Origin: an uncultured Bacteroidales bacterium | Lineage (GTDB): Bacteria; Bacteroidota; Bacteroidia; Bacteroidales; Bacteroidaceae | Direction of reading: 5' to 3' | NCBI GenBank assembly: GCA_902801475.1 | Contig: CADCIO010000001.1 | Location: forward strand, 1-64,000 | Length of the DNA stretch: 64,000 bases | Shown: positions 1 to 64,000 of the stretch, in pieces | How the letters are laid out: every line of letters begins with the position of its first letter | Position numbering within the stretch: the stretch's first letter is position 1 | Made by a program: the position numbers and the translations under genes | Notes under the pieces: model-generated | Seen by the model: the letters and a program-made list of their open reading frames with translations, nothing else | Database searches by the model: none | Told to the model about the DNA's origin: nothing

Positions 1-90
1 CGGAACATCATTCAGGTGGTGGTGTCCATCCTCACGGCAGCACTGACTGCTCTGGGAACTACGAGCTGCATGAGCCTAATGGCTAAGTGA
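1..90 (+). CDS. Smalltalk protein, C-terminal part (cut by window start)
   Basis: Frame 1 is open from base 1 to a TGA at 88-90 and encodes 29 residues: a hydrophobic stretch with the pattern VVVSILTAALTALG, then TTSCM. This is the layout of the very short Bacteroidales 'smalltalk' proteins (about 30-35 residues), so only the first few residues are missing. In related genomes these genes usually lie beside an HU-like DNA-binding protein and an N-acetylmuramoyl-L-alanine amidase; those would be to the left and are not visible. The hydrophobic segment and the Cys suggest a small membrane peptide or lipoprotein, but the function is unknown. Confidence 0.72.
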   Translation, partial: RNIIQVVVSILTAALTALGTTSCMSLMAK

Positions 91-156
91 AAATTGAAAG
101 TTGACCAGCCCACGCGCTGGGCGAAGGTTGAAAGGAGCCCACAGTTAAACAAGAAG

Positions 157-191
157 GGGAAGGTTGCACTGGATTGCAGCCTTCCCTTTTT
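157..191 (+). terminator. Hairpin terminator after the smalltalk gene
   Basis: The arms GGGAAGGTTGCA (157-168) and TGCAGCCTTCCC (175-186) pair over 12 bases with one G-U wobble, followed by a T run. Upstream, 91-140 has a smaller stem (AGCCCA/TGGGC) and two TTGA-type 7-base words. The hairpin ends transcription from the smalltalk side before the next promoter. Confidence 0.7.
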
Positions 192-210
192 GAAAATAAC
201 AAAGGAAAAT

Positions 211-241
211 TTTGTGGTGTGAGTAAAAGTAAGTAACTTTG
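211..241 (+). promoter_or_regulatory. Bacteroidetes-type promoter for the M20 gene
   Basis: TTTG at 211-214 (-33 element) and TAACTTTG at 234-241 (-7 element) are 19 bases apart, matching the Bacteroidetes housekeeping promoter form. The start codon is at 297, giving a leader of about 50 bases. Confidence 0.7.
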
Positions 242-296
242 CCCCTGAAAGTCATGTGAAAGTATAAATACCCCACATCTAAAACATAAGGCATCA

Positions 297-1352
297 ATGA
301 AGAACCCCCAAATGACCACCGAGGCTGTGGAACTGCTGAAAAAGCTGATTGCCACGCCCAGCATCAGTCGCGACGAGACAGCGGCTGCGGATGTGCTGGA
401 GGCATATATGAAGGAGAAAGGATTGAATCCCCAACGGCATGGAAACAATACATGGTGTGTCAGTCCTGATTTTGACGAGTCGAAGCCCGTCATCCTGCTG
501 AATGCCCATATCGACACGGTGAAGCCCGTGGCAGGCTGGCAGCACGACCCGTTCACGCCAGTTATTGAGGGTGATAAACTCTACGGTTTGGGTAGCAATG
601 ACTGTGGAGGTGGACTGATGGCGCTGTTGCAAGTTTTCATGTTACTGATAAATGAGAAGAAAGCATATAATCTGATCTACTTGGCAAGTTGCGAGGAGGA
701 GGTTTCTGGCAAGAACGGCATCGAGTCTGTTCTTCCCCTCTTGCCTAAGATAGACTTTGCCATCGTTGGTGAACCTACGGGTATGCAACCAGCCATTGCG
801 GAGAAGGGACTGATGGTGATTGATGCGACAGCTCATGGGAAGGCGGGTCATGCGGCTCGGAACGAGGGCGACAATGCCATCTATCACGCGATGAAGGACA
901 TCCAGTGGCTCTCCGAATGGCAGTTCCCCAAGCAGACGGAACTCCTTGGTCCTGTGAAGCAGACGGTGACCATCATCAATGCGGGTACGCAGCATAATGT
1001 CATCCCAGATGAATGTACGTTCACCATCGATGTGCGGTCGAACGAATGCTATACGAACGAGGAAATCTTCGCCTTCTTCCAAGAGCATCTGACATCGGAA
1101 CTGAAGGCACGTTCCTTCCGTCTCTCTTCATCGAGCATCCCGATGGAGCATCCTTTCGTTCAAGCTTGTGTCAAGGAGGGACTCACGCCCTTTGGTTCGC
1201 CTACATTGAGCGACCAGGCTTTGATGCGTTTCCCATCACTCAAACTGGGACCAGGCGACTCGTCACGTTCCCATACGGCAGACGAATACATAAAAATCAG
1301 CGAGATAGACGATGCCATCTCGCTGTATGTGAAGTTGCTGTCTTCGTTATAG
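297..1352 (+). CDS. M20-family metallo-hydrolase (acyl-ornithine deacetylase type)
   Basis: 351 residues. The family's metal ligands are visible: NAHIDTV (about 69-75), GLGSNDCGGG with the bridging Asp (about 96-105), CEEEVSGKNG with the catalytic Glu pair (about 132-141), and VGEPTG. The protein is cytoplasmic with no signal peptide and has the length of ArgE/DapE-type deacylases. In Bacteroidetes the arginine pathway uses succinylated intermediates, so it may remove an acyl group from N-acetyl- or N-succinyl-ornithine. That substrate is inferred; no other arginine gene is nearby. The ATG at 297 was chosen because the promoter lies just upstream. The gene converges on the minus-strand cluster, with one base between the stops. 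Confidence 0.85.
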   Translation: MKNPQMTTEAVELLKKLIATPSISRDETAAADVLEAYMKEKGLNPQRHGNNTWCVSPDFDESKPVILLNAHIDTVKPVAGWQHDPFTPVIEGDKLYGLGSNDCGGGLMALLQVFMLLINEKKAYNLIYLASCEEEVSGKNGIESVLPLLPKIDFAIVGEPTGMQPAIAEKGLMVIDATAHGKAGHAARNEGDNAIYHAMKDIQWLSEWQFPKQTELLGPVKQTVTIINAGTQHNVIPDECTFTIDVRSNECYTNEEIFAFFQEHLTSELKARSFRLSSSSIPMEHPFVQACVKEGLTPFGSPTLSDQALMRFPSLKLGPGDSSRSHTADEYIKISEIDDAISLYVKLLSSL

Positions 1353-1353
1353 A

Positions 1354-2187
1354 TTATTCTTTTTCTCTTTTTCTGCTACTTGCATCCAAGTCCCAGCTGT
1401 CTATTGGCACATCGGGCAGAAGGAGGAGTCGATAGTGGGCGAGGAGTTCGTGGATGGTGGGCATTTGTGCGTAAAGCAATTCGTAATTGTCCGTATTGAT
1501 CGCTTCGCAGATTTTGTTGAAAGTGCTCGTTAACCGCTTGCAAGTGGGTGACCCGTTGTCGGAACTGATGGCGTATTTGTCGCCAGAGAAAGTGTGCCAG
1601 ACGAAGTGGTACTGTGTTCCATCGAGTGTCCTGTAGTCGGGGTCGAACTGTACAGAGGTGTAAACCGCCAGTTTGTGCAGGCATTGGATGGAGTCGTATA
1701 TGGCTTCGTCCACTTTCATCTTGTGGGTGGTCATCGTCACTTTCTTGTGCTTCTTGCTTCCATCCCAATGTTGTGCTATAGACACCAATGCGGTGTCTTT
1801 GTAGCTGTAAGAAAAACCGTATGGAGCGGAAAAGGAGGGTCTTGCGATAAACAGATGGCTGTGTCGGGGAAGCTGAGCGGTTATCTCATCCCACTTCTTC
1901 TCGTATAGATCGTATCTCCTTTCTCTTTTCTTCCGAGCTTTCTCGGCAGTCTTAGCACCGCCAACGGTTGGTTCGTAATAGCCTGTCCACCATCGCTTTG
2001 CCTCTTCGTTTCCTTCATATCGGAAGGACTCGACAAAACGGGTGCTCATATCTTTACCTTTACTGTAACGCGGCAATCCAGGAGCGGTGAGCAACCTGTC
2101 TGTCCGTTTGATTTCAGGGGCTTGGGCAAGTGCACTGACGCTGCTCCATAGTGCAAATGCTATCGTGATAATTCTGTACGTTTTCAT
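1354..2187 (-). CDS. Secreted protein of unknown function, tandem paralogue A
   Basis: 277 residues from the ATG at 2185-2187, chosen because it opens a clean signal peptide (MKTYRIITIAFALWSSVSA, cut near LAQ). An upstream in-frame start would add 40 unlikely residues. The protein shares a layout with the next gene: 'TDR' near the mature N-terminus, a fixed block KRWWTGYY, then RPSFSAPYGFSY, and near the end MPTIHELLAHYR followed by LLLPDV. No known family was recognised. It is probably periplasmic or surface-exposed. It is the last gene of a three-gene minus-strand set beginning with the DUF4419 protein. Confidence 0.75.
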   Translation of the reverse strand: MKTYRIITIAFALWSSVSALAQAPEIKRTDRLLTAPGLPRYSKGKDMSTRFVESFRYEGNEEAKRWWTGYYEPTVGGAKTAEKARKKRERRYDLYEKKWDEITAQLPRHSHLFIARPSFSAPYGFSYSYKDTALVSIAQHWDGSKKHKKVTMTTHKMKVDEAIYDSIQCLHKLAVYTSVQFDPDYRTLDGTQYHFVWHTFSGDKYAISSDNGSPTCKRLTSTFNKICEAINTDNYELLYAQMPTIHELLAHYRLLLLPDVPIDSWDLDASSRKREKE

Positions 2188-2321
2188 TAGTGTGATGATT
2201 ATTGTCGTCTTAGTATTGATCGGCCGAGTAGCTGGAAGAGGGAGTGCTCGCCATCTCGCTATATGTACAATTGTTGAGAAATTTTTGATTGGTACGTAGC
2301 AATACATTCATCTCCCATCTA

Positions 2322-3158
2322 CTACAAGTCTAAATTCATCTTTTCATCGACGATGACATCGGGGTGAAGTAGGGTGCGATAGTGGGCGATGAGTTCGTTG
2401 ACGGTGGGCATAAGTTCCTGAAGTCCTTTTAAGTCATGATCCCCTACTGCGTATGCAATGTCATTGAACAGATGGAGGACTCGTTTTGCTGTGGCTGATT
2501 CAGCACCGCTGGGAGACATGACCAGAAAATCTCCTCGCCAGTCACTCCATGTGATGTAGTAGAGTGTGCCGTCGAGTTGATTGGAGACAGCATCCATAGG
2601 GACAGCGGTGTAAATGGCAAGCATGTGGAGTGTCTGGATGGTATTATAGGTTTCCTTGTCCACCTTCATCTTCATGGTGCGTATCACGTTCTTCCCCATT
2701 TCGATGTTATCGGGAGATGCAGCCTCCTTGCCTGGACTCAGCACAACAAGGGAGGTGTCCCTGGCATCGTAGCTGAGCGCATGAGGCGGATTGAAAGAGG
2801 GAGCGCTGATGAAAAGATGTTTGTAGCGTGGATAGATTTTCTGCATCTCTTCTTCTTTATCCGTGTACTTATCTATTTCTTTATGCCATTTCTCTCGCAT
2901 GGCTTTCTTGACTTCCTCGCTGGCATCCTTGTCAGGAAATTCCTGCTTGGGTACATAATATCCTGTCCACCATCTTTTGCCCTCTTGATTTCCAGCATAT
3001 TTGAACATCTCGATGATGTCCTTGTTAATTTCTTTCCCGTTTCTGTATCTCAGGGTGGAATTGAGACAGAATCGGTCTGTTTTCTTGTTGAAATCCACCT
3101 GACCCATTGCATAGTTGGCGATAAGGGTCAGCAGAATGATTGTCATAATCTTTTTCAT
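2322..3158 (-). CDS. Secreted protein of unknown function, tandem paralogue B
   Basis: 278 residues with an N-terminal signal peptide (MKKIMTIILLTLIANYAMG, then Q). It is a clear paralogue of the gene at 1354-2187: both have KRWWTGYY, an SAPSF/RPSFSAP block, and MPTV(I)xELxAHYR followed by LLxPDV near the C-terminus, with diverged spacers. This is a tandem duplication. It lies 45 bases downstream of the DUF4419 gene, so co-transcription is likely. Function unknown; exported in both copies. Confidence 0.75.
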   Translation of the reverse strand: MKKIMTIILLTLIANYAMGQVDFNKKTDRFCLNSTLRYRNGKEINKDIIEMFKYAGNQEGKRWWTGYYVPKQEFPDKDASEEVKKAMREKWHKEIDKYTDKEEEMQKIYPRYKHLFISAPSFNPPHALSYDARDTSLVVLSPGKEAASPDNIEMGKNVIRTMKMKVDKETYNTIQTLHMLAIYTAVPMDAVSNQLDGTLYYITWSDWRGDFLVMSPSGAESATAKRVLHLFNDIAYAVGDHDLKGLQELMPTVNELIAHYRTLLHPDVIVDEKMNLDL

Positions 3159-3203
3159 TGTCGTATAGGTTTTATGGGGTTTTACGGTTTGATTCCTTCA
3201 AAA

Positions 3204-5348
3204 TTATCTGAGTCTTCTCTTGCGTTCGTTTTGCACATCAACGGTCCTCAGCGTTGTCGATGGTTGCATGATGATGTCGTACTTTTTTTTGTAGATATCG
3301 AGCGTCATAGTCTTTGTCCCTATGTACGAAACACGAATCTTGTCTTTAGGATTCACTACTTTGAGTGTGAAATGACCAAGGGAGTCGGTGGCAACATGTC
3401 CAACGATGCTGTCTTGTTCATTGATTTCAACCACGTTGGCCATCCAACACGGACCGGCAGCGTCGCTCACAGTACCGCTGATCATCTTGATTTTCTTTTT
3501 GCTCTTTTTAACTTTGCCATTGGTCTTGATTTCGATGACGCCCCATTTGCCTCTTTCACCCCAGATGACTGTGGCAGCAGCATCCTTGAAGACGTAGATG
3601 CTCTTGATGTCATCAGGTTCCACCCCTATGAGTTCTGCAAAGTCCTCTTCGCGGGCATTCTCAAAGTCAAATGGTCTGGTCAATTTGAAGGGCTCTCCAT
3701 TCACTATGATTAATGGAAGCTCTACCACTTGAATAACTTCTTCCTGATTCGTGGGCTGGATAACGATTCTGGGGAATCTTTTGCCGAGGGCATCCATCTC
3801 ATCTGAGCTGATTTTACCTTTGACATAGAGTTCGTCGATTGGTATCTTTTCCATCCATTCGGGCAGGACAATCTTGTCGGTGAAGGTGAGGCGCAATTTC
3901 TTGATGTGCTTCAACTGGGAAAGATGCTCGGGCACTCTGTTCACCCGCAAATCAATACCTTCGAAAGAATTACTTTCGGCCATCTCCATGAGTTTCTCCA
4001 CAATCTTTTCGTCGCTCTCTGTCTGTCGCACCATCCAACCCATCTTGGGGGTGAGGGCATGGGTCTTGGTATCCACCTCTGTCCCGATATACCCGGCAAC
4101 GAGTTCCATTGGGGTATCGACGATGACGTTACCTGTGTTTGGGTCGATGATTTGGTATCTGAAATCTACATACACGCGCTCTGAGGGCATCTCGTGGGTG
4201 TGTGGCACTTGGTCGAGCGTCTGCCCGTTTTCATCGGGGAAAAGCTTGAGCATCCAGCCGTCCAGCACGGTTGGTTGGCGAAGGTCGCAAACCTTATTGC
4301 CTATCAGTTCGTCAGGTCTTTCCTTCTTGACCATACCCTGCCAGAAAGCTTGGTCGGGTTCTCCCTGGGAGGCATTGACGAACTCGGTCAGGATGGGTGT
4401 GAGGCTCTTGATCCAGCCTTCCATACCGTACTTCTCCAACTGCTTCGTCTTCTCCAACACCTTCTGCCAGTCTTCTGGTGTGCCCGTGAGGGTGATGTTG
4501 GGGATGCCACAACCTATATAATGGATAATGTAGTCGAAGTAGGTCTTCACCGTCTCCATCAGCGTGATCTGCGAGGTGATGCGCTCTGTGACGCCCGTGG
4601 TGGTGAAGTCGGCAGTGATAATCTTGGCAATGTCGTCCTTGGTGTATTCATCGATTTGTGCCGCGAAGTCAGCGATGAGTTTCTCCCAATCAGGATTCTC
4701 ATGTATCAGCTCTTCTTTGGTCTCTATCACCAAGTCCATCTTTTCCGTGTGGCTCACAATCTGGTCGCGCAGTTCCTCTGAATGTGCATTCACGTAGCGC
4801 GCGAATCCCTGACTGATGAGCAACCAAACCATATCGGGCGAGAGCACGAGGGGGCGATGCTCTGCGTATGCCCGCACCATCGTCTGGAAGAACACGTCCT
4901 TCCCCTTGACCACATAAAACCATTCGTCGTCGCCGAAACTCTTGGCAATGATCTTTTGTGTTTCGTTTGGCATTCCTTCTTCATGAAAGATATGCCAAGG
5001 CGCATCTGCTCCTTTTGTCCGTGCATTCTCTATGGGGAATTTCTGATCGAAGGGCGCAAGATTCTCATCCACCACAAAGGTGATGCCTTCCTTCGTGCGG
5101 TTGATGATTTTTGACTGCTTACCGGTCTTCTTGTTTTTCTTCGTGTCCTTCATCGCCTCCTTCACGATGTCCTCCGCTTCTGTCTGTATGATAGAGTCGA
5201 TGGAGATAGAGGGGAATTCCGCGAGCCGAGAATTCGGAGGGTCAAGAGGAAGTGGAAGCGTGTAAGCGCGTACTTGATTCTGACCATAACAAAGGGTCGA
5301 GAATGTGAGGCTAAGGATAGCCCAGAGAATGATGTAGTTAGTCTTCAT
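3204..5348 (-). CDS. Secreted DUF4419 protein with plug-like and carboxypeptidase-regulatory-like C-terminus
   Basis: 714 residues from the ATG at 5346-5348, which opens a signal peptide ending near LCYG/Q. The central part matches DUF4419 in the block HRPLVLSPDMVWLLISQGFA and the following Asn-His-Ser-Glu-Glu-Leu-Arg. After that comes a short leucine-rich-like stretch (LSQLKHIKKLRL). The C-terminus holds two pieces normally found at the N-terminus of SusC-type receptors: a plug-like 'IKSIYVFKDAAATVIWGERG' segment and a carboxypeptidase-regulatory-like fold starting at ISGTVSD. They occur in reverse order and without a beta-barrel. It is the first gene of the cluster with the two paralogues. 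The enzymatic role of DUF4419 is unknown. Confidence 0.8.
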   Translation of the reverse strand: MKTNYIILWAILSLTFSTLCYGQNQVRAYTLPLPLDPPNSRLAEFPSISIDSIIQTEAEDIVKEAMKDTKKNKKTGKQSKIINRTKEGITFVVDENLAPFDQKFPIENARTKGADAPWHIFHEEGMPNETQKIIAKSFGDDEWFYVVKGKDVFFQTMVRAYAEHRPLVLSPDMVWLLISQGFARYVNAHSEELRDQIVSHTEKMDLVIETKEELIHENPDWEKLIADFAAQIDEYTKDDIAKIITADFTTTGVTERITSQITLMETVKTYFDYIIHYIGCGIPNITLTGTPEDWQKVLEKTKQLEKYGMEGWIKSLTPILTEFVNASQGEPDQAFWQGMVKKERPDELIGNKVCDLRQPTVLDGWMLKLFPDENGQTLDQVPHTHEMPSERVYVDFRYQIIDPNTGNVIVDTPMELVAGYIGTEVDTKTHALTPKMGWMVRQTESDEKIVEKLMEMAESNSFEGIDLRVNRVPEHLSQLKHIKKLRLTFTDKIVLPEWMEKIPIDELYVKGKISSDEMDALGKRFPRIVIQPTNQEEVIQVVELPLIIVNGEPFKLTRPFDFENAREEDFAELIGVEPDDIKSIYVFKDAAATVIWGERGKWGVIEIKTNGKVKKSKKKIKMISGTVSDAAGPCWMANVVEINEQDSIVGHVATDSLGHFTLKVVNPKDKIRVSYIGTKTMTLDIYKKKYDIIMQPSTTLRTVDVQNERKRRLR

Positions 5349-5384
5349 AACGTAAACTTTTTGATGTGAAACGATTTTCTGCTG

Positions 5385-5417
5385 CAAAGATAGGGCTTCT
5401 TGTCAGAAAACACCAAA
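5385..5417 (-). promoter_or_regulatory. Promoter of the DUF4419 gene cluster
   Basis: On the minus strand TATCTTTG (5385-5392) is a -7 element and TTTG (5414-5417) a -33 element, 21 bases apart. The DUF4419 start codon lies about 37 bases downstream. Confidence 0.65.
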
Positions 5418-5424
5418 AAAATGA

Positions 5425-5484
5425 GTTTACAAAAAGTTCACATTTTATTTGAGGGGTGGAAAAATAGTTCACAAAAAGTTCACA
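5425..5484. promoter_or_regulatory. Paired direct repeats upstream of the DUF4419 promoter (candidate operator)
   Basis: Two near-identical 18-base blocks, GTTTACAAAAAGTTCACA (5425-5442) and GTTCACAAAAAGTTCACA (5467-5484), begin exactly 42 bases apart, about four helical turns. Each block itself contains two GTTYACA half-sites 11 bases apart. They sit just behind the -33 element of the DUF4419 promoter and next to the regulator gene at 5516-6700. Binding by that regulator is an inference. Confidence 0.5.
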
Positions 5485-5515
5485 AACTCTTTGCAACTAT
5501 CTGATTTCGTGTAGA

Positions 5516-6700
5516 TTACAAAGAAAGGATGAAATTATCCCAGTCTTTTGCCGTTCCTTCGCCATCAAACACTTTTTGCTGCATTCTGAGACGGTTTTGT
5601 GACACAGCACTCTTGCCGATGGCCATCAAATCGGCAATGTTGGAAGGCGAAACCTCCATTTTGATGAGCATACAAATGCGGTATTCCGTGTCGGAAAGGG
5701 GGTAAAGACCGTAGAGCCTTTCCCTGAATGTGGGGTAGGCTTTCAGGAGCCGTTCCTCCATCTTCTTCCAGTCGGCATCCTTCAGCACCTTATTATTATA
5801 TATATGTGTAGTGAGCAGTTGGTTGACCTCCTTGTCGTAGAACTGACGCTTGCTTCTTGAAGACAGGAAAATCTCGGCAGCCTCTTCCTTTCGGATTTCT
5901 CTCCGTTTGCGCAGTTGGAGCACCAACAGGATGGCAGCCGCGATGATGACGAGTGATGAGATCACCACAATCCAGATGAACTGTCGCTCTTTCGAGTTCT
6001 CGGCTTCAAGACGGGTGTTCATGTCGTTGAGCACTTGGCTTCGTGCTTGTGCATGAAGTTTCTGGATGCGTACAATCATCTCAGGTCTGGGCAGGTTCGT
6101 GAGTGTGGTGTCTGCCTTCATCTCCTTAATGGCCTGGATGTCCTCGTTGCTGTACCTCATACCCAGCGTGTCGCCACTCTGCTTGCAATAGAAGTAGGCA
6201 AGTTGCTGCATGTCGAGTGCCTCATCAAGGAGTCCGTTGCGCAGATAGATGTGGCCGATTTGTGCGTAGCACCGATTCCTCAGGTATGGGGTGATGTGCG
6301 TGCTGTCGGCTAACAGCGCTTTCTGGAAATAAAGCAGGGCTTTCTCTCCGTTCTGAAGGTAAGAATTGACGCATCCCGCATAGTAGTAAGCCTCGGGGAG
6401 ATGTCCGTCGGGGTCGTGTTGCTCGAAATGCTCGGCTACGGCACTGATGAGCGAGTCGGAGACATGTTCCTTCTTCGCCCGCTCGTCGGCCTTGACCCTG
6501 AGCATATTGTAATAAGCTTTGGTGTCTTCGTCCGCATGCTTCATCTCTTCGCTCATGCCCAACAGTAGCTGTCTGGCACTATCGGCATTGGTGGCAGTCA
6601 GGCTGTCAATGTCGATAAGAATACGCTCATGCTGACTCACCTGTTTGCAGCAGGTAGCCAGCATGAGTATAAGGATTAGTAAAGATGCGGTTCTTTTCAT
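5516..6700 (-). CDS. TPR protein with one membrane helix and a C-terminal HTH (membrane-bound regulator)
   Basis: 394 residues. Order: N-terminal hydrophobic export signal with a Cys pair (ATCCK, possibly lipidated); TPR-like helices at about 60-190 (for example HLPEAYYYAGCVNSYLQNG and NRCYAQIGHIYLRNGLLDEA); a membrane helix FIWIVVISSLVIIAAAILLV at about 240-262; a basic stretch; and a C-terminal LuxR/sigma-like HTH (LSDTEYRICMLIKMEVSPSN, then IADLMAIGKSAVSQNRLRM). This layout, with sensor repeats outside and HTH inside, is a common Bacteroidetes transcription regulator type. It lies 27 bases downstream of purA and may share its transcript. The likely target is the adjacent DUF4419 cluster (inference). 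Confidence 0.78.
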   Translation of the reverse strand: MKRTASLLILILMLATCCKQVSQHERILIDIDSLTATNADSARQLLLGMSEEMKHADEDTKAYYNMLRVKADERAKKEHVSDSLISAVAEHFEQHDPDGHLPEAYYYAGCVNSYLQNGEKALLYFQKALLADSTHITPYLRNRCYAQIGHIYLRNGLLDEALDMQQLAYFYCKQSGDTLGMRYSNEDIQAIKEMKADTTLTNLPRPEMIVRIQKLHAQARSQVLNDMNTRLEAENSKERQFIWIVVISSLVIIAAAILLVLQLRKRREIRKEEAAEIFLSSRSKRQFYDKEVNQLLTTHIYNNKVLKDADWKKMEERLLKAYPTFRERLYGLYPLSDTEYRICMLIKMEVSPSNIADLMAIGKSAVSQNRLRMQQKVFDGEGTAKDWDNFILSL

Positions 6701-6727
6701 GTTCGACTGATGGTCGTCGAGTTTGTT

Positions 6728-7999
6728 TTATCTTTCGATGGTCTGTTCACGGTCTGGACCTACGCTGACAATCGCGATAGGGGTCTCGAGCTCCTTCTCC
6801 AAGAAAGCGATGTAGTCGGAGAAAGCCTTGGGGAACTCAGCCTCGCTGCTCATCTTCGTGAGGTCAGTCTTCCAACCTGGCATCTCAGCATAGACAGGCT
6901 CAATCAGACCGTCGCTGATGTCGTATGGGAAGTCGCGTGTGATGCTGCCATCCTTCAGTTTGTAGGCGGTGCAGGCCTTGATGGTGTCGAAACCATCGAG
7001 CACGTCGCTCTTCATCATGATGAGCTTGGTCACGCCGCTGACCATGATGGCATAGCGGAGAGCCACGAGGTCAATCCAACCACAACGGCGTTCACGACCT
7101 GTCACAGCACCATATTCATGACCGATGTCGCGCATCTGCTTGCCGGTTTCATCGAACAACTCTGTGGGGAATGGACCAGCACCGACACGTGTGCAGTATG
7201 CCTTGATGATGCCGAACACATCGCCAATCTTGTTAGGACCAATACCCAAGCCGATGCAAGCACCAGCACAGATGGTGTTGGAAGAGGTGACGAATGGGTA
7301 AGAACCGAAGTCGATGTCGAGCATCGTGCCCTGAGCACCTTCGCAAAGTACAGACTTGCCCTGCTTCAGGAGCTTGTTGATTTCGTGCTCAGAATCGACG
7401 AGCTGGAACTGCTTGATGTACTCAATGCCTTCCATCCACTTCTTCTCCACCTCTGTGATGTCATAGTCGGTATAGTTGAGGCTCTTGAGAATTCCCTCAT
7501 GACGTGCCTTGTGGGCAGCGTACTTCTCTTCGAAGTTGTCGAGGATGTCACCTACACGCAGACCGTTGCGGCTGGTCTTGTCCGTGTAAGTAGGACCAAT
7601 GCCCTTACCTGTTGTGCCCACCTTGTTCTTGCCTTTGGCTGCCTCGTAAGCTGCGTCGAGCAGACGGTGTGTTGGCATGATGAGGTGTGCCTTCTTCGAG
7701 ATGTGGAGGCGGTTCTTCAGACTGTGACCGCTCTTCTCGAGGTCTTTTGCCTCGTCCATGAAGAGGTCGGGTGCCAATACCACACCATTACCGATAATAT
7801 TTACCTTGTCACCTTGGAAAATGCCCGATGGAATGGAACGAAGCACGTACTTCTGTCCCTCGAACTCGAGCGTGTGTCCTGCGTTAGGACCTCCTTGGAA
7901 ACGGGCTACAACATCATAGCGTGGCGTCAATACGTCCACGACCTTACCTTTACCTTCGTCTCCCCATTGAAGACCTAACAATACATCTACTTTGCTCAT
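6728..7999 (-). CDS. purA: Adenylosuccinate synthetase
   Basis: 423 residues, full length. It converts IMP, aspartate and GTP to adenylosuccinate, the first committed step to AMP. Visible signatures: the phosphate-binding loop GLQWGDEGKGK near residue 10, with the catalytic Asp; NAGHT with the catalytic His; TTGKGIGPTYTDK at about 129-141; QGTMLDIDFGSYPFVTSSN; and the GTP-binding SVGPDREQT near the C-terminus. Cytoplasmic. It lies 27 bases after the Fur-family gene and the same distance before the TPR/HTH gene, so the three form a probable operon. Confidence 0.97.
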   Translation of the reverse strand: MSKVDVLLGLQWGDEGKGKVVDVLTPRYDVVARFQGGPNAGHTLEFEGQKYVLRSIPSGIFQGDKVNIIGNGVVLAPDLFMDEAKDLEKSGHSLKNRLHISKKAHLIMPTHRLLDAAYEAAKGKNKVGTTGKGIGPTYTDKTSRNGLRVGDILDNFEEKYAAHKARHEGILKSLNYTDYDITEVEKKWMEGIEYIKQFQLVDSEHEINKLLKQGKSVLCEGAQGTMLDIDFGSYPFVTSSNTICAGACIGLGIGPNKIGDVFGIIKAYCTRVGAGPFPTELFDETGKQMRDIGHEYGAVTGRERRCGWIDLVALRYAIMVSGVTKLIMMKSDVLDGFDTIKACTAYKLKDGSITRDFPYDISDGLIEPVYAEMPGWKTDLTKMSSEAEFPKAFSDYIAFLEKELETPIAIVSVGPDREQTIER

Positions 8000-8026
8000 G
8001 TTGATTATAATGTTTATAGTTTGTAT

Positions 8027-8605
8027 TTACTTGAACCATTCGGCTGCCTTGCTCAGTTCCTCGTCGATTAGGGCGAATCGCTTCTCTTCACGGGTCATGT
8101 TGGACAGCTTCTGCTCCCTCGCCTCTTTCTCCATCTTCTTCTTCAAGCGTGCCAGCTTGGCCTGACAGATGTTGCAGATGCCATAGATGTAGGTGCTGCA
8201 CCGCAGTTTCTTGAATCGGGGTGTCTTCACCTTCGATGCGGCTTGCTCGATGGAGGTGTCCCTCAAGTCCCAAATCTTGTTGCATCCAGTACAGATGTAG
8301 TGGTGATGCACAGGCACTTTGTAGGCACATTCGTAGAGCGTGGCACCAGTTGTCTGATGGTTGTACAAAAGACCGCATTGCACCAGCAGGGACAAGGTGC
8401 TGTACATCGTAGCACGGCTGACCGGAAAGTTCTCTGGCATCATTTCGAGAATCTGGTCAGCGCTGTAGTGCCCTTTCATCTGCATGACAACATCCAAGAT
8501 GGCATACCGTTCACTTGTCTTACGCATGCCTCCTTGTTCCGCAATGTAGCGATCCAGAATGTCACGTGGGGCGTCTTTGGGCGATGTTCCCTCTGCCTTT
8601 TTCAT
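8027..8605 (-). CDS. Fur-family metal/peroxide-responsive repressor
   Basis: About 192 residues from ATG 8603-8605. An alternative ATG at 8618-8620 would lie almost at the predicted transcription start, so the shorter form is preferred. The N-terminal winged helix includes RKTSERYAILDVVMQ and SRATMYSTLSLLVQCGLL. The dimerisation/metal part has HHHYICTGCNKIWD and CNICQ, giving the two CxxC structural zinc motifs of Fur/PerR/Zur proteins. A lysine-rich C-terminal extension follows. Which metal or signal it senses cannot be told from the sequence. It heads a probable operon with purA. Confidence 0.9.
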   Translation of the reverse strand: MKKAEGTSPKDAPRDILDRYIAEQGGMRKTSERYAILDVVMQMKGHYSADQILEMMPENFPVSRATMYSTLSLLVQCGLLYNHQTTGATLYECAYKVPVHHHYICTGCNKIWDLRDTSIEQAASKVKTPRFKKLRCSTYIYGICNICQAKLARLKKKMEKEAREQKLSNMTREEKRFALIDEELSKAAEWFK

Positions 8606-8628
8606 CCTGTCTTTGCACAATATGGCTA

Positions 8629-8660
8629 CAAATGTACTGCTTTTCTTTGGGTATCACAAA
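8629..8660 (-). promoter_or_regulatory. Promoter of the fur-family/purA operon
   Basis: On the minus strand the -7 element is TACATTTG (8629-8636) and the -33 element TTTG (8657-8660), 20 bases apart. The -33 element overlaps the last codons of the AlkD-like gene. Confidence 0.7.
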
Positions 8661-9259
8661 TAATCTGCCACTTTTTTAACTTTACGTGCATTATCTTCAC
8701 TCAAAGAGGCATATATCTGCAATGCCTTTATGGCATATCTGTTGTCTAACGACGCACCTGCCTGATCCAAGAATTCGGCTTCTGCCTCCTCGCTGAGGGG
8801 GTATTTTCTCATTAGGTGGCACAGGGTCAGATAACCGCAGTTTTGGAGCATCTTTTCTTCGCGTGCCATCCATTCGAAGGCTTTCGTGCTGGCATAAGGC
8901 AGTTTCTGCACAAGATAGAAGCAGAACATCGTGGCAATCTCTTCCGTGCGGATGCTTTCTGCCCAGATGTCACACACTTCCTCGTCCATCTCTTCTGCTG
9001 GCATCAGTATGCATCCAAGAATCTTACATTCTCGGGTGCTTTCGTTCCAAAGAGCCTGTGCCAAAGCTCTTGGGGAGATGTCTTCTGAGGGTGTGCTTGA
9101 GAACCTGTTTTCTGCGATTTCATCGGCTAAGTTCGCCAGTCTGGGCAATTCTACACCCCAGTTCACACGGTAGTCTTCCGTTTGTCTGGCGTGTGCCGAA
9201 GCCACCCCGTTCATGTTGGCTCTCAGCTCCTTCTTGATGTCGTTGATGAGGTTATTCAT
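8654..9259 (-). CDS. DNA alkylation repair-like (AlkD-type HEAT repeat) protein
   Basis: 201 residues from ATG 9257-9259 (MNNLINDIKKELRANMNG). Length and helical pattern fit the AlkD/HEAT-like family: VNWGVELPRLANLADEI, ALAQALWNESTRECKILGCI, AFEWMAREEKMLQNCGYLTL. In AlkD proteins such repeats wrap DNA and excise alkylated bases. The 'W..E.REC+.LG' segment resembles the conserved AlkD helix pair, but activity cannot be judged. The start codon overlaps the last 8 bases of the dipeptidyl peptidase III gene, so translation is probably coupled. Its end overlaps the next promoter. Confidence 0.68.
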   Translation of the reverse strand: MNNLINDIKKELRANMNGVASAHARQTEDYRVNWGVELPRLANLADEIAENRFSSTPSEDISPRALAQALWNESTRECKILGCILMPAEEMDEEVCDIWAESIRTEEIATMFCFYLVQKLPYASTKAFEWMAREEKMLQNCGYLTLCHLMRKYPLSEEAEAEFLDQAGASLDNRYAIKALQIYASLSEDNARKVKKVADYL

Positions 9260-11282
9260 TGATGAGTGGCAATGTGGCGTAATCCTTGCTGTAACGAAGC
9301 ATCTGCTCTGCATATCCCTCCGTGTAGGAGATCTTCACGTCGGTAATGTTGCCCTGTGCATCACGAACAGCCGTATAGACAGGGTTGATGAATCCTTTGT
9401 AAGGCGCGATGTTGAGTTTGGCATAGCGGTCGAGGATTTCCTTGTGCAGTTCTGGGTCAATCTTCACGCCGTAGGTCTCCACCAGCGCTTGTGCTCCTTT
9501 GAAGTCGCCCGTTGACTTCACACGCTGAATCTCTGCCAGCAACTCGCCAAAGAGCCCGCGCAGTTTCTGGTAGTCATTGATCTTCACGTATGTCTTGCCA
9601 TCACGCTTCACCAGTTCCATCACATTGTCAGCCTTTCCATGTTCCAATGCCCAACGGGCAATCAAGGCGCGATTGCGCATATGTGCCTCTTCGATATTGT
9701 TGCCTAAGTTGATGCGCACCAACTGTGTGAGCAGTCCGTTCTGCATCTGAGCGATGTAACTGGCTTTATAGGCTTCGGCATTGGGCACCAGTCCCAACTC
9801 CACCAGTTTCGGGTCAGCCAGATAGTAGAGGGCAAAGAGGTCGGCACGGGCTTCCTCAATCGTGCTGCCGTAAGCCTTGAGGCTGTCGCCATCAACACCC
9901 TCTAAGAGTTTGCCGCTTCCATGTCCCAGACACTCGTGCAGGTCTGTATGCAAATCGTCGGTCATATCGCCATATTTCTCCATCAGGGCAATTTCCTCCT
10001 TGCCGTAGCTGAACTCTTGCAACATGCCGTTGCCTTTGGCTGCCTGATTGTAAGCGTCGGTCAGATTGCCGATGGTTACAGACTTCGAACCGTGTTCTGC
10101 GCGAACCCAGTCGCTGTTGGGCAGGTTGATGCCGATGGCTGTCGATGGATAGAGGTCACCTGCAAGGATGGCTGCCTTGATCACCTTTGCCGTGATGCCC
10201 TTCACTTTCTCTTTTTTGAATTCTGGTGCCACAGGACTATGGTCTTCAAACCATTGTGCATTGGCACTCAGCGTCTCTGTACGTTTCGTGGCTTCCACAT
10301 CCTTGAAGTTCACGATGCTTTCCCACGAACATTTCAGACCTAACGGGTCGCCATAACACTCGATGAAACCGTTGACAAAGTCCACCAATGGCTCCGTATT
10401 TTCCACCCACGCAATCGAATATTGGTCGAAAGTTTTCAAGTCACCCGTTTCATAATAAGAGATGAGCAGGTCAATCACCTTCTGCTGTTGTGCGTCTTCA
10501 GCGAAAGGACGTGCCAGTTTCAGGTTCTCCACAATCTTCTTGATGGCATCGCCATAAAGTCCGTTGATAGTCCACTTTTTCTCGATGAAATCGCCGTTTT
10601 TGGTCTTGACGAGGCGCGAATTCATACCATACATCACAGGGTGAAGTGAATCTCCTTCTGCTTTCTGCTTGCCATAAAACTCTTCCGCTTCAGCCTGTGT
10701 CACGTTTTCGTAGTAGTTGCTGGCGCTGGTCTTCACCAAATCCTGCCCTTCTGCCAAGTTGACGCGCTTCTGCAAAATGTTCGGATTGAAGATGACATCG
10801 GCGATTTCATCGGAACAATTCACCGCATCCTGCAACCATTTACGAGTGAATCCAGGCACGAACTTCTCGCAGCCATAGTGGTGATGAATGCCGTTCGAGA
10901 ACCAAACGCGTTTCAGGTATTCTTCCAACGCCTTGAAGTTCTTGCTTTCCTTATCACCCTGGTAGTTCACATACACCTCCTCCAGCATCTTGCGGATACG
11001 GAGGTTGTATTTGCCGTTCTGGTCGAAAAGGATGTCACGACCATAGAGTGCCGCCTCTTGCAGATAGTAGATGAACGTCTTCTGCATCAAGGTCAGGTTC
11101 TCAAAACCCTCCACCTTATAGCGGAGCATCTGCAAGTCGGCAAACCGTTCGTTGCTGTACTCAAATTTCTTCTCCTTCTTGGCGTCCATAGGGGACGAGG
11201 CGTCATGCTTCTCGGCATTCATAGGACATACCGTTGTAGCCATAAGTGCTGAAATCATCATTGTTTTTACGATTGTCTTCAT
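9252..11282 (-). CDS. Dipeptidyl peptidase III-type metallopeptidase (M49), exported
   Basis: 676 residues from ATG 11280-11282, chosen because it opens a hydrophobic signal segment (MKTIVKTMMISALMATTVC). An upstream in-frame start would add 54 unlikely residues. The M49 zinc motif HECLGHGSGK is clear, with the second-ligand region EEARADLFALYYL downstream. The family removes dipeptides from the N-terminus of peptides; here it is probably periplasmic or a lipoprotein. Its gene lies 43 bases after the AraC-type gene and overlaps the AlkD-like start. Confidence 0.9.
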   Translation of the reverse strand: MKTIVKTMMISALMATTVCPMNAEKHDASSPMDAKKEKKFEYSNERFADLQMLRYKVEGFENLTLMQKTFIYYLQEAALYGRDILFDQNGKYNLRIRKMLEEVYVNYQGDKESKNFKALEEYLKRVWFSNGIHHHYGCEKFVPGFTRKWLQDAVNCSDEIADVIFNPNILQKRVNLAEGQDLVKTSASNYYENVTQAEAEEFYGKQKAEGDSLHPVMYGMNSRLVKTKNGDFIEKKWTINGLYGDAIKKIVENLKLARPFAEDAQQQKVIDLLISYYETGDLKTFDQYSIAWVENTEPLVDFVNGFIECYGDPLGLKCSWESIVNFKDVEATKRTETLSANAQWFEDHSPVAPEFKKEKVKGITAKVIKAAILAGDLYPSTAIGINLPNSDWVRAEHGSKSVTIGNLTDAYNQAAKGNGMLQEFSYGKEEIALMEKYGDMTDDLHTDLHECLGHGSGKLLEGVDGDSLKAYGSTIEEARADLFALYYLADPKLVELGLVPNAEAYKASYIAQMQNGLLTQLVRINLGNNIEEAHMRNRALIARWALEHGKADNVMELVKRDGKTYVKINDYQKLRGLFGELLAEIQRVKSTGDFKGAQALVETYGVKIDPELHKEILDRYAKLNIAPYKGFINPVYTAVRDAQGNITDVKISYTEGYAEQMLRYSKDYATLPLINE

Positions 11283-11325
11283 TATGTTTAGATTAAAAAT
11301 GATTGGCAGAAAGGTGATCGTGCGA

Positions 11326-11667
11326 TTACGTTTGACGAAACTTCTCAGGAGTCGTTCCTGTCGCCTTCTTGAAAGCGGAAAAGAACGACTGCCGATTCTT
11401 GAACCCCACCATCGTACCAATGTCATCGATGGAGTAGGGGGCAAACCGCTTATCCTTCAGGTGGCGCATCGCATCTTGAATGCGGTAAGTGTGCACAATG
11501 TCGCTGTACGACATGCCATAGATGGTCTTGAGGAGCCGCGAGAGGGCAAATGCCGAAATCCCCATCTCCTCCGCCAGTTGCTGGGCAGAGAAGTCTGGGG
11601 CAAGATAGCCCTTTCCCCTAATGAGAATGGCATCAATACGCTCTTTATGTGTCTCCAGCTTATCCAT
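11326..11667 (-). CDS. AraC-type DNA-binding protein (DNA-binding domain only)
   Basis: 113 residues from ATG 11665-11667. It holds the two HTH motifs of the AraC domain: FSAQQLAEEMGISAFALSRL and SIDDIGTMVGFKNRQSFFSA, followed by FKKATGTTPEKFR. There is no ligand-binding domain, so it is either a stand-alone DNA-binding protein or the rest was lost. The frame stays open upstream to 11796 with other ATGs (11796, 11745); the segment there (MIKERKGNFYLDFIVVL) could be real. A -7-like TAACTTTG at 11676-11683 would make the MDKLE start nearly leaderless, so the start is uncertain. It is probably transcribed with the peptidase gene. Confidence 0.75.
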   Translation of the reverse strand: MDKLETHKERIDAILIRGKGYLAPDFSAQQLAEEMGISAFALSRLLKTIYGMSYSDIVHTYRIQDAMRHLKDKRFAPYSIDDIGTMVGFKNRQSFFSAFKKATGTTPEKFRQT

Positions 11668-11675
11668 TTCGGCCA

Positions 11676-11705
11676 CAAAGTTAAGAATGATTTGTAAAAC
11701 AACAA
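11676..11705 (-). promoter_or_regulatory. Possible promoter before the AraC-type gene
   Basis: On the minus strand TAACTTTG (11676-11683) and TTG (11703-11705) are 19 bases apart. It matches the consensus but lies only about 9 bases before the preferred start codon and inside the longer reading frame, so it may be chance. Confidence 0.35.
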
Positions 11706-11884
11706 TAAAATCCAGATAGAAATTGCCTTTTCGTTCTTTAATCATACAATGTCTTTCCAAAGATTTAACTTCCGTTTGTAACAAAAGGATGCCCATTAAA
11801 TGCTAGTGTCCAGAATCGTGACGGTGCTTCTTTGACTTATACTGATATAGGTAGACGCATATATGAACAATAAAATGTGTAATT

Positions 11885-12232
11885 ATGGGTAAAAGTCAAG
11901 GAAAGTACAGGGTTTACAGCGAAGAACGTCTGTTTCTGTTGCGTGAGTTTAAGATGTCAGGTATGGGTAAGCATTCTTTTTGTAAGCTTCATGGCATCAA
12001 GAGTACTTCAATCCTAAGATATTGGAAAAAGAAGTACAAATCTAAGAAAGATTTGTTACCTTTGTAGCCAGAAACCGAAGAAACGGATATGGCAAACCGA
12101 AGCAAGGACAATTTCAAGGACGAGAATGCGCAGCTAAAGAAGCGCATCCGTGAACTGGAGAAGGCATTGGAATTCTCCCGTCTGGAGACGTTGGCCCGCG
12201 ACATGATGATCGACAAGGTCGAAGCTGGTTGA
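11885..12232 (+). pseudogene. IS3-type transposase OrfA remnant, broken by an in-frame TAG
   Basis: The frame starts MGKSQGKYRVYSEERLFLLR and contains a HTH-like part (GMGKHSFCKLHGIKSTSILR followed by YWKKKY). It stops at TAG 12065-12067, then continues in the same frame to TGA 12230-12232 through ENAQLKKRIRELEKALEFSR and LETLARDMMIDKVEAG. HTH plus leucine-zipper-like helix is the layout of IS3-family OrfA. The protein is cut just after 'RDMMIDK', where intact relatives continue, and no OrfB follows. This is a decayed insertion-sequence remnant. Bases 11797-11884 may hold a degraded left end, but no terminal repeat pair could be defined. Confidence 0.7.
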
Positions 12233-12242
12233 GAATTGGAGA

Positions 12243-12270
12243 AGGTTGCAGGATTGCAACCTCCCCCTTT
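12243..12270 (+). terminator. Hairpin with C/T-rich tail after the IS remnant
   Basis: AGGTTGCA (12243-12250) pairs with TGCAACCT (12255-12262) around a 4-base loop, followed by CCCCTTT. The core is nearly the same as the hairpin at 157-191, so the two belong to one hairpin family. The rest of 12271-12377 is AT-rich with no gene seen. Confidence 0.5.
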
Positions 12271-12377
12271 GTTGTTTCACGTATAAGTTCGCAAAGATAA
12301 AGTTATAAAGTATAGACGAGTACGATTTTTTATTTGTGAAATTTTGTGAGATTCGTGTTCGTATGAAAAAAAAGTTG

Positions 12378-12385
12378 TACCTTTG
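12378..12385 (+). promoter_or_regulatory. -7 promoter element for nadB
   Basis: TACCTTTG 22 bases before the nadB start codon matches TAnnTTTG. No convincing -33 element at 19-21 bases was seen. Confidence 0.5.
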
Positions 12386-12406
12386 CAACGTCAACATTAG
12401 TTAACT

Positions 12407-14002
12407 ATGACAAGGAAATACGATTTTCTCATTATCGGCTCCGGTGTGGCTGGTATGAGTTATGCCTTGAAGGTGGCTGAGGCGAAGAAGGGCAAGATTG
12501 CCATCATCTGCAAGACCACCCTGGAAGAGGCAAACACAGCAAAGGCGCAAGGAGGTATTGCGTCAGTGACAAACCTGCTGGTCGATAACTTCGAAAAGCA
12601 CATAGAAGACACCATGATTGCCGGCGACTACATCAGCGACCCTGAGGCAGTGAGACAGGTGGTCATGGGCGGTCCCGAAGGCATCAAGGATCTCGTGAGG
12701 TGGGGCGTGAACTTCGACAAGAAGGAGGACGGCTCGTTCGACCTGCATCGCGAGGGCGGTCATTCGGAGTTCCGCATCCTGCACCATGCCGACGACACGG
12801 GTGCCGAGATTCAGCGCGGTCTGATTGCGGCAGTGAAGAGTCATCCCGACATTGATGTGCTGGAGCATCATTTCGCTGTGGAGATCATCACCCAACACCA
12901 CATGGGCATCCGTGTGACCCGACGCACACCCGACATCGAATGCTTCGGTGCGTATGTGCTGAATCCGAAGACAGGCAAGATTGACACCTATCTGTCGAAG
13001 GTGACGCTGATGGCTACAGGCGGTACGGGTGCCATCTATGCGACAACTTCTAACCCTAACATCGCTACAGGCGACGGCATCGCGATGGTGTATCGCGCCA
13101 AGGGCAAGGTGAAGGACATGGAGTTTGTGCAGTTCCACCCGACGGTGCTGTTCAATCCTGCCGAGACCCATCCTGCCTACCTCATCACGGAGGCGATGCG
13201 TGGCTATGGCGGCATCCTGCGTCTGCCCGACGGGAAGGAGTTCATGCAGAAGTATGACGAGCGTCTGTCGTTGGCGCCACGTGACATCGTCGCACGTGCC
13301 ATCGATAATGAGATGAAGATTCACGCCCTTGACCACGTGTGTCTGGACGTGACCCATAAAGACCCCGAAGAGACGAAGCACCACTTCCCCAACATCTATG
13401 CGAAGTGCCTCAGCATCGGCATCGACATCACGAAGGACTACATCCCTGTGGCGCCATCGGCTCACTACATGTGTGGCGGCATCCAAGTGGATCTGGACGG
13501 ACGTTCGAGCATCAAGCGTCTCTATGCCGTAGGCGAATGTTCCTGCACGGGTCTGCATGGCGGCAACCGTCTGGCTTCCAACTCGCTGATCGAGGCTGTG
13601 GTCTATGCCAACGCCGCTGCCAAGCACTCGTTGGAGGTGGTGGATCAGTATGAGTTCAACGAGAAGATTCCTGCCTGGAACGATGAGGGTACGATGACGA
13701 ACGAGGAGAAGGTGCTCATCGCTCAGGACGTGAAGGAAGTGGGACAGATCATGTCCACCTACGTGGGCATCGTACGTTCCGACCTGCGTCTGCACCGTGC
13801 TTGGGAACGTCTCGACCTGCTCTACGAAGAGACCGAACATCTCTTCAAACGTGTGAAGCCGACCCGCGACATCTGCGAACTCCGCAACATGATCAACGTG
13901 GGCTATCTCATCACCCGTCAAGCCCTCGAACGCAAGGAGAGCCGAGGACTTCACTACACGGTGGACTATGCGAAGCATGCATTGGATAATAAGAAGAACT
14001 AA
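12407..14002 (+). CDS. nadB: L-aspartate oxidase
   Basis: 531 residues. A flavoprotein that oxidises L-aspartate to iminoaspartate, the first step of NAD synthesis from aspartate. Visible: FAD-binding LIIGSGVAGMSYAL near the N-terminus; TAKAQGGIASV; the active-site stretch HREGGHSEFRILHHADDTGA; ATGGTGAIYATTSNP; the fumarate-reductase-like HPTVLFNPAETHPAYLITEA; and GECSCTGLHGGNRLASNSLI near 378. Cytoplasmic. nadA and nadC are not in the window. The M16 protease gene begins 28 bases downstream in the same direction. Confidence 0.95.
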   Translation: MTRKYDFLIIGSGVAGMSYALKVAEAKKGKIAIICKTTLEEANTAKAQGGIASVTNLLVDNFEKHIEDTMIAGDYISDPEAVRQVVMGGPEGIKDLVRWGVNFDKKEDGSFDLHREGGHSEFRILHHADDTGAEIQRGLIAAVKSHPDIDVLEHHFAVEIITQHHMGIRVTRRTPDIECFGAYVLNPKTGKIDTYLSKVTLMATGGTGAIYATTSNPNIATGDGIAMVYRAKGKVKDMEFVQFHPTVLFNPAETHPAYLITEAMRGYGGILRLPDGKEFMQKYDERLSLAPRDIVARAIDNEMKIHALDHVCLDVTHKDPEETKHHFPNIYAKCLSIGIDITKDYIPVAPSAHYMCGGIQVDLDGRSSIKRLYAVGECSCTGLHGGNRLASNSLIEAVVYANAAAKHSLEVVDQYEFNEKIPAWNDEGTMTNEEKVLIAQDVKEVGQIMSTYVGIVRSDLRLHRAWERLDLLYEETEHLFKRVKPTRDICELRNMINVGYLITRQALERKESRGLHYTVDYAKHALDNKKN

Positions 14003-14030
14003 TCAAATCATACAAATCAAACAAAAAGAT

Positions 14031-16853
14031 ATGAAAAGGATATTATCACTCTTAGTTGTTAGTTTTACACTATTCGTTTCCGCATCTGCACAAGACATGA
14101 GCCTCCCGATGGATCCTGCTGTGCGCAAGGGAACATTGCCCAATGGATTGACGTACTATCTGCGCCATAATGAGTGGCCTGAGAAGCGTGCGTTTTTCTA
14201 CATCGCCCAGAAGGTGGGTTCCATCCAGGAGGAGGAAGACCAGCGCGGTTTGGCACACTTCTTGGAGCACATGTGCTTCAACGGTACCACCAACTTCCCT
14301 GGCGACCATCTGAAGCAATATCTCGAGACCATTGGTGTGAAGTTCGGCGAGAACCTGAATGCCTACACCTCGTTCGACGAGACCGTCTATAACATCGACA
14401 ACGTGAATGTGGAGACAGCTGGAGCCATCGACTCCTGTCTGCTCATCCTCCACGACTGGAGTCACGACCTCCTGCTCGAAGACAAGGAAATCGACAAGGA
14501 GCGTGGTGTCATCAACGAGGAATGGCGTTCGCGCAGTTCTGCCATGATGCGTATGTATGAGAAGGCGCTGCCTGTCATGTATCCCGGTAGCAAGTACGGC
14601 AACCGTCTGCCTATCGGTACGATGGACATCGTGATGAACTTCCCTTACGAAGCCCTGCGCAGTTACTACCGCAAGTGGTACCGTCCCGACCTGCAGGCCA
14701 TCGTCATCGTGGGTGACATCGACCTCGACGAGATGGAGCAGAAGATTCAGAAGGTGTTTGCCGACATCCAACCAGCGGCTCCTGATGCTGCCAAGTTCGA
14801 GTACTATCCTGTGCCCGACAATGCAGAGCCTATCGTCTCCATCAACAAGGACAAGGAACAGCGTAACAACTCCATCAACTTCATGTGGAAGACGGAAGCC
14901 TACCCACGTGAGATGAAGAACAGCATACCTTATTTTATCTTCAGCATCACGTCCAACGCGATGTCAAGCATGTTCAGCGAGCGCATTCGCGACATCCTCC
15001 AGAAGGAGAACCCGCCATTCTTAGGTGCCAACTTCGGCTATAGCGAGTTCTTCGTCTCCAAGACCAAGGAGGCTTACAGTGCCAGCGTCACTTGCGAGGA
15101 CAACAAGTATGAAGAAGGCGTCAAGGCGCTCTACCGTGAGATCCTACGTGTGAAGAAATATGGCTACACTGCTGCTGAATATGAGCGATACAAGTCCAGA
15201 ATTCTTTCCTCACTCGAGAGTGCCTACCTCCATCGCGACAAGGTAGAGAGTGGCGACTACGTGAATGAATGTGTACGCCACTTCCTCGACAACGAGCCAA
15301 TGACAGGCATTGAGTGGGAATACAACACCATGAACCAACTGATTCCAGCCACCACCGTGGATATGGTCAACCAGTTCGTACAACAGAAGCCTGACGGTAA
15401 TTTCGTCGTGGCGATGTTCGCTGCCGACAAGGAAGACAACATCCTGCCTACCCAGGAAGACCTCTTCAGATGGATGGCAGAAGTGGAAGCTGAGAACATC
15501 GAACCTCTGAAGGAAGAGGCGAACAATGAGCCTCTCATTGCCAAGATGCCGAAACCAGGTAAGGTGAAGAAGATTGAAGATGACAAGTACGACGCCAAGC
15601 TCATCACCCTGAGCAACGGCATCAAGATACACGTGAAGAAGACAGACTTCTCGCCCAACCAGATCAGCATGTACGGTCACAGTTGGGGCGGCACATCCCT
15701 CTACAGCATGGACGAATACGACCAGACCGACAACATCGGATGGGTCAACAATGGTGGTTGGGGCAACTTCAGCAACACCGAACTGAACAAGAAACTGGCT
15801 GGTAAGCAGGTAGGTGTCAGCACAGGTGTTGGCACAGAAAGCGAATTTGTTTCCGGCTCATGTGTGAAGAAAGACTTCGAGACCATGATGCAACTGACTT
15901 ACCTCAGATTCACGGCTCCTCGTAAGGATGTGGAGGCATACAACTCCGCTATCCAGCGTAGCAAGGCAAGCATGAAGAATGCTGAGCTGCAACCCACTAC
16001 AGCTTTGCAGGACACCATTGCAAAGGTGGTCTATAACAACAACAAACGTGCCCTCCGCACCAAACCCGAAGACCTCGACAAGATCAACTACGACCGCATC
16101 ATCGAGCTTTACAAGGAGCGTTTCGCCGATGCCGACGACTTCGAGTTCTTCATCGTGGGTGATTTCGAGATTGACACCATCGCTCCAATCATGGCCAAGT
16201 ATCTGGGTGCCCTGCCTACGAAGAAAGGCTCTGAGAAGTGCGATACCATCGACTTTAAGATGGTGGACGGCATCCACAAGAATGTCTTCGAGAAGCATCA
16301 GGAGACCCCAAGTGCCCTTGTGCTCTTCGTCTATCACACACCGATGAAGTACAACCTCAAGAACGTCCTCACCTGCAGCATGCTCGACCAAGTGATGGAC
16401 ATCCTCTACACAGAGTCTGTTCGTGAGGATGAAGGTGGTGCCTATGGTGTGCCAGTCCGTAGCGGTCTGAGCCGTTACCCACAAGAGCAGGCATCCGTAC
16501 AGATTCAGCTCCCCACCGCTCCTGAGAAGCGCGAGAAGATGACTGCAATCGTCTATCAGGGTGTAGAAGACATGGTGAATAACGGTCCTAAGGCTGAAGA
16601 TGTGCAGAAGGTGAAGGAATATATGCTTCGTAGCCATGAGGAATCCCTCAAGCAGAACGGCTACTGGCAGAACGAGATGGTGAACTACGTGCTCTATGGC
16701 GAGGACAACGATGCCATCTATGTCGATACAGTCAACAGCATCACCGCTGCCGACATCCAGGAGATGGCACGTCAAATCTTCAAGAGTGGCAACCTCATCG
16801 AGGTCGGCATGACCAGCCCTACTGAGGATAGCGTTACACCAAATGAAGAATGA
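14031..16853 (+). CDS. M16-family zinc metallopeptidase, exported
   Basis: 940 residues from ATG 14031, which opens a signal peptide (MKRILSLLVVSFTLFVSASA/Q). An upstream in-frame start lies inside nadB and is rejected. The inverted zinc motif is HFLEH (in RGLAHFLEHMCFNGT) about 65 residues after the mature start, with the third ligand Glu expected in the stretch DKERGVINEEW. The second half (from about 540) repeats the M16 fold without the zinc motif, as is usual for two-domain pitrilysin-like enzymes. Probably a periplasmic peptidase. Spacing suggests co-transcription with nadB and dacB. Confidence 0.93.
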   Translation: MKRILSLLVVSFTLFVSASAQDMSLPMDPAVRKGTLPNGLTYYLRHNEWPEKRAFFYIAQKVGSIQEEEDQRGLAHFLEHMCFNGTTNFPGDHLKQYLETIGVKFGENLNAYTSFDETVYNIDNVNVETAGAIDSCLLILHDWSHDLLLEDKEIDKERGVINEEWRSRSSAMMRMYEKALPVMYPGSKYGNRLPIGTMDIVMNFPYEALRSYYRKWYRPDLQAIVIVGDIDLDEMEQKIQKVFADIQPAAPDAAKFEYYPVPDNAEPIVSINKDKEQRNNSINFMWKTEAYPREMKNSIPYFIFSITSNAMSSMFSERIRDILQKENPPFLGANFGYSEFFVSKTKEAYSASVTCEDNKYEEGVKALYREILRVKKYGYTAAEYERYKSRILSSLESAYLHRDKVESGDYVNECVRHFLDNEPMTGIEWEYNTMNQLIPATTVDMVNQFVQQKPDGNFVVAMFAADKEDNILPTQEDLFRWMAEVEAENIEPLKEEANNEPLIAKMPKPGKVKKIEDDKYDAKLITLSNGIKIHVKKTDFSPNQISMYGHSWGGTSLYSMDEYDQTDNIGWVNNGGWGNFSNTELNKKLAGKQVGVSTGVGTESEFVSGSCVKKDFETMMQLTYLRFTAPRKDVEAYNSAIQRSKASMKNAELQPTTALQDTIAKVVYNNNKRALRTKPEDLDKINYDRIIELYKERFADADDFEFFIVGDFEIDTIAPIMAKYLGALPTKKGSEKCDTIDFKMVDGIHKNVFEKHQETPSALVLFVYHTPMKYNLKNVLTCSMLDQVMDILYTESVREDEGGAYGVPVRSGLSRYPQEQASVQIQLPTAPEKREKMTAIVYQGVEDMVNNGPKAEDVQKVKEYMLRSHEESLKQNGYWQNEMVNYVLYGEDNDAIYVDTVNSITAADIQEMARQIFKSGNLIEVGMTSPTEDSVTPNEE

Positions 16854-16880
16854 TCATTGATGAAATAGATGATATATATG

Positions 16881-18167
16881 ATGAAAAGAAATAACAAAGT
16901 GCTGCTGGCAGGTCTTCTGTCAGTGGCACTCTTCACTTCTGTCCACGCACAAGAAGATTCTCTTTCAACTGTCGAAGAGCAGCCTTGGGATCTACGTGTC
17001 AAACTCTCTCTTGACCAACTCGCAAGAGAAGCAGACCGTGCGCCCTACACCGCTGGTATCTGTGTGTGGGACTTGACCGACGACACTTACTTCTGGGGTT
17101 ACAACAACCACAAGGTGCTGCGTCCAGCTTCCACCCAGAAGGTGCTCACTGCCATCACCGCCCTCAATACCATCGGTGCACAGCACACCATCAACACACG
17201 CTCCTACTACACAGGCAGCATCGCTGAAGATGGAACCCTCCAAGGTGACATCTACGTGGTGGGTGACTTTGACCCCATGTACTCCCATGCCGACCTCAAG
17301 GAATTGGCACGTGCCGTCCGTGATCTTGGCATCAAGCGCATCAGTGGCAAGATTTATGGCGATGCCAGCATGAAGAACGATGACCTCTATGGTAATGGTT
17401 GGTGCTGGGACGACGTACCCAGCAAGTACGAGCCCTACCTCTGTGCCCTCATGGTGGAACGTGGCAGAGTCTATCCTAACTTCGGCTCCTACTCCAAGGA
17501 TGCCTCTTTCCATCCAGCCGCACACTTTGCCTACTCCCTTGGTCACGAACTCAAGAATCTCGGTATCACAGGCACCAGTGCAGAAGTTGTGCCCTACGGT
17601 ACCAAAGACTACCCTGGTGGGGGGCGCAATTTCCACACCACCGAACGTACCATTGAACAGGTGATGCAACGTATGCTCAAGAATTCCGACAACCTTCATG
17701 CCGAGGCGGTCTTCTTCCATCTCGCCAATGCTGCTGCAGGCAAACGCAGTTCATGGAAAGATGGTGCCAAGCAGGTGGAGAATATGCTTCGTCGTGTAGG
17801 GGCATCTATCTCAGGTATTGAAGTGGCTGACGGCAGTGGCGTGTCACTCTACAACTACGTGACCGCCGATGCCCAAGTTGCGCTGCTCCGCTATGCCTTC
17901 CAGACCCCCAGCATCTATCAGACCTTCTATCAGGCACTTCCCATTGCTGGTGTGGATGGTACTCTTGACGAACGTATGACCTCTGGTGCTGCCTACCGCA
18001 ACGTACGAGCCAAGACAGGCACCCTTGAAGGTGTCATTGCCCTCGCTGGTTATGTCACCGCTTCCAACGGTCACCAGCTCGCCTTCTCCATCCTCATCAA
18101 CGGCACCCTCTCTTCCAAAGATGCCCGTGCCTATCAAGACAGATTCTGTCAGGAGTTGGCAAGGTGA
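16881..18167 (+). CDS. dacB: D-alanyl-D-alanine carboxypeptidase/endopeptidase (PBP4, S13 family)
   Basis: 428 residues from ATG 16881; ATGs at 16869 and 16878 are in frame and possible. Signal peptide [20 protein letters not shown], cut near VHA/Q. The three penicillin-binding motifs are present: SxxK as STQK in [11 protein letters not shown], SxN as SDN in [10 protein letters not shown], and KTG in RAKTGTLEG. The enzyme trims or cuts peptidoglycan cross-links in the periplasm. It follows the M16 gene by about 27 bases, and its last 19 bases overlap the end of the convergent purD gene. Confidence 0.94.
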
Positions 18168-19459
18168 AATAAATCTTGTCCGATATCTCTTCTGAAATAC
18201 TTGCCCTCGAAGTGAATCTTGCCCGCTTCGGTGAAGGACTTGACAAGGGCTTCGTTTTGAGTCTGGCCATAGGAAGAGACGGCGATGACACGACCGCCAG
18301 CAGTGACGACTTTGCCATCCTTGAGAGCTGTACCTGCATGGAACACCACTGAACCGTTGACATCATCGATACCAGTAATCTCAAAACCTTTCTGGTAAGC
18401 CTGTGGATAACCTCCACTGACCATCATGACACAGACAGCAGAACGGGGGTCGAACTCAAGGGTCTTGGTGTCGAGGTTACCTGCTGCCACACCTTCGAAG
18501 AGGTCAACGAGATCACTCTTGATACGGAGCATCACGGTCTCTGTCTCAGGATCGCCCATACGAACATTGTACTCAATGACCACAGGATCACCTGCCTTAG
18601 CGTAAGCATAGTCACGATCCACCTTGATGAGTCCGAGGAAGATGAAACCCTTGTAGTCAATACCCTCTGCTGCCAGTCCTTCGACAGTAGGTTTGACAAT
18701 GCGTTCTTCCACCTTCTTCATCCATTCAGCATCAGCGAAAGGAACAGGAGAGACACTACCCATACCACCGGTATTCAGACCCGTGTCACCCTCACCAATG
18801 CGCTTGTAATCCTTGGCCTCTGGAAGTATCTTATAGTTTTTGCCATCCGTCAATACAAAGACAGAACATTCGATGCCTGAAAGGAACTCTTCAATGACCA
18901 CTGTGGCACTGGCCTCGCCAAACATGCCATCGAGCATACCACGAAACTCCTTCTTCGCTTCTTCGAGGGTAGGTACGATGAGTACACCCTTACCGGCACA
19001 AAGACCATCTGCCTTGAGCACGTAAGGAGCTTGAAGGGTTTCAAGGAAGGCAATGCCCTCCTCGATATTGGTGCCGTTGAAAGAACGGTAAGCTGCTGTA
19101 GGGATGTTGTGACGACCCATGAAGGACTTGGCGAAGTCCTTACTGCCTTCAAGCACAGCACCAGCCTTGGAAGGACCAATCACGGGGATGTCCTTCAATT
19201 GGGAATCTTGCTTGAAGAAATCATAGACTCCTTTCACGAGTGGGTCTTCGGGGCCTACGACCACCATATCAACGGCATGCTGCAACACAAACGTCTTGAT
19301 GCCCTCGAAGTCATCAGCCTTCAGGGGAACATTCTCACCCACAGATGCCGTACCAGCGTTGCCTGGTGCAATAAAAAGTTTCTCAATCTTAGAACTTTGG
19401 GCTATCTTCCAAGCCAAGGCGTGCTCTCTGCCGCCGCTACCAAGTAGGAGTAATTTCAT
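18149..19459 (-). CDS. purD: Phosphoribosylamine-glycine ligase
   Basis: 436 residues, the usual length. It joins glycine to phosphoribosylamine with ATP, the second step of purine synthesis. Visible: the N-terminal [28 protein letters not shown]-grasp residues in [33 protein letters not shown]; and the metal-binding stretch [19 protein letters not shown]. Cytoplasmic. Its 3' end overlaps dacB (convergent) by 19 bases. It has its own promoter upstream, back-to-back with cysE. Confidence 0.96.
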
Positions 19460-19462
19460 TGA

Positions 19463-19562
19463 CGATTTACTATTAGCTATTTAACAATTTAGGTACAAAG
19501 GTAGGGATAATTTACGATTTGGCGAAATAAATAGCAAATAGTAAATCGTAAAATCGTAAATT
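19463..19562. repeat. Two facing 7-base-period arrays between purD and cysE
   Basis: CGATTTACTATTAGCTATTT (19463-19482) and AAATAGCAAATAGTAAATCG (19529-19548) are inverted copies with one mismatch. The second extends to 19562 as words AGCAAAT, AGTAAAT, CGTAAAAT, CGTAAAT. The left copy lies in the purD leader just before its ATG, and the right copy lies just before the cysE -7 element. The purD -7 element is between them. Confidence 0.7.
19496..19503 (-). promoter_or_regulatory. -7 promoter element for purD
   Basis: On the minus strand TACCTTTG, about 37 bases before the purD start codon. No clear -33 partner was identified. Confidence 0.5.
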
Positions 19563-19567
19563 ATCAC

Positions 19568-19575
19568 TATCTTTG
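19568..19575 (+). promoter_or_regulatory. -7 promoter element for cysE
   Basis: TATCTTTG, 30 bases before the cysE start codon. The usual -33 position falls in the 7-base-period array, and no TTTG is seen there. Confidence 0.5.
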
Positions 19576-19604
19576 CAACGAATTTTTTATCCAACAATGA
19601 AAAA

Positions 19605-20522
19605 ATGAGCGCGAGGACTCTTGCTAAGACCTTGACACGAACCGTCGAAGAACTGGCAAAGCCAGAATCGTACAAGGATCTCTATCATGAGCACAGTGAC
19701 GGTGTGCCATTGCCTTCAGGCGAAGTGCTACAGAAGATTATCGACCTTGCCCGAGAAATCATCTTTCCGGGCTATTATGGTCATTCATGCATCGACACAA
19801 ACACGCTGAAGTATCACCTCGGGGTGGATACAGAACAACTCTACTCGTTACTGGTGACGCAGATTCAAGCTGGTCTTTCCTTCTCGAACTTCGAGGAGGG
19901 CACAGCTGTCTTTGCGGCCTACAGCCAGAACACCATCAACGTGGAAATGCGTAGAATGGCGGAAGAGCGTGCAGAGCAGTTCATCAGCCGACTGCCAGAA
20001 CTGAGGCGGATACTGGCTACGGATGTGATTGCTGCTTTCAATGGTGACCCTGCAGCCAAGAACTACGGGGAAATCATCAGCTGCTATCCTGTCATCAAGG
20101 AACTGACGGTATATCGCATCGCCCACGAACTCTGGAACTTGGATGTACCTCTCATCCCCCGTATGTTGACAGAGATGGCACATTCGGAGACGGGTATTGA
20201 CATCCATCCTGGTGCAACGATTGGCGAATACTTCACCATCGACCACGGAACAGGTGTGGTGATTGGTGAGACAAGCATCATCGGCAACAACGTGAAACTG
20301 TATCAGGGCGTGACCCTGGGTGCCAAGAGTTTCCCATTGGATGCAGACGGCAACCCCATCAAGGGCATTTCTCGTCATCCTATCCTGGAAGACGATGTCA
20401 TTGTCTATTCCAACGCCTCGATTCTGGGACGTATCACCATCGGCAAGGGTGCCGTGATTGGTGGCAACATCTGGATCACACACGATGTGCCAGCTGGAGC
20501 AAGCGTCACTCAAAAAAATTAA
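19605..20522 (+). CDS. cysE: Serine O-acetyltransferase
   Basis: 305 residues. It acetylates serine from acetyl-CoA for cysteine synthesis. The N-terminal half is helical (about 1-185). The C-terminal half is a left-handed beta-helix of hexapeptide repeats with the active-site signature: DIHPGATIGEYFTIDHGTG, then VVIGETSIIGNNVKLYQGVT, then LGAKSF, with catalytic Asp and His in the 'TIDHGTG' part. Late hexapeptides are IGKGAVIGGNIWI. Cytoplasmic. The protein ends shortly after VTQKN, directly before an inverted array that may act as its terminator. Confidence 0.93.
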   Translation: MSARTLAKTLTRTVEELAKPESYKDLYHEHSDGVPLPSGEVLQKIIDLAREIIFPGYYGHSCIDTNTLKYHLGVDTEQLYSLLVTQIQAGLSFSNFEEGTAVFAAYSQNTINVEMRRMAEERAEQFISRLPELRRILATDVIAAFNGDPAAKNYGEIISCYPVIKELTVYRIAHELWNLDVPLIPRMLTEMAHSETGIDIHPGATIGEYFTIDHGTGVVIGETSIIGNNVKLYQGVTLGAKSFPLDADGNPIKGISRHPILEDDVIVYSNASILGRITIGKGAVIGGNIWITHDVPAGASVTQKN

Positions 20523-20532
20523 TAATATATGA

Positions 20533-20628
20533 AACTAAAAACTAAAAGTTAAAAACTAAAAGTGATAGTTACTTGCCGTCCGGATGATGGTAACTTATAC
20601 TTTTAACTTTTAGTTTTTAGTTTTTAAC
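20533..20628. repeat. Inverted pair of 7-base arrays forming a long hairpin between cysE and the methyltransferase gene
   Basis: The left arm is built of AACTAAA, AACTAAA, AGTTAAA, AACTAAA (20533-20560). The right arm is TTTTAAC, TTTTAGT, TTTTAGT, TTTTAAC (20601-20628). The arms are complementary over about 25-30 bases, and the intervening part ends in a GTTAC/GTAAC stem around TTGCCGTCCGGATGATG. It could end cysE transcription. The right arm ends 11 bases before the next start codon. Confidence 0.7.
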
Positions 20629-20639
20629 TTAAAAGAAAT

Positions 20640-22247
20640 ATGACTGAATTTAAGATAATCGCAAAGACCTTCCAAGGATTGGAGGAAGTCCTTGCAAAAG
20701 AACTGATCAATCTGGGCGCCAACAACGTTGAGATTGGTCGGAGAATGGTGGCTTTCACGGGTGACAAGGAGATGCTCTACAAAGCTAACTTCTGTACACG
20801 TACAGCCGTGAAGGTACTGAAACCCATCAAGGAGTTTAAGGCAAAGGATGCCGATGAGGTGTATGAAGCAACCAAGAAGATTGACTGGGAGAAATACATG
20901 GACGTGAAGAGCACGTTCTTGGTGGACTCGGTCATCTTCAGCGAGAATTTCCGACACTCGAAGTTTGTGGCATACCGTGTGAAGGATGCCATTGCCGACT
21001 ACTGGCGTGAGAAGTCTGGGGGTGACCGTCCGAATGTCGTCATCAGCAACCCAGACCTTCGTGTGAATGTACATATAGCAGAGGACGATGTGACTATCTC
21101 CCTTGACTCATCAGGCGAAAGTCTGCATCAGCGTGGTTATAAGACCGCAACCGTACAAGCACCATTGAACGAAGTGCTGGCTGCAGGTCTCATCATGCTG
21201 ACAGGATGGGACGGCGAATGTGACCTGATTGACCCCTTCTGCGGCTCAGGCACCATCCTCATCGAGGCAGCACTCATCGCACAAAACGTCTATCCAGGTG
21301 TGTTCCGCAAGGAATATGCTTTCGAGAAGTGGAAGGACTTCGATGCAGACCTTTTCGACCGCATCTACAACGATGACAGCCAAGAGCGTGATTTCGACCA
21401 TAAGATTTACGGCTACGACATCAACCGCCAAGCCGTACAGATTGCCACAGACAACGTGCTGAATGCTGGTGTGAAGGACATCGTGAGTGTGGAGCAACGT
21501 GACTTCTACGAGTTTGAGAAGCCGCTTGACAAGGCACTCATGATCACGAACCCTCCTTATGGCGATCGCATCACGACAGACGACATCTTCGACCTATACG
21601 AGACCATCGGCAAGAACCTGAAGCGCAATTTCGTGGGCAACGATGCATGGATCATCTCGCATCATGAGGAACTCTTCGACAGGATTGGTTTCCGTCCATC
21701 GACGAAATACGCCTTGTTCAACGGTTCCTTGGAATGCGAGTTCCGCAAGTACCAAATCTTCGACGGCAAACTGAGAGAGCGCCGTGAAGAGGGACTGGAC
21801 ATCAAGACAGATGAAGACCGTCGTCACAACCTCAAGTTCAAGCCTCACAAGAAGAATGAGGACGGCGAATGGTCCAGCCAAGGTGGTGGACGGAAGTTCC
21901 CAACCAATAACGAGGAGCACTATTTTAAGTCAAAGCCTTTCAAGGACAGACCTTCCAAGGACAAGTCTTATGAAGAGGAAGAAGTGAACAGAAAGTGGGG
22001 CAAGGACAGCCGTTGGAAGATGTTTGAGGCTGAAGATGAAGAAGAGGCTGAAATCATCAACCGCCACCTCGGCAAATGGGGTGACCGTACTATACGTCCT
22101 TCTCGTGGCGGAGGAAAAGATTCGTTCGAGGGTCGCAGAGGCGAGAAAGACGATCGACGTCCACGTCAAGATGGTGAGCGACCTGCTCGTAAATTTGACG
22201 GACAGAAAGGTGGAGGTCGTCCGTTTCGAGATAAAAAGGAGAAGTGA
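20640..22247 (+). CDS. THUMP-domain class I SAM-dependent RNA methyltransferase with long basic tail
   Basis: 535 residues. An N-terminal ferredoxin-like/THUMP part (about 1-160; starts MTEFKIIAKTFQGLEEVLAK) is followed by a Rossmann methyltransferase with SAM-binding DPFCGSGTILIEAALIAQN and the amino-methylation motif NPPYGDR near 300. This is the RlmL (23S rRNA m2G) type. From about residue 375 the protein turns into a charged, low-complexity tail rich in Lys, Arg, Gly, Asp and Glu, perhaps for RNA binding. The last 158 bases lie opposite the conserved C-terminus of tatD, and the stop codon lies inside a 7-base-period array. The tail is probably a later extension (inference). Confidence 0.88.
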   Translation: MTEFKIIAKTFQGLEEVLAKELINLGANNVEIGRRMVAFTGDKEMLYKANFCTRTAVKVLKPIKEFKAKDADEVYEATKKIDWEKYMDVKSTFLVDSVIFSENFRHSKFVAYRVKDAIADYWREKSGGDRPNVVISNPDLRVNVHIAEDDVTISLDSSGESLHQRGYKTATVQAPLNEVLAAGLIMLTGWDGECDLIDPFCGSGTILIEAALIAQNVYPGVFRKEYAFEKWKDFDADLFDRIYNDDSQERDFDHKIYGYDINRQAVQIATDNVLNAGVKDIVSVEQRDFYEFEKPLDKALMITNPPYGDRITTDDIFDLYETIGKNLKRNFVGNDAWIISHHEELFDRIGFRPSTKYALFNGSLECEFRKYQIFDGKLRERREEGLDIKTDEDRRHNLKFKPHKKNEDGEWSSQGGGRKFPTNNEEHYFKSKPFKDRPSKDKSYEEEEVNRKWGKDSRWKMFEAEDEEEAEIINRHLGKWGDRTIRPSRGGGKDSFEGRRGEKDDRRPRQDGERPARKFDGQKGGGRPFRDKKEK

Positions 22248-22791
22248 GAGGTGAGAGGTAAGAGGTAAGAGGTGAGAGGTATTCAGAAAAGACCTTCCTC
22301 AGCGTTTCCACATTGTACTGATGACCAAAGGAGAGCAACATCCCTTTGGTCATCAATTGTTTTGCCTGTTCGGGCTTGCCACGAAACCCATGAATGACCC
22401 AAGGTTGCGGTACCCTACCCTCCTGCTTACAAGAGGCTTCCAATTCACGACGCAGCATCAGCAATTCATCAAATGCCCTCACACAATGGATGACCATCGG
22501 TTTCTGAACCTCCTCCGCAATGGCGATATGGGCACGAAAAGCGTCCATCTGCATAGCTAAAGGGGCACCATGTACCTTATCCAAGCCACACTCACCAATC
22601 GCCCACACATCCCTTCTGCTTGCCTCCTTACGAATCGAAGCAACCACTTCCTGCCAATCCTCACCCACCTTCCACGGATGCAATCCTATCGAAAGTCTCA
22701 CGTGCTCAGGATAGGAAGGTTGAAGGTCGGCTGTGTCCACATTCAGCAGACAAGGCTCTTCATCTATATAATATGTATGGAAATTAAACAT
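22090..22791 (-). CDS. TatD-family metal-dependent hydrolase, overlapping the methyltransferase gene
   Basis: 233 residues. TatD features: GLHPW, WAIGECGLDKV with the metal-bridging Glu, MVIHCVRAFDELL, WVIHGFRG, and the C-terminal FYLETDD with the catalytic Asp followed by the usual helical end (SVRQIYEQVAHHLDVDVDRL). At the N-terminus FHTYYI replaces the usual HxH, so one metal ligand may be missing. Residues just before FYLETDD read YLSPLTS twice, the translation of a 7-base-period array (22244-22280). The conserved C-terminal part is antisense to the methyltransferase tail. It is last in the metK-DUF4271-hemD-rnpA-yidD series. Confidence 0.85.
   Translation of the reverse strand: MFNFHTYYIDEEPCLLNVDTADLQPSYPEHVRLSIGLHPWKVGEDWQEVVASIRKEASRRDVWAIGECGLDKVHGAPLAMQMDAFRAHIAIAEEVQKPMVIHCVRAFDELLMLRRELEASCKQEGRVPQPWVIHGFRGKPEQAKQLMTKGMLLSFGHQYNVETLRKVFSEYLSPLTSYLSPLTSPFYLETDDLHLSVRQIYEQVAHHLDVDVDRLSRLCDPRTNLFLRHEKDV
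22244..22280. repeat. 7-base-period array inside tatD and over the methyltransferase stop codon
   Basis: Words GTGAGAG, GTGAGAG, GTAAGAG, GTAAGAG, GTGAGAG in strict 7-base steps. The first word contains the methyltransferase TGA (22245-22247). On the other strand the array is translated within TatD as the 7-residue unit YLSPLTS, since three words equal seven codons. Confidence 0.8.
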
Positions 22792-22800
22792 GATTGAAAG

Positions 22801-22828
22801 GTTATGGGTTATAGGTTATGGGTTATTG
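22801..22828. repeat. 7-base-period array between tatD and yidD
   Basis: Words GTTATGG, GTTATAG, GTTATGG, GTTATTG, just upstream of the tatD start (minus strand). The same words recur at 23100-23120 and, inverted, at 25124-25151. Confidence 0.8.
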
Positions 22829-22854
22829 AAAGTTAGGGTTGAGAGTTTTGGGAC

Positions 22855-23088
22855 TCACCAGTGGAATTCGTCAGGTACTGGGTCATAACCACAACCTCCC
22901 CACGGATGACAACGTAGGATGCGCCGACATGCCAAGTAGAAACCCTTGAACGGTCCATGCTTCTTAATGGCCTCAATGGCATAACTGGAACATGTGGGGG
23001 TGAATCGGCATGTAGGAGGCAACAATGGTGAGATGCATGCACGATAAAAATAAATGGGAAGGAGGAGGATATAGGAGAGGAGGGACAT
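22855..23088 (-). CDS. yidD: Membrane protein insertion efficiency factor
   Basis: 77 residues, the usual YidD size. The conserved signature is complete: [19 protein letters not shown], then [20 protein letters not shown], then CGYDPVP. The N-terminus ([20 protein letters not shown]) is an amphipathic membrane-attached helix. YidD assists insertion of membrane proteins by YidC and is classically encoded next to rnpA, as here (26 bases downstream of it). Confidence 0.95.
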
Positions 23089-23099
23089 GTAGTTTAGAG

Positions 23100-23120
23100 G
23101 TTATGGGTTATAGGTTATTG
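23100..23120. repeat. 7-base-period array at the rnpA stop codon
   Basis: Words GTTATGG, GTTATAG, GTTATTG. The TAA stop of rnpA (23115-23117, minus strand) lies inside the third word. Confidence 0.75.
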
Positions 23121-23582
23121 AGAGTCTGGGTTAGAGTTGGCGTTAACGTCCAACTTCTCCGAGATTCGGATCAGCGCTTTCTTCATGCTCTTATTGACGG
23201 CATAGAAGGTGGGCAGTGTATCGGTGATGCATACAAAGGCAAGGGCAAGACGATAGTCTTTTCCTTCGAGTGCTTCCCAAAGGATATACTTATTGAGTCG
23301 GTATGCCTCACGCACCAACCGCTTCATACGGTTGCGGTCAACTGCATGACGAACACGTTTCTTGGGCACCGACACCAGAATAGACACCAAAGGCTTTCCA
23401 CCCAGATTCCCATTCTTCCCACAATTCCCCTCGCTCTCATCATTCCCTTCTTTCTCCACCTTCATAAAAACAATTCGCAGGGGAAATGCCGCCATTGAAG
23501 CATTTCCTCCTGCGAAAAGTTTTTCTATGACAAGCTGGCTGGTGAGCCGCTCAGATTTCTTGAATTGACAATTGACAATCAT
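23115..23582 (-). CDS. rnpA: Ribonuclease P protein component
   Basis: 155 residues from ATG 23580-23582. An in-frame start farther upstream lies within hemD and is rejected. Typical RnpA parts: FKKSERLTSQLVIEKLFAGG, VSVPKKRVRHAVDRNRMKRL followed by VREAYRL, with the RNR motif that binds RNase P RNA. An insert of about 20 residues (EKEGNDESEGNCGKNGNLGG) lies before the central strand. Its ATG overlaps the hemD TGA (ATGA), so translation is coupled. Codons 2-7 contain two copies of the word TTGTCAA. It acts in tRNA 5' processing. Confidence 0.93.
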   Translation of the reverse strand: MIVNCQFKKSERLTSQLVIEKLFAGGNASMAAFPLRIVFMKVEKEGNDESEGNCGKNGNLGGKPLVSILVSVPKKRVRHAVDRNRMKRLVREAYRLNKYILWEALEGKDYRLALAFVCITDTLPTFYAVNKSMKKALIRISEKLDVNANSNPDSQ

Positions 23583-24316
23583 TTTAGCGTCTTGGCATAA
23601 GCCTCGATGATGGCAGGCACCGAACGGAGTTCTGGTGTGGGCTGGTAATCTACATGCAAGCCTGCATCCTCTGCCGCCTTGATGGTCTTCGTACCCAGAC
23701 AAGCCACCTTGATGTTCTTCTGCTTGAAGTCAGGGAAGTTCTTGATGAGCGAGTGGATACCTTCTGGCGAGAAGAACACCAGCATATTGTAGTCGAAAGC
23801 CTCATCGGGCGTGAAATCGTTGGCCACAGTGTAGTACATCACAGCCTCATCGTGCTCTACACCTATCTCATCGAGCATACGGGTCATATCATCCGTATGA
23901 GCTGAAGACTGAGGCACAAAGTAGGTCTCATTGTGGTGCTTAGCGATGATTGGCATCAGATCTGCCAGAATACCTGACTCAGGGAAGAAGTTCTTGCGCT
24001 TGCGATACTGTACATACTTCTGGATGTAGAGCGACACCTGTTCCGATACACAGAAATACTTCATATCGTCAGGGATGGTCACACGCAATTCCTTGCAGAG
24101 GGCAAAGAAGTGGTCGATAGCATGACGTGAAGTGAAGACAATGGCCGTATGTCCTGGAATGGACACCTTCTGCTGACGAAAGTCCTTAGCGGACATTGGC
24201 TCTATCTTGATAAAAGGCCTGAAAACTAATTCAACGTTGTATTTGTGTGCTACCTCAAAATAGGGAGACTTCTCCGTCTGAGGCTTTGGTTGAGATACTA
24301 AGATCTTTGTTCCCAT
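23579..24316 (-). CDS. hemD: Uroporphyrinogen-III synthase
   Basis: 245 residues from ATG 24314-24316. The two-domain HemD fold is poorly conserved, but the N-terminal KILVSQPKPQ, the segment HTAIVFTSRHAIDHFF, FCVSEQVSLYIQKY and the C-terminal VFFSPEGIHSLIKNF followed by KVACLGTKTIKAAEDAG fit well. The order DUF4271-hemD-rnpA is a known Bacteroidetes arrangement. The enzyme closes the hydroxymethylbilane ring for haem/sirohaem. The start codon shares its A with the DUF4271 TGA. Confidence 0.88.
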   Translation of the reverse strand: MGTKILVSQPKPQTEKSPYFEVAHKYNVELVFRPFIKIEPMSAKDFRQQKVSIPGHTAIVFTSRHAIDHFFALCKELRVTIPDDMKYFCVSEQVSLYIQKYVQYRKRKNFFPESGILADLMPIIAKHHNETYFVPQSSAHTDDMTRMLDEIGVEHDEAVMYYTVANDFTPDEAFDYNMLVFFSPEGIHSLIKNFPDFKQKNIKVACLGTKTIKAAEDAGLHVDYQPTPELRSVPAIIEAYAKTLK

Positions 24317-25113
24317 CAATATAAAATATTTTTTACTAGATAATTGTCACTTAACCATACCGTCAAATGCCCAAAAACAAGTGTCGGCAACAGTTCGACG
24401 GTGCAAAAGTACAAAAAAATAAGCATATAGCCATATTTTTTAACCCGAAAGTTAGCAATCAGCTTGTAAAACAGCATGAATTCGTATAAAACACCTACCA
24501 AAATGGCACCTCCGATGACAATTTCATGACGGATATGAGCGAAGACATCCAGTAGGGCAAGGGGGTAAAAAAGGAAGGCTGTCAGGGCGGTCAACAGCAG
24601 GTATCCGACAATCCATCTTTGGCTGGAATCCCTGTCGAAAAATACCCAATTCACCAACAAATACAACCATGCTTTGAAGTAAATGAAAGCCATGCACATG
24701 ACAAAGCCTGCACCAAATAACCAATAAGGAATACCCGTCACTGGTAGGAAACTACTCAAAGCTATCCGATCATCAAGGAACATACAGGAAAGGCTAATCG
24801 CACTGATGCTAATGAGCAAAAACACATGAATCGCCTCGTCTGAATTACCTTCCGTGTCATCATCCGTATAGGTACGTTTGGTGGTGAAGAAATTCTTCAA
24901 GCGATGCCAAAGGACATTCCGACTCCTATACAGAATCGCAGCCAGAAGGAAGAACATCACAGCCATTCCTGCCACAAAGTAGTCATCATTCCTCACGGCA
25001 AAGCTGCGTTCTCCCACCGGTACCGTACGGTCGGGCAGAAGAATCCCCTGCTTGTATAACTCCGACTGTCGAATGACGTTGGAGTCGGAAGCCAGCCAAA
25101 TGCTGTCGTTCAT
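24316..25113 (-). CDS. DUF4271 integral membrane protein
   Basis: 265 residues from ATG 25111-25113 (MNDSIWLASDSNV). An earlier in-frame start would read through the 7-base array and is rejected. About six to seven membrane helices are visible, for example YFVAGMAVMFFLLAAILY, IHVFLLISISAISLSCMFL, WLFGAGFVMCMAFIYFKAW, WIVGYLLLTALTAFLFYPLA and a C-terminal YMLIFLYFCTVELLPTLV. Function unknown. Translation is coupled to hemD by a one-base overlap, a conserved Bacteroidetes pairing. Confidence 0.88.
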   Translation of the reverse strand: MNDSIWLASDSNVIRQSELYKQGILLPDRTVPVGERSFAVRNDDYFVAGMAVMFFLLAAILYRSRNVLWHRLKNFFTTKRTYTDDDTEGNSDEAIHVFLLISISAISLSCMFLDDRIALSSFLPVTGIPYWLFGAGFVMCMAFIYFKAWLYLLVNWVFFDRDSSQRWIVGYLLLTALTAFLFYPLALLDVFAHIRHEIVIGGAILVGVLYEFMLFYKLIANFRVKKYGYMLIFLYFCTVELLPTLVFGHLTVWLSDNYLVKNILY

Positions 25114-25123
25114 ATTCTCTCTA

Positions 25124-25172
25124 TAACCTATAACCAATAACCCATAACCTCTAAACGCTAAACGCTAAACGA
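25124..25172. repeat. 7-base-period array of seven words at the metK end
   Basis: TAACCTA, TAACCAA, TAACCCA, TAACCTC, TAAACGC, TAAACGC, TAAACGA in unbroken 7-base steps. The metK TAG (25151-25153, minus strand) and its last six codons (RLAFSV) are made of the TAAACGC words. The TAACC words are the inverse of the GTTATGG arrays at 22801 and 23100. Confidence 0.85.
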
Positions 25173-26476
25173 ATTCGCTCCTGGTACTTCTCCGTCTCTT
25201 CCCATGGGAACAGCGTCACTTCCATTTCCTTATCACCTTGATAGCGATTGGTAAACTTCTTCACCACACACTCCGTCTTGCGTCCGAAATGACCATAGGA
25301 TGCCGTTTCCTGATAGATGGGTTTGCGAAGGTCGAAACGCTCCTCAATTGCCTTGGGCCGAAGGTCGAACAATTCACCAATCTTCGTAGCAATCTCACCA
25401 TCCGAAAATGGCACTTTCGATGTTCCATACGTGTTCACATAGATGCTCACAGGCTTTGCCACACCGATGGCATAGCTCAACTGCACCAGTATCTCATCAG
25501 CCACACCAGCCACCACCAAGTTCTTGGCGATATGACGTGCGGCATAAGCAGCCGAGCGATCGACCTTGCTGGGGTCTTTGCCTGAGAACGCACCACCACC
25601 ATGAGCACCACGTCCTCCATAGGTATCGACGATAATCTTTCTGCCCGTCAGACCTGTGTCGCCATGAGGACCACCAATCACGAACTTACCCGTCGGATTG
25701 ACATGATAAGTAATATCACCCTTGAACAAACGACTAATCTTCTCGTCGCCTATTTCTGCAATCACCCTTGGAATCAAGATGTTGATGACATCCTCTCTGA
25801 TGCGCTCCAACATCTTCTTGTCTGCTTCCTCTTCTGTGAGTCCATTCTCCACGGTCGGTACAATAAACTCATCATGCTGAGTGCTGACCACGATGGTATG
25901 TACACGTTGTGCTTTCCCATCATCACCATACTCAATTGTCACCTGACTCTTAGCATCAGGACGCAAATACGTCACTTCCTTACCGTTCGGACGGAGATAG
26001 GTCATCACCTTTCCTTCCCGGCGGATGTCAGCCAACACCCTCAGAATGCGATGCGAGAGGTCAAGTGACAGCGGTATGCAGTTCTCTGTCTCGTTCGTCG
26101 CATACCCAAACATCATGCCCTGGTCGCCAGCACCCTGTTCTTCGGGTTTCTCACGTTCCACACCGCGATTGATATCACCACTCTGTTCGTGGATAGCATT
26201 CAACACGCCACAACTTTCGCCATCAAATTTATAAGAAGATTTCGTGTAACCAATCCGATTGATGGTCTCACGCGCAATCTCCTGAAGGTCTACATAAGCA
26301 GTGCTCTTCACTTCGCCAGCCACCACGACTTGACCTGTTGTGACCAACGTCTCGCAAGCCACTTTCGACTCCGAGTCGTAAGCCAGCAGATTGTCCAGCA
26401 CAGCGTCGCTGATCTGGTCAGCCACTTTGTCGGGATGTCCTTCCGACACAGATTCAGATGTAAATAAATAACCCAT
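25151..26476 (-). CDS. metK: S-adenosylmethionine synthetase
   Basis: 441 residues. It makes SAM from methionine and ATP. Signatures: [20 protein letters not shown] (N-terminal metal/ATP site), [37 protein letters not shown] (P-loop-like region) and [20 protein letters not shown]. It is slightly longer than the E. coli enzyme, as is usual in Bacteroidetes. The last residues, RLAFSV, come from a 7-base-period array that also supplies the stop. Regulation: a SAM-II-like riboswitch in the leader predicts repression by its own product. Confidence 0.97.
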
Positions 26477-26576
26477 AGTTAATTAACAATTAAAAGTCTA
26501 ATAATTAATAATGTATGGGGAAAGATTGGGAAAGATGCACAGACAAACTTACGCCTTACCAGCGAGGCTTTTCTTT

Positions 26577-26632
26577 GTCCTTTTAGCATTTTTTACTGTG
26601 GTTGCAAGCAGCCCAAATCTATCCACATTTTT
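26577..26632 (-). promoter_or_regulatory. SAM-II-type riboswitch in the metK leader
   Basis: On the minus strand a short stem TGTGG/CCACA (26623-26627 with 26597-26601) encloses a loop holding GATTTGG and CTTGCAA. It is followed by AAAAAATGCTAAAAGGAC (down to 26577). These elements (stem, GAUUU, UUGCAA, then the pseudoknot strand with GCUAAAAAGG) match the SAM-II aptamer in order and spacing. It begins just after the predicted transcription start and precedes a SAM synthetase gene. About 100 bases separate it from the start codon; they hold a weak GCCT/AGGC stem at about 26553-26570, so how it controls expression is unclear. Confidence 0.78.
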
Positions 26633-26642
26633 AATTCGGCTG

Positions 26643-26674
26643 CAAAGGTACGCACTTTCTTTCAAATGACCAAA
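26643..26674 (-). promoter_or_regulatory. Promoter of metK
   Basis: On the minus strand TACCTTTG (26643-26650) and TTTG (26671-26674) are 20 bases apart. The riboswitch starts about 15 bases downstream. Confidence 0.75.
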
Positions 26675-26683
26675 GAAAAATCC

Positions 26684-27445
26684 CTATTTCCCTAACAGCG
26701 CCTCCAAATTCGTGTTTTTCAGCACCACACGTTTCTCCTTATCCAACAGGTAGAGCGCTGGCGTGTGCGGCACATAATACTCCCCGTTCAGGTCGTTCAC
26801 ATTTTTACGAACCACCTTCAGACGTGGGTTCTGCACAATAAGCGGTTCCTGTTCCAACTGCGCATCCAATCGTTGACAACGACGGCAGTCGGGATCGTAG
26901 AAAATAAGCAATATCTGCTCAGCCTTGATCTTATACAAACGTGTCTGCTTCCCCTCAGGAGTTGTCACGAGAATATCGGCCGCCATACTACCCACCTGAT
27001 TCTTTGCCAATTGTTCAAGGAGCCATACACGCTGAGGCGATTCAGGCAAAGCACGGAGTAATTGCGCATACACGCCATCGCTGTATAAGGGCGAATCAGA
27101 ATCGCCCAAATAATGTTCCATCAGCCCTTCGAAGAAAGGCACAGCAGAAGGATGTACCCCCAACGAATCAGCAAGCACTTTTGCTCCCTGCATCGCCGAA
27201 ACCGAATCTGCATGTTGCATGAAGTTTAAGAAATCCACCATTCCTTGCTCCCCCACCTCACGGTTCATCGCCGTGCTGTCAGCAAACGCATAGTCCTGCC
27301 AAAAATGCTCCAACAGATACGCCATCCGTGCCTCTGGCCCCTCCAGCTCATCCGGAATCTCAGGATAAGGGAAGGCTGCCTCCTGTGCCCTGACACTCAG
27401 CACACAGAAGAGCAGCCCTAACATGATATGAATAAACCTTCTCAT
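26684..27445 (-). CDS. Exported DUF5106/thioredoxin-like protein
   Basis: 253 residues. A signal peptide (MRRFIHIMLGLLFCVLSVRA/Q) is followed by an alpha-helical DUF5106-type region (about 25-145). The C-terminal thioredoxin fold has the active-site motif CRRC in LIFYDPDCRRCQRLDAQL and a cis-Pro-like TPALYLLDKEKRVVL. The four-residue redox motif suggests periplasmic disulfide chemistry. Its ATG lies 2 bases after the stop of the second giant protein, so translation is probably coupled. A role in folding or export of that protein is an inference. Confidence 0.82.
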   Translation of the reverse strand: MRRFIHIMLGLLFCVLSVRAQEAAFPYPEIPDELEGPEARMAYLLEHFWQDYAFADSTAMNREVGEQGMVDFLNFMQHADSVSAMQGAKVLADSLGVHPSAVPFFEGLMEHYLGDSDSPLYSDGVYAQLLRALPESPQRVWLLEQLAKNQVGSMAADILVTTPEGKQTRLYKIKAEQILLIFYDPDCRRCQRLDAQLEQEPLIVQNPRLKVVRKNVNDLNGEYYVPHTPALYLLDKEKRVVLKNTNLEALLGK

Positions 27446-27447
27446 TC

Positions 27448-30400
27448 TTATGGCTCAGGATCAGGTGTCGTGGTTGTCGATTCCACCTTCTTTCCTATCT
27501 GCACCTTCGTATCACCTGTCACTTCCGCATTGTTACCTGCACCATAGATATCTCCTCGGATATCAGCGCCCAAGACAGTTTCCTTTTGGTAAGTAGGAAT
27601 CCAACCTGCTTCCGAAGAAGTCTTTCCGTTACTATCCTCGACAGGCACAGACAAAAGGTCTATCTGTTCGCCCACCCTGGTACCAATGTTCACAGTTGGC
27701 GTGCCAATCACTTTCGCACCATAACCACCACCGAAGACGGTTCCAATAGCACCAATAGCACCTTTGGCGTGCGATGGAACTGGGAAACCTGTGTCATAAC
27801 CGTCACCCGAATATTTCACAGTTGACCCGACAACCTTAGCATTCTTACCGATGACGTTATCTTCATCATCGGCATATTGACCCTTAAACACATCAATGTT
27901 CACCGTCGGATTACCCACCATCACAGCTGTTTCACCATAACCACCACCATAGATAGTACCGATGCTGGTAAACGATTTGACATTCACCACTGGGTCTGCG
28001 TATGGTGTACCTGCAATAGCATCTCCATCAGAAGCTGATTCTCGTGGCTTCAACTCACCATCAACCAGTTTATAACCATAGACAGAATAAGCAGCTTGGT
28101 TACCACCACCGTAAAGTTCGCCAATGATGACTGGACGACAGCCCGTCTCTTCGATGTTTACCACGATAGGACCTTGGATCGTGCCGCTGATGTTATTACC
28201 GCCAAACACGCGCTCGTAAGTACCGTTGGTGATGGTCAACGTCACGCCACCCAAGACATCTGCCTCTTGAGCACCGCCGTAGGCAACCTTCAGACCTGGG
28301 ATACAAGCCATCAACAGCTTGGCCTCTGCATCCATCGGCGCGTTTTTACCACCGCCATATGCCTCATCCACTTGGAAATGACATCCATTCTGATCATCCA
28401 GCAAAGTAACCGCCGACTCGCGCACATTACCCTTTTTGTTCGAACCACCAAAGACACGATGGATCAAGCCGTCGTAGATGGTCACAGAAGCCTGACCAGA
28501 ACCATAGCTGAACAGCGCCGTTCGCTCTTCTTTCGAACTTTTTGGGATATCGTATTCAGTACCATAAGCCACATATCCCACGTTAGCACCAGGATTGGTG
28601 ACGTATGTTGTGCCACCATCGTAAGAAACATCATCCTTACCGTTACCGCCACCAAACACCTCTTCTATCTCGTAGGTCGCATTGATGGTGATGTTTGAGG
28701 CTGGTACGGAGGCTGCATTACCACCGCCATACACCTGCTTGATGCTCGTCAGGTCGCAACCGTCAATAATGACTTTAGCTACGGCTGAGGCTCTGGCTGT
28801 TTCATCTTCAGGATAGTATGCTGCAAGATTTCCACCTCCATAAACAGCTTTCAACTCGTAAGTAGATTTCTCCTTGTTTTGTACTTCTCCCTCATCTTTC
28901 CGCACCGTCTTATACACATGCACGGTGACATCTTTCTGCGGACTACCGTTCATGTTATTGCAACCGAAGATATTGCCCTTCACCTCACAGTCACCGTAAG
29001 TGGTATCATCATTTGCGTTCGTCGGTTTGTTCAGCTCCACCATTACTTCACCTAAGACCTTGGCCTCGATGGCTGTGACAGCAGCAACAGCAGGCGTCTT
29101 CACATCACCTACATTCTTAGTACCAGCTTTTACTTCAGCATCATCTTCTGTATAAAGAACAGCTGCCTTAGCTTCCTGTGCCAATTGTCCCAAGCCACCG
29201 CCATAGACATTACGGTTGATGGTGCCACCCTTCAAGTTGACCGTTGTGGTGGGAGTGTAATCTTCTAATGTTCCATCATTGTCGAGATCGGCTGTAGTTG
29301 TGGTGTTCGTGTTGGCCAGCGATCCACCGCCATACACATCCTCTGTAATTGTACCGCCTTGGATATTGACAATGACACTGCCCTTGGTAAGACCCAACTC
29401 GCCACCGCCAAAGACAGAGCCACCGATAGAGGCACTGCCGTCGATGGTCACTTCGGGATGCGTGGCCAATGCCAGCGTCTCAAGATACGTTGAATATGAC
29501 TCCGGAGTCTGTAAATAATCCCAAACAAACTTAGTTCCTGTATAACCATTAGGATAATTTTCATAATATTCCCATGCTCCAGTACCAGTAGGTCCACTAG
29601 CTTCAGGGAAGTCTGTTGCATTATAGACCGTCATACGTCTTGACCGCTTCGAATGGTCTGTATTATCCTTATCAAAATGAGAATTGACACCCTTACCAGC
29701 ACCAAAGACGTCATCTGCAATGGTGGCATTGCCCTGAATGGTGACATTACAATAGCCACCGCCTTTCAATATGGACGGCATTTTCTGTGCGTCAAGGCCA
29801 TACTTGCCCACAGAAGCAATCTCACCGCCACCATAGACGCTATGTTCCACACTGGCATGGCCCTGAACGGTGACAATACTATTGCCACGCACCAACGCCG
29901 AGTAGCCATGTGTCTCTAAGCCTGCGCCAGCACCGTACACGCTGCCCTTGATGTCGGGTTCGTCTGATCCATCCGCAGTTCCTATAATCACCTTCGAATC
30001 ATCTTCCACGCGACCTACCTCACCACCACCATAGACGTTACCATTCACTACCGTGGTAGAACCGCTGATGCTGACATTCGTAGCGAACGCTATGGCTTTC
30101 TCACACCAGAAGGTGTTGGCAAGACCACGGCCAGCTCCGAACACATTACCATGATCTTTGGGTTTATCAGTACTTGCAAGACCTATCGTACCACCAGAGA
30201 TGCTAACCGTGCAAATACCTGTATTAGTATTTGTGCCAGTGATAGTATTATTGTTAGGAGCATTGTTATATTCGTTGGAAGTCATATTACTACCATTACT
30301 CTCACTATTTTTCCATATATAATTGTAATTAGTTTGAGTAGTCTTGTCAATTGTACCCACATCACCCAAATTACCGCCGCCATAGACGTTGCCATCAACA

Positions 30401-33400
30401 GCACCACTACTGATAGTGAGTCTGGTATTTCCACTCACACGGCCAGCTTCTGCAAAAGAAGCAAGACCACGGCCACCACCAAAGGCATCACCATTTACGG
30501 CACCACCCTGAATCTTCACGTCCGTATTGCGATACACAAATCCGCTCTCACTGCCACCAAAGACAGATCCTCTGACGGTGCCTCCACCGATGGTCACATT
30601 AGTCTCAGCGGACAAGGCTAACGTCTCAAGATATGCAAGGTAATCGCCCTTAGCAGCAAACCATACATAGCCATCACCGACCCAACGTTTGGGTTTATGC
30701 TCATCAATCTCATAATCATTCACTCCATCCGTGCCAGTAGCATAATCATAATTTTCAGGTTCAACACCCTGACCAGCGCCATAGACGTGACCTGTGTTCT
30801 CATTGCCTTCTGTTCCGATGATGGCACTGCCCTGAATAATGACACTACTTGTTCCGCCAGCTTTCAGACCATATGGCATACCAATTGAGACATGATGAGC
30901 ATCAGCTTCTGTTTGCGATGCGGCAACCCAATATCTGCCCACCGAAGCCAATTCACCACCGCCATAAACGTTTTGCTTCACCTGGGCTTGACCCTGAACC
31001 GTGACAATACTAGTGCCACGCACCAGTGCCGAGTAACCATGTGTCTCTACGCCCGCACCTGCACCGAATACACTACCTTTGATAACGGGTGCGCTGGATC
31101 CTGTCGCAGCCCCAATCTCCACGATGGTATTCCTTTCCACACGAGCAATCTCACCGCCACCATAAACATTACCTGTGCCCTCAACAAGAGTGTTATTCGC
31201 ATTGAGAGTACCCACTGTACCGTTATAGATTCTAACCGTTGTACCTCCATCCTGTAGTTCGTATGGAGATGCAGTTGTGCCTTCACCTGTTACGCCATCG
31301 CCTTCAACTCCCACCATGGCTTTCGAACACGTGAATGAATTGGCAATACCCTTACCACCTCCGTAAACATTACCACCAATAATGGGATTTCCAGAAGCCA
31401 CCACATACGTAACAGTCGTACCGCTCGTTTGTTTCTCGGCACCGACATTCACCTCCGTATTTTCCATCACGTCACCAGTCTCTCCACCACCATAGACGCT
31501 GCCCTTGATATTACCATTCGATGAAATGTTCACACTGGTATTTTTAGCCAATGCAACGTCTGTTTGGTCGGTAGTCGCATCACCACGAGCTGCACCATAG
31601 ACATTACCGTCATCAACGCCGTCGTCACCGACCTGACCGCCACTAATATTAATCGTTGTCAGGCCACCACTAGTAATAGTCGTTGTCGTAACATTGTTGG
31701 TGGTAGTAGAAACAACTTTACCCACCGAGCCCATGGCACCAGCACCATAGACATTGCGTACCACACGACCGCCAGTAATGTTAACCGTAGTATTGCCATA
31801 GACGATACCTGCCAAGGAGTTATAGAGTTGACCGTTACCATCGTGTGTTTCTGCGGCTGGATTCGAATAATACTTGTCCATACCGCAACCTCCGCCGTAG
31901 ACATTACCACGGTAGGGATAGTCGGCACCATTGTAGGTCGTATTATTAGAAGTGATATCATAAGTATGATCCGTATCATCATATATGCCGATTGTACCGC
32001 TATTAACCGTAACCTCAGTGTCGTTGAAAACGTGTCCGTTCTCACCACTACCATAGACGGTACCCCTGATTTGAGGTCCAGAATTAGAGCCAGAAGTACC
32101 TATGGTGACATGGGTGTCATAGACCCAAGCCGTATGGTCGTCGCGTTTGCCTGGGGCATTGATGTCGCCTCGTGAAGAGCCGAACACCATACCGTTCTCA
32201 TTGCCATCGTAGCCGATGGTACCGCCTTTGATAGTGACCGTAGCGACACCAGTACCTTCAGTAGCGAGGCCGTTGACTCCTTGGACCTTAACCGGACCAC
32301 CTTGAGTATCGGAACCTGTTTGATAGTCGAAGTCGCCCACTGTACCGTAGGCACCGCCGCCATATACATTATGGTAGATAGTACCGCCATTGATAGTGAC
32401 ATTGGTGTTCTTCAATATTCTGCCGCTACGCACAGTGTTGTTATAACCACTGCCGCCGCCATAGACATTACCCATCTTGGCGCCGCCAAAGTAGCGCTTG
32501 GTGTCGGAAATAGTGATTGGTGCAATACCTACAGTACCGCCGCTCACAGTCACGTATGTGCTACCCACCACGCTGTTAGACTCTCCCACAGATCCCACGC
32601 TGGCCATCTCGCCACCGCCATAGATGCTGGCCTTCACCGCACCACCTTGCATGTCAATCTTCGTGTCTTCCTTGACAAGACCGGCATCAAACTTGGGGTG
32701 CGTCGTTTCACCATTAACTGTTAGGTCATCCAGAAGGCTGCCATAGCCACCACCGAAGACACTACCAAAGGTGTATTGAACAACATTGCTGCCATCTTTC
32801 ACCTCAGAGCCGATGGTACCACCATTGATGATAATTTCAGTTCCTACACTGACATCTGCATTGGCAGCATTCTTGGCAGTATGAGCACCCACTACCTGAC
32901 CTAACTCACCACCGCCAAAGACAGTACTCTTGATTACGGCATTTCCGCTGATAGTCAGCTTGGTACTCTTGACACAGCCCAACTTCCACCAATCTACCAT
33001 GTTGATATAAGTTGTACCGTTCTGTTCGTATAGATTACCCATACCGCCAGCAAAGACGTTGCCGCCCTTGGTATGCTTCAATCGATTGTCCGAGTCATAT
33101 TCTGTATTTGGTACATACGTCGTTTTATAGGTGTCATTAGGATTAAACTCATATTCCCACTTGTTACCAATAGTACCACCGCTGATGGTAATGTCGATAT
33201 GTCCACGTCCATGCGTGAAGAATCCTGTAGTACCATCAGTAAAACCTTCTTCGACGTCATTATCATCACGCATCTCTCCGTAACCAGTTACGCCTGCATC
33301 GAACAGTCCATAACCCACGGAACCCATTCGTCCACCGCCATAGACGGAGCCAAGTATATTACCACCCTTGATTTCCATCTTGACGCTTCCGGCCACATTA

Positions 33401-36400
33401 CCCGCCGTATAGGCTTCACCACTAAAGCCACGACCACCACCGAATACGTTACCATCGACATAAGACGTTCCCCAAGTACCAATCTCCGGACCTGTATGGT
33501 CATCTTTGCCAATGGTAATCGTCACATCGCGCAGCACGTGACCGTCCTCACCGCCGCCATAGACAGAGCCAAAGACAGTGCCACCAGTGATTTCAATCTC
33601 CACATCTTTTACGTTGGTCACTTTATTAAAATGCACACGAGGATCACCTTTGCCTGCACCATAGATATAGCCGATCAGAGGGTTGCCCATAATCTGTTCC
33701 ACGGTGCGCGGCACGCCGACTGTACCACCAGACATCTTCACCGTACATGTGCCCTTTACGTCGGTATATTCGTTACCGCCATAGACATTGGACAAGATAT
33801 GGCCACCAGAGATGCGCACTTCAGCATCACCTTCCACCCAGCCTGCCGAACGAACCCAGTCGTAGCCAGTGATTTCTTTGTTAGCATCTACTTTTTTATA
33901 TGGCATGTAACCAGATCCACCAGCAAACACACAGCCTATCCACGTCTTACCATCAGAAGCATTATCCGTACTGCCACCAGGATATAGGTCACTATTTTTC
34001 GCAGTTTTATACTCGTCTGCGAATGGGTCGTAGGTATCATATACCCAGTTGGGATTTTGTTCAGTTCCGATATTTTTTCCGTAAGGGAAGTGGGAACATT
34101 CAGGCATCTGTGCCGCAATCGTATTGATGCGCGAAGCATTGCCTGCTCTGACAGCCTCTTCTGCCTCCGTCCATTGATCGGCTGTATAGCGTATGGGCTT
34201 GTTGTTTTCATCAACCTTGTTTGCTCCAACACCAATCTGGCCGCCCTCAATCTTCACAAGCGTATTGCCAAGTACACGTCCGAACTCACCACCGCCTATG
34301 ATAGACTCCAGAATGAAGGCATTGTCTTTGATGGTCACATCTGTATTGTTAACGTATGTCTTGAAGTGAGTATCAGGGTCATCGGACGGATCCTCCACGA
34401 GGCCACAGCCAGCACCCCATACCCAGCCTTGCGGGACAGGATCGCCATGACCATTTGTCTTTCTGTTCATACCCTGTGTCGCCACCTCTACAGGGCCTAT
34501 CTGGCCACCGCTGACAACAACATAACAGGTACCGGTACCTTCCTCGCAACTTGTTGGTTTACCAATACAATGTTCATGATTAGCTGTATGCCCCCAATCA
34601 GTTACATTCGTTGACATGGTAAACGTACCCACAGAACCCGAGAGACCGCCTCCGAAGATACCATTAAAGACATAGCCGTCGGCCATTGTCACAAAGGTAT
34701 TGCCCAGCACGTCTGCCGCATTACCGCCACCATAAACACTATTACCAATCGAAACAGCGAAGTCTGTGGTTCCTGAATGACTCACAGCAGTATCGGAGTA
34801 CCCGTTATCTGAATTTGAATCAGGATTTTGAGTACCGCAAATATTCACATAGGTATTACCACTCACTTCTGCCAGATTACCACCACCAAAGACATTGCCG
34901 GTGATGTAAGCACCCAAAACGTCTTGGGCATCGCTATAAGTATAGCCGTCATGTGTCTCATCTATCGTTGTCTTATCAAAGCTCTCATGACATTGAACCG
35001 TTGTTGCCATACCTATATTAACAGTAGGGTTACCAATGACTGCAGCGGCATTACCACCGCCAAAGACATCACCGATGATGCCCAGCTTATTGGGATTTTC
35101 TGAAGCTGTAAGCCCCTCCGCAGTCATAACAGCAGGAACGCCTACGTCATTATTTTCGGCAAAGGTTCCCTGAATCATATTAATGTTCACCGTTGGGTTG
35201 CCATAGAGCGCAGCACCAGAACCATAGCCACCACCAAATACCTTTCCTATATAGGTACAAGAAATGACGTTCAGAACGGGAGCGTCATAGGGGGCAGTTT
35301 TTCTTATTTCTGTTCCATATTCAGCAGTTGTAATAGCAGGTTTGTATCCTTCTGCATCTGGGTCAGTTATAGCAGCCATCTCTGCAGTTCTTGGCTTTAA
35401 GATGGGTTTGTCTGTATTAGGATCAGTCCCGTCCATATAATAACCATACATAGAATAGGCAGCCTGGTTACCACCGAGATAAAGCTCGTCAATCGTGATG
35501 GGTGTATCACAATCACCTGTTTCCTCAATATTCAACTTGATATGACCCATTATAACCCCGCCTTCGTTGTTGCCGCCAAACACCTTACCAAAGTTACCAC
35601 TGGTGATCGTCAACTCCACATTACCATTCACATTGGCATTGTCGGCACCACCGTAAACAAGTGGTATCTTTGTCTCAGGCTTACAGCCCATGACAAGAAT
35701 CAGGTCGCCGTTCACATCGGCATTCTTACCAGCACCTACTAACTTCGCCACATCCAAGGTACAGCTCTCAGGATTTGTACCAGCAATATCAATGGCCACA
35801 TCTCCATAAATGATACCTTTCTCGTTACTTGCGCCATAAGCCTCATAGACAGTACCACCATAGATCAAAGTGTTCGTATTTCCATTCACGTTGGCACCAG
35901 GGTTAATCTGCCATCCGGAATCATTCTTATATTTGTCCTTTCCATTACCACCACCGAAGAGACTACCAATCTCGTAAGTACTATAAACATCAACTTGAGT
36001 TTCTGGAACTTCAGCAGCATTGCCACCACCATAAACAGTTTCGATGCTGGTTTCACCACATCCATGGATAATAACGTGTGACTTCTTGCCTGTTGTCGTA
36101 TAAGGTGCCAGATTACCACCACCATAGACAGCGGCAAGCTCGTATGTATTAGTTTTTTTTGTGGGTTTATCTTTCACGTTCCCCTCAGCATCACGGCTAA
36201 CTGTTTGATTGACCGTCACGATAACATTACCTTGTGGTGAACCATTCAAATTGTTACAACCAAACAAACGTCCGCTCTTCACCACATTTGTATAACCCGT
36301 TTCATCATAGTATTTAATATCGAAAGCCGTACCATTCAATGTCACATCTATATCACCCCACACCGTAGCTTCAATGTCACTCTCTGCATTATTAAATCCA

Positions 36401-39400
36401 GTCTTCTGCCCTAAACCTCCACCGTATGCATCACCCTTGATAAGACCACCCGTCAAACTAACAGAGGTCGTGTAATAAGCTGACCCCTCCTCATGAGCCC
36501 ATGTGGGTACTTGACGATAATACGTTCCACTGCCAATGGTCGCATTAGCATCAGTGACTTTCGTATATTTATATGGATTTTCGGCTGTACCAGCACCACT
36601 CCTTTCGTATAAGTCGGTTATTGATTCACCTTCGTTTAGTGCAGTAGCCACCACGTAGCCGTTCACATCCCAGTTGCCGAGGTTCGTATCTGCCAATGCA
36701 CCACCGCCATAGACATCCTGTTCCACGGTGCCGCCAACCATGTTGACATCCACATGTCCTAAGGTAACTCCCCTCTGGCCACCGCCATAGACGGAGCCAT
36801 AAACGGTAGGAGTACCCGAAGCAGTGATGGTTTCTGTCGTCCCGCTCTTCGTCCATGTACCACCAATGGTCACATGGGGATGGCTGGTCAAGGCCAGCGT
36901 CTTCAAGAAATCAAGATAATCTTGCTCTGTTTTATAATATCTCTTGATGAATTTTTGTCCTATATAGCCTTCTTCATAAGTTACCCAATAATCCCATGTG
37001 TCGCCCGGGGTATCACTTGGCCTGTTTTCATAGGTCTGCATACTATAGACACTCTTATAATTAGAAGAGTTATACGCAGGTGTGACACCCTTACAGGCAC
37101 CATAGACATTGTGCCCTGTGCCACTTTCCCCAATCTTGGCATTGTCCTTGATGTTGACAATACATGTTCCGCCGGTTTTCGGTTTTGTCGGTAATCCGCC
37201 TACTACTTCAAATTTACCCACTGAAGCTGTCTCACCGCCGCCATAGACGCTACCTCCAACCTGGGCAGTGCCCTGAACGGTGACAGCAGCATTGCCTCGT
37301 ACCAAAGCAGAATAGCCATGAGTCTCTAAGCCGGCTCCGGCACCATACACGTCACCTGTGATAGTGGGCTTACTCTCCCCTGTTTCATTGGGCGTTCCTA
37401 TCGTCACCTTCGCATCGTCTTCCACTCGACCTATCTGACCGCCGCCATAGACGTTGCCATTCACCGTACCGGCAGTGATGGTGACATTCGTAGCGTAGGC
37501 AATGGCTTTCTCACACCACCAAGTGATGCCAGTACCCCTACCAGCTCCATACACATTACCATGTTCGGCAGACACTGTTCCACTGGTGCCTATCGTACCA
37601 CCAGAGATGTTGACCGTGCAAATACCAGTGTTATTATTTGTACCCGTGATTTTGTTATTCTCAGCAACATTAGCAGTGCTACCATCGGTTTTCTTCCAGA
37701 AATAATTATAAGTTAGTTGACCATCTTTTTTGTCTGTCTTGTCAATTAACCCCACATCGCCCAACTCGCCACCGCCATAGACATTACCTTTGACTGCGCC
37801 AGCTTCGATAGCAACAGTGGTGGTGCCTTTCACTTTTCCGGCTTCGGCAAATGTGTCAAGTCCACGTCCGCCGCCAAAGACATTGCCATACGTTGTCGTA
37901 CCAATCTCGCAGTTACTGCCCTTAATCGTTACTCTTGTATTATCCTGCACAAAACCACTCTCACTACCGCCATAGACGTTACCCTTGACGGTGGCTCCGT
38001 TGATGGTTACATCAGTTCCGGTAACCAAAGCCAAAGTTTGCAGGAACTCTAAATATTTGGCCTCGCCAGTCTTATAATCTGCAGCAGTCGGATCAGCATC
38101 GTCAACAAAATATTCCCAAACATATCGGGTATCTTTTTTTCCTTTATCATCGACATAATAATCCCATGTCTGTCCCTCATTTCCACCTTCTCCGCTAATA
38201 TGCTTCTCTGAATTATAGTCAACCATACGCTTGGACCAGTTCGTTGTAGCACCTGTGTGAACATAATTAGGCGTTACTCCCTTACCAGCACCAAACACGT
38301 GTCCTGTGGTCTCTGATGCCGCACCAGATTCTGGTCCTATTTGCGCACTGCCCTGAATGGTAACGGTACATTGTCCACCACTCATCGTTTTATACGGCAT
38401 CTCATCAGGTGTATTTGTAGGTGCTGTAGGTGCCCCAGTAACATTATCATTAATACCCTTCACCCAATATCTGCCTACCGTAGCTTGTTCACCGCCACCA
38501 TAGACATTCTCTCTCACCTTGGCATTGCCCTGAATGGTAACAGTACTGTTACCACGCACCAAAGCGGCATAACCATGTGTTTTCTCACCCTTACCAGCAC
38601 CGAATACGCTACCATTAATAACAGGTGCAAAAGGACCATTTCCTGTTCCCACACCTATCTTCACTTGCGTATTCCATTCTACTCGGCCCACTTCACCGCC
38701 ACCATAGACATTACCATTCACCAGACCATTACTGATGGTGACTTTCGTTCCTTTATTTTTATTTTCATCCGTTGTGAGATCTGCGCCCGCGCCAGTATTA
38801 TTAACACCTATCATGGCCTTGGAGCACGAGAATTCGTCGGCCTCACCCTTACCGCCTCCAAAGACATTCTCAGTGATAGTACCACCGGTGATGTTCACGG
38901 AAGTGTTTCCTTCAACATTCGACTCTTCACCACCTCCATAGACACTCTTTGTAACGGACATTTTCTTACCATCAGTAAGTGTAGTATTGCCATCAATGGT
39001 AAGCGTAACATTGCCAGTGACTGCTCCTAAACCCGTAAGATCTTCTGTGGTATATAGAATATGGTTTGTTTTATCAATCGCTGTCGCTGTTGAATTAACC
39101 TCATCGCGATGTTCCCATGTATACTCAGCATCAGTTTCAGGGAGTTCTGCCTCCAGATAGGCACCGAGGTTCTGGTCATAACGCGGCTGAGTTTTGAACG
39201 TATTTTTCATCACCTTAACTGTAGGCAATGTCGCTGAGTAACCACCACCAAACACATTGCCTTTCACAGTACAGTTGGTAAGTGTCGACTTAACATTACC
39301 AGTAACCTTACCAAGACTACCACCACCATAGAAGCTACCTAAACACTTATAGTCAGCAGAGATAGAGAGTCTTCCAAGAGGGTCGGTCGTAATGGTGCAA

Positions 39401-42400
39401 TCCGTAAGTTTTGATGTGACATCATGCGTAGTTGCCAGTGAGAAACTAACATAATCAACAAACAGACGAGCTACATTGCCTGTGTTATTCGACATAGGAA
39501 TGAATTGATAGTCTATACGTGTCTCAACACCACCATAATCTGAATCATACCTATATTTTAAGCCATTATTTCCTTGAACCCACGTATCCCAATTTATGTT
39601 TGTCACATTGTTTTGGTTATCAGGATATCTGCGGTTATAGGAATTTCCGCCATAGCCAGCACCGAAGAAGGTGCGGAAGGTACAGTTGGTGGCATTGGTA
39701 ACCACTATTTTGTCACTGTTCATATTACCGAACTTGGGTCCGCCACAGAACTGGTCAACACGGCTGTTTGATATGACGGTATAGATATTGCCCTCTGCGA
39801 TATGGGCGGCATTGATACCACCAGCATAGAACTCATCGATGTCGGCATTGTCTATCTGCCAAATAATATTACCATTGGAATATGCGGTCTTGACGTTATC
39901 AGTCATTGTAAAGCCACCGATGCCCTGCATACCTGTTCCTGCCACCTTGCCGAAGCGTCCACCATTGATATAACATTCGGCATTGTCATCGTAATTGTTA
40001 TTGGGGGTATTATACAGACCTGTCAAATAAAACTCGTTATAGTCACCACCTGTTACAGAGATTGGCGGATGTTTACTGACGAACTGGTCTGGATTAGGAT
40101 TTTTATTAGTCTTTAAATTCTTATCCTGATGCACTCCAATATGGAATTCCTTGAACCATACATTGCCTCCTACATGATAGTAAGTTACAGATCCAGCTTC
40201 TATATGCTCCCCTTCTGCTCCTCCAACAGTCACCCATTGTTCGATTACGCCACCCTGCAAAATCATAGGGCTGTCTTCTCTTCTTTTTGTATCATCGTTA
40301 CTGTTAGCGTAATCATACTCTAACTGCGTAACACGGAAAAGCCCAGTATTAGTACATTCAAACCAACCTTTGGGTTGCATGATACCAAAATTATAAGTAC
40401 CAGTACCACCAGTGGTTTTCTGTGCCATACCAAGACCTATGGCATTCAAAAAATCGACCCTTACAGGATGAACTCTTATACGACTATTGAAGCGCAGGAT
40501 ATAGGAATAGTCGGGTTCGTTGTCGCCATCAAGGTCAATTGAGGTAACCGTATATGGCTTGCTGTTACTTGCTTCTATTGCAACATTATGATGATAATTG
40601 CCCACAAGCACCACGGCATAATCATAAACGGAGTGACTATTCGCATCCACTCCCTGAAAAAGTGCCGTCCCCGAACTTGCGATAGCATTGCTCATAGAAG
40701 TATAAACAATCTGACCATTTGTTTCATCAAGACTTTGAGTAGCAAGATTATATTTCTTGCCGTTTTCATAGCGTTGTCCTCCGCCTACGTTAGGAACATT
40801 GGCTGCAGTCGCCATTGCATCATTACCGTTATTCTTATAGGTCACATCCCAATAGGCATCAGACAGATAAACCGCCTTGCCCCAGTAAGGCTGAATGGTA
40901 ATAGATGTTACACCCTCTGGAACATCAAAATATGCACCTTGACTGAACACGCGTTTATTGGTTTCACTGTAAATATCTTTGGCGGTGCAGTTACGATCTG
41001 CAAAGTTGTAAGGAGTAGTAAGAGTTATATCACCATTAGCATCTACAGTCGCCGTTGCGTCAGAGCCGGTAGTAATGCTGCCTGCAGACTTACTCATGTA
41101 AACTATCTTCCATCCTGTGACCACCCGGTAGCCTGTATAGTTGCCAGTTCCCACGTCGTTATAGTAAGGTAATTGAACCTTTCCGTAGTTGAAATTGAAA
41201 TGTGCAGGATCTTTGTCCGTGATGTTCAGTGTCAGCGATGATGTTGAAATTGTGGCTCCTGTAGGAGGGGTATAGACAGCACCGCCACTGCCCATTTCTA
41301 TAGTTACATTCAGTTCACCCAATTTGCGCCCTTCATTGTAGTGTTCATTATTAGCATCAATAGTTTCGTTGCTTTGCTCATAATTTACCACCGAAGCATA
41401 TTTTCTTGGAGTCTTTAGGATAGGATAAGGGGTGGTCGTACCAATTTGACTTGGTTCCATCACCCATTTCATCATCTCATCCTTGGTAATAATGGTGGTG
41501 GGTGTACTAGCCCACCATGCTGCCAACTCACGGTTGCTATTCAGCAAGTGACGGAAAAATTCGAAACGTTGCAGATAGCGTGTCTCAGCAGAAAGAGCGC
41601 AGTTGTAAACATTAATACTTCTATTTTGAACATAGGAGGCACCAGCCCAGAAATAATTGAAGTTGTTAACACCATCTTCATCACCATCGTTGGTAATAAT
41701 CGAGCCATTGTATATTGGGGCTACCGAAGAACCACTGACTTCGCCATAGAACATACAGTTCATCACCATTGTCTGAAGATTGTTGGCTGCTGTAGCTACA
41801 TTGTTGTGCCCAACAATACCCCCCACCTCACTGCCTCCAGAGACATCGGCATAGCTGAAACAGTTGATGACACGCGAACTGCCGTCAAGCAGACCGACGA
41901 TACCACCCACATAGCCACTGCCAGAGATGGTGCTGCTACTTGAGGATATATGGTCATAGCCATCCTTATCTTTTTCCACAGTACTACCAGTTGCCAATAC
42001 GCCGCAGTTGTAAATGCGAGTGTCACCAGTGGCCTCATTACAGATGGCGCCAACATTGGTACCGCCACTGATCCCGACATTGTCGAGGATGACATTCTTG
42101 ATAGTGGCACCATTGGCATAGGCAACCAAAGCTTGTGAAAGTCCTGACACTGTCACCATATTACCATCAATGGTTCCAGTAAAAGGATTATCTGAAGTAC
42201 CGATAGAAGCATCCGAGCTGAAGCCAGATGCTAAGATATAATTGCCACTCATATCTGTTATCTGACTTGAAGAAGACACTTCTGTAGGAGGCAGAAGGGC
42301 TGCCTCACTGGAAATGACATAGCCGAGCTTTGTCGCAATGGCTCTAATAGTTGAAATGCTGCCCTTTGGAAATGCTCCACCGTAGACGGGAGAAGCAGAA

Positions 42401-43422
42401 GTAGCAGGGTTACCATCTATTGTATAATGAATCGTAGCATCCTCTGTGGCACAAGTGATAGTAACAGTACCGTCATTTACAAAAATAGCAGGTCTTTCGC
42501 AGACAGGCAGATTGTAGGTCACTACCATCGACTCATAACTAGTACCATCCTTTGCCATGGCTTTAATGACAGTAATGTCATCTGTTAACGTGATTGCAGA
42601 CGAATAGGGTGATGACGATGTGGTAGGATCCGTACCGTCAGTGGTGTAATAGATGGAACCTGTTCCAGTGATGGTGACGGTGCCATTGAAGTTGTTAGTG
42701 ATGGTAGGTGCGGAGGTGACGCCAGAGGCTTCCTCAAGAGACCATTTGTGATTATTTTCTGTATTGTATAAGCCAATAATTCCTGCTACGTTTTTCCCAT
42801 ATGTGCCATTTGGACCATCATCTTTTCCTGCGCTACCTATGAGTTCATTAAAGTTTTTGAAATTAACAACTAAGTACTTAAATGTATCGGTATTCCTGCC
42901 TTCTGATGAATGAGGAACTATGTCGATATGACCATCATGTGATGTAATTTCAAAAAGAGCCAAATCCCCGAGAGCGGAAAGGGCTGTGTCATCGGCAACA
43001 CTTTCCAAATGCACACGCATACGATTGATGCCGACACCGGTAATCTGTTTGTTGGACACCAAGTATCTGCCAGTTCTACTTTGTATGATGTAATAGCAGT
43101 TTTCTTTTTCAGGATGCTTTATGATAGTCCACACCGCCTTGCTTGCCGCGTAATTTGCATCATCTTTACACTGGTAAGTTGTGAGGAATGGTTTTCCATT
43201 GTCATCATCATTATCAGTATCGTTTTCATAACTATTTGTGGCCTTATATAGATACCAGTTCTTCGTGGGGCACATGTAATAATCACCTGGTGTGTTTTTT
43301 TGGTCGCTTTCACTTTTGATAAAATACGTTCCCGAATAGTTCGTCTGTCCCCAAACTCCACCTACTCCCATCATCATCAACACCACCATCATCATTCGGA
43401 GAACATAGGTTCGTTTGTCCAT
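27448..43422 (-). CDS. Giant glycine-rich repeat surface protein B (about 5,324 residues), no C-terminal sorting domain
   Basis: Start taken at ATG 43420-43422 because it opens a signal peptide (MDKRTYVLRMMMVVLMMMGV, cut near GGVWG/Q). The frame is open 28 codons farther through the 22-base palindromes. Order: ricin/trefoil-like region (about 43345-42710; YFIKSESDQK, YYIIQSRTGRYLVSN); two CHB_HEX_C-type domains (42720-42300; IYYTTDGTDPTTSSSP, IHYTIDGNPATSASP); GLUG-like repeats (42280-41770; YVGGIVGLLDGSSRVINC); a unique region to about 39340; then about 80 copies of [VI][YF]GGGxxGxV, one per about 50 residues, to the end. This predicts a very long beta-solenoid. It ends in TTTTPDPEP with no T9SS domain. 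Probably an adhesin or surface fibre; function unknown. Confidence 0.88.
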   Translation of the reverse strand: MDKRTYVLRMMMVVLMMMGVGGVWGQTNYSGTYFIKSESDQKNTPGDYYMCPTKNWYLYKATNSYENDTDNDDDNGKPFLTTYQCKDDANYAASKAVWTIIKHPEKENCYYIIQSRTGRYLVSNKQITGVGINRMRVHLESVADDTALSALGDLALFEITSHDGHIDIVPHSSEGRNTDTFKYLVVNFKNFNELIGSAGKDDGPNGTYGKNVAGIIGLYNTENNHKWSLEEASGVTSAPTITNNFNGTVTITGTGSIYYTTDGTDPTTSSSPYSSAITLTDDITVIKAMAKDGTSYESMVVTYNLPVCERPAIFVNDGTVTITCATEDATIHYTIDGNPATSASPVYGGAFPKGSISTIRAIATKLGYVISSEAALLPPTEVSSSSQITDMSGNYILASGFSSDASIGTSDNPFTGTIDGNMVTVSGLSQALVAYANGATIKNVILDNVGISGGTNVGAICNEATGDTRIYNCGVLATGSTVEKDKDGYDHISSSSSTISGSGYVGGIVGLLDGSSRVINCFSYADVSGGSEVGGIVGHNNVATAANNLQTMVMNCMFYGEVSGSSVAPIYNGSIITNDGDEDGVNNFNYFWAGASYVQNRSINVYNCALSAETRYLQRFEFFRHLLNSNRELAAWWASTPTTIITKDEMMKWVMEPSQIGTTTPYPILKTPRKYASVVNYEQSNETIDANNEHYNEGRKLGELNVTIEMGSGGAVYTPPTGATISTSSLTLNITDKDPAHFNFNYGKVQLPYYNDVGTGNYTGYRVVTGWKIVYMSKSAGSITTGSDATATVDANGDITLTTPYNFADRNCTAKDIYSETNKRVFSQGAYFDVPEGVTSITIQPYWGKAVYLSDAYWDVTYKNNGNDAMATAANVPNVGGGQRYENGKKYNLATQSLDETNGQIVYTSMSNAIASSGTALFQGVDANSHSVYDYAVVLVGNYHHNVAIEASNSKPYTVTSIDLDGDNEPDYSYILRFNSRIRVHPVRVDFLNAIGLGMAQKTTGGTGTYNFGIMQPKGWFECTNTGLFRVTQLEYDYANSNDDTKRREDSPMILQGGVIEQWVTVGGAEGEHIEAGSVTYYHVGGNVWFKEFHIGVHQDKNLKTNKNPNPDQFVSKHPPISVTGGDYNEFYLTGLYNTPNNNYDDNAECYINGGRFGKVAGTGMQGIGGFTMTDNVKTAYSNGNIIWQIDNADIDEFYAGGINAAHIAEGNIYTVISNSRVDQFCGGPKFGNMNSDKIVVTNATNCTFRTFFGAGYGGNSYNRRYPDNQNNVTNINWDTWVQGNNGLKYRYDSDYGGVETRIDYQFIPMSNNTGNVARLFVDYVSFSLATTHDVTSKLTDCTITTDPLGRLSISADYKCLGSFYGGGSLGKVTGNVKSTLTNCTVKGNVFGGGYSATLPTVKVMKNTFKTQPRYDQNLGAYLEAELPETDAEYTWEHRDEVNSTATAIDKTNHILYTTEDLTGLGAVTGNVTLTIDGNTTLTDGKKMSVTKSVYGGGEESNVEGNTSVNITGGTITENVFGGGKGEADEFSCSKAMIGVNNTGAGADLTTDENKNKGTKVTISNGLVNGNVYGGGEVGRVEWNTQVKIGVGTGNGPFAPVINGSVFGAGKGEKTHGYAALVRGNSTVTIQGNAKVRENVYGGGEQATVGRYWVKGINDNVTGAPTAPTNTPDEMPYKTMSGGQCTVTIQGSAQIGPESGAASETTGHVFGAGKGVTPNYVHTGATTNWSKRMVDYNSEKHISGEGGNEGQTWDYYVDDKGKKDTRYVWEYFVDDADPTAADYKTGEAKYLEFLQTLALVTGTDVTINGATVKGNVYGGSESGFVQDNTRVTIKGSNCEIGTTTYGNVFGGGRGLDTFAEAGKVKGTTTVAIEAGAVKGNVYGGGELGDVGLIDKTDKKDGQLTYNYFWKKTDGSTANVAENNKITGTNNNTGICTVNISGGTIGTSGTVSAEHGNVYGAGRGTGITWWCEKAIAYATNVTITAGTVNGNVYGGGQIGRVEDDAKVTIGTPNETGESKPTITGDVYGAGAGLETHGYSALVRGNAAVTVQGTAQVGGSVYGGGETASVGKFEVVGGLPTKPKTGGTCIVNIKDNAKIGESGTGHNVYGACKGVTPAYNSSNYKSVYSMQTYENRPSDTPGDTWDYWVTYEEGYIGQKFIKRYYKTEQDYLDFLKTLALTSHPHVTIGGTWTKSGTTETITASGTPTVYGSVYGGGQRGVTLGHVDVNMVGGTVEQDVYGGGALADTNLGNWDVNGYVVATALNEGESITDLYERSGAGTAENPYKYTKVTDANATIGSGTYYRQVPTWAHEEGSAYYTTSVSLTGGLIKGDAYGGGLGQKTGFNNAESDIEATVWGDIDVTLNGTAFDIKYYDETGYTNVVKSGRLFGCNNLNGSPQGNVIVTVNQTVSRDAEGNVKDKPTKKTNTYELAAVYGGGNLAPYTTTGKKSHVIIHGCGETSIETVYGGGNAAEVPETQVDVYSTYEIGSLFGGGNGKDKYKNDSGWQINPGANVNGNTNTLIYGGTVYEAYGASNEKGIIYGDVAIDIAGTNPESCTLDVAKLVGAGKNADVNGDLILVMGCKPETKIPLVYGGADNANVNGNVELTITSGNFGKVFGGNNEGGVIMGHIKLNIEETGDCDTPITIDELYLGGNQAAYSMYGYYMDGTDPNTDKPILKPRTAEMAAITDPDAEGYKPAITTAEYGTEIRKTAPYDAPVLNVISCTYIGKVFGGGYGSGAALYGNPTVNINMIQGTFAENNDVGVPAVMTAEGLTASENPNKLGIIGDVFGGGNAAAVIGNPTVNIGMATTVQCHESFDKTTIDETHDGYTYSDAQDVLGAYITGNVFGGGNLAEVSGNTYVNICGTQNPDSNSDNGYSDTAVSHSGTTDFAVSIGNSVYGGGNAADVLGNTFVTMADGYVFNGIFGGGLSGSVGTFTMSTNVTDWGHTANHEHCIGKPTSCEEGTGTCYVVVSGGQIGPVEVATQGMNRKTNGHGDPVPQGWVWGAGCGLVEDPSDDPDTHFKTYVNNTDVTIKDNAFILESIIGGGEFGRVLGNTLVKIEGGQIGVGANKVDENNKPIRYTADQWTEAEEAVRAGNASRINTIAAQMPECSHFPYGKNIGTEQNPNWVYDTYDPFADEYKTAKNSDLYPGGSTDNASDGKTWIGCVFAGGSGYMPYKKVDANKEITGYDWVRSAGWVEGDAEVRISGGHILSNVYGGNEYTDVKGTCTVKMSGGTVGVPRTVEQIMGNPLIGYIYGAGKGDPRVHFNKVTNVKDVEIEITGGTVFGSVYGGGEDGHVLRDVTITIGKDDHTGPEIGTWGTSYVDGNVFGGGRGFSGEAYTAGNVAGSVKMEIKGGNILGSVYGGGRMGSVGYGLFDAGVTGYGEMRDDNDVEEGFTDGTTGFFTHGRGHIDITISGGTIGNKWEYEFNPNDTYKTTYVPNTEYDSDNRLKHTKGGNVFAGGMGNLYEQNGTTYINMVDWWKLGCVKSTKLTISGNAVIKSTVFGGGELGQVVGAHTAKNAANADVSVGTEIIINGGTIGSEVKDGSNVVQYTFGSVFGGGYGSLLDDLTVNGETTHPKFDAGLVKEDTKIDMQGGAVKASIYGGGEMASVGSVGESNSVVGSTYVTVSGGTVGIAPITISDTKRYFGGAKMGNVYGGGSGYNNTVRSGRILKNTNVTINGGTIYHNVYGGGAYGTVGDFDYQTGSDTQGGPVKVQGVNGLATEGTGVATVTIKGGTIGYDGNENGMVFGSSRGDINAPGKRDDHTAWVYDTHVTIGTSGSNSGPQIRGTVYGSGENGHVFNDTEVTVNSGTIGIYDDTDHTYDITSNNTTYNGADYPYRGNVYGGGCGMDKYYSNPAAETHDGNGQLYNSLAGIVYGNTTVNITGGRVVRNVYGAGAMGSVGKVVSTTTNNVTTTTITSGGLTTINISGGQVGDDGVDDGNVYGAARGDATTDQTDVALAKNTSVNISSNGNIKGSVYGGGETGDVMENTEVNVGAEKQTSGTTVTYVVASGNPIIGGNVYGGGKGIANSFTCSKAMVGVEGDGVTGEGTTASPYELQDGGTTVRIYNGTVGTLNANNTLVEGTGNVYGGGEIARVERNTIVEIGAATGSSAPVIKGSVFGAGAGVETHGYSALVRGTSIVTVQGQAQVKQNVYGGGELASVGRYWVAASQTEADAHHVSIGMPYGLKAGGTSSVIIQGSAIIGTEGNENTGHVYGAGQGVEPENYDYATGTDGVNDYEIDEHKPKRWVGDGYVWFAAKGDYLAYLETLALSAETNVTIGGGTVRGSVFGGSESGFVYRNTDVKIQGGAVNGDAFGGGRGLASFAEAGRVSGNTRLTISSGAVDGNVYGGGNLGDVGTIDKTTQTNYNYIWKNSESNGSNMTSNEYNNAPNNNTITGTNTNTGICTVSISGGTIGLASTDKPKDHGNVFGAGRGLANTFWCEKAIAFATNVSISGSTTVVNGNVYGGGEVGRVEDDSKVIIGTADGSDEPDIKGSVYGAGAGLETHGYSALVRGNSIVTVQGHASVEHSVYGGGEIASVGKYGLDAQKMPSILKGGGYCNVTIQGNATIADDVFGAGKGVNSHFDKDNTDHSKRSRRMTVYNATDFPEASGPTGTGAWEYYENYPNGYTGTKFVWDYLQTPESYSTYLETLALATHPEVTIDGSASIGGSVFGGGELGLTKGSVIVNIQGGTITEDVYGGGSLANTNTTTTADLDNDGTLEDYTPTTTVNLKGGTINRNVYGGGLGQLAQEAKAAVLYTEDDAEVKAGTKNVGDVKTPAVAAVTAIEAKVLGEVMVELNKPTNANDDTTYGDCEVKGNIFGCNNMNGSPQKDVTVHVYKTVRKDEGEVQNKEKSTYELKAVYGGGNLAAYYPEDETARASAVAKVIIDGCDLTSIKQVYGGGNAASVPASNITINATYEIEEVFGGGNGKDDVSYDGGTTYVTNPGANVGYVAYGTEYDIPKSSKEERTALFSYGSGQASVTIYDGLIHRVFGGSNKKGNVRESAVTLLDDQNGCHFQVDEAYGGGKNAPMDAEAKLLMACIPGLKVAYGGAQEADVLGGVTLTITNGTYERVFGGNNISGTIQGPIVVNIEETGCRPVIIGELYGGGNQAAYSVYGYKLVDGELKPRESASDGDAIAGTPYADPVVNVKSFTSIGTIYGGGYGETAVMVGNPTVNIDVFKGQYADDEDNVIGKNAKVVGSTVKYSGDGYDTGFPVPSHAKGAIGAIGTVFGGGYGAKVIGTPTVNIGTRVGEQIDLLSVPVEDSNGKTSSEAGWIPTYQKETVLGADIRGDIYGAGNNAEVTGDTKVQIGKKVESTTTTPDPEP
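27600..31300 (-). repeat. Superblock copy 2 inside giant protein B
   Basis: About 3.7 kb with the same ordered landmarks as the copy at about 35.0-38.9 kb: two THGYxALVRG modules (DNA near 29896 and 31022), GNIFGCNNMNGSPQ (near 28950), VYGGGNLAAY, VYGGGNAASV, VFGGGNGKD, YGGGNQAAYSVYGY and a GNPTVNI module. Boundaries are approximate. Confidence 0.7.
35000..38900 (-). repeat. Superblock copy 1 inside giant protein B
   Basis: Matches copy 2 at an offset of about 7.3-7.5 kb: THGYxALVRG modules near 37300 and 38558, LFGCNNLNGSPQ near 36250, VYGGGNLAPY, VYGGGNAAEV, LFGGGNGKD and GGNQAAYSMYGY. Sequence is diverged but order is kept, so this is an old internal duplication. Boundaries are approximate. 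Confidence 0.7.
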
Positions 43423-43478
43423 GAACATATGTTCGTGAGCCGATGAACATATGTTCGTAAGCCAATGAACATATGTTG
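43401..43478. promoter_or_regulatory. Four palindromes spaced exactly 22 bases at the start of giant gene B
   Basis: GAACATAGGTTC (43401), GAACATATGTTC (43423), GAACATATGTTC (43445) and GAACATATGTTG (43467) start every 22 bases; the spacers also resemble each other (GTxxGYCxAT). The chosen start codon lies between the first and second copies. Two-turn spacing of palindromes suggests a multi-site operator or a looped leader RNA. Confidence 0.7.
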
Positions 43479-43541
43479 CCTGTATGCTTGCTGTATTCTT
43501 TGTCATATTCTAATTGTAACGAAATCGTTATATTTAATGTT

Positions 43542-43967
43542 CTATTTTATCTCCATGGGCACACAACCGTCGAGGATGTTGCGGTAGAGGCAGTGGCCGC
43601 TCTTATCATCGTGCTTCGTATGATATCGTCTGCTCTGTGGGTTGTATTTACATTGGTAGCCAGTGATGTGCTTCTTGGGGTCGAAGTCCTCGGGTCTGTC
43701 CACACACACGCTCTTGATGGCTATCGACAGCTTACCCAGTTCCCGGAGGTCAACGGTGTGCCCCATCTGCATGATAAACTTCACCTCGTCGTACAGTGCA
43801 CGTATGACCAGCCGTACGTCTGCCGGTGTGGCTGTACACTTGGCAGCAATACGTTCCTCGATGTCCTCCAGCGGCACCGTGCCCCGCCTGACGGTATGTG
43901 CATAATACTTACCGTAGTTCTTACTGCCCTTTATCCGGTTCTGTAATAGTCTATATTGTATAGCCAT
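43542..43967 (-). CDS. HU-like DNA-binding protein with C-terminal extension
   Basis: 141 residues from ATG 43965-43967 (MAIQYRLLQNRIKGSKNYGK). It has the Bacteroidetes HU-related fold: TVPLEDIEERIAAKCTATPA, DVRLVIRALYDEVKFIMQMG, VDLRELGKLSIAIKS, with a beta-arm region in place of classic HU. A basic, His/Tyr-rich tail (YNPQSRRYHTKHDDKSGHC) follows. It lies between the two giant genes on the same strand, 164 bases after giant A. Palindrome arrays with 22-base spacing lie upstream of it and of the next gene, so local control of the locus is possible (inference). Confidence 0.82.
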   Translation of the reverse strand: MAIQYRLLQNRIKGSKNYGKYYAHTVRRGTVPLEDIEERIAAKCTATPADVRLVIRALYDEVKFIMQMGHTVDLRELGKLSIAIKSVCVDRPEDFDPKKHITGYQCKYNPQSRRYHTKHDDKSGHCLYRNILDGCVPMEIK

Positions 43968-44016
43968 ATCTTTGTTTCTTAAGAGTAAAAACACGAATTG
44001 TCTTAACCTGTTTGAA

Positions 44017-44082
44017 AGTAAATTCAGTTGATTTACTCAGTAAATTCACTGAATTTGGTCAGTAATTTCACTGAATTTACTA
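44017..44082. promoter_or_regulatory. Three 22-base imperfect palindromes upstream of the HU-like gene
   Basis: Three tandem units start at 44017, 44039 and 44061, each of the form AGTAAATTCAnTGAATTTAC plus two bases. The centre TTCACTGAA is exact in units 2 and 3. The whole is a perfect 22-base step array between giant gene A and the HU start codon. The word differs from the 43401 array, but the period is the same. Confidence 0.7.
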
Positions 44083-44131
44083 TCATATGTCTCGAGCCTT
44101 TTCGCATTTTCTCGTTAGAGTTATCTTATTT

Positions 44132-44370
44132 TTATTTCACTGTTACTTTCTTGTTATATTTGCCACCAGCAGCACGGAGGATATACACACCAGTTGATGG
44201 AACTGGAGTCTCGATGGTCTCACCAGGATTGATGGTGAAGGAGCCGATGGTCTGACCGCTGGTGTTGACAATGAGCACGTCGGTCGCATTGCGGAGCGAG
44301 GACTCAGCACCAATGACCACACCCTTCACATAGAATATCAATTCGCCACCAACTTCACCTTGTCTTGGAT
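44132..44370 (-). other. T9SS type A sorting domain of giant protein A
   Basis: The C-terminus shows the type A pattern: a strand VLIVNTSGQTIGSF, a Gly/Pro turn, the conserved 'TGVYILRA' strand, then Gly and the terminal KKVTVK. This domain directs passage through the outer membrane and surface attachment. Confidence 0.82.
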
Positions 44371-47300
44371 CATTCTCCTCAAATCCGAAGCTGTTCTCAT
44401 CCTGAGCGAAGATAATCCGTCGAACGGCATTGCGTTTCTTGGCATTACCTCCACCTGAAGTTGCAGTCTCGAAGAACGGTCGGAATGGCAAAACAACAAT
44501 ATCGCCTTCACCTTCGTCAACATAGGCATCACCTGCGGTATTGAGGTAGTAGTTACTTGGCAAAGTCGATGTGCCCGTTACAGACTCCAACGTTTCTTTC
44601 AGGTAATTGGGCTTGAAGGCGAAATCACCCTTCGTTACACCTGCCATCTCATCATCGCTCACACGAATAGTCACATTCGGTGCTGAAGCGAAGGTGATGA
44701 TCTGCTCATCCAGTTTGTCGATAGCAGCATAGGTGTGTTCAGGCTCAAACTCTCCGCTGAGGTCAAACTCATAGTAGCGACTGCCTGGGAATCCTATGAT
44801 ATAAGGAGTTCCTGCCATCATATAAGGATAATCATTATAAGTACGTGTCGTTTTGTAATATTCCTGATAGAAGTCTGTATTCGCATCTCGCCGCAGTTGG
44901 TTGCTGTAATAGTAATCCCATAGGAAGGTGTTCGCGTCTGACTTCATCTCCGAACCAGCCTCAAGTTTGTTGAAGTTAGCTACAAAGACTTTCTTATCAT
45001 CAGGATCAGGAGAACCACCTGCATACTCACGCAGCCAGTACTCATGTCCTGTGGTACTACCTTCGTAGAAGTGAGTGATCTCACCCTTCTGCTGGGTAGA
45101 GACAAGTTCGGCTGTGAATGGCAAACTAACAGCCTCCCAACCCTTAGTGGTACGCGTTGTGCCACTCCAATCTATATCAACATGGTTGTCAGGCTGGCGT
45201 TGGTACCACATACGCTTGCCGCCCGTGAAGTCATATTGGATAGGACAATAGAATTCTTCCTTATCCACCAGCAGATGGTCATTCGTGGCTATCTGACCAC
45301 TCTCCACAAGGTGACCCTTCACGCTCGAAGCGAGGGCTTTTTCCACACGATGATAATTGGATGTATCGTAGTAATCATCGAATACCGGTTCGATGAAGTT
45401 TGTACTCAATACACCATAAGTAGCCTTGTTGTCATCAGCTGACGGAGCATAGACGAGCAGATTCTGCGTCTCGTCATTGATCGTAATATCGGTCAAACCG
45501 TCATCGTCGAGCAACGGTGGATAGAACTTGCCCGATGATTGCATGCCCAGAGCATAGCTGCTGACTCCGTTCAAAGCATCGTTATAACCTGCGAAGTCAA
45601 TGGCGGTCATATTAGGATAAGCCATCTTCCAGTTGGTATCCGTCACCGTCTTTGGCTTCGAATGGGCAACAATGAAGGCATTGCTGTTGAAGTGAGCCAC
45701 GCTCATCTCGCTGTTGCGGAAGTAAGCAGGTGCACGATAAACACGATTAGCGCCTGTGATGTGTCCAGGTTCATCCTGATGAACATCACCCCAACCATAA
45801 TTCAGATTCTGTCCGAAGTAGAGATAATCGTCTGGCCAGATAGGAGCAAATGCGGTCGTCACTGAAGTCTCTGATGCTATGGTTCGCATACGAGTCTCCA
45901 CGGTCTCAGGGATAGAGCCATCAGCATAACGGAAGTCACCATCGGAATAGCGATCTTCAACATAACTATAGTTGCCGTAGTGATCTTTTCTCTTCTTATC
46001 GTCCAGCGGATAGAAAGCATAAGAGTCTGGATAGTACCCTGTAATCAGGTTCTCCGACAGCGTTCCGTCAACCTCCGTCAGATACTTGTACTCTGTACCA
46101 CTGGTCTGCTTCTTGTCGTAGTAACGCTTGTTCAGATAGAAGCCGTTCAGGTTATAGGCTACCGTACCGTTGTAGAACTCCTGATCAGTCATCGGAGTGG
46201 CAATGCCTCGACCATTATTGGTAGTGTTGTATTCCTTGCCTTTCTGATAGTAGCTGTTGACTAACTGTATGCCACTGCTACGCGATGGGTTACCGAAGAC
46301 AGCGCGAACGTTAACGTCAGGCGTACCCGTGGTGTTAATCCAGCAGTTCTCCACATAGCCATCGCCGGTATCAGCAACACCTGCAGAGGTGAATGAACCT
46401 GTGACACCAAGGTTATAGACGCTACCGCAGAGGGTGCCGAACAGAGAGTTGTTCAAGCCTGTGACAGTATAGCCATCACCATGGAAGTTACCTTCGAAGC
46501 ACTGATTAGCATCACCGACAGGTGTCCAGCTTGTGTATTTCTTCGGACTGACATTGCTGTTGAGGATGAACTCCAGGTCGGCACCGCCCTTGACGTGATC
46601 ATCAAGTGAAGCATGACCGTCAAGTCCGCTCACACTGAGGTCGAAGAAGTCCTTCAACAGGTCGAGCTCGCTCTTCGTCTCATCACTCTCGCAGTCGCGG
46701 TTGTCGATATAAATCTTCGAGTTGCGCATCACGCCTGGATGGTCCACATAAAGGTGGTGCTCCTTATCCTTCATGATGGCATCAAGGTCGTGGTAGTTAG
46801 CCACAGACAGCGGCACATAGTTCGAGTAGGTCTTACCCAGATAAGTCTTCGAGTAGAACGCCAGCCATACCTTCTGGTTCTGATACCAGTAGAGTGGAGT
46901 ACCATTGTTGATGAACGGTGTACCATTTCGGTGCAGCTGGGCATCATCTTCATCTTTGAAGAGTTCCCAACCGCTGGTCAGAATCTCATAGAGTCCAGGA
47001 TTGACGGATGGTGCCTTCAGACCAACGGTGTTACCTGGCAGTACTGCAGGCGGTGCATTCAGCGGACCGATCTCCGGAGCGCCACTCTCCAGCTGCAGGT
47101 GAATATTCAGCACGTGCAACTCATTGACCAGACTGACACCCTCACCCTCGTCGTCGGGTTCATAGTAGGTGTACTGATAGACAACGCTAATCACCTTCTC
47201 GGAAGTCACATCCTTGGCATTCGACTCACGAGAGACATACAGTGTGGTTGTCTCCGTAGGCTCTGAACCCTGGATAGAGAAATACTTCTGGTAGTTGGGG

Positions 47301-50300
47301 ACATCATTAAATACCGAATTAGAGATGACTGAACCCTTCTGAACAGCAGTACCGCTTTCGGTTGTATAATCCTCGTAACAATAGTATTTCACCGACGCTG
47401 ATGCTTCCCTCGAAATTTTCACCACATCGACCTTGGCCTTGTTGGCATCTGAGAGGGCGTTATAGTCCTTCTCGCTGATGTCCTGACCCTGTGCATAAGG
47501 CGTACCATTAGCAATCATGGTCTCTTTGACAATATAGAAGGTCTGGGTGTCATTACCTGCATCGACAGAGAGGCGGGTATAGTGCAACTGGTCGTTACGT
47601 ACCTTCTCATAAGCCTCGCGGGAGATAGATCCACCTGTCGAGATGGTGAGCGGCGAAGTGTTATCGTTATCGTAATAGGTCAGCGTATTTGCTCCATTGT
47701 AGACAGCCTCATATTCTACCGGCTTCACTTCATCATAAGGATGGGCGTATACATTTGTATGCCCCTCTCCTGGATATGCCGGATCAACCAACACGTCGAA
47801 AGCATCGTAATTGAAATCGAACTTGTTACGGTCATCGGTCAGTGAGCACCATGACTTGATGGCACCATAATTCTTACCTGACTGGAAGTATTGTCCGCCG
47901 TAAAGGCCAGGCTCCTTGATGTAGTAAGCAGGCGACAAATGATCTTTAATGTATTCGAGAGCCTGATCTTCATCTATAGGGTCGGCATTAATCTTTCCGT
48001 TATTATATTCCATGTATTTATCTGCCAAGGCATCAAGGTTGGCAACAGTACCAGAAACCAGTTCACCCATCAGCACATACTCTTCGTCACCCAACTGGAT
48101 GGAATTGACGCAGATCCAAGCTGATTGGAAGTTGGATTTGTCAGACAATGCATTGTAAGCGGTCTCACCGATAGCACTTCCTGCCTGGATATTGCCAGAG
48201 TTGGCCAATGCCACGTAGGCAGGTTCGGCATCAGCTTGGTCATCAAATGACATATCCCCAACCGTGGTTTTATAGTCGTCATAAACCTCTTTGGTGATAA
48301 TCTCGCCAACCTCGTACCTGCGCTGACCATAAAGACCTGATTCACCCGTCAGTCTGTAAGTCGGACCTAAGATGTAGTTCGCCTGGGTGGTGGCTGGCAG
48401 TTTATAGGTTTCCTTTGATATCTTGCCACCATTAGATTGGAGGATAGGACTGTACCAATCATCCCAATCCTTCGGGCTGTTCATGTCGAGCGTGAGTACA
48501 TAACCAGTATCGTGGGAGATATTGTTTGATGGATGGAACAGAGTTGTAAGATCTGTCACATCAACGCCTGTAGAGGTCTTCACTACATGACTAGCCGTCT
48601 GGAAGGTCTTCCATGCCGTCTGGGAAGCATCGCCATCATGTACGGAGGCGTCGTTCTCCAACACATACTCGCCAGCCTCATAGGACGTGCCGTCAATCAC
48701 ACATGGATCCACATTGACATAGGTCTCCTTAACGAAATACTTCTTTTCATTATCTGGCAGCTGGTTCCAGTCCCACCATGTAATGACATCATTCAGCTGG
48801 AAGGTTGTACGCTCGTTATCCACTGCCACACCGTTGCTCGAAATCTTACTGCTTTCGCTACGATTTTCATCAGCATAGTAAGCATAGAGGTTCGGTTGTA
48901 CGTTCAACAACTTCAGACGACCATTCGAACCAGCCGTAATGGTGAGCGGTATCTTCACTTCCTTCGAGTAGGCTGAAGCCGAACCAGCGTAAGCGGATAC
49001 CACCTGGTCGTAGATATACACTTCACCCTTGATGAACCAATAGTGAGCTGGCGACGTCACATAGAGACCCTTACTATCCCGATAGACACCATTCGTCGGA
49101 TAGCAGTCATCAACAATGCGCTTCGACTTATGAATAAAGTTACCAGAGGTCTGCCAGTCTTTTAGGTATTCCGTATTTGTACTATAAGTAAAAATCTTTT
49201 TGGTTAGCGCCTCGTTGCCCTGTATTTTATTATAAGGAGACAAAAGGACGTTCGTGAAATTATTATTTTTCGTTTGTACTCCGTGTTCATTGCGGGCATA
49301 GACATAGCCACCACCTTCGATATCCTTCTTCACATTGATTAGGTCGAGTTCGACCACACCCGTGATATCACCATATATCTTGTTAGATGGCGTACTGTTC
49401 TCTGTGGTCAGCTCCAAGAACACACCCGAAGCCAGAGCCACCTGGTTATAAGAAGTTCCATTGTTGCGGTCACGCTTGTCCAGATGGTCAATTTTATACT
49501 CGTAATACTTCTGTGTGTCAACTTTGGGCTCTTCTCCCTCCACATACCTACGTGGGTCGTCAAAGTGTACATCACTGGTCAGGTTGCCCATGTAGTTCAC
49601 CACGCTGTAGATGCCGAAGTAGTTGCCATGAATCTCATCGTCACTATTTGGAGTGAAACGCTGTTGGTTCAGCGACACCTCGCCCACACGGTTGATGGTG
49701 TATTCCGTGGCATCAGCCACATCAGCGACACGGTCCTTGGCACCTTGCAGCACCAAACGGCTACCAAACACTCCACAGAAGTCGGCACGCTGGATGGTGT
49801 TCAACAAACGTCCTGCATAGATGGAGCAGAAACCGTATTGCTTCCAATAAGTATCATTTCTATAGTCACTCGGCAATTTGTTGTATTCATCCTCCTCGAT
49901 TTTATCCCCTGCCGTATGACCATTGTTATCCGTCTGACATACATACTGCAACTTGAAGTAGGCACGTTCACGATTGCTCAACGTCTGGTATTCTTCCAAA
50001 GGAATCTGCTGATTCAAACCATAGTAGTCAGTTCCGTAGTTGGTGATATTCAACTCACGATAACCACCCACCAACGACAAGTTACCACCACCATAGAGTC
50101 CACCAGTATGCTCCGTACCAACAGTAATGAAGTCGTGGTGATAGACATCATAAAGCGTAGCAGTGGTATTACCGAATACCGTTGTGGCATTGCTATAGCT
50201 CTCACTGTTCGACGACACGTTACCTCCGGCAAACACAGCATTGTGGATTTGTACGCCACGCTCTATCTGGTCGTCATCCGTTTTACTGCCCGTATAAAGG

Positions 50301-53300
50301 TTCGTCCAACCAGCATTTGTCTTGTCAGCAGGCAGGGTGTTCAGATAATCGGTAGGCACATAATCGTATGGATGATAAGTTTTCTGGTCATCCCCTGTCG
50401 CTGGATAGGTTACGTCCGTACCGTTTTTCCTAATCTGCAACATCGGAGCGATTACCACTTTGCAGTCTTCTGTCAATTTTTGATCGGCATCATAATAATA
50501 ATAGTGGTTCGGCGAACCGGTACCTTGATCATGAGAGCCAGTAAAATATGATCCGCTATAAACATAACCTACATCGCCACCGCCAAAGACATTACCATAA
50601 CCCTCTGCCAGTCCCTCATCAGTACCAATCTCACCACCATGGATATAGACCTCAGTCCCTCCGAAGACATAGCCATCGGTATAGAAGCCGCGTGTACCAC
50701 CATATCCAAGGATGTTATAGCCCTTACCACCACCAAAAATGTTGCGTTTCACATGACCGTTGTACATCTTGATATGGGTCTTACCAGGATGATAGATAGC
50801 CTTGATCACGCGTTCCTTGTTATCAACACCGCCCTCTTCCGTCGCACCTCGACCAATCGTAGCAATCTCACCACCACCAAAGATACTGTTACGGACGATG
50901 CCACCCCACATCGTGACATGACTCTCGTCAACACTACTGTTATCATCGTAACCACCACCAAAGAGATTTCCACAGTCGGACAAGCGGTCTAATCCCACAT
51001 GGTCTGTCCATGTCTCGTCGTTGACCTTCTCTTCATATTCGCTGGTTTCTGTGTTATAGACGTAGCCAATATAACCATTGTTCAACGTCAAGTTTGAGTG
51101 ACCTATAATTGAACCACCCTCACCACCACCGTAGGCATTACGCTGAAGGGCTGGTACTCCATTGTAGAAACCGTAATCATCAGGAACACTTGTCTGATCT
51201 GGACGGATACCTATGACGACATGCGTCTCACCTGGGATATCTTCCGTTGTTGGGTCACTAATTCCACCTTTATGATAACCCACATTACCTTTCCATCCAC
51301 CACCATAAACGTTACGCGCACTACCACCGGCAATGAAAGCATTGGCACTGGCAGTGAAATTTTCTGCTCCAAAGATATTATAAACAGCACCAGAAGTACC
51401 TGCAGCATAGAGGTCCTTATTCACGATGCCGCCAAGAAGTGCAATATAAGTGGTGCCATAAACATCACCGCTACCAACAAAGATATCATTCTCATTGCCA
51501 AGTCCACCACCATAAGCGTAGTTTCCTACGTATGCACCCTTGTTGATAATGACGTTCGTGTTGTATTTATAGGTCTTTGTTTCCCTGTCGTCCATCTCTG
51601 CAACCCTTGCCAATGGATTAGCAAGGTTGGTATAGGTATTGGTAACATAACCGTTTTTCAATGCATCTAATGGAGTCTTGTTCTCCATCACAGGGTCATA
51701 ACCTCCACCTAAAGACCAAGCGTTTAACCAATCTGCATCAGTGAAAGGAACATCAGGATCAGTATCTTTCTTCTTTGGCCAATAGGTAGGCTTAAAACCT
51801 TTAATATATGCCTGAACACTCTCAGTGCTCATCACACCACCGGCCTCACCACCGCCATAGACCTCCCATACGTTAGCACCATCTTTCAAATTGACCTCCG
51901 TGTATTCATTCCACGTTTGAGAACCACAACCTGCACCATAAATGGTGGCTGTAGTCATACCATATTGATGATTTTTCTGTCTGACAGGGGCTTCGATATT
52001 GATTTTACCATAGAGGGTACGACGGGCATAATTGTTACCACCGTAGATGGCTCCCTTCGTCAATTCTGTTGCAGGATTAGAGATCAGGTAAGCATCCTCA
52101 CTCTGTGTCAGATAGTTCACATTGGCCTCATATACATCACAAGGCTTATAGGCATCACTACCGTATGCCCCACCAAAGATACTACCAATCTGGATGGTGG
52201 AACCTTCTGGTACATTAACAATGGTGCGGCGAGTGACACCCTCGTTGCAACTAGCACCATAGGCTGCACCAATCTGTCCGCGTACAAGATCAATGACGGT
52301 GGAGGCAGTGACCCCATCGGCATTGGCAGCCGCTATTTCGGGATTGAGTGCGGGCATGACTTCAACCTCTTCATTGTTGACCGTTCTGGTCGTTGCCACC
52401 TCATTACGCATACCCAATCCGCAGTAGTCGCCAGCGCCAAACACCTCCATATTCTGATACGTTGTGATGTTTTGCGGTATGTCTATCAAGACATAACTCC
52501 TATCCTGCATCATGTCACGATCGGAGTCACCAGTATAACCTTGTCCACCACCATAAATCCTATTCACCGCATTACGGGTATGACTGATGGGCCTAAAGTT
52601 GATAAAAGCATTGATCATGCGAGGCTTAGTGAAGCCTGCTTTGGCAAGACCGATATTGCTATCTGTTGTTTCTGTGTCTCCTGTCGTATAAGTATAATTC
52701 TTAAAATGCGGGTCTTTATAATCATACACACCATAACAACCTCCATAGATGTTCTCCACACGCCCCTGCAGGAATTCCATATAGGCAGAAGCATTGGTGA
52801 CATCAGGATTAGGATTGGAATCGTTCTCTCCGACCTGCTTATTCTTTGGATTATAAACCTTACCCAGAACATCATTAGAGCTGACGCGATCCTTGAAATT
52901 GGTCAGTCCAAAGATGTGCCCACCAAGGTCATTGCCACCATAGACGTGGTCACGAATCCAGGGGAAGCCACCTCCATCCGTATAAGTTCCATCGTTGTTT
53001 GCCTGACGTCCAATATACGTTTCGGTATGTCCCAAAATGTCGGCATTACAGCTACCTGCAAAGGAGTTGAAGATACGACCGTTACCCAGATTGATATGGG
53101 TACTGCCCGCAATCAGTCCTTCAAAGCTTCCACCATAAATAAATTCAGCCTCTGCCATATCTTGGTCATCTGTATGGCCTCGATAAACACCTTCATTGCT
53201 ACCTCTCAGGTTGATATAGGTGCTATAAGCCTCATTGGGTTCGTATGTCAGATCATGTATATTGGGATTTGTAGCGTTTTCTTGGTGACTGACAGCCCTA

Positions 53301-55876
53301 CCAATCGCTCCCTGCTCACCGCCACCGAATATCTGGAAAGTGTAACCAGCATTGAGGTTGATGGTCGCGCTACCCCAAATCTCAGAGTCACCACCATAGC
53401 CGCCACCGAATACATTCAATGCGCGACCCAACACATCCATACCCTGCTCACCAAGAAGAACACCTGTGTAACGCTTTTTGATATTGTAGTTTCCATCATA
53501 CAACTTGGCTTCACCCTCCGTCTCCTCTATCTCGTCGAAGATGGCATTCTCACCCTTGCGGTCCACAAGCGACGCATTCAGGTTGATGACCACATTACCG
53601 TTCACGTGACCATTACTATAACAACCGCCATAGATGTTTCCACCATGGAAGCGACGATGAAGGTCGGTGTTTGCATCATAAGGCTTGACCGTGGTTGGGG
53701 CAACAGAGGCCATCGGTGTGTATGTCTTGGTGGTTGTATCGAAAGTTCTACCGTCAACAGTGTTCCACTCCAATATGCGGTTGCCATTGTCATCCAATTC
53801 ATATTGCTCATTACCATTCGCATCTAAGATTGGAGCATAACTAGCATCTCTTGTGATTTTCCAACGTTTGGGCTGAATCTTCAGACCACCGAAATTAAGC
53901 ACCAACTTGTTACCTGTACCCTCTTCGGGGTCTCCCAACAATCCACCCAAATATTGAGTGTTATAATCAGACTGATAAACATTAGCCTCATTACTGCCAC
54001 CCACGACTTTGTTGTAGATGACCACCTTGTCATTGAAACTCACATTAAAGGCACCATTTCGCTTCATACTACCCACGTTACCGCCGCAATAGAAAGAACC
54101 GAAATAGGTAGAATAAGGTACATAATCGGGGTCGAAAGTAACATCTGGATCAATCATCATGGCACATCCGTCCATATACTTGTCAAACTGTTCATGATTT
54201 GTCAAGTCCATGGAGTTAAACTTATTAGTAGATCCGCTCACGGTACTTCGTAACGTGCGCAGAACACCTTCCGGTATTCCATTCGCTTCATCCTTTTCAT
54301 TGGTCTTCACCATATTGGCTCCATTATTGCCCAAAAACACATTGTCGGCAATGACATACGAACCAATCTTCAGCTGGGATGTGGCACGTTTGTTTGGATC
54401 ATCGTTTCGCAATGTGGCACTATTACCACCACAATAGATAGCACCACCGATGACCGTCTTTTTACTTTCAGTTCCTACAACATGAATGGATACTGCTTCG
54501 GCATTAGGACGGAATGCATTCAACGCATCTACAGAGGAACTTGAACCAGGATCATAGTAAAAGTCTTTATACTCATCGAGTTCTTTTAAATCAATATTAT
54601 CCGTATAGGCATAGGAACCATTTCCCCCACCATACACATCACCTTTGATACTGCTACGAATACCGATAGCATTGCCCCCATAAACATTACCAGAAATATC
54701 GTTACCCCCATATACATTATTAATATCACCAGCTAAAACCAACACACGAGCCGCATAGTTTGCAGGGAAAGAATAGGATGTACCGCCAACCGTTATGTTT
54801 TCGGCTAATAACGTATTCCTATTGGGATTAACATCAGCCATACGACAACCTCCATACACATTATCAATATGCATGTTATTACTATTAATGGCCAACAAGA
54901 TACCACCTTTGCCATTATCATAATAAGTCATATTACCAGCATTGCCACCGGAATAGAGGTCACGAATCCATCCCCGCTTAAGATGCCACGTGGGTCGAAT
55001 GGCCATCTCTGCCACATTATTACCGCCAAAGACACGAGAGAACTGGAATGACGAACTGTTGGCATGTAACTGCGTCGTGTTGAGACCCATTAACTTCAAG
55101 CGGGTTCCTGCTTCATCGTTCAATATATCCGTTCCATTTGCATCAGTGATACTCGTCGTCACACTACTCTCGTTGTCAATACAAATGTCTGTAGCACCTG
55201 TCACCGTCGCGCAATTACCACCACCAAAGAGATATGCTATAGTACCGCCTCTAATTTCAAGATAGGTCTTGCCCAGTTCAGGCTTTTCAACATCCTCAAT
55301 CGTTACATTGTTGAGCGTGACATCATATTTGTCATTATCTTTCTTTGCTGAGTACTCATAATTGCCATTTCCGCCACCATAAAGCTGACCGATGAACATG
55401 TGGTGCTGTGTTTCGCCCGTATCAGCCTCTTTTTCTTTGGTGGTGAGAACAAAGGCTCCATACTGCTTTGTATTCTCCCCTTCTGTTTCTGTGATTTGAT
55501 TGGTGACTGCATGCTTAAGTTCTTCTGGTATGGCATCTGTAGTTTGGACAGATTGTCCTACTTTTCCCGCAATATCATTGCCACCATAAACCACATTGAT
55601 AATGATGTCGTTGCTCATGTGCTCGCCGTCGATATTGACGAAAGTACTGCCACCCACGTTGGCCATACGGGCACCGCCAAAGACAGCGTTGATGTCACCG
55701 GCACATACGGTCACATTTGTATTGCCCGTCATATCACCAGCATTGCCGCCACCATATACATTGCCACCAATGGTAATTTGCGCTACGCAAAATGACAAAT
55801 GACAAATGACAAATGATAAAGTTATCATCCATCGCCTTGAGCATTTACAATTATGTATGTAGCGCATTATATTCAT
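44132..55876 (-). CDS. Giant glycine-rich repeat surface protein A (3,914 residues) with T9SS sorting domain
   Basis: The signal peptide has a basic n-region (CKCSRRWM) and a core LSFVICHLSFCVAQ encoded by a 7-base-period array; ATG 55874-55876 gives the fuller n-region, and 55828 is the alternative. From the mature N-terminus to about 50050 there are about 40 copies of [VI][YF]GGGxxGxV, for example NVYGGGNAGDMTGNTNVTV. Next is a region of about 10 'GxxISxxxYNxLsdxxK' units (50010-47215), a GLUG-like patch (YTVTGLNNSLFGTLCGSVYN) and a long unique part. The last about 80 residues are a type IX sorting domain (DVLIVNTSGQTIGSF, GVYILRAAGGKYNKKVTVK). Probably exported by T9SS and attached to the cell surface. 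It begins 26 bases after the fimbrillin gene. Confidence 0.9.
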   Translation of the reverse strand: MNIMRYIHNCKCSRRWMITLSFVICHLSFCVAQITIGGNVYGGGNAGDMTGNTNVTVCAGDINAVFGGARMANVGGSTFVNIDGEHMSNDIIINVVYGGNDIAGKVGQSVQTTDAIPEELKHAVTNQITETEGENTKQYGAFVLTTKEKEADTGETQHHMFIGQLYGGGNGNYEYSAKKDNDKYDVTLNNVTIEDVEKPELGKTYLEIRGGTIAYLFGGGNCATVTGATDICIDNESSVTTSITDANGTDILNDEAGTRLKLMGLNTTQLHANSSSFQFSRVFGGNNVAEMAIRPTWHLKRGWIRDLYSGGNAGNMTYYDNGKGGILLAINSNNMHIDNVYGGCRMADVNPNRNTLLAENITVGGTSYSFPANYAARVLVLAGDINNVYGGNDISGNVYGGNAIGIRSSIKGDVYGGGNGSYAYTDNIDLKELDEYKDFYYDPGSSSSVDALNAFRPNAEAVSIHVVGTESKKTVIGGAIYCGGNSATLRNDDPNKRATSQLKIGSYVIADNVFLGNNGANMVKTNEKDEANGIPEGVLRTLRSTVSGSTNKFNSMDLTNHEQFDKYMDGCAMMIDPDVTFDPDYVPYSTYFGSFYCGGNVGSMKRNGAFNVSFNDKVVIYNKVVGGSNEANVYQSDYNTQYLGGLLGDPEEGTGNKLVLNFGGLKIQPKRWKITRDASYAPILDANGNEQYELDDNGNRILEWNTVDGRTFDTTTKTYTPMASVAPTTVKPYDANTDLHRRFHGGNIYGGCYSNGHVNGNVVINLNASLVDRKGENAIFDEIEETEGEAKLYDGNYNIKKRYTGVLLGEQGMDVLGRALNVFGGGYGGDSEIWGSATINLNAGYTFQIFGGGEQGAIGRAVSHQENATNPNIHDLTYEPNEAYSTYINLRGSNEGVYRGHTDDQDMAEAEFIYGGSFEGLIAGSTHINLGNGRIFNSFAGSCNADILGHTETYIGRQANNDGTYTDGGGFPWIRDHVYGGNDLGGHIFGLTNFKDRVSSNDVLGKVYNPKNKQVGENDSNPNPDVTNASAYMEFLQGRVENIYGGCYGVYDYKDPHFKNYTYTTGDTETTDSNIGLAKAGFTKPRMINAFINFRPISHTRNAVNRIYGGGQGYTGDSDRDMMQDRSYVLIDIPQNITTYQNMEVFGAGDYCGLGMRNEVATTRTVNNEEVEVMPALNPEIAAANADGVTASTVIDLVRGQIGAAYGASCNEGVTRRTIVNVPEGSTIQIGSIFGGAYGSDAYKPCDVYEANVNYLTQSEDAYLISNPATELTKGAIYGGNNYARRTLYGKINIEAPVRQKNHQYGMTTATIYGAGCGSQTWNEYTEVNLKDGANVWEVYGGGEAGGVMSTESVQAYIKGFKPTYWPKKKDTDPDVPFTDADWLNAWSLGGGYDPVMENKTPLDALKNGYVTNTYTNLANPLARVAEMDDRETKTYKYNTNVIINKGAYVGNYAYGGGLGNENDIFVGSGDVYGTTYIALLGGIVNKDLYAAGTSGAVYNIFGAENFTASANAFIAGGSARNVYGGGWKGNVGYHKGGISDPTTEDIPGETHVVIGIRPDQTSVPDDYGFYNGVPALQRNAYGGGEGGSIIGHSNLTLNNGYIGYVYNTETSEYEEKVNDETWTDHVGLDRLSDCGNLFGGGYDDNSSVDESHVTMWGGIVRNSIFGGGEIATIGRGATEEGGVDNKERVIKAIYHPGKTHIKMYNGHVKRNIFGGGKGYNILGYGGTRGFYTDGYVFGGTEVYIHGGEIGTDEGLAEGYGNVFGGGDVGYVYSGSYFTGSHDQGTGSPNHYYYYDADQKLTEDCKVVIAPMLQIRKNGTDVTYPATGDDQKTYHPYDYVPTDYLNTLPADKTNAGWTNLYTGSKTDDDQIERGVQIHNAVFAGGNVSSNSESYSNATTVFGNTTATLYDVYHHDFITVGTEHTGGLYGGGNLSLVGGYRELNITNYGTDYYGLNQQIPLEEYQTLSNRERAYFKLQYVCQTDNNGHTAGDKIEEDEYNKLPSDYRNDTYWKQYGFCSIYAGRLLNTIQRADFCGVFGSRLVLQGAKDRVADVADATEYTINRVGEVSLNQQRFTPNSDDEIHGNYFGIYSVVNYMGNLTSDVHFDDPRRYVEGEEPKVDTQKYYEYKIDHLDKRDRNNGTSYNQVALASGVFLELTTENSTPSNKIYGDITGVVELDLINVKKDIEGGGYVYARNEHGVQTKNNNFTNVLLSPYNKIQGNEALTKKIFTYSTNTEYLKDWQTSGNFIHKSKRIVDDCYPTNGVYRDSKGLYVTSPAHYWFIKGEVYIYDQVVSAYAGSASAYSKEVKIPLTITAGSNGRLKLLNVQPNLYAYYADENRSESSKISSNGVAVDNERTTFQLNDVITWWDWNQLPDNEKKYFVKETYVNVDPCVIDGTSYEAGEYVLENDASVHDGDASQTAWKTFQTASHVVKTSTGVDVTDLTTLFHPSNNISHDTGYVLTLDMNSPKDWDDWYSPILQSNGGKISKETYKLPATTQANYILGPTYRLTGESGLYGQRRYEVGEIITKEVYDDYKTTVGDMSFDDQADAEPAYVALANSGNIQAGSAIGETAYNALSDKSNFQSAWICVNSIQLGDEEYVLMGELVSGTVANLDALADKYMEYNNGKINADPIDEDQALEYIKDHLSPAYYIKEPGLYGGQYFQSGKNYGAIKSWCSLTDDRNKFDFNYDAFDVLVDPAYPGEGHTNVYAHPYDEVKPVEYEAVYNGANTLTYYDNDNTSPLTISTGGSISREAYEKVRNDQLHYTRLSVDAGNDTQTFYIVKETMIANGTPYAQGQDISEKDYNALSDANKAKVDVVKISREASASVKYYCYEDYTTESGTAVQKGSVISNSVFNDVPNYQKYFSIQGSEPTETTTLYVSRESNAKDVTSEKVISVVYQYTYYEPDDEGEGVSLVNELHVLNIHLQLESGAPEIGPLNAPPAVLPGNTVGLKAPSVNPGLYEILTSGWELFKDEDDAQLHRNGTPFINNGTPLYWYQNQKVWLAFYSKTYLGKTYSNYVPLSVANYHDLDAIMKDKEHHLYVDHPGVMRNSKIYIDNRDCESDETKSELDLLKDFFDLSVSGLDGHASLDDHVKGGADLEFILNSNVSPKKYTSWTPVGDANQCFEGNFHGDGYTVTGLNNSLFGTLCGSVYNLGVTGSFTSAGVADTGDGYVENCWINTTGTPDVNVRAVFGNPSRSSGIQLVNSYYQKGKEYNTTNNGRGIATPMTDQEFYNGTVAYNLNGFYLNKRYYDKKQTSGTEYKYLTEVDGTLSENLITGYYPDSYAFYPLDDKKRKDHYGNYSYVEDRYSDGDFRYADGSIPETVETRMRTIASETSVTTAFAPIWPDDYLYFGQNLNYGWGDVHQDEPGHITGANRVYRAPAYFRNSEMSVAHFNSNAFIVAHSKPKTVTDTNWKMAYPNMTAIDFAGYNDALNGVSSYALGMQSSGKFYPPLLDDDGLTDITINDETQNLLVYAPSADDNKATYGVLSTNFIEPVFDDYYDTSNYHRVEKALASSVKGHLVESGQIATNDHLLVDKEEFYCPIQYDFTGGKRMWYQRQPDNHVDIDWSGTTRTTKGWEAVSLPFTAELVSTQQKGEITHFYEGSTTGHEYWLREYAGGSPDPDDKKVFVANFNKLEAGSEMKSDANTFLWDYYYSNQLRRDANTDFYQEYYKTTRTYNDYPYMMAGTPYIIGFPGSRYYEFDLSGEFEPEHTYAAIDKLDEQIITFASAPNVTIRVSDDEMAGVTKGDFAFKPNYLKETLESVTGTSTLPSNYYLNTAGDAYVDEGEGDIVVLPFRPFFETATSGGGNAKKRNAVRRIIFAQDENSFGFEENDPRQGEVGGELIFYVKGVVIGAESSLRNATDVLIVNTSGQTIGSFTINPGETIETPVPSTGVYILRAAGGKYNKKVTVK
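47215..50010 (-). repeat. Second repeat class inside giant protein A ('ISxxxYNxLsdxxK' units)
   Basis: Diverged units of about 45-90 residues share 'Y..G..I(S/T)...Y..L......K..Y', for example IPLEEYQTLSNRERAYF, EDEYNKLPSDYRNDTYW, ISREAYEKVRNDQLHY and ISEKDYNALSDANKAKV. About ten can be picked out by eye. They separate the GGG solenoid from the C-terminal part. Confidence 0.55.
55792..55819. repeat. 7-base-period array encoding the signal-peptide core of giant protein A
   Basis: Words ATGACAA, ATGACAA, ATGACAA, ATGATAA in strict 7-base steps. Read on the minus strand they give LSFVICHLSF, the hydrophobic core of the signal peptide. Confidence 0.85.
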
Positions 55877-55902
55877 TATTCTTAACTTTAATTTTAAAAA
55901 TC

Positions 55903-57090
55903 TTAATCGTCAATGACAACAAACTTTTCTCCTGGGTCATCCAGATCATCTTCCGACATCACGTACAAGTAAGTCGGCTCCACCTTCAACTTCACCGTAT
56001 GAATCTGACCTGATTTCAAATCACCAACCGTTATCTTGTTGACAGCCTTCTGATTTTCGCGTATCAGGTTGTCTTTCTTATCATAAACATTGTAGGTCGT
56101 TTCCAACTGATAGTTCGTATTGGTGGAGGGAGCCATACATGCCAAGAATTTCGTCGATGTTGTCGTCAAATACATATTGTCTTTAATGTGCAATTCTGCA
56201 GGAACTGGATCCGTACCACTCTCTGTTTCAAATTCCACATGCCCACCTACATAATGGTTGCTGGCATCTTTTATCGGACTGATGGGGTTACTCCCATCTT
56301 GATTCGCCACAATAGTCACTGTCGCCTTGACGGTCTTGACTACAGTGGTGGATCCAGGTGCTGGCACTGGTGTCAACTTGACGGATGTCACTTCAATTTT
56401 CCGCAGTTCTGCATATTGAGTTCCTAAACTCATCTGAAATTCCATCCCCGCATAGAGGTGATCTATCAGCAGGAAAAGGTTATCACCGTCATTGGTATGG
56501 TAGTCAAACTTACCCAATGTCATACTCTCTGGAAAAGACTTATTACCTTCTGCACTACCATATCCCTGTGCCCCCACAACGATGCAAATGTCATCAGGTG
56601 TCACAGCATTCAAACCCGTGAGTGTCAAGACGGCACCCTTGGCATAATCCGCAGGATTCTCATCAGTCGTATCATCATACGGCGCAATCGTCACACTACT
56701 GCCCACATCCTCCTTCGGCATAAAGCCATAGAAATAATATTGACCATCTTTCAGCGGAATGGTCGAAACCCATGTATGGTTAGCACCCGATTTCTCGTAA
56801 TTGAACAAGCAAGGAACATATTTACTCTCCTCTCCCGTTGAAGTCATATACCCTTGAATCTGGGCAATGGGAGTCAGCGCAGCAGCATAATCATATAGCA
56901 CATAATCATCAGGGAGCGTTGTGCGCGTTGCCAATGGTGTGACATCTTCATATTGACGGGGGCTCAACGATATATGCACCTCATGCGTGTTCTGTGGAGC
57001 AGGTTCGCTGTCTTCCGTACAGCCACAGAACCATCCCACTGCACTCATGCAGAGCAATCCGTTCAGTAATATGTTCAATAGCTTCTTCAT
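55903..57090 (-). CDS. Fimbrillin-family lipoprotein
   Basis: 395 residues. The N-terminus MKKLLNILLNGLLCMSAVGW ends in a Cys box (FCGC-TED), consistent with a lipoprotein. The mature part follows the fimbrillin pattern: early HEVHISLSPRQYEDVTPLAT with a possible RgpB-like Arg site (ATRTTLPDDY), YYFYGFMPKEDVGSSVTIAP in the middle, and late strands such as GDLKSGQIHTVKLKVEPTYL. Likely a minor or tip subunit of a type V pilus, matured at the outer membrane. It is last of the fimbrial set and 26 bases before giant protein A. Confidence 0.72.
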   Translation of the reverse strand: MKKLLNILLNGLLCMSAVGWFCGCTEDSEPAPQNTHEVHISLSPRQYEDVTPLATRTTLPDDYVLYDYAAALTPIAQIQGYMTSTGEESKYVPCLFNYEKSGANHTWVSTIPLKDGQYYFYGFMPKEDVGSSVTIAPYDDTTDENPADYAKGAVLTLTGLNAVTPDDICIVVGAQGYGSAEGNKSFPESMTLGKFDYHTNDGDNLFLLIDHLYAGMEFQMSLGTQYAELRKIEVTSVKLTPVPAPGSTTVVKTVKATVTIVANQDGSNPISPIKDASNHYVGGHVEFETESGTDPVPAELHIKDNMYLTTTSTKFLACMAPSTNTNYQLETTYNVYDKKDNLIRENQKAVNKITVGDLKSGQIHTVKLKVEPTYLYVMSEDDLDDPGEKFVVIDD

Positions 57091-57123
57091 TCTCTAAACG
57101 CTAATCTCTAAACTTTCAACTCA
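57091..57123. repeat. 7-base-period array between two fimbrial genes
   Basis: Words TCTCTAA, ACGCTAA, TCTCTAA, ACTTTCA fill the 30-base gap from the fimbrillin start codon to the stop of the next gene upstream. The CTAAACG and CTTTCAAC words recall those at 25152 and 58332. Confidence 0.65.
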
Positions 57124-58323
57124 CCAATTATACACCGATTTGTCGTCATTGATATTATCCGACGTCCAACTCTTCACACCCATATCCGTCACCGTCAACA
57201 CATGTATCTTCGCATCCATATAGAACACATAGATAATCCACGAACGGTTGCGATAAAAATCACCTGGAGCTGCAATCGAGAACGTGGTATGATCCACTTG
57301 TGTCTCATCTGTATTTCCCTTCTGTTGAACCGAATATTGAATCGTTCCCGTCAACTGCTTGTCACTTTCACGCAAGTAAGTCAAACCAAGTTGCTTTAAA
57401 GGTTGATCACTTTCAGCTGCCTTATAGGTGCCTGCAATCGCCCCATTAATCATATTCTCATAGTCTTGTGCCGCCTGAGTTTCGTAGGCATACTTCATCG
57501 GATCCTCGACGGTAGGGATGGTATTACCTACTACACTGCCATAATTGATGGGGCTCGAAACGTACCCTATGGTAGTATAAGACGGATTAGCTACAGGCAT
57601 CAAATAACTCTCTGTTGGTATCATTTCCCCATTCAACTGAATCTCGTCTATCGACACCAACTCCTTGGAATCTCCGTCTGCAATGCGGCAAAGCACAAAG
57701 CGCAACTTTGATACCGCACGAGTCAACTGCACAGTGGTCATCTTATCTTGACTACCGATGCGCAAGGCAGGGAACGAACCATAAATGGGCTGATCCTTCT
57801 TCACACCTGACATAGGAAGACCTTCAGCGCCCTCTTGATCAGGAACCGATGATACGAGGGAAGAAACACCAAACTTTCCTTCTCCAATCATCGCTGCATC
57901 CAAGTCATCGCGTTTAGTATCCCTTCCAAGTGTCAACCCCACACTCTCCGCGTTTGCCACCACATATACATCCACATTCTCTGGATGATCTGCAAATTCT
58001 TTCTCCACTTTCATCTGGAACAGTTCCTGCCCATCTGTCTCATTCAGGAAGGTAGGAGTTGCATCCAGATGACCCACCAGGCTTCCATCACTATGCTTGA
58101 ACACCCATATCTGAAGAGTATGAACTGTAGATTCTGCAATCTCCCTATGCGCAATCTCGCCCACATCGGCTCGGGTCAGCATCGGACGACCTGGGGCATA
58201 GACATAGATGTTCAGGAAGCAGTCACCATTCTCATCACTGCCTTCTCCTGAATGATCGCTGCATGCCGTCAACAGCACGATAACCAGCAACATCCACATT
58301 TCTATGTCTCTTTTCCTTTTCAT
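57121..58323 (-). CDS. Fimbrial-type lipoprotein (FimA/Mfa N-terminal-like)
   Basis: 400 residues. A lipobox (LLTAC-SDH) follows a short basic and hydrophobic leader. The start of the mature part, CFLNIYVYAPGRPMLTRADV, then STVHTLQIWVFKHSDGSLVG and NVDVYVVANAESVGL, match the N-terminal fold of type V pilus subunits (strands with a 'vfd..g.lv' pattern and 'yvvANa'). The Arg before ADV is a likely gingipain-type maturation site by analogy with FimA. C-terminal strand HVLTVTDMGVKSWTSDN. Probably an accessory subunit. Confidence 0.72.
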   Translation of the reverse strand: MKRKRDIEMWMLLVIVLLTACSDHSGEGSDENGDCFLNIYVYAPGRPMLTRADVGEIAHREIAESTVHTLQIWVFKHSDGSLVGHLDATPTFLNETDGQELFQMKVEKEFADHPENVDVYVVANAESVGLTLGRDTKRDDLDAAMIGEGKFGVSSLVSSVPDQEGAEGLPMSGVKKDQPIYGSFPALRIGSQDKMTTVQLTRAVSKLRFVLCRIADGDSKELVSIDEIQLNGEMIPTESYLMPVANPSYTTIGYVSSPINYGSVVGNTIPTVEDPMKYAYETQAAQDYENMINGAIAGTYKAAESDQPLKQLGLTYLRESDKQLTGTIQYSVQQKGNTDETQVDHTTFSIAAPGDFYRNRSWIIYVFYMDAKIHVLTVTDMGVKSWTSDNINDDKSVYNW

Positions 58324-58331
58324 TCTTTCTT

Positions 58332-58366
58332 AACTGTCAATTTTCAACTCTCAACTTTCAACTCAA
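58332..58366. repeat. 7-base-period array between fimbrial genes
   Basis: Words AACTGTC, AATTTTC, AACTCTC, AACTTTC, AACTCAA in strict steps, filling the gap between the stop of one fimbrial gene and the start of the next. The inverse of the same words (AATTGAAAGTTGA) is at 94-106. Confidence 0.8.
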
Positions 58367-60046
58367 TCAAAGTGGTACATTGGTCGTAGTGACCTGAATC
58401 CAATTAGGCACCAATTGAATGCCCACCTCCAAACGAGGGTCTAACAAGTCGGGCAGATAGGTGTAAGCGTCCTTCAAGCTGGAGATTGTGACGGTTCCTT
58501 GCGTGATGTGATTCTTGGTGAACACACGCTTCTTGAAGTCTTTATCTTGATCTACCACCGCTGGCACTTTGATTGTACCCACTAAGTAGAATTTCGTTCC
58601 TTTGAAGACTTTTCCGTTGATACCCTCAAAATCTTCCCCACTGTTATTCTCGAACTCCAGTGCAAATCGCACATTCTCATTGTCCTTCGTCTGCAATACC
58701 AATGTGTTGGTATATTGGCTTGGAGTGGTCGGTGTGGGGACAATGGAACCGCCCATCGAGATATCACCCTCTATCGTCGGATCATAAATGATGTATTCAT
58801 CCGCCTCTCCTTTGGGAGTGAAGTCATAGCCCTGAGCAAACTGACTGCTAATCAGGATGGCTTTCAGAGGGAAAGAGGCATCCTTGTTCTCTGTTGTTCC
58901 ATCTTCCAGTGTGATGGTCTTTCCTGCCGCATCTTGCAAGGTACTCTGCACATTCAAGCCCACTTGCAAGCATCCCACCGCATAAGACAGCGGATCGATA
59001 ATGGCGACTGAATGAACCGAAAAGTCCATCTCGCCATAACCTGCATCATACGTATCCAGGACAGCATCCCATGATTTTTTGGAATAGTCTTGCTTTCGAA
59101 TACTTTTGGAGGTCTTAATGCGACTGTTGGCATAATAATAGAGTTCTGGAGGATAGACAAAACGATTCAAACTGTTGATGTTATTTACATCAGTATTGGT
59201 CTGCACCTGAGGCACAAATTTCTTGCTGGTATAGTCCCACTTCACCACAGCGACACCATCAGGCAAGCTAATATTGGCTGGATAACCGGCAAGATTTGTG
59301 GGACGTGGAGTCGGGAGGGTAACCTCATTCGACTCTGCCCATGCTTCAAGCTTTTCCACATTCGTACTGGAACAAGCCAGGGGATGACTATTATTGACGA
59401 ACTGAAGGAAAAAGTCGCGTTTGTCCTCTGGTATGGCATTCGCTATATCAGTCAAATAAGCTGCTATTGCGTTGGCTGCATCAGGTACTTTCACTGCGTT
59501 ATTCGTAGTTAAAGTATATATCTTTTCTGGTTCAAACGTAATATCTGATGTTGTTGATGATGACAACAAATCCAACTCATTTTCAGCATTTTCTTTCACA
59601 ATATTAGTGATCAAGGAACCATTCTCAAATTTAGAGCCTGATGGAGTTGCCCTACAGTAGCAGAGAAAAGCAGTTGTTCCGTTCGGAACCTTCACCGAAC
59701 GGTCATCAAAATAATGAAGGTTATCTGCTTCCTCATTATACTTATTGAGGTTCGTAATATAAGTAGTCAAAGGCTGTTTACCTGAACTTATCAGGTTATT
59801 CACCAAAGCATCTGAACTAAAGGGGAAAAGACGTTGATCCTTAATGCCACGATAACCCGTCTGCTGAGTCATTTCCGCTGACATTCTCGTGGAAGCCCTG
59901 TTAGTTGATACATTCATCGCCAAACTGACAGGAACAGTCTCCAAAGAGTCCGTGCTAGAAAGCGTTTCGTCAGAGGTACATGACAATACGAACAGTGCCA
60001 TCAGCATTGTCACGATATTTCCTATTTTCTCACCTTTCATCATCAT
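58367..60046 (-). CDS. Fimbrial-type lipoprotein, paralogue of the 647-residue subunit
   Basis: 559 residues (ATGs at 60046, 60043 and 60040 are all possible). Lipobox VLSC-TSD. It shares a set of landmarks with the gene at 61247-63190: YPANISLPDGVAVVKW, YPPELYYYANSRIKTS, YAVGCLQVGLNVQSTL, YDFTPKGEADEYIIYDPTI, FALEFENNSGEDFEGINGKV and a C-terminal PDLLDPRLEVGIQLVPNW. The two are diverged duplicates with a large fimbrillin-like fold. Probably a structural or accessory pilus subunit. It lies 16 bases after the Mfa2-like gene. Confidence 0.7.
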   Translation of the reverse strand: MMMKGEKIGNIVTMLMALFVLSCTSDETLSSTDSLETVPVSLAMNVSTNRASTRMSAEMTQQTGYRGIKDQRLFPFSSDALVNNLISSGKQPLTTYITNLNKYNEEADNLHYFDDRSVKVPNGTTAFLCYCRATPSGSKFENGSLITNIVKENAENELDLLSSSTTSDITFEPEKIYTLTTNNAVKVPDAANAIAAYLTDIANAIPEDKRDFFLQFVNNSHPLACSSTNVEKLEAWAESNEVTLPTPRPTNLAGYPANISLPDGVAVVKWDYTSKKFVPQVQTNTDVNNINSLNRFVYPPELYYYANSRIKTSKSIRKQDYSKKSWDAVLDTYDAGYGEMDFSVHSVAIIDPLSYAVGCLQVGLNVQSTLQDAAGKTITLEDGTTENKDASFPLKAILISSQFAQGYDFTPKGEADEYIIYDPTIEGDISMGGSIVPTPTTPSQYTNTLVLQTKDNENVRFALEFENNSGEDFEGINGKVFKGTKFYLVGTIKVPAVVDQDKDFKKRVFTKNHITQGTVTISSLKDAYTYLPDLLDPRLEVGIQLVPNWIQVTTTNVPL

Positions 60047-60061
60047 TGCTCAAACGTTCCT

Positions 60062-61066
60062 TTACATTTCCCACTCATACGAACCACCCTGCTTCCAGTC
60101 GAGCGTCACACTCACACCGACTTCTGCACTGACAGGTTGCAAACTACCGTCTGTTTGTAAATATACCTTCACTATTTTTATCTCTCCTGCCTTCAAAGGC
60201 TCTTCCATCTTCAGCACCGATTTGGTCACTGACCCATCAGCAAGGGTTACATAAACAACATACTGCCACAAAGGCTCATCACCTTCGGCTTTATCACGCG
60301 AAGGGAAGTTGACGGTACAGAAACACAACATATCATCTGTGCCCGTATTCACAGATTGGGCATGCACCAAAGGCGGATTATCCACAAAGGTGTAGGTGCT
60401 GTCGTTCACATTAAATCCTGTAGCAAATCCTGTGGCATATACCTGTATGTCCTTCACATTCACGCCTTCTGAGTTGTCTATCACCAAGGCGGTCGCACTA
60501 TTTGACATATAGAGATTTACGTGAAAAGTCTGATCTTCACCCTCCAGCACCTTTATATCAGTACGAGCGGTAAAGAGACCTGTCTCGTGCGATTCGATAG
60601 TTTCTTCCGGTTTCTGTACTAATGCCAAAGTACTACTTTGATCCCCCCCTGCTACACTCACCACCGAGTTGTTCAGCAGGTTTGCCAAAGCCAGATTACG
60701 ATATTTCTGGACAGGCAAGAATAATGTATAACTCTTCGTACTATCGTTAATCAGGTCGCTTTTATGATATCGCAAATGCGCTTCCTTACTGATGTCGTAG
60801 AAAGAAAGGTCAATATCGTGGGCAACGCCTGTAAAGATCTTGGCCAGATAGCTGCGTAAAGCATCTGCCACAAGCACATCCTTACCGGTCGTCAACTGGG
60901 TTTGCAACTCTGTTTCGATGTTGGTGATCAACTGCAACTCATACTTCATTTCGAATTCCTCACCACAGTCGCCCATATCTTCATCGATTGTCGAACAGGC
61001 AGCAAGGCCGACCAGCAAGGTCAAGCCCAATATCCAATCAACTATGTTCCACTTTCCTCTTCTCAT
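60062..61066 (-). CDS. FimB/Mfa2-type fimbrial anchor lipoprotein
   Basis: 334 residues from ATG 61064-61066 (61072 is also in frame). Signal and lipobox LAAC-STIDEDMGDC. The mature start 'C-x2-I-D-E-D-x-G-D-C' followed by FEMKYELQLI is the hallmark of FimB/Mfa2 proteins, which anchor and terminate the pilus at the outer membrane. Later: DLSFYDISKEAHLRYHKSDL, TLFLPVQKYRNLALANLL, and FNVNDSTYTFVDNPPLV. The second gene of the visible fimbrial set, separated from the first by strong hairpins. Confidence 0.75.
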   Translation of the reverse strand: MRRGKWNIVDWILGLTLLVGLAACSTIDEDMGDCGEEFEMKYELQLITNIETELQTQLTTGKDVLVADALRSYLAKIFTGVAHDIDLSFYDISKEAHLRYHKSDLINDSTKSYTLFLPVQKYRNLALANLLNNSVVSVAGGDQSSTLALVQKPEETIESHETGLFTARTDIKVLEGEDQTFHVNLYMSNSATALVIDNSEGVNVKDIQVYATGFATGFNVNDSTYTFVDNPPLVHAQSVNTGTDDMLCFCTVNFPSRDKAEGDEPLWQYVVYVTLADGSVTKSVLKMEEPLKAGEIKIVKVYLQTDGSLQPVSAEVGVSVTLDWKQGGSYEWEM

Positions 61067-61114
61067 ACACATAACGTATGCGCGCGTACATTTGTATTAT
61101 ACCATCAGCATACA

Positions 61115-61161
61115 GGAGATTTTTTGCTCCCTAACTAAGAAAATATTTTTCCCTAGTTAGG
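61115..61161. repeat. Two hairpins before the FimB/Mfa2-like gene
   Basis: CCTAACTA (61130-61137) pairs with TAGTTAGG (61154-61161), with further A/T pairing inside. Next to it GGAG (61115-61118) pairs with CTCC (61127-61130). Both lie in the leader of the Mfa2-like gene. The gap 61067-61246 holds these, the hairpin at 61201, and no gene. Confidence 0.5.
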
Positions 61162-61200
61162 AAAAAAGTTTTCTGTAACTATGTAGTAATTTTTCTTGGG

Positions 61201-61233
61201 TATCGCACAGAGGGAAAATCCCCCTGTGCGATA
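61201..61233 (-). terminator. Strong hairpin directly after the major subunit gene
   Basis: TATCGCACA pairs with TGTGCGATA (61201-61209 with 61225-61233), extended inward by an AGGG/CCCC part. It begins 13 bases past the stop codon at 61247. No clean T run follows on the minus strand, so it may give partial termination or protect the 3' end of the first transcript. Confidence 0.6.
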
Positions 61234-61246
61234 AATCTATAGAATA

Positions 61247-63190
61247 TTAGAATGTAACATTAAATGTAATACCCTCTTGCCAAGTAAGATCCACTGAGAA
61301 GCCCAACTCCAATTGTGGAGTACGCAGGTCTGGAATGGTCGTATAAGCATTAGCAAAACCTCCAGGAGTATCAGAAACACCATCATTGTTTGTATCAGGA
61401 GTACCAACACCTATCTTGAAATTAGCAATCGTGTTGAAGTCCTGCTTAAACACTTTGTTACCCGTATTAGTGACGCCAGAAACTTCACCTGTCTTGTCTG
61501 CCTTAGGATCAAGACTTGCCACCAAATAGAACTTACAACCAGCCTTGACGATTCCATCAACACCCTTGAAATCTTTTCCGCTATTATTCACAAACTCTAA
61601 AGCTACATAAACAGGTATATCTTTTACTGTTTCTAAAGCCAATGTATAAGTTGGACCAATAGCTGTTCCTATGCCCAGCACGGCTGAAGCATTATTTTCT
61701 GTATTGATAATCTTATCTGTGTTGATAGTCTTATCATAAATCACATACTCAGTTGTACCATTGGGTTCAAATTTGTAATCAACACTTTTCTGACCACCAA
61801 TCAGCACACCATTCAAGGTAAAAGCACCGGCAGGAATAGTCATTTCTTTACCTTCGCGATCATAATATGTATCTGTTGACGACAATGCAGCAACTGAAAC
61901 GTCCAAGCGACCTACAGCATACTGAATAGGATTTATAATTGCCACAGAACGTGTAGAGGGTCCTACAGCATTATCAGTATAAGCATCATTACTTGTTATC
62001 TGAGTCCAAGTATTTGTACCGTTATATAGGCTTTGCTGTGAAGAGTTTGAAGCTTTAACACCACTATTACAATAGTAATATAAAGATGCAGGATAGACAA
62101 TGTTTGTCATATTGACCACATTCATTGCTGAATAACCAAAATTGGAGCCACCCACAGCGGAAGCAACTTTAGGATCATTAGCAGTAGCAGGGGTAGACCA
62201 TGATAATGCTGCAGCACCCTCTGGCATGTTTATATTAGCAGGATAATCACTATAATCCCCTTTCAATGTCAGAGTTCCCCCACTTTCAGTAACATAAGTC
62301 GAATTCAAAATAGCTTTTTTGATAGCTACAGATACTACATCTGTATTATCCTTAATTGATGAATACAAATCCTGAACGACAGCCTGAATATAAAAAGAGG
62401 AACCAGCCTTCACCGAAGTAAAGGCAGTGTACATCTGACCAAGACCTGCATTGTACCAAGATTGAGTTGAATTTTCTGAATTAGCACATCTTGCCCAAAT
62501 ATTTGCAATGTCATCTTCAGTGTTTTCAGGTGTGCCATTATCAGAAGACGCCGCAGCTATCGAAGAAACATAAGCGGCAAGGGCATTTCCTTTGGTCATA
62601 GTAGGTACGTTAGGCACGATAGGATTCGCAGAAGTGTTCCACCCTAAGATGGGAGTCGGTGTGAAGGAAATACCTGATGACTCACCTGTCAATCCAGCTG
62701 GAGTCAGACTTCCTTCTGCAAATCCCTCTGTTCCAGTAGCCTCACCATAAAAAAGAAATCCTGCTGTAGCAAGAGGAATAGTAACATCGTTGTAAAGCAC
62801 TGCATTACTGTTCGCAAGGAGTTTACCAACAGGAATGGCATTTTCCTCATTGGTAGTAATTGGCTTTATCATTTTGTTTTGACCAAGCGTAATGTTCCCC
62901 CCAATTCGAGCAGTACGGTCTGTTGAACTAGAATAAGGAATCAACACGATGCCACTCATTCCACGGAAGGATTCAATATTTTCGGCTGCCTGAACAGTAG
63001 AGGCAGTCATACGGGTGTCTTTAACCAAATTGCTGGGTAGTGAAATGGAGAACTGTGTCTTCACACTTTCACCATCATAAGTGGGGTTCACATCTGCTAC
63101 TGCACCGTCGTCAGACGAACAAGCGGTGAATCCAATTGCGCTCGTGAGTGCTATCGCGCTCATCGTAACATAAAAGAAATTCTTTTTCAT
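61247..63190 (-). CDS. Large fimbrillin-like lipoprotein (probable major pilus subunit)
   Basis: 647 residues. Lipobox FTAC-SSDDGAVADV. The mature part has a possible Arg maturation site (VKDTRMTAST), FRGMSGIVLIPYSSSTDRTA, a central GQMYTAFTSVKAGSSFYIQA, YPANINMPEGAAALSW, YPASLYYYCNSGVKAS, YAVGRLDVSVAALSS, ALEFVNNSGKDFKGVDGIVK and a C-terminal strand set PQLELGFSVDLTWQEGITFN. It is the larger relative of the gene at 58367. Position after a DUF3868 gene and before an Mfa2-like anchor, plus a strong hairpin behind it, suit a highly expressed major subunit (inference). Confidence 0.72.
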   Translation of the reverse strand: MKKNFFYVTMSAIALTSAIGFTACSSDDGAVADVNPTYDGESVKTQFSISLPSNLVKDTRMTASTVQAAENIESFRGMSGIVLIPYSSSTDRTARIGGNITLGQNKMIKPITTNEENAIPVGKLLANSNAVLYNDVTIPLATAGFLFYGEATGTEGFAEGSLTPAGLTGESSGISFTPTPILGWNTSANPIVPNVPTMTKGNALAAYVSSIAAASSDNGTPENTEDDIANIWARCANSENSTQSWYNAGLGQMYTAFTSVKAGSSFYIQAVVQDLYSSIKDNTDVVSVAIKKAILNSTYVTESGGTLTLKGDYSDYPANINMPEGAAALSWSTPATANDPKVASAVGGSNFGYSAMNVVNMTNIVYPASLYYYCNSGVKASNSSQQSLYNGTNTWTQITSNDAYTDNAVGPSTRSVAIINPIQYAVGRLDVSVAALSSTDTYYDREGKEMTIPAGAFTLNGVLIGGQKSVDYKFEPNGTTEYVIYDKTINTDKIINTENNASAVLGIGTAIGPTYTLALETVKDIPVYVALEFVNNSGKDFKGVDGIVKAGCKFYLVASLDPKADKTGEVSGVTNTGNKVFKQDFNTIANFKIGVGTPDTNNDGVSDTPGGFANAYTTIPDLRTPQLELGFSVDLTWQEGITFNVTF

Positions 63191-63204
63191 AACTTTCGAA
63201 AGTT
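63191..63204. promoter_or_regulatory. Perfect 14-base palindrome touching the start codon of the large fimbrillin gene
   Basis: AACTTTCGAAAGTT directly abuts the ATG of the large fimbrillin (start codon 63188-63190, minus strand), followed upstream by an A/T run. It could form a small hairpin at the ribosome site or bind a dimeric protein. The remaining bases to 63240 are AT-rich with no consensus promoter. Confidence 0.5.
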
Positions 63205-63240
63205 TTTTATTGTTAATATTTATCTTCTTGCTAATTTCAA

Positions 63241-64000
63241 TTATCTTGTCAGTTGTCTCAAGTTCTCACGTGCATCAGCATTGCCTTGCTGTGCTGCACG
63301 ACGGAAGTAGTCGAGAGCTGCATCTTTTTCACCAGTATGCCAAAGAGCTACACCGAGAGTGTTCCATCCACGCGGGTCGTTCTTCACTCCTTGCAGGAGG
63401 GTGAGTGCTTCCTGATAGCGTTCTTGCTGCAACAGTTGACTGGCCTGATTGATGATGGCTGCTTTGGTGTCAGGCACATAATCGTAATAGATACGGATAT
63501 AACCCGAATTACGCTGATCTGCCAGCAGGTGCTCCTTGATATAAGCAAAGGTGCTACCTTGACGGAGCTGACGCAACTTCTGTTCACGACGAGTGAGGTC
63601 AGCCTCGCTATCGATAATGCCCATCGCTTCTCGCAACCCTGCCAAGCGACCGCCATCAGCTTCAGCACCACTGGTCGTCATCTCATTCACCACATCGTTG
63701 ATCTGGTCACGCAGTTCTGCCCACGCTTCACCACCATTCGCCACATCGAACATAGGGTCGGTTGTCTCAGGCACATGTTGCTGGATATATCTCTTGAGGG
63801 CTTCTCCACGACCTACAGCCAATCGTTCATTACCCTCCACTGCTCCTTCGATGGATGCCAAACCTACTATCTGGATGCGTTTTACAGAACTGGTTGAGTC
63901 TGCCATCACCTGACGAGTAATGTCAACAATACGGTCAAGCGTAGAAGCATTGTCACGGAAGTCGCGAGTAAGTTCGCTCTTACCAACAGGGAAATGAACA
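63241..64000 (-). CDS. DUF3868/OmpA-like protein with TPR tail (5' end beyond the window)
   Basis: The frame is open to the right edge (first full codon ends at 63999), so only the last 253 residues are seen. They read FPVGKSELTRDFRDNASTLD, then an OmpA-like domain (IQIVGLASIEGAVEGNERLA, then VGRGEALKRYI), then TPR-like helices at the end (ASQLLQQERYQEALTLLQG, GWNTLGVALWHTGEKDAALD). This is the layout of DUF3868 proteins found at the head of Bacteroides type V pilus clusters, where they probably tie the pilus to the cell wall. It lies 50 bases before the large fimbrillin gene. Confidence 0.68.
   Translation of the reverse strand, partial: VHFPVGKSELTRDFRDNASTLDRIVDITRQVMADSTSSVKRIQIVGLASIEGAVEGNERLAVGRGEALKRYIQQHVPETTDPMFDVANGGEAWAELRDQINDVVNEMTTSGAEADGGRLAGLREAMGIIDSEADLTRREQKLRQLRQGSTFAYIKEHLLADQRNSGYIRIYYDYVPDTKAAIINQASQLLQQERYQEALTLLQGVKNDPRGWNTLGVALWHTGEKDAALDYFRRAAQQGNADARENLRQLTR

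Follow-up and report, generated by a model that had tools for sequence, protein, structure and literature searches.

A dispersed heptamer-repeat element as the probable source of the signal-peptide core and cleavage region of a giant Bacteroidales protein

The 5' end of one very long gene in the window (the whole stretch of DNA analysed, 64,000 nucleotides) contains a tandem array of 7-base words that is read as protein. Its position raises a question: does this repeat act as the core of an export signal, and where would such a signal have come from? An earlier note on this DNA had proposed that the array, translated on the minus strand as LSFVICHLSF, forms the signal of a 3,914-residue protein. 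The features that bear on the question are these:

44132..55876, minus strand: gene for a giant protein of 3,914 residues with YGGGN-type repeats (open frame; same-genus orthologues of similar length)
44135..44302, minus strand: C-terminal T9SS type A sorting domain (TIGR04183, E = 1.2e-5, 25.2 bits, cut-off 23)
55781..55876, minus strand: predicted signal peptide (SP) of 32 residues, MNIMRYIHNCKCSRRWMITLSFVICHLSFCVA, with two further in-frame ATGs (55867, 55828) as alternative starts
55832..55844, minus strand: two ATGs (55844 and 55832) that precede the array in a different frame and no longer share the register of the giant open reading frame (ORF)
55790..55820, minus strand: array of about 4.4 heptamers (coding-strand word ATTTGTC), read as the hydrophobic core LSFVICHLSF (TRF and translation)
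55781..55825, minus strand: copy of a dispersed element, comprising ATAACTTTATC, the heptamers and the cap CATTTTGCGTAGCG (near-identity to unlinked copies)
55781..55789, minus strand: end of the cap, TGC GTA GCG (C-V-A), a putative signal peptidase I site; cleavage predicted between 55781 and 55780 from the A/Q-I position in orthologues (the slash marks cleavage)

The array and the signal peptide of the giant protein

On the minus strand, TRF reported a repeat of period 7 from 55820 to 55790 (4.4 copies, 95% matches), and LSFVICHLSF is indeed read in the frame of the ORF at 44132–55876. When the window was dinucleotide-shuffled 100 times, the exact core (55790–55816) was matched in none of the shuffles, even with three mismatches allowed. 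The sequence ATTTGTCATTTGTCATTTG has a single exact occurrence in its own genome and is a member of a larger dispersed family whose words vary. An inverted repeat that flanks the array, TGCGCTAC...GTAGCGCA, was not seen next to the other copies inspected and is probably a chance feature; a scan for promoter and terminator consensus sequences was uninformative.

Proteins with a T9SS sorting domain need a Sec signal, and the giant protein, with such a domain at its C-terminus, therefore needs one too. The features in the window and the position of the SP in orthologues would fit this expectation. The N-terminus of the protein reads MNIMRYIHNCKCSRRWMITLSFVICHLSFCVA/QITIGGNVYGGGN, with a long and unusual n-region (MNIMRYIHNCKCSRRWM). 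At least 12 orthologues have an ordinary SP that ends at the same A/Q-I site, and the SPs of the orthologues lack the array. Alignment with these orthologues begins at the same Q-I-x-IGG residues, and the next in-frame Met lies within the conserved mature part; a true start 3' of the array, which the earlier note had named as a refutation, is therefore very improbable. The reading frame and the position of the orthologous SPs bear out the assignment of the array as the putative SP core, and we infer that the giant protein is exported and cleaved.

The dispersed element and its recurrence

The array is one copy of an element that is dispersed throughout the genus and consists of heptamers and the cap TCATTTAGCGNAGCG. 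Exact copies of this cap number 100, spread over 10 of the 45 genus genomes, and the reversed control gave none. The capped element spans about 45 bp; over 45 bp, the window copy is 95.6% identical to one upstream of prfC in another genome (G040), and it is 93–98% identical to copies in G036, G027 and contig C2 of its own genome, a near-identity to unlinked copies between genes. The single always-open frame of the element ends in LSFS[VAEG]A, i.e., a hydrophobic core and an SPase I-like site. From these similarities, we conclude that a copy of the dispersed element very probably now forms both the hydrophobic core and the cleavage region of the SP of this T9SS-exported protein.

The earlier note had suggested a search for SFVICHL-type repeats that coincide with signal peptides, and had allowed that such peptides might be absent elsewhere. 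The search was positive: heptamer-array cores of predicted SPs recur in other proteins of the genus. Capped elements, in frame, also form the predicted SPs of a TolC-like, a BatE-like and a DUF3108 protein, whereas a GDSL gene has a capped element out of frame; other heptamer words build further SPs, including in orthologues. The idea that the element SPs of BatE arose once was rejected: their tree requires three changes, of which two or more are forced, and they form no single clade. A selection test on decayed element-derived SPs of BatE had too few substitutions to draw on. An Elusimicrobia FecR-domain protein has a heptamer-array SP that is apparently an independent case. When GTDB genomes were scanned for ATTTGTC, the matches listed were mostly cyanobacterial loci, with at least one clear further SP case and at least one counter-case.

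Period-7 arrays occurred at 37.0 per 100 kb in intergenic DNA, 35.5 in SP-coding DNA and 2.7 in gene bodies (2.05 Mb of genus sequence). They were present in 9 of 483 SPs and 0 of 544 transmembrane (TM) segments (p = 0.001), where the ORF and SP callers were homemade and the counts take in the same gene family from more than one genome. The control families, too few to establish that the arrays are specific to the genus, gave 0 of 101 SPs with arrays (p = 0.37). Averaged over all SPs, autocorrelation at lag 7 was slightly higher than at adjacent lags; so weak a mean signal indicates an effect confined to a minority of SPs, and by the count above heptamer arrays do concern a minority.

Routes into signal peptides

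Three 7-base words equal seven codons, as had been proposed, and the same heptapeptide cycle results from every frame. The extension of this rule to any T-rich array was too broad: among 2,340 heptamer rotation classes, 70–100% of those with at least four T are open and hydrophobic, but the overall figure is 12%, and a pure GTTTTTA array runs into TAG. For ATTTGTC, the antisense strand contains TGA, so that only one orientation of the array is open.

A T-rich heptamer array has one stop-free orientation and, as 7 mod 3 = 1, gives an identical hydrophobic heptapeptide cycle whichever frame it is read in; in the open frame, the cap encodes S-x-A (C-V-A in the window), an SPase I-type site. These properties together are why the element could serve as an SP. 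Beyond hydrophobicity, sufficient length and a terminal small-x-small motif, little is demanded of an SP, and selection would for that reason tolerate elements in SPs about as freely as between genes. We infer that copies enter SPs from intergenic DNA, and non-coding repeats appear, from these comparisons of sequence, to serve as ready-made export signals in the genus. The idea that arrays make export signals from non-coding DNA is upheld by their recurrence in SPs, but needs amending as to the source, which would be a specific dispersed element that supplies the cleavage site too.

A bolder account of the route, less likely than not, is that mobile heptamer-armed elements supply ready-made export signals in the genus, and that their arrival at the 5' end of a gene would renew or create an SP. 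The purine-rich arm would yield a lysine-rich n-region, the pyrimidine-rich arm the hydrophobic core and the cap the cleavage site. A DUF3108 protein of G027, whose start (MKVKSEKRKVKNLFYLPFGWGLLLFFTFHFSLYS) lies entirely inside one palindromic element, would be a whole-element example.

Alternatively, the array could be a contingency locus, in which gain or loss of 7-bp units changes the reading frame and so turns the giant protein on or off, as CTCTT does in Neisseria opa leaders. Seven is not a multiple of three, and with second-frame ATGs upstream the phase of the array would decide which start is in register; in a GDSL-enzyme gene of G011, moreover, the start codon and the conserved frame lie in different registers on either side of an array, while its relatives are intact. 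That case could be an assembly error or a recent mutation, however. The window array runs to only about four units and varies at its ends, and recurrent arrays in SPs are for the most part short and imperfect, a form that would damp slippage; the array-free SPs of the giant-gene orthologues also speak against a switch. On genomes sampled at one per species, we consider it doubtful.

A comparably doubtful route is the copying of SP modules among unrelated exported genes, with intergenic copies as by-products. A near-identical module of 27–31 bp encodes LLVFSFSFL in SPs of five families (BatE, DUF3108, DUF2490, M16-like and TPR-like proteins), and each of the four exact matches to it within the genus, among the genomes sampled, is an SP. 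Yet this module, too, has intergenic relatives, and among capped-element copies in the sampled stretches the intergenic ones far exceed those in SPs (22 vs. 1, with 3 at gene ends).

Arrays might also grow in situ, by slippage in T-rich SP DNA and without transfer from intergenic elements. Arrays of CACTTTT and TTCAATT within SPs vary between orthologues while the n-regions are otherwise family-typical, as local growth would have it; it cannot yield a common non-repeat cap or near-identity over 45 bp to unlinked copies, and TM segments are as T-rich as SPs yet lack period-7 arrays. Local slippage is an unlikely explanation in general, and unlikely as the source at the window locus. Finally, that a 5' leader repeat was misread as protein by extending the ORF upstream of its real start is highly improbable here, even though heptamer arrays are common immediately upstream of starts in the genus and one locus (L143) is such a case, its array lying upstream of a complete lipoprotein signal and hence dispensable: a downstream start would cost this T9SS cargo its sole SP and part of its conserved N-terminus, and elsewhere the mature part follows directly, with orthologous SPs at the same place.

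Related systems and significance

The closest precedents are the opa leader repeats and the Rickettsia palindromic elements (RPE). The CTCTT repeat of opa encodes the hydrophobic core of the leader. These repeats lie in the coding sequence of the Neisseria opa leader (PMC3745409) and, like the window array, are short, T-rich and tandem, with a unit that is not a multiple of 3. They differ in belonging to one gene family, with a 5-bp unit and demonstrated phase variation, whereas the present family has 7-bp units, several words, unrelated gene families, a common non-repeat cap and dispersed intergenic copies; neither the CTCTT word nor opa homology was found at the locus, as the word differs and the giant protein had no match in a Pfam search. 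RPE are small dispersed elements in frame within protein-coding genes (PMC10969869), as is the capped element; they are longer, at about 150 bp, and occur within unrelated metabolic genes, whereas the in-frame copies of the capped element, at about 45 bp, seem to concentrate in SPs and would supply a defined function. TAACTGA-type direct repeats of Beggiatoaceae, Cyanobacteria and some Bacteroidetes are likewise 7-bp repeats in intergenic DNA, often near start codons (PMC4679880). Neither TAACTGA nor its complement is the word here, which is ATTTGTC and its relatives; translated, TAACTGA contains a stop and so cannot run forward through a gene, whereas the T-rich words of the genus are open. 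Compared with T9SS cargo proteins (TIGR04183), the giant protein shares the type A sorting domain at the C-terminus and, as homology predicts, a signal at the N-terminus, and differs in that the core and cleavage region of its putative SP are made of a repeat element. In the part of the literature that was searched, no paper described heptamer arrays as a source from which SPs repeatedly arise.

Signal peptides evolve fast, and their origin is rarely traceable. In the present case the DNA they came from can still be recognised, in several genes and species. Why it works is simple: through the length of the repeat and the arithmetic of codons, an array of T-rich heptamers is hydrophobic in all frames. 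Should export be confirmed, non-coding repeats would give new protein-targeting signals a direct, testable origin, and secretion could be switched as the number of units changes.

A heptamer array within the probable signal peptide of the giant protein

The earlier note described a minus-strand array of 7-base words, translated as LSFVICHLSF, and proposed it as the export-signal core of a 3,914-residue protein. The observation of an in-frame array is confirmed, and the translation is borne out. Tandem Repeats Finder (TRF) reports 4.4 copies of period 7 at 55790-55820; the exact 27-bp core of the array found no match in 100 shuffles with up to 3 mismatches allowed.

Features of the giant gene in the window
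55825 to 55781, coding (minus) strand: capped-element copy (a T-rich heptamer run plus cap), ATAACTTTATCATTTGTCATTTGTCATTTGTCATTTTGCGTAGCG
44132-55876, minus strand: ORF of the giant gene (3,914 aa), array in frame
44017-44081: three 22-bp repeats, AGTAAATTCACTGAATTTACTC, directly 3' of the giant gene's stop codon

The arithmetic by which three words equal seven codons is correct; because 7 mod 3 = 1, every frame of a heptamer array encodes the same heptapeptide cycle. Among 2,340 rotation classes of heptamers, 12% overall are open as well as hydrophobic (mean Kyte-Doolittle of 1 or more); the share rises with T content, from 70% at 4 T to 89% at 5 and 100% at 6. The proposal that such arrays yield hydrophobic repeats stands for T-rich words but not for words in general.

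The status of the signal peptide (SP) was judged from orthologues, for which 61 relatives were searched; the same-genus orthologues found have open frames mostly of 3,600–4,300 aa. The N-terminus of the giant ORF reads MNIMRYIHNCKCSRRWMITLSFVICHLSFCVA followed by QITIGGNVYGGGN, and its C-terminus is a type IX secretion system (T9SS) type A sorting domain (TIGR04183, 25.2 bits; cut-off 23). T9SS cargo crosses the inner membrane via Sec, so an SP is required. At least 12 orthologues carry an ordinary SP whose end falls at the same residue (e.g., MRKITTILLLLCLSARLMQA followed by QIVIGGHVYGGGN). If translation began downstream of the array, the protein would have no SP. Together, these points argue that the array forms the h-region. 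The nine bases after it, TGC GTA GCG, encode C-V-A, the putative cleavage site. With the corrections given here, the interpretation of the array as export-signal DNA is supported.

Two ATGs in the window, 55844 and 55832, are in a second frame, not that of the giant ORF, so the number of units sets which start is in register. An Opa-like on/off switch of the gene by unit number is thus possible, although the array is short. The closest precedents for SPs built from heptamer arrays are the CTCTT repeats in the leaders of Neisseria opa genes (PMC3745409), TAACTGA heptamer repeats (PMC4679880) and Rickettsia palindromic elements inside genes (PMC10969869); a literature search of partial coverage found no description of heptamer arrays as a recurrent SP source. 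At 57121-58323 (minus), two genes upstream of the giant one, there is a weak partial match to FimD (fimbrial tip adhesin, NF052322; 49 bits vs. a cut-off of 170).

A dispersed capped element

The flank of the window array, TGTCATTTNGCGTAGCG, was found again across the genus with one mismatch allowed, and exact matches to ATCATTTAGCGNAGCG number 100, spread over 10 of the 45 genus genomes (reversed control, 0). The element consists of a T-N-TCATT heptamer run and then a cap, TCATTTAGCG[TCAG]AGCG. The window array is not an isolated repeat. Its copy is 95.6% identical over 45 bp to one upstream of prfC in genome G040, and 93–98% over 40–45 bp to copies in G036, in G027 and on contig C2 of the source genome. 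One cap frame always contains TAG, and a second does so with the T variant; the only frame that is always open ends in LSFS[V/A/E/G]A, which resembles an SPase I site. At L190:1501-1517 of G040, an antisense element supplies the C-terminus (...ELRYAK) and stop codon of a gene.

Of 393 genomes sampled from the order, 9 had exact ATTTGTC arrays; among the matches listed, such arrays were widespread in cyanobacteria. The listed loci held one further clear SP, in an Elusimicrobia FecR-domain protein (MKDEKLKIKIVATWFVICHLSFVISAANA followed by AESPL), and a counter-case, L143, in which the array lies ahead of a complete lipoprotein signal.

Recurrence of putative heptamer-derived signal peptides

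Further cases, which the earlier note had suggested seeking at N-termini, were sought as an ATG shortly before a capped element, and three in-frame examples were found.

Putative signal peptides with the element in frame (slash, putative cleavage site)
G040: TolC-like protein (PF02321), MKKFCISLSFIIFHFSFSAA/QTYTL
G036: BatE-like TPR/SH3 protein, MRKILTLTFIIYHLSFSVAFA/FTKAE
G000: DUF3108 protein, MRLLLLLFLIFHFSFSAALHA/QCPTE

In a GDSL-enzyme gene of G011 (L166 / L279, contig C63), the start codon and the conserved frame do not share a register across the element's heptamer array; relatives have intact copies. Among orthologues of these four proteins the mature parts align and the SPs differ, several consisting of different heptamer words (GDSL SPs, TTCAATT; DUF3108 and BatE SPs, CACTTTT and GTTTTT[AC]). 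Element-derived, partly decayed BatE SPs are recognizable in six species forming three close pairs, and the tree needs three changes of state; they are thus older than at least some speciations. SPs of BatE, DUF3108, DUF2490, one M16-peptidase-like and one TPR-like protein share a near-identical 27–31 bp module (typically CTTTTAGTTTTTAGTTTTTCGTTTTTA) that reads LLVFSFSFL. One unit in these copies has TCG at its end, at the place where TAG would appear in a pure GTTTTTA array; intergenic copies are few. Heptamer-array SPs recur in the genus. The window's other giant ORF (5,352 aa) begins, at 43401-43506 (minus), in a 22-bp tandem repeat with palindrome GAACATATGTTC; the repeat encodes the stretch that leads up to and enters the n-region of a likely SP, MDKRTYVLRMMMVVLMMMGVGGVWG/QTNYSG.

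A survey of 2.05 Mb from seven genus genomes used a simple homemade ORF and SP caller and included some gene families present in more than one genome; near-perfect period-7 windows occurred in 9 of 483 SPs. The comparison sets gave none among 544 internal transmembrane segments (p = 0.001), 4 among 3,375 random coding windows (p = 3e-6) and 1 among 718 other N-termini (p = 0.002). Lags 4, 5, 8, 10 and 11 combined gave one window in SPs. Exact period-7 arrays per 100 kb numbered 37.0 in intergenic DNA, 35.5 in SPs, 20.0 at gene 3' ends and 2.7 in gene bodies; 11 were observed in SPs vs. 0.85 expected at the gene-body rate. AAAAGTG/CACTTTT was the commonest word in SPs and also in intergenic DNA, where 7 is the preferred tandem unit (37 per 100 kb vs. 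5.5–7.6 for units of 8–11). Control families gave 0 of 101 SPs (p = 0.37), too few families to show genus specificity. Further 7-bp arrays of various words lie at or near gene boundaries of the window (22239-22281, 22799-22826, 25121-25171, 58328-58364).

Palindromic elements with heptamer arms

Among 492 period-7 arrays in the genus sequence analysed, 36 are followed by a complementary partner no more than 160 bp downstream (reversed control, 1). One of these, window 20532-20618, belongs to an intergenic inverted repeat at 20532-20630, in which the heptamer arms AAAAACT / AGTTTTT enclose the core GTTAC...GTAAC and which folds far better than its shuffles (z = -6.2). The set also includes a dispersed hairpin family in G036, with AAAAGTG arms flanking ATTTGCTACCGCA...TGCGGTAGCAAAT (z = -12.0 for one copy).

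Copies of the G036 hairpin family
L322:1847-1927
L323:11870-11947
L326:4462-4542
L329:1453-1535 and 9569-9650

The start of a DUF3108 protein in G027 lies entirely inside a palindromic element with period-7 arms, the purine arm encoding MKVKSEKRKVK and the pyrimidine arm LLLFFTFHFSLYS; weaker relatives of this element occur elsewhere in the genus. The palindromic elements and this DUF3108 start are the basis for a tentative reading, to which we give rather less than even chances: that mobile heptamer-armed elements may be a source of ready-made export signals.
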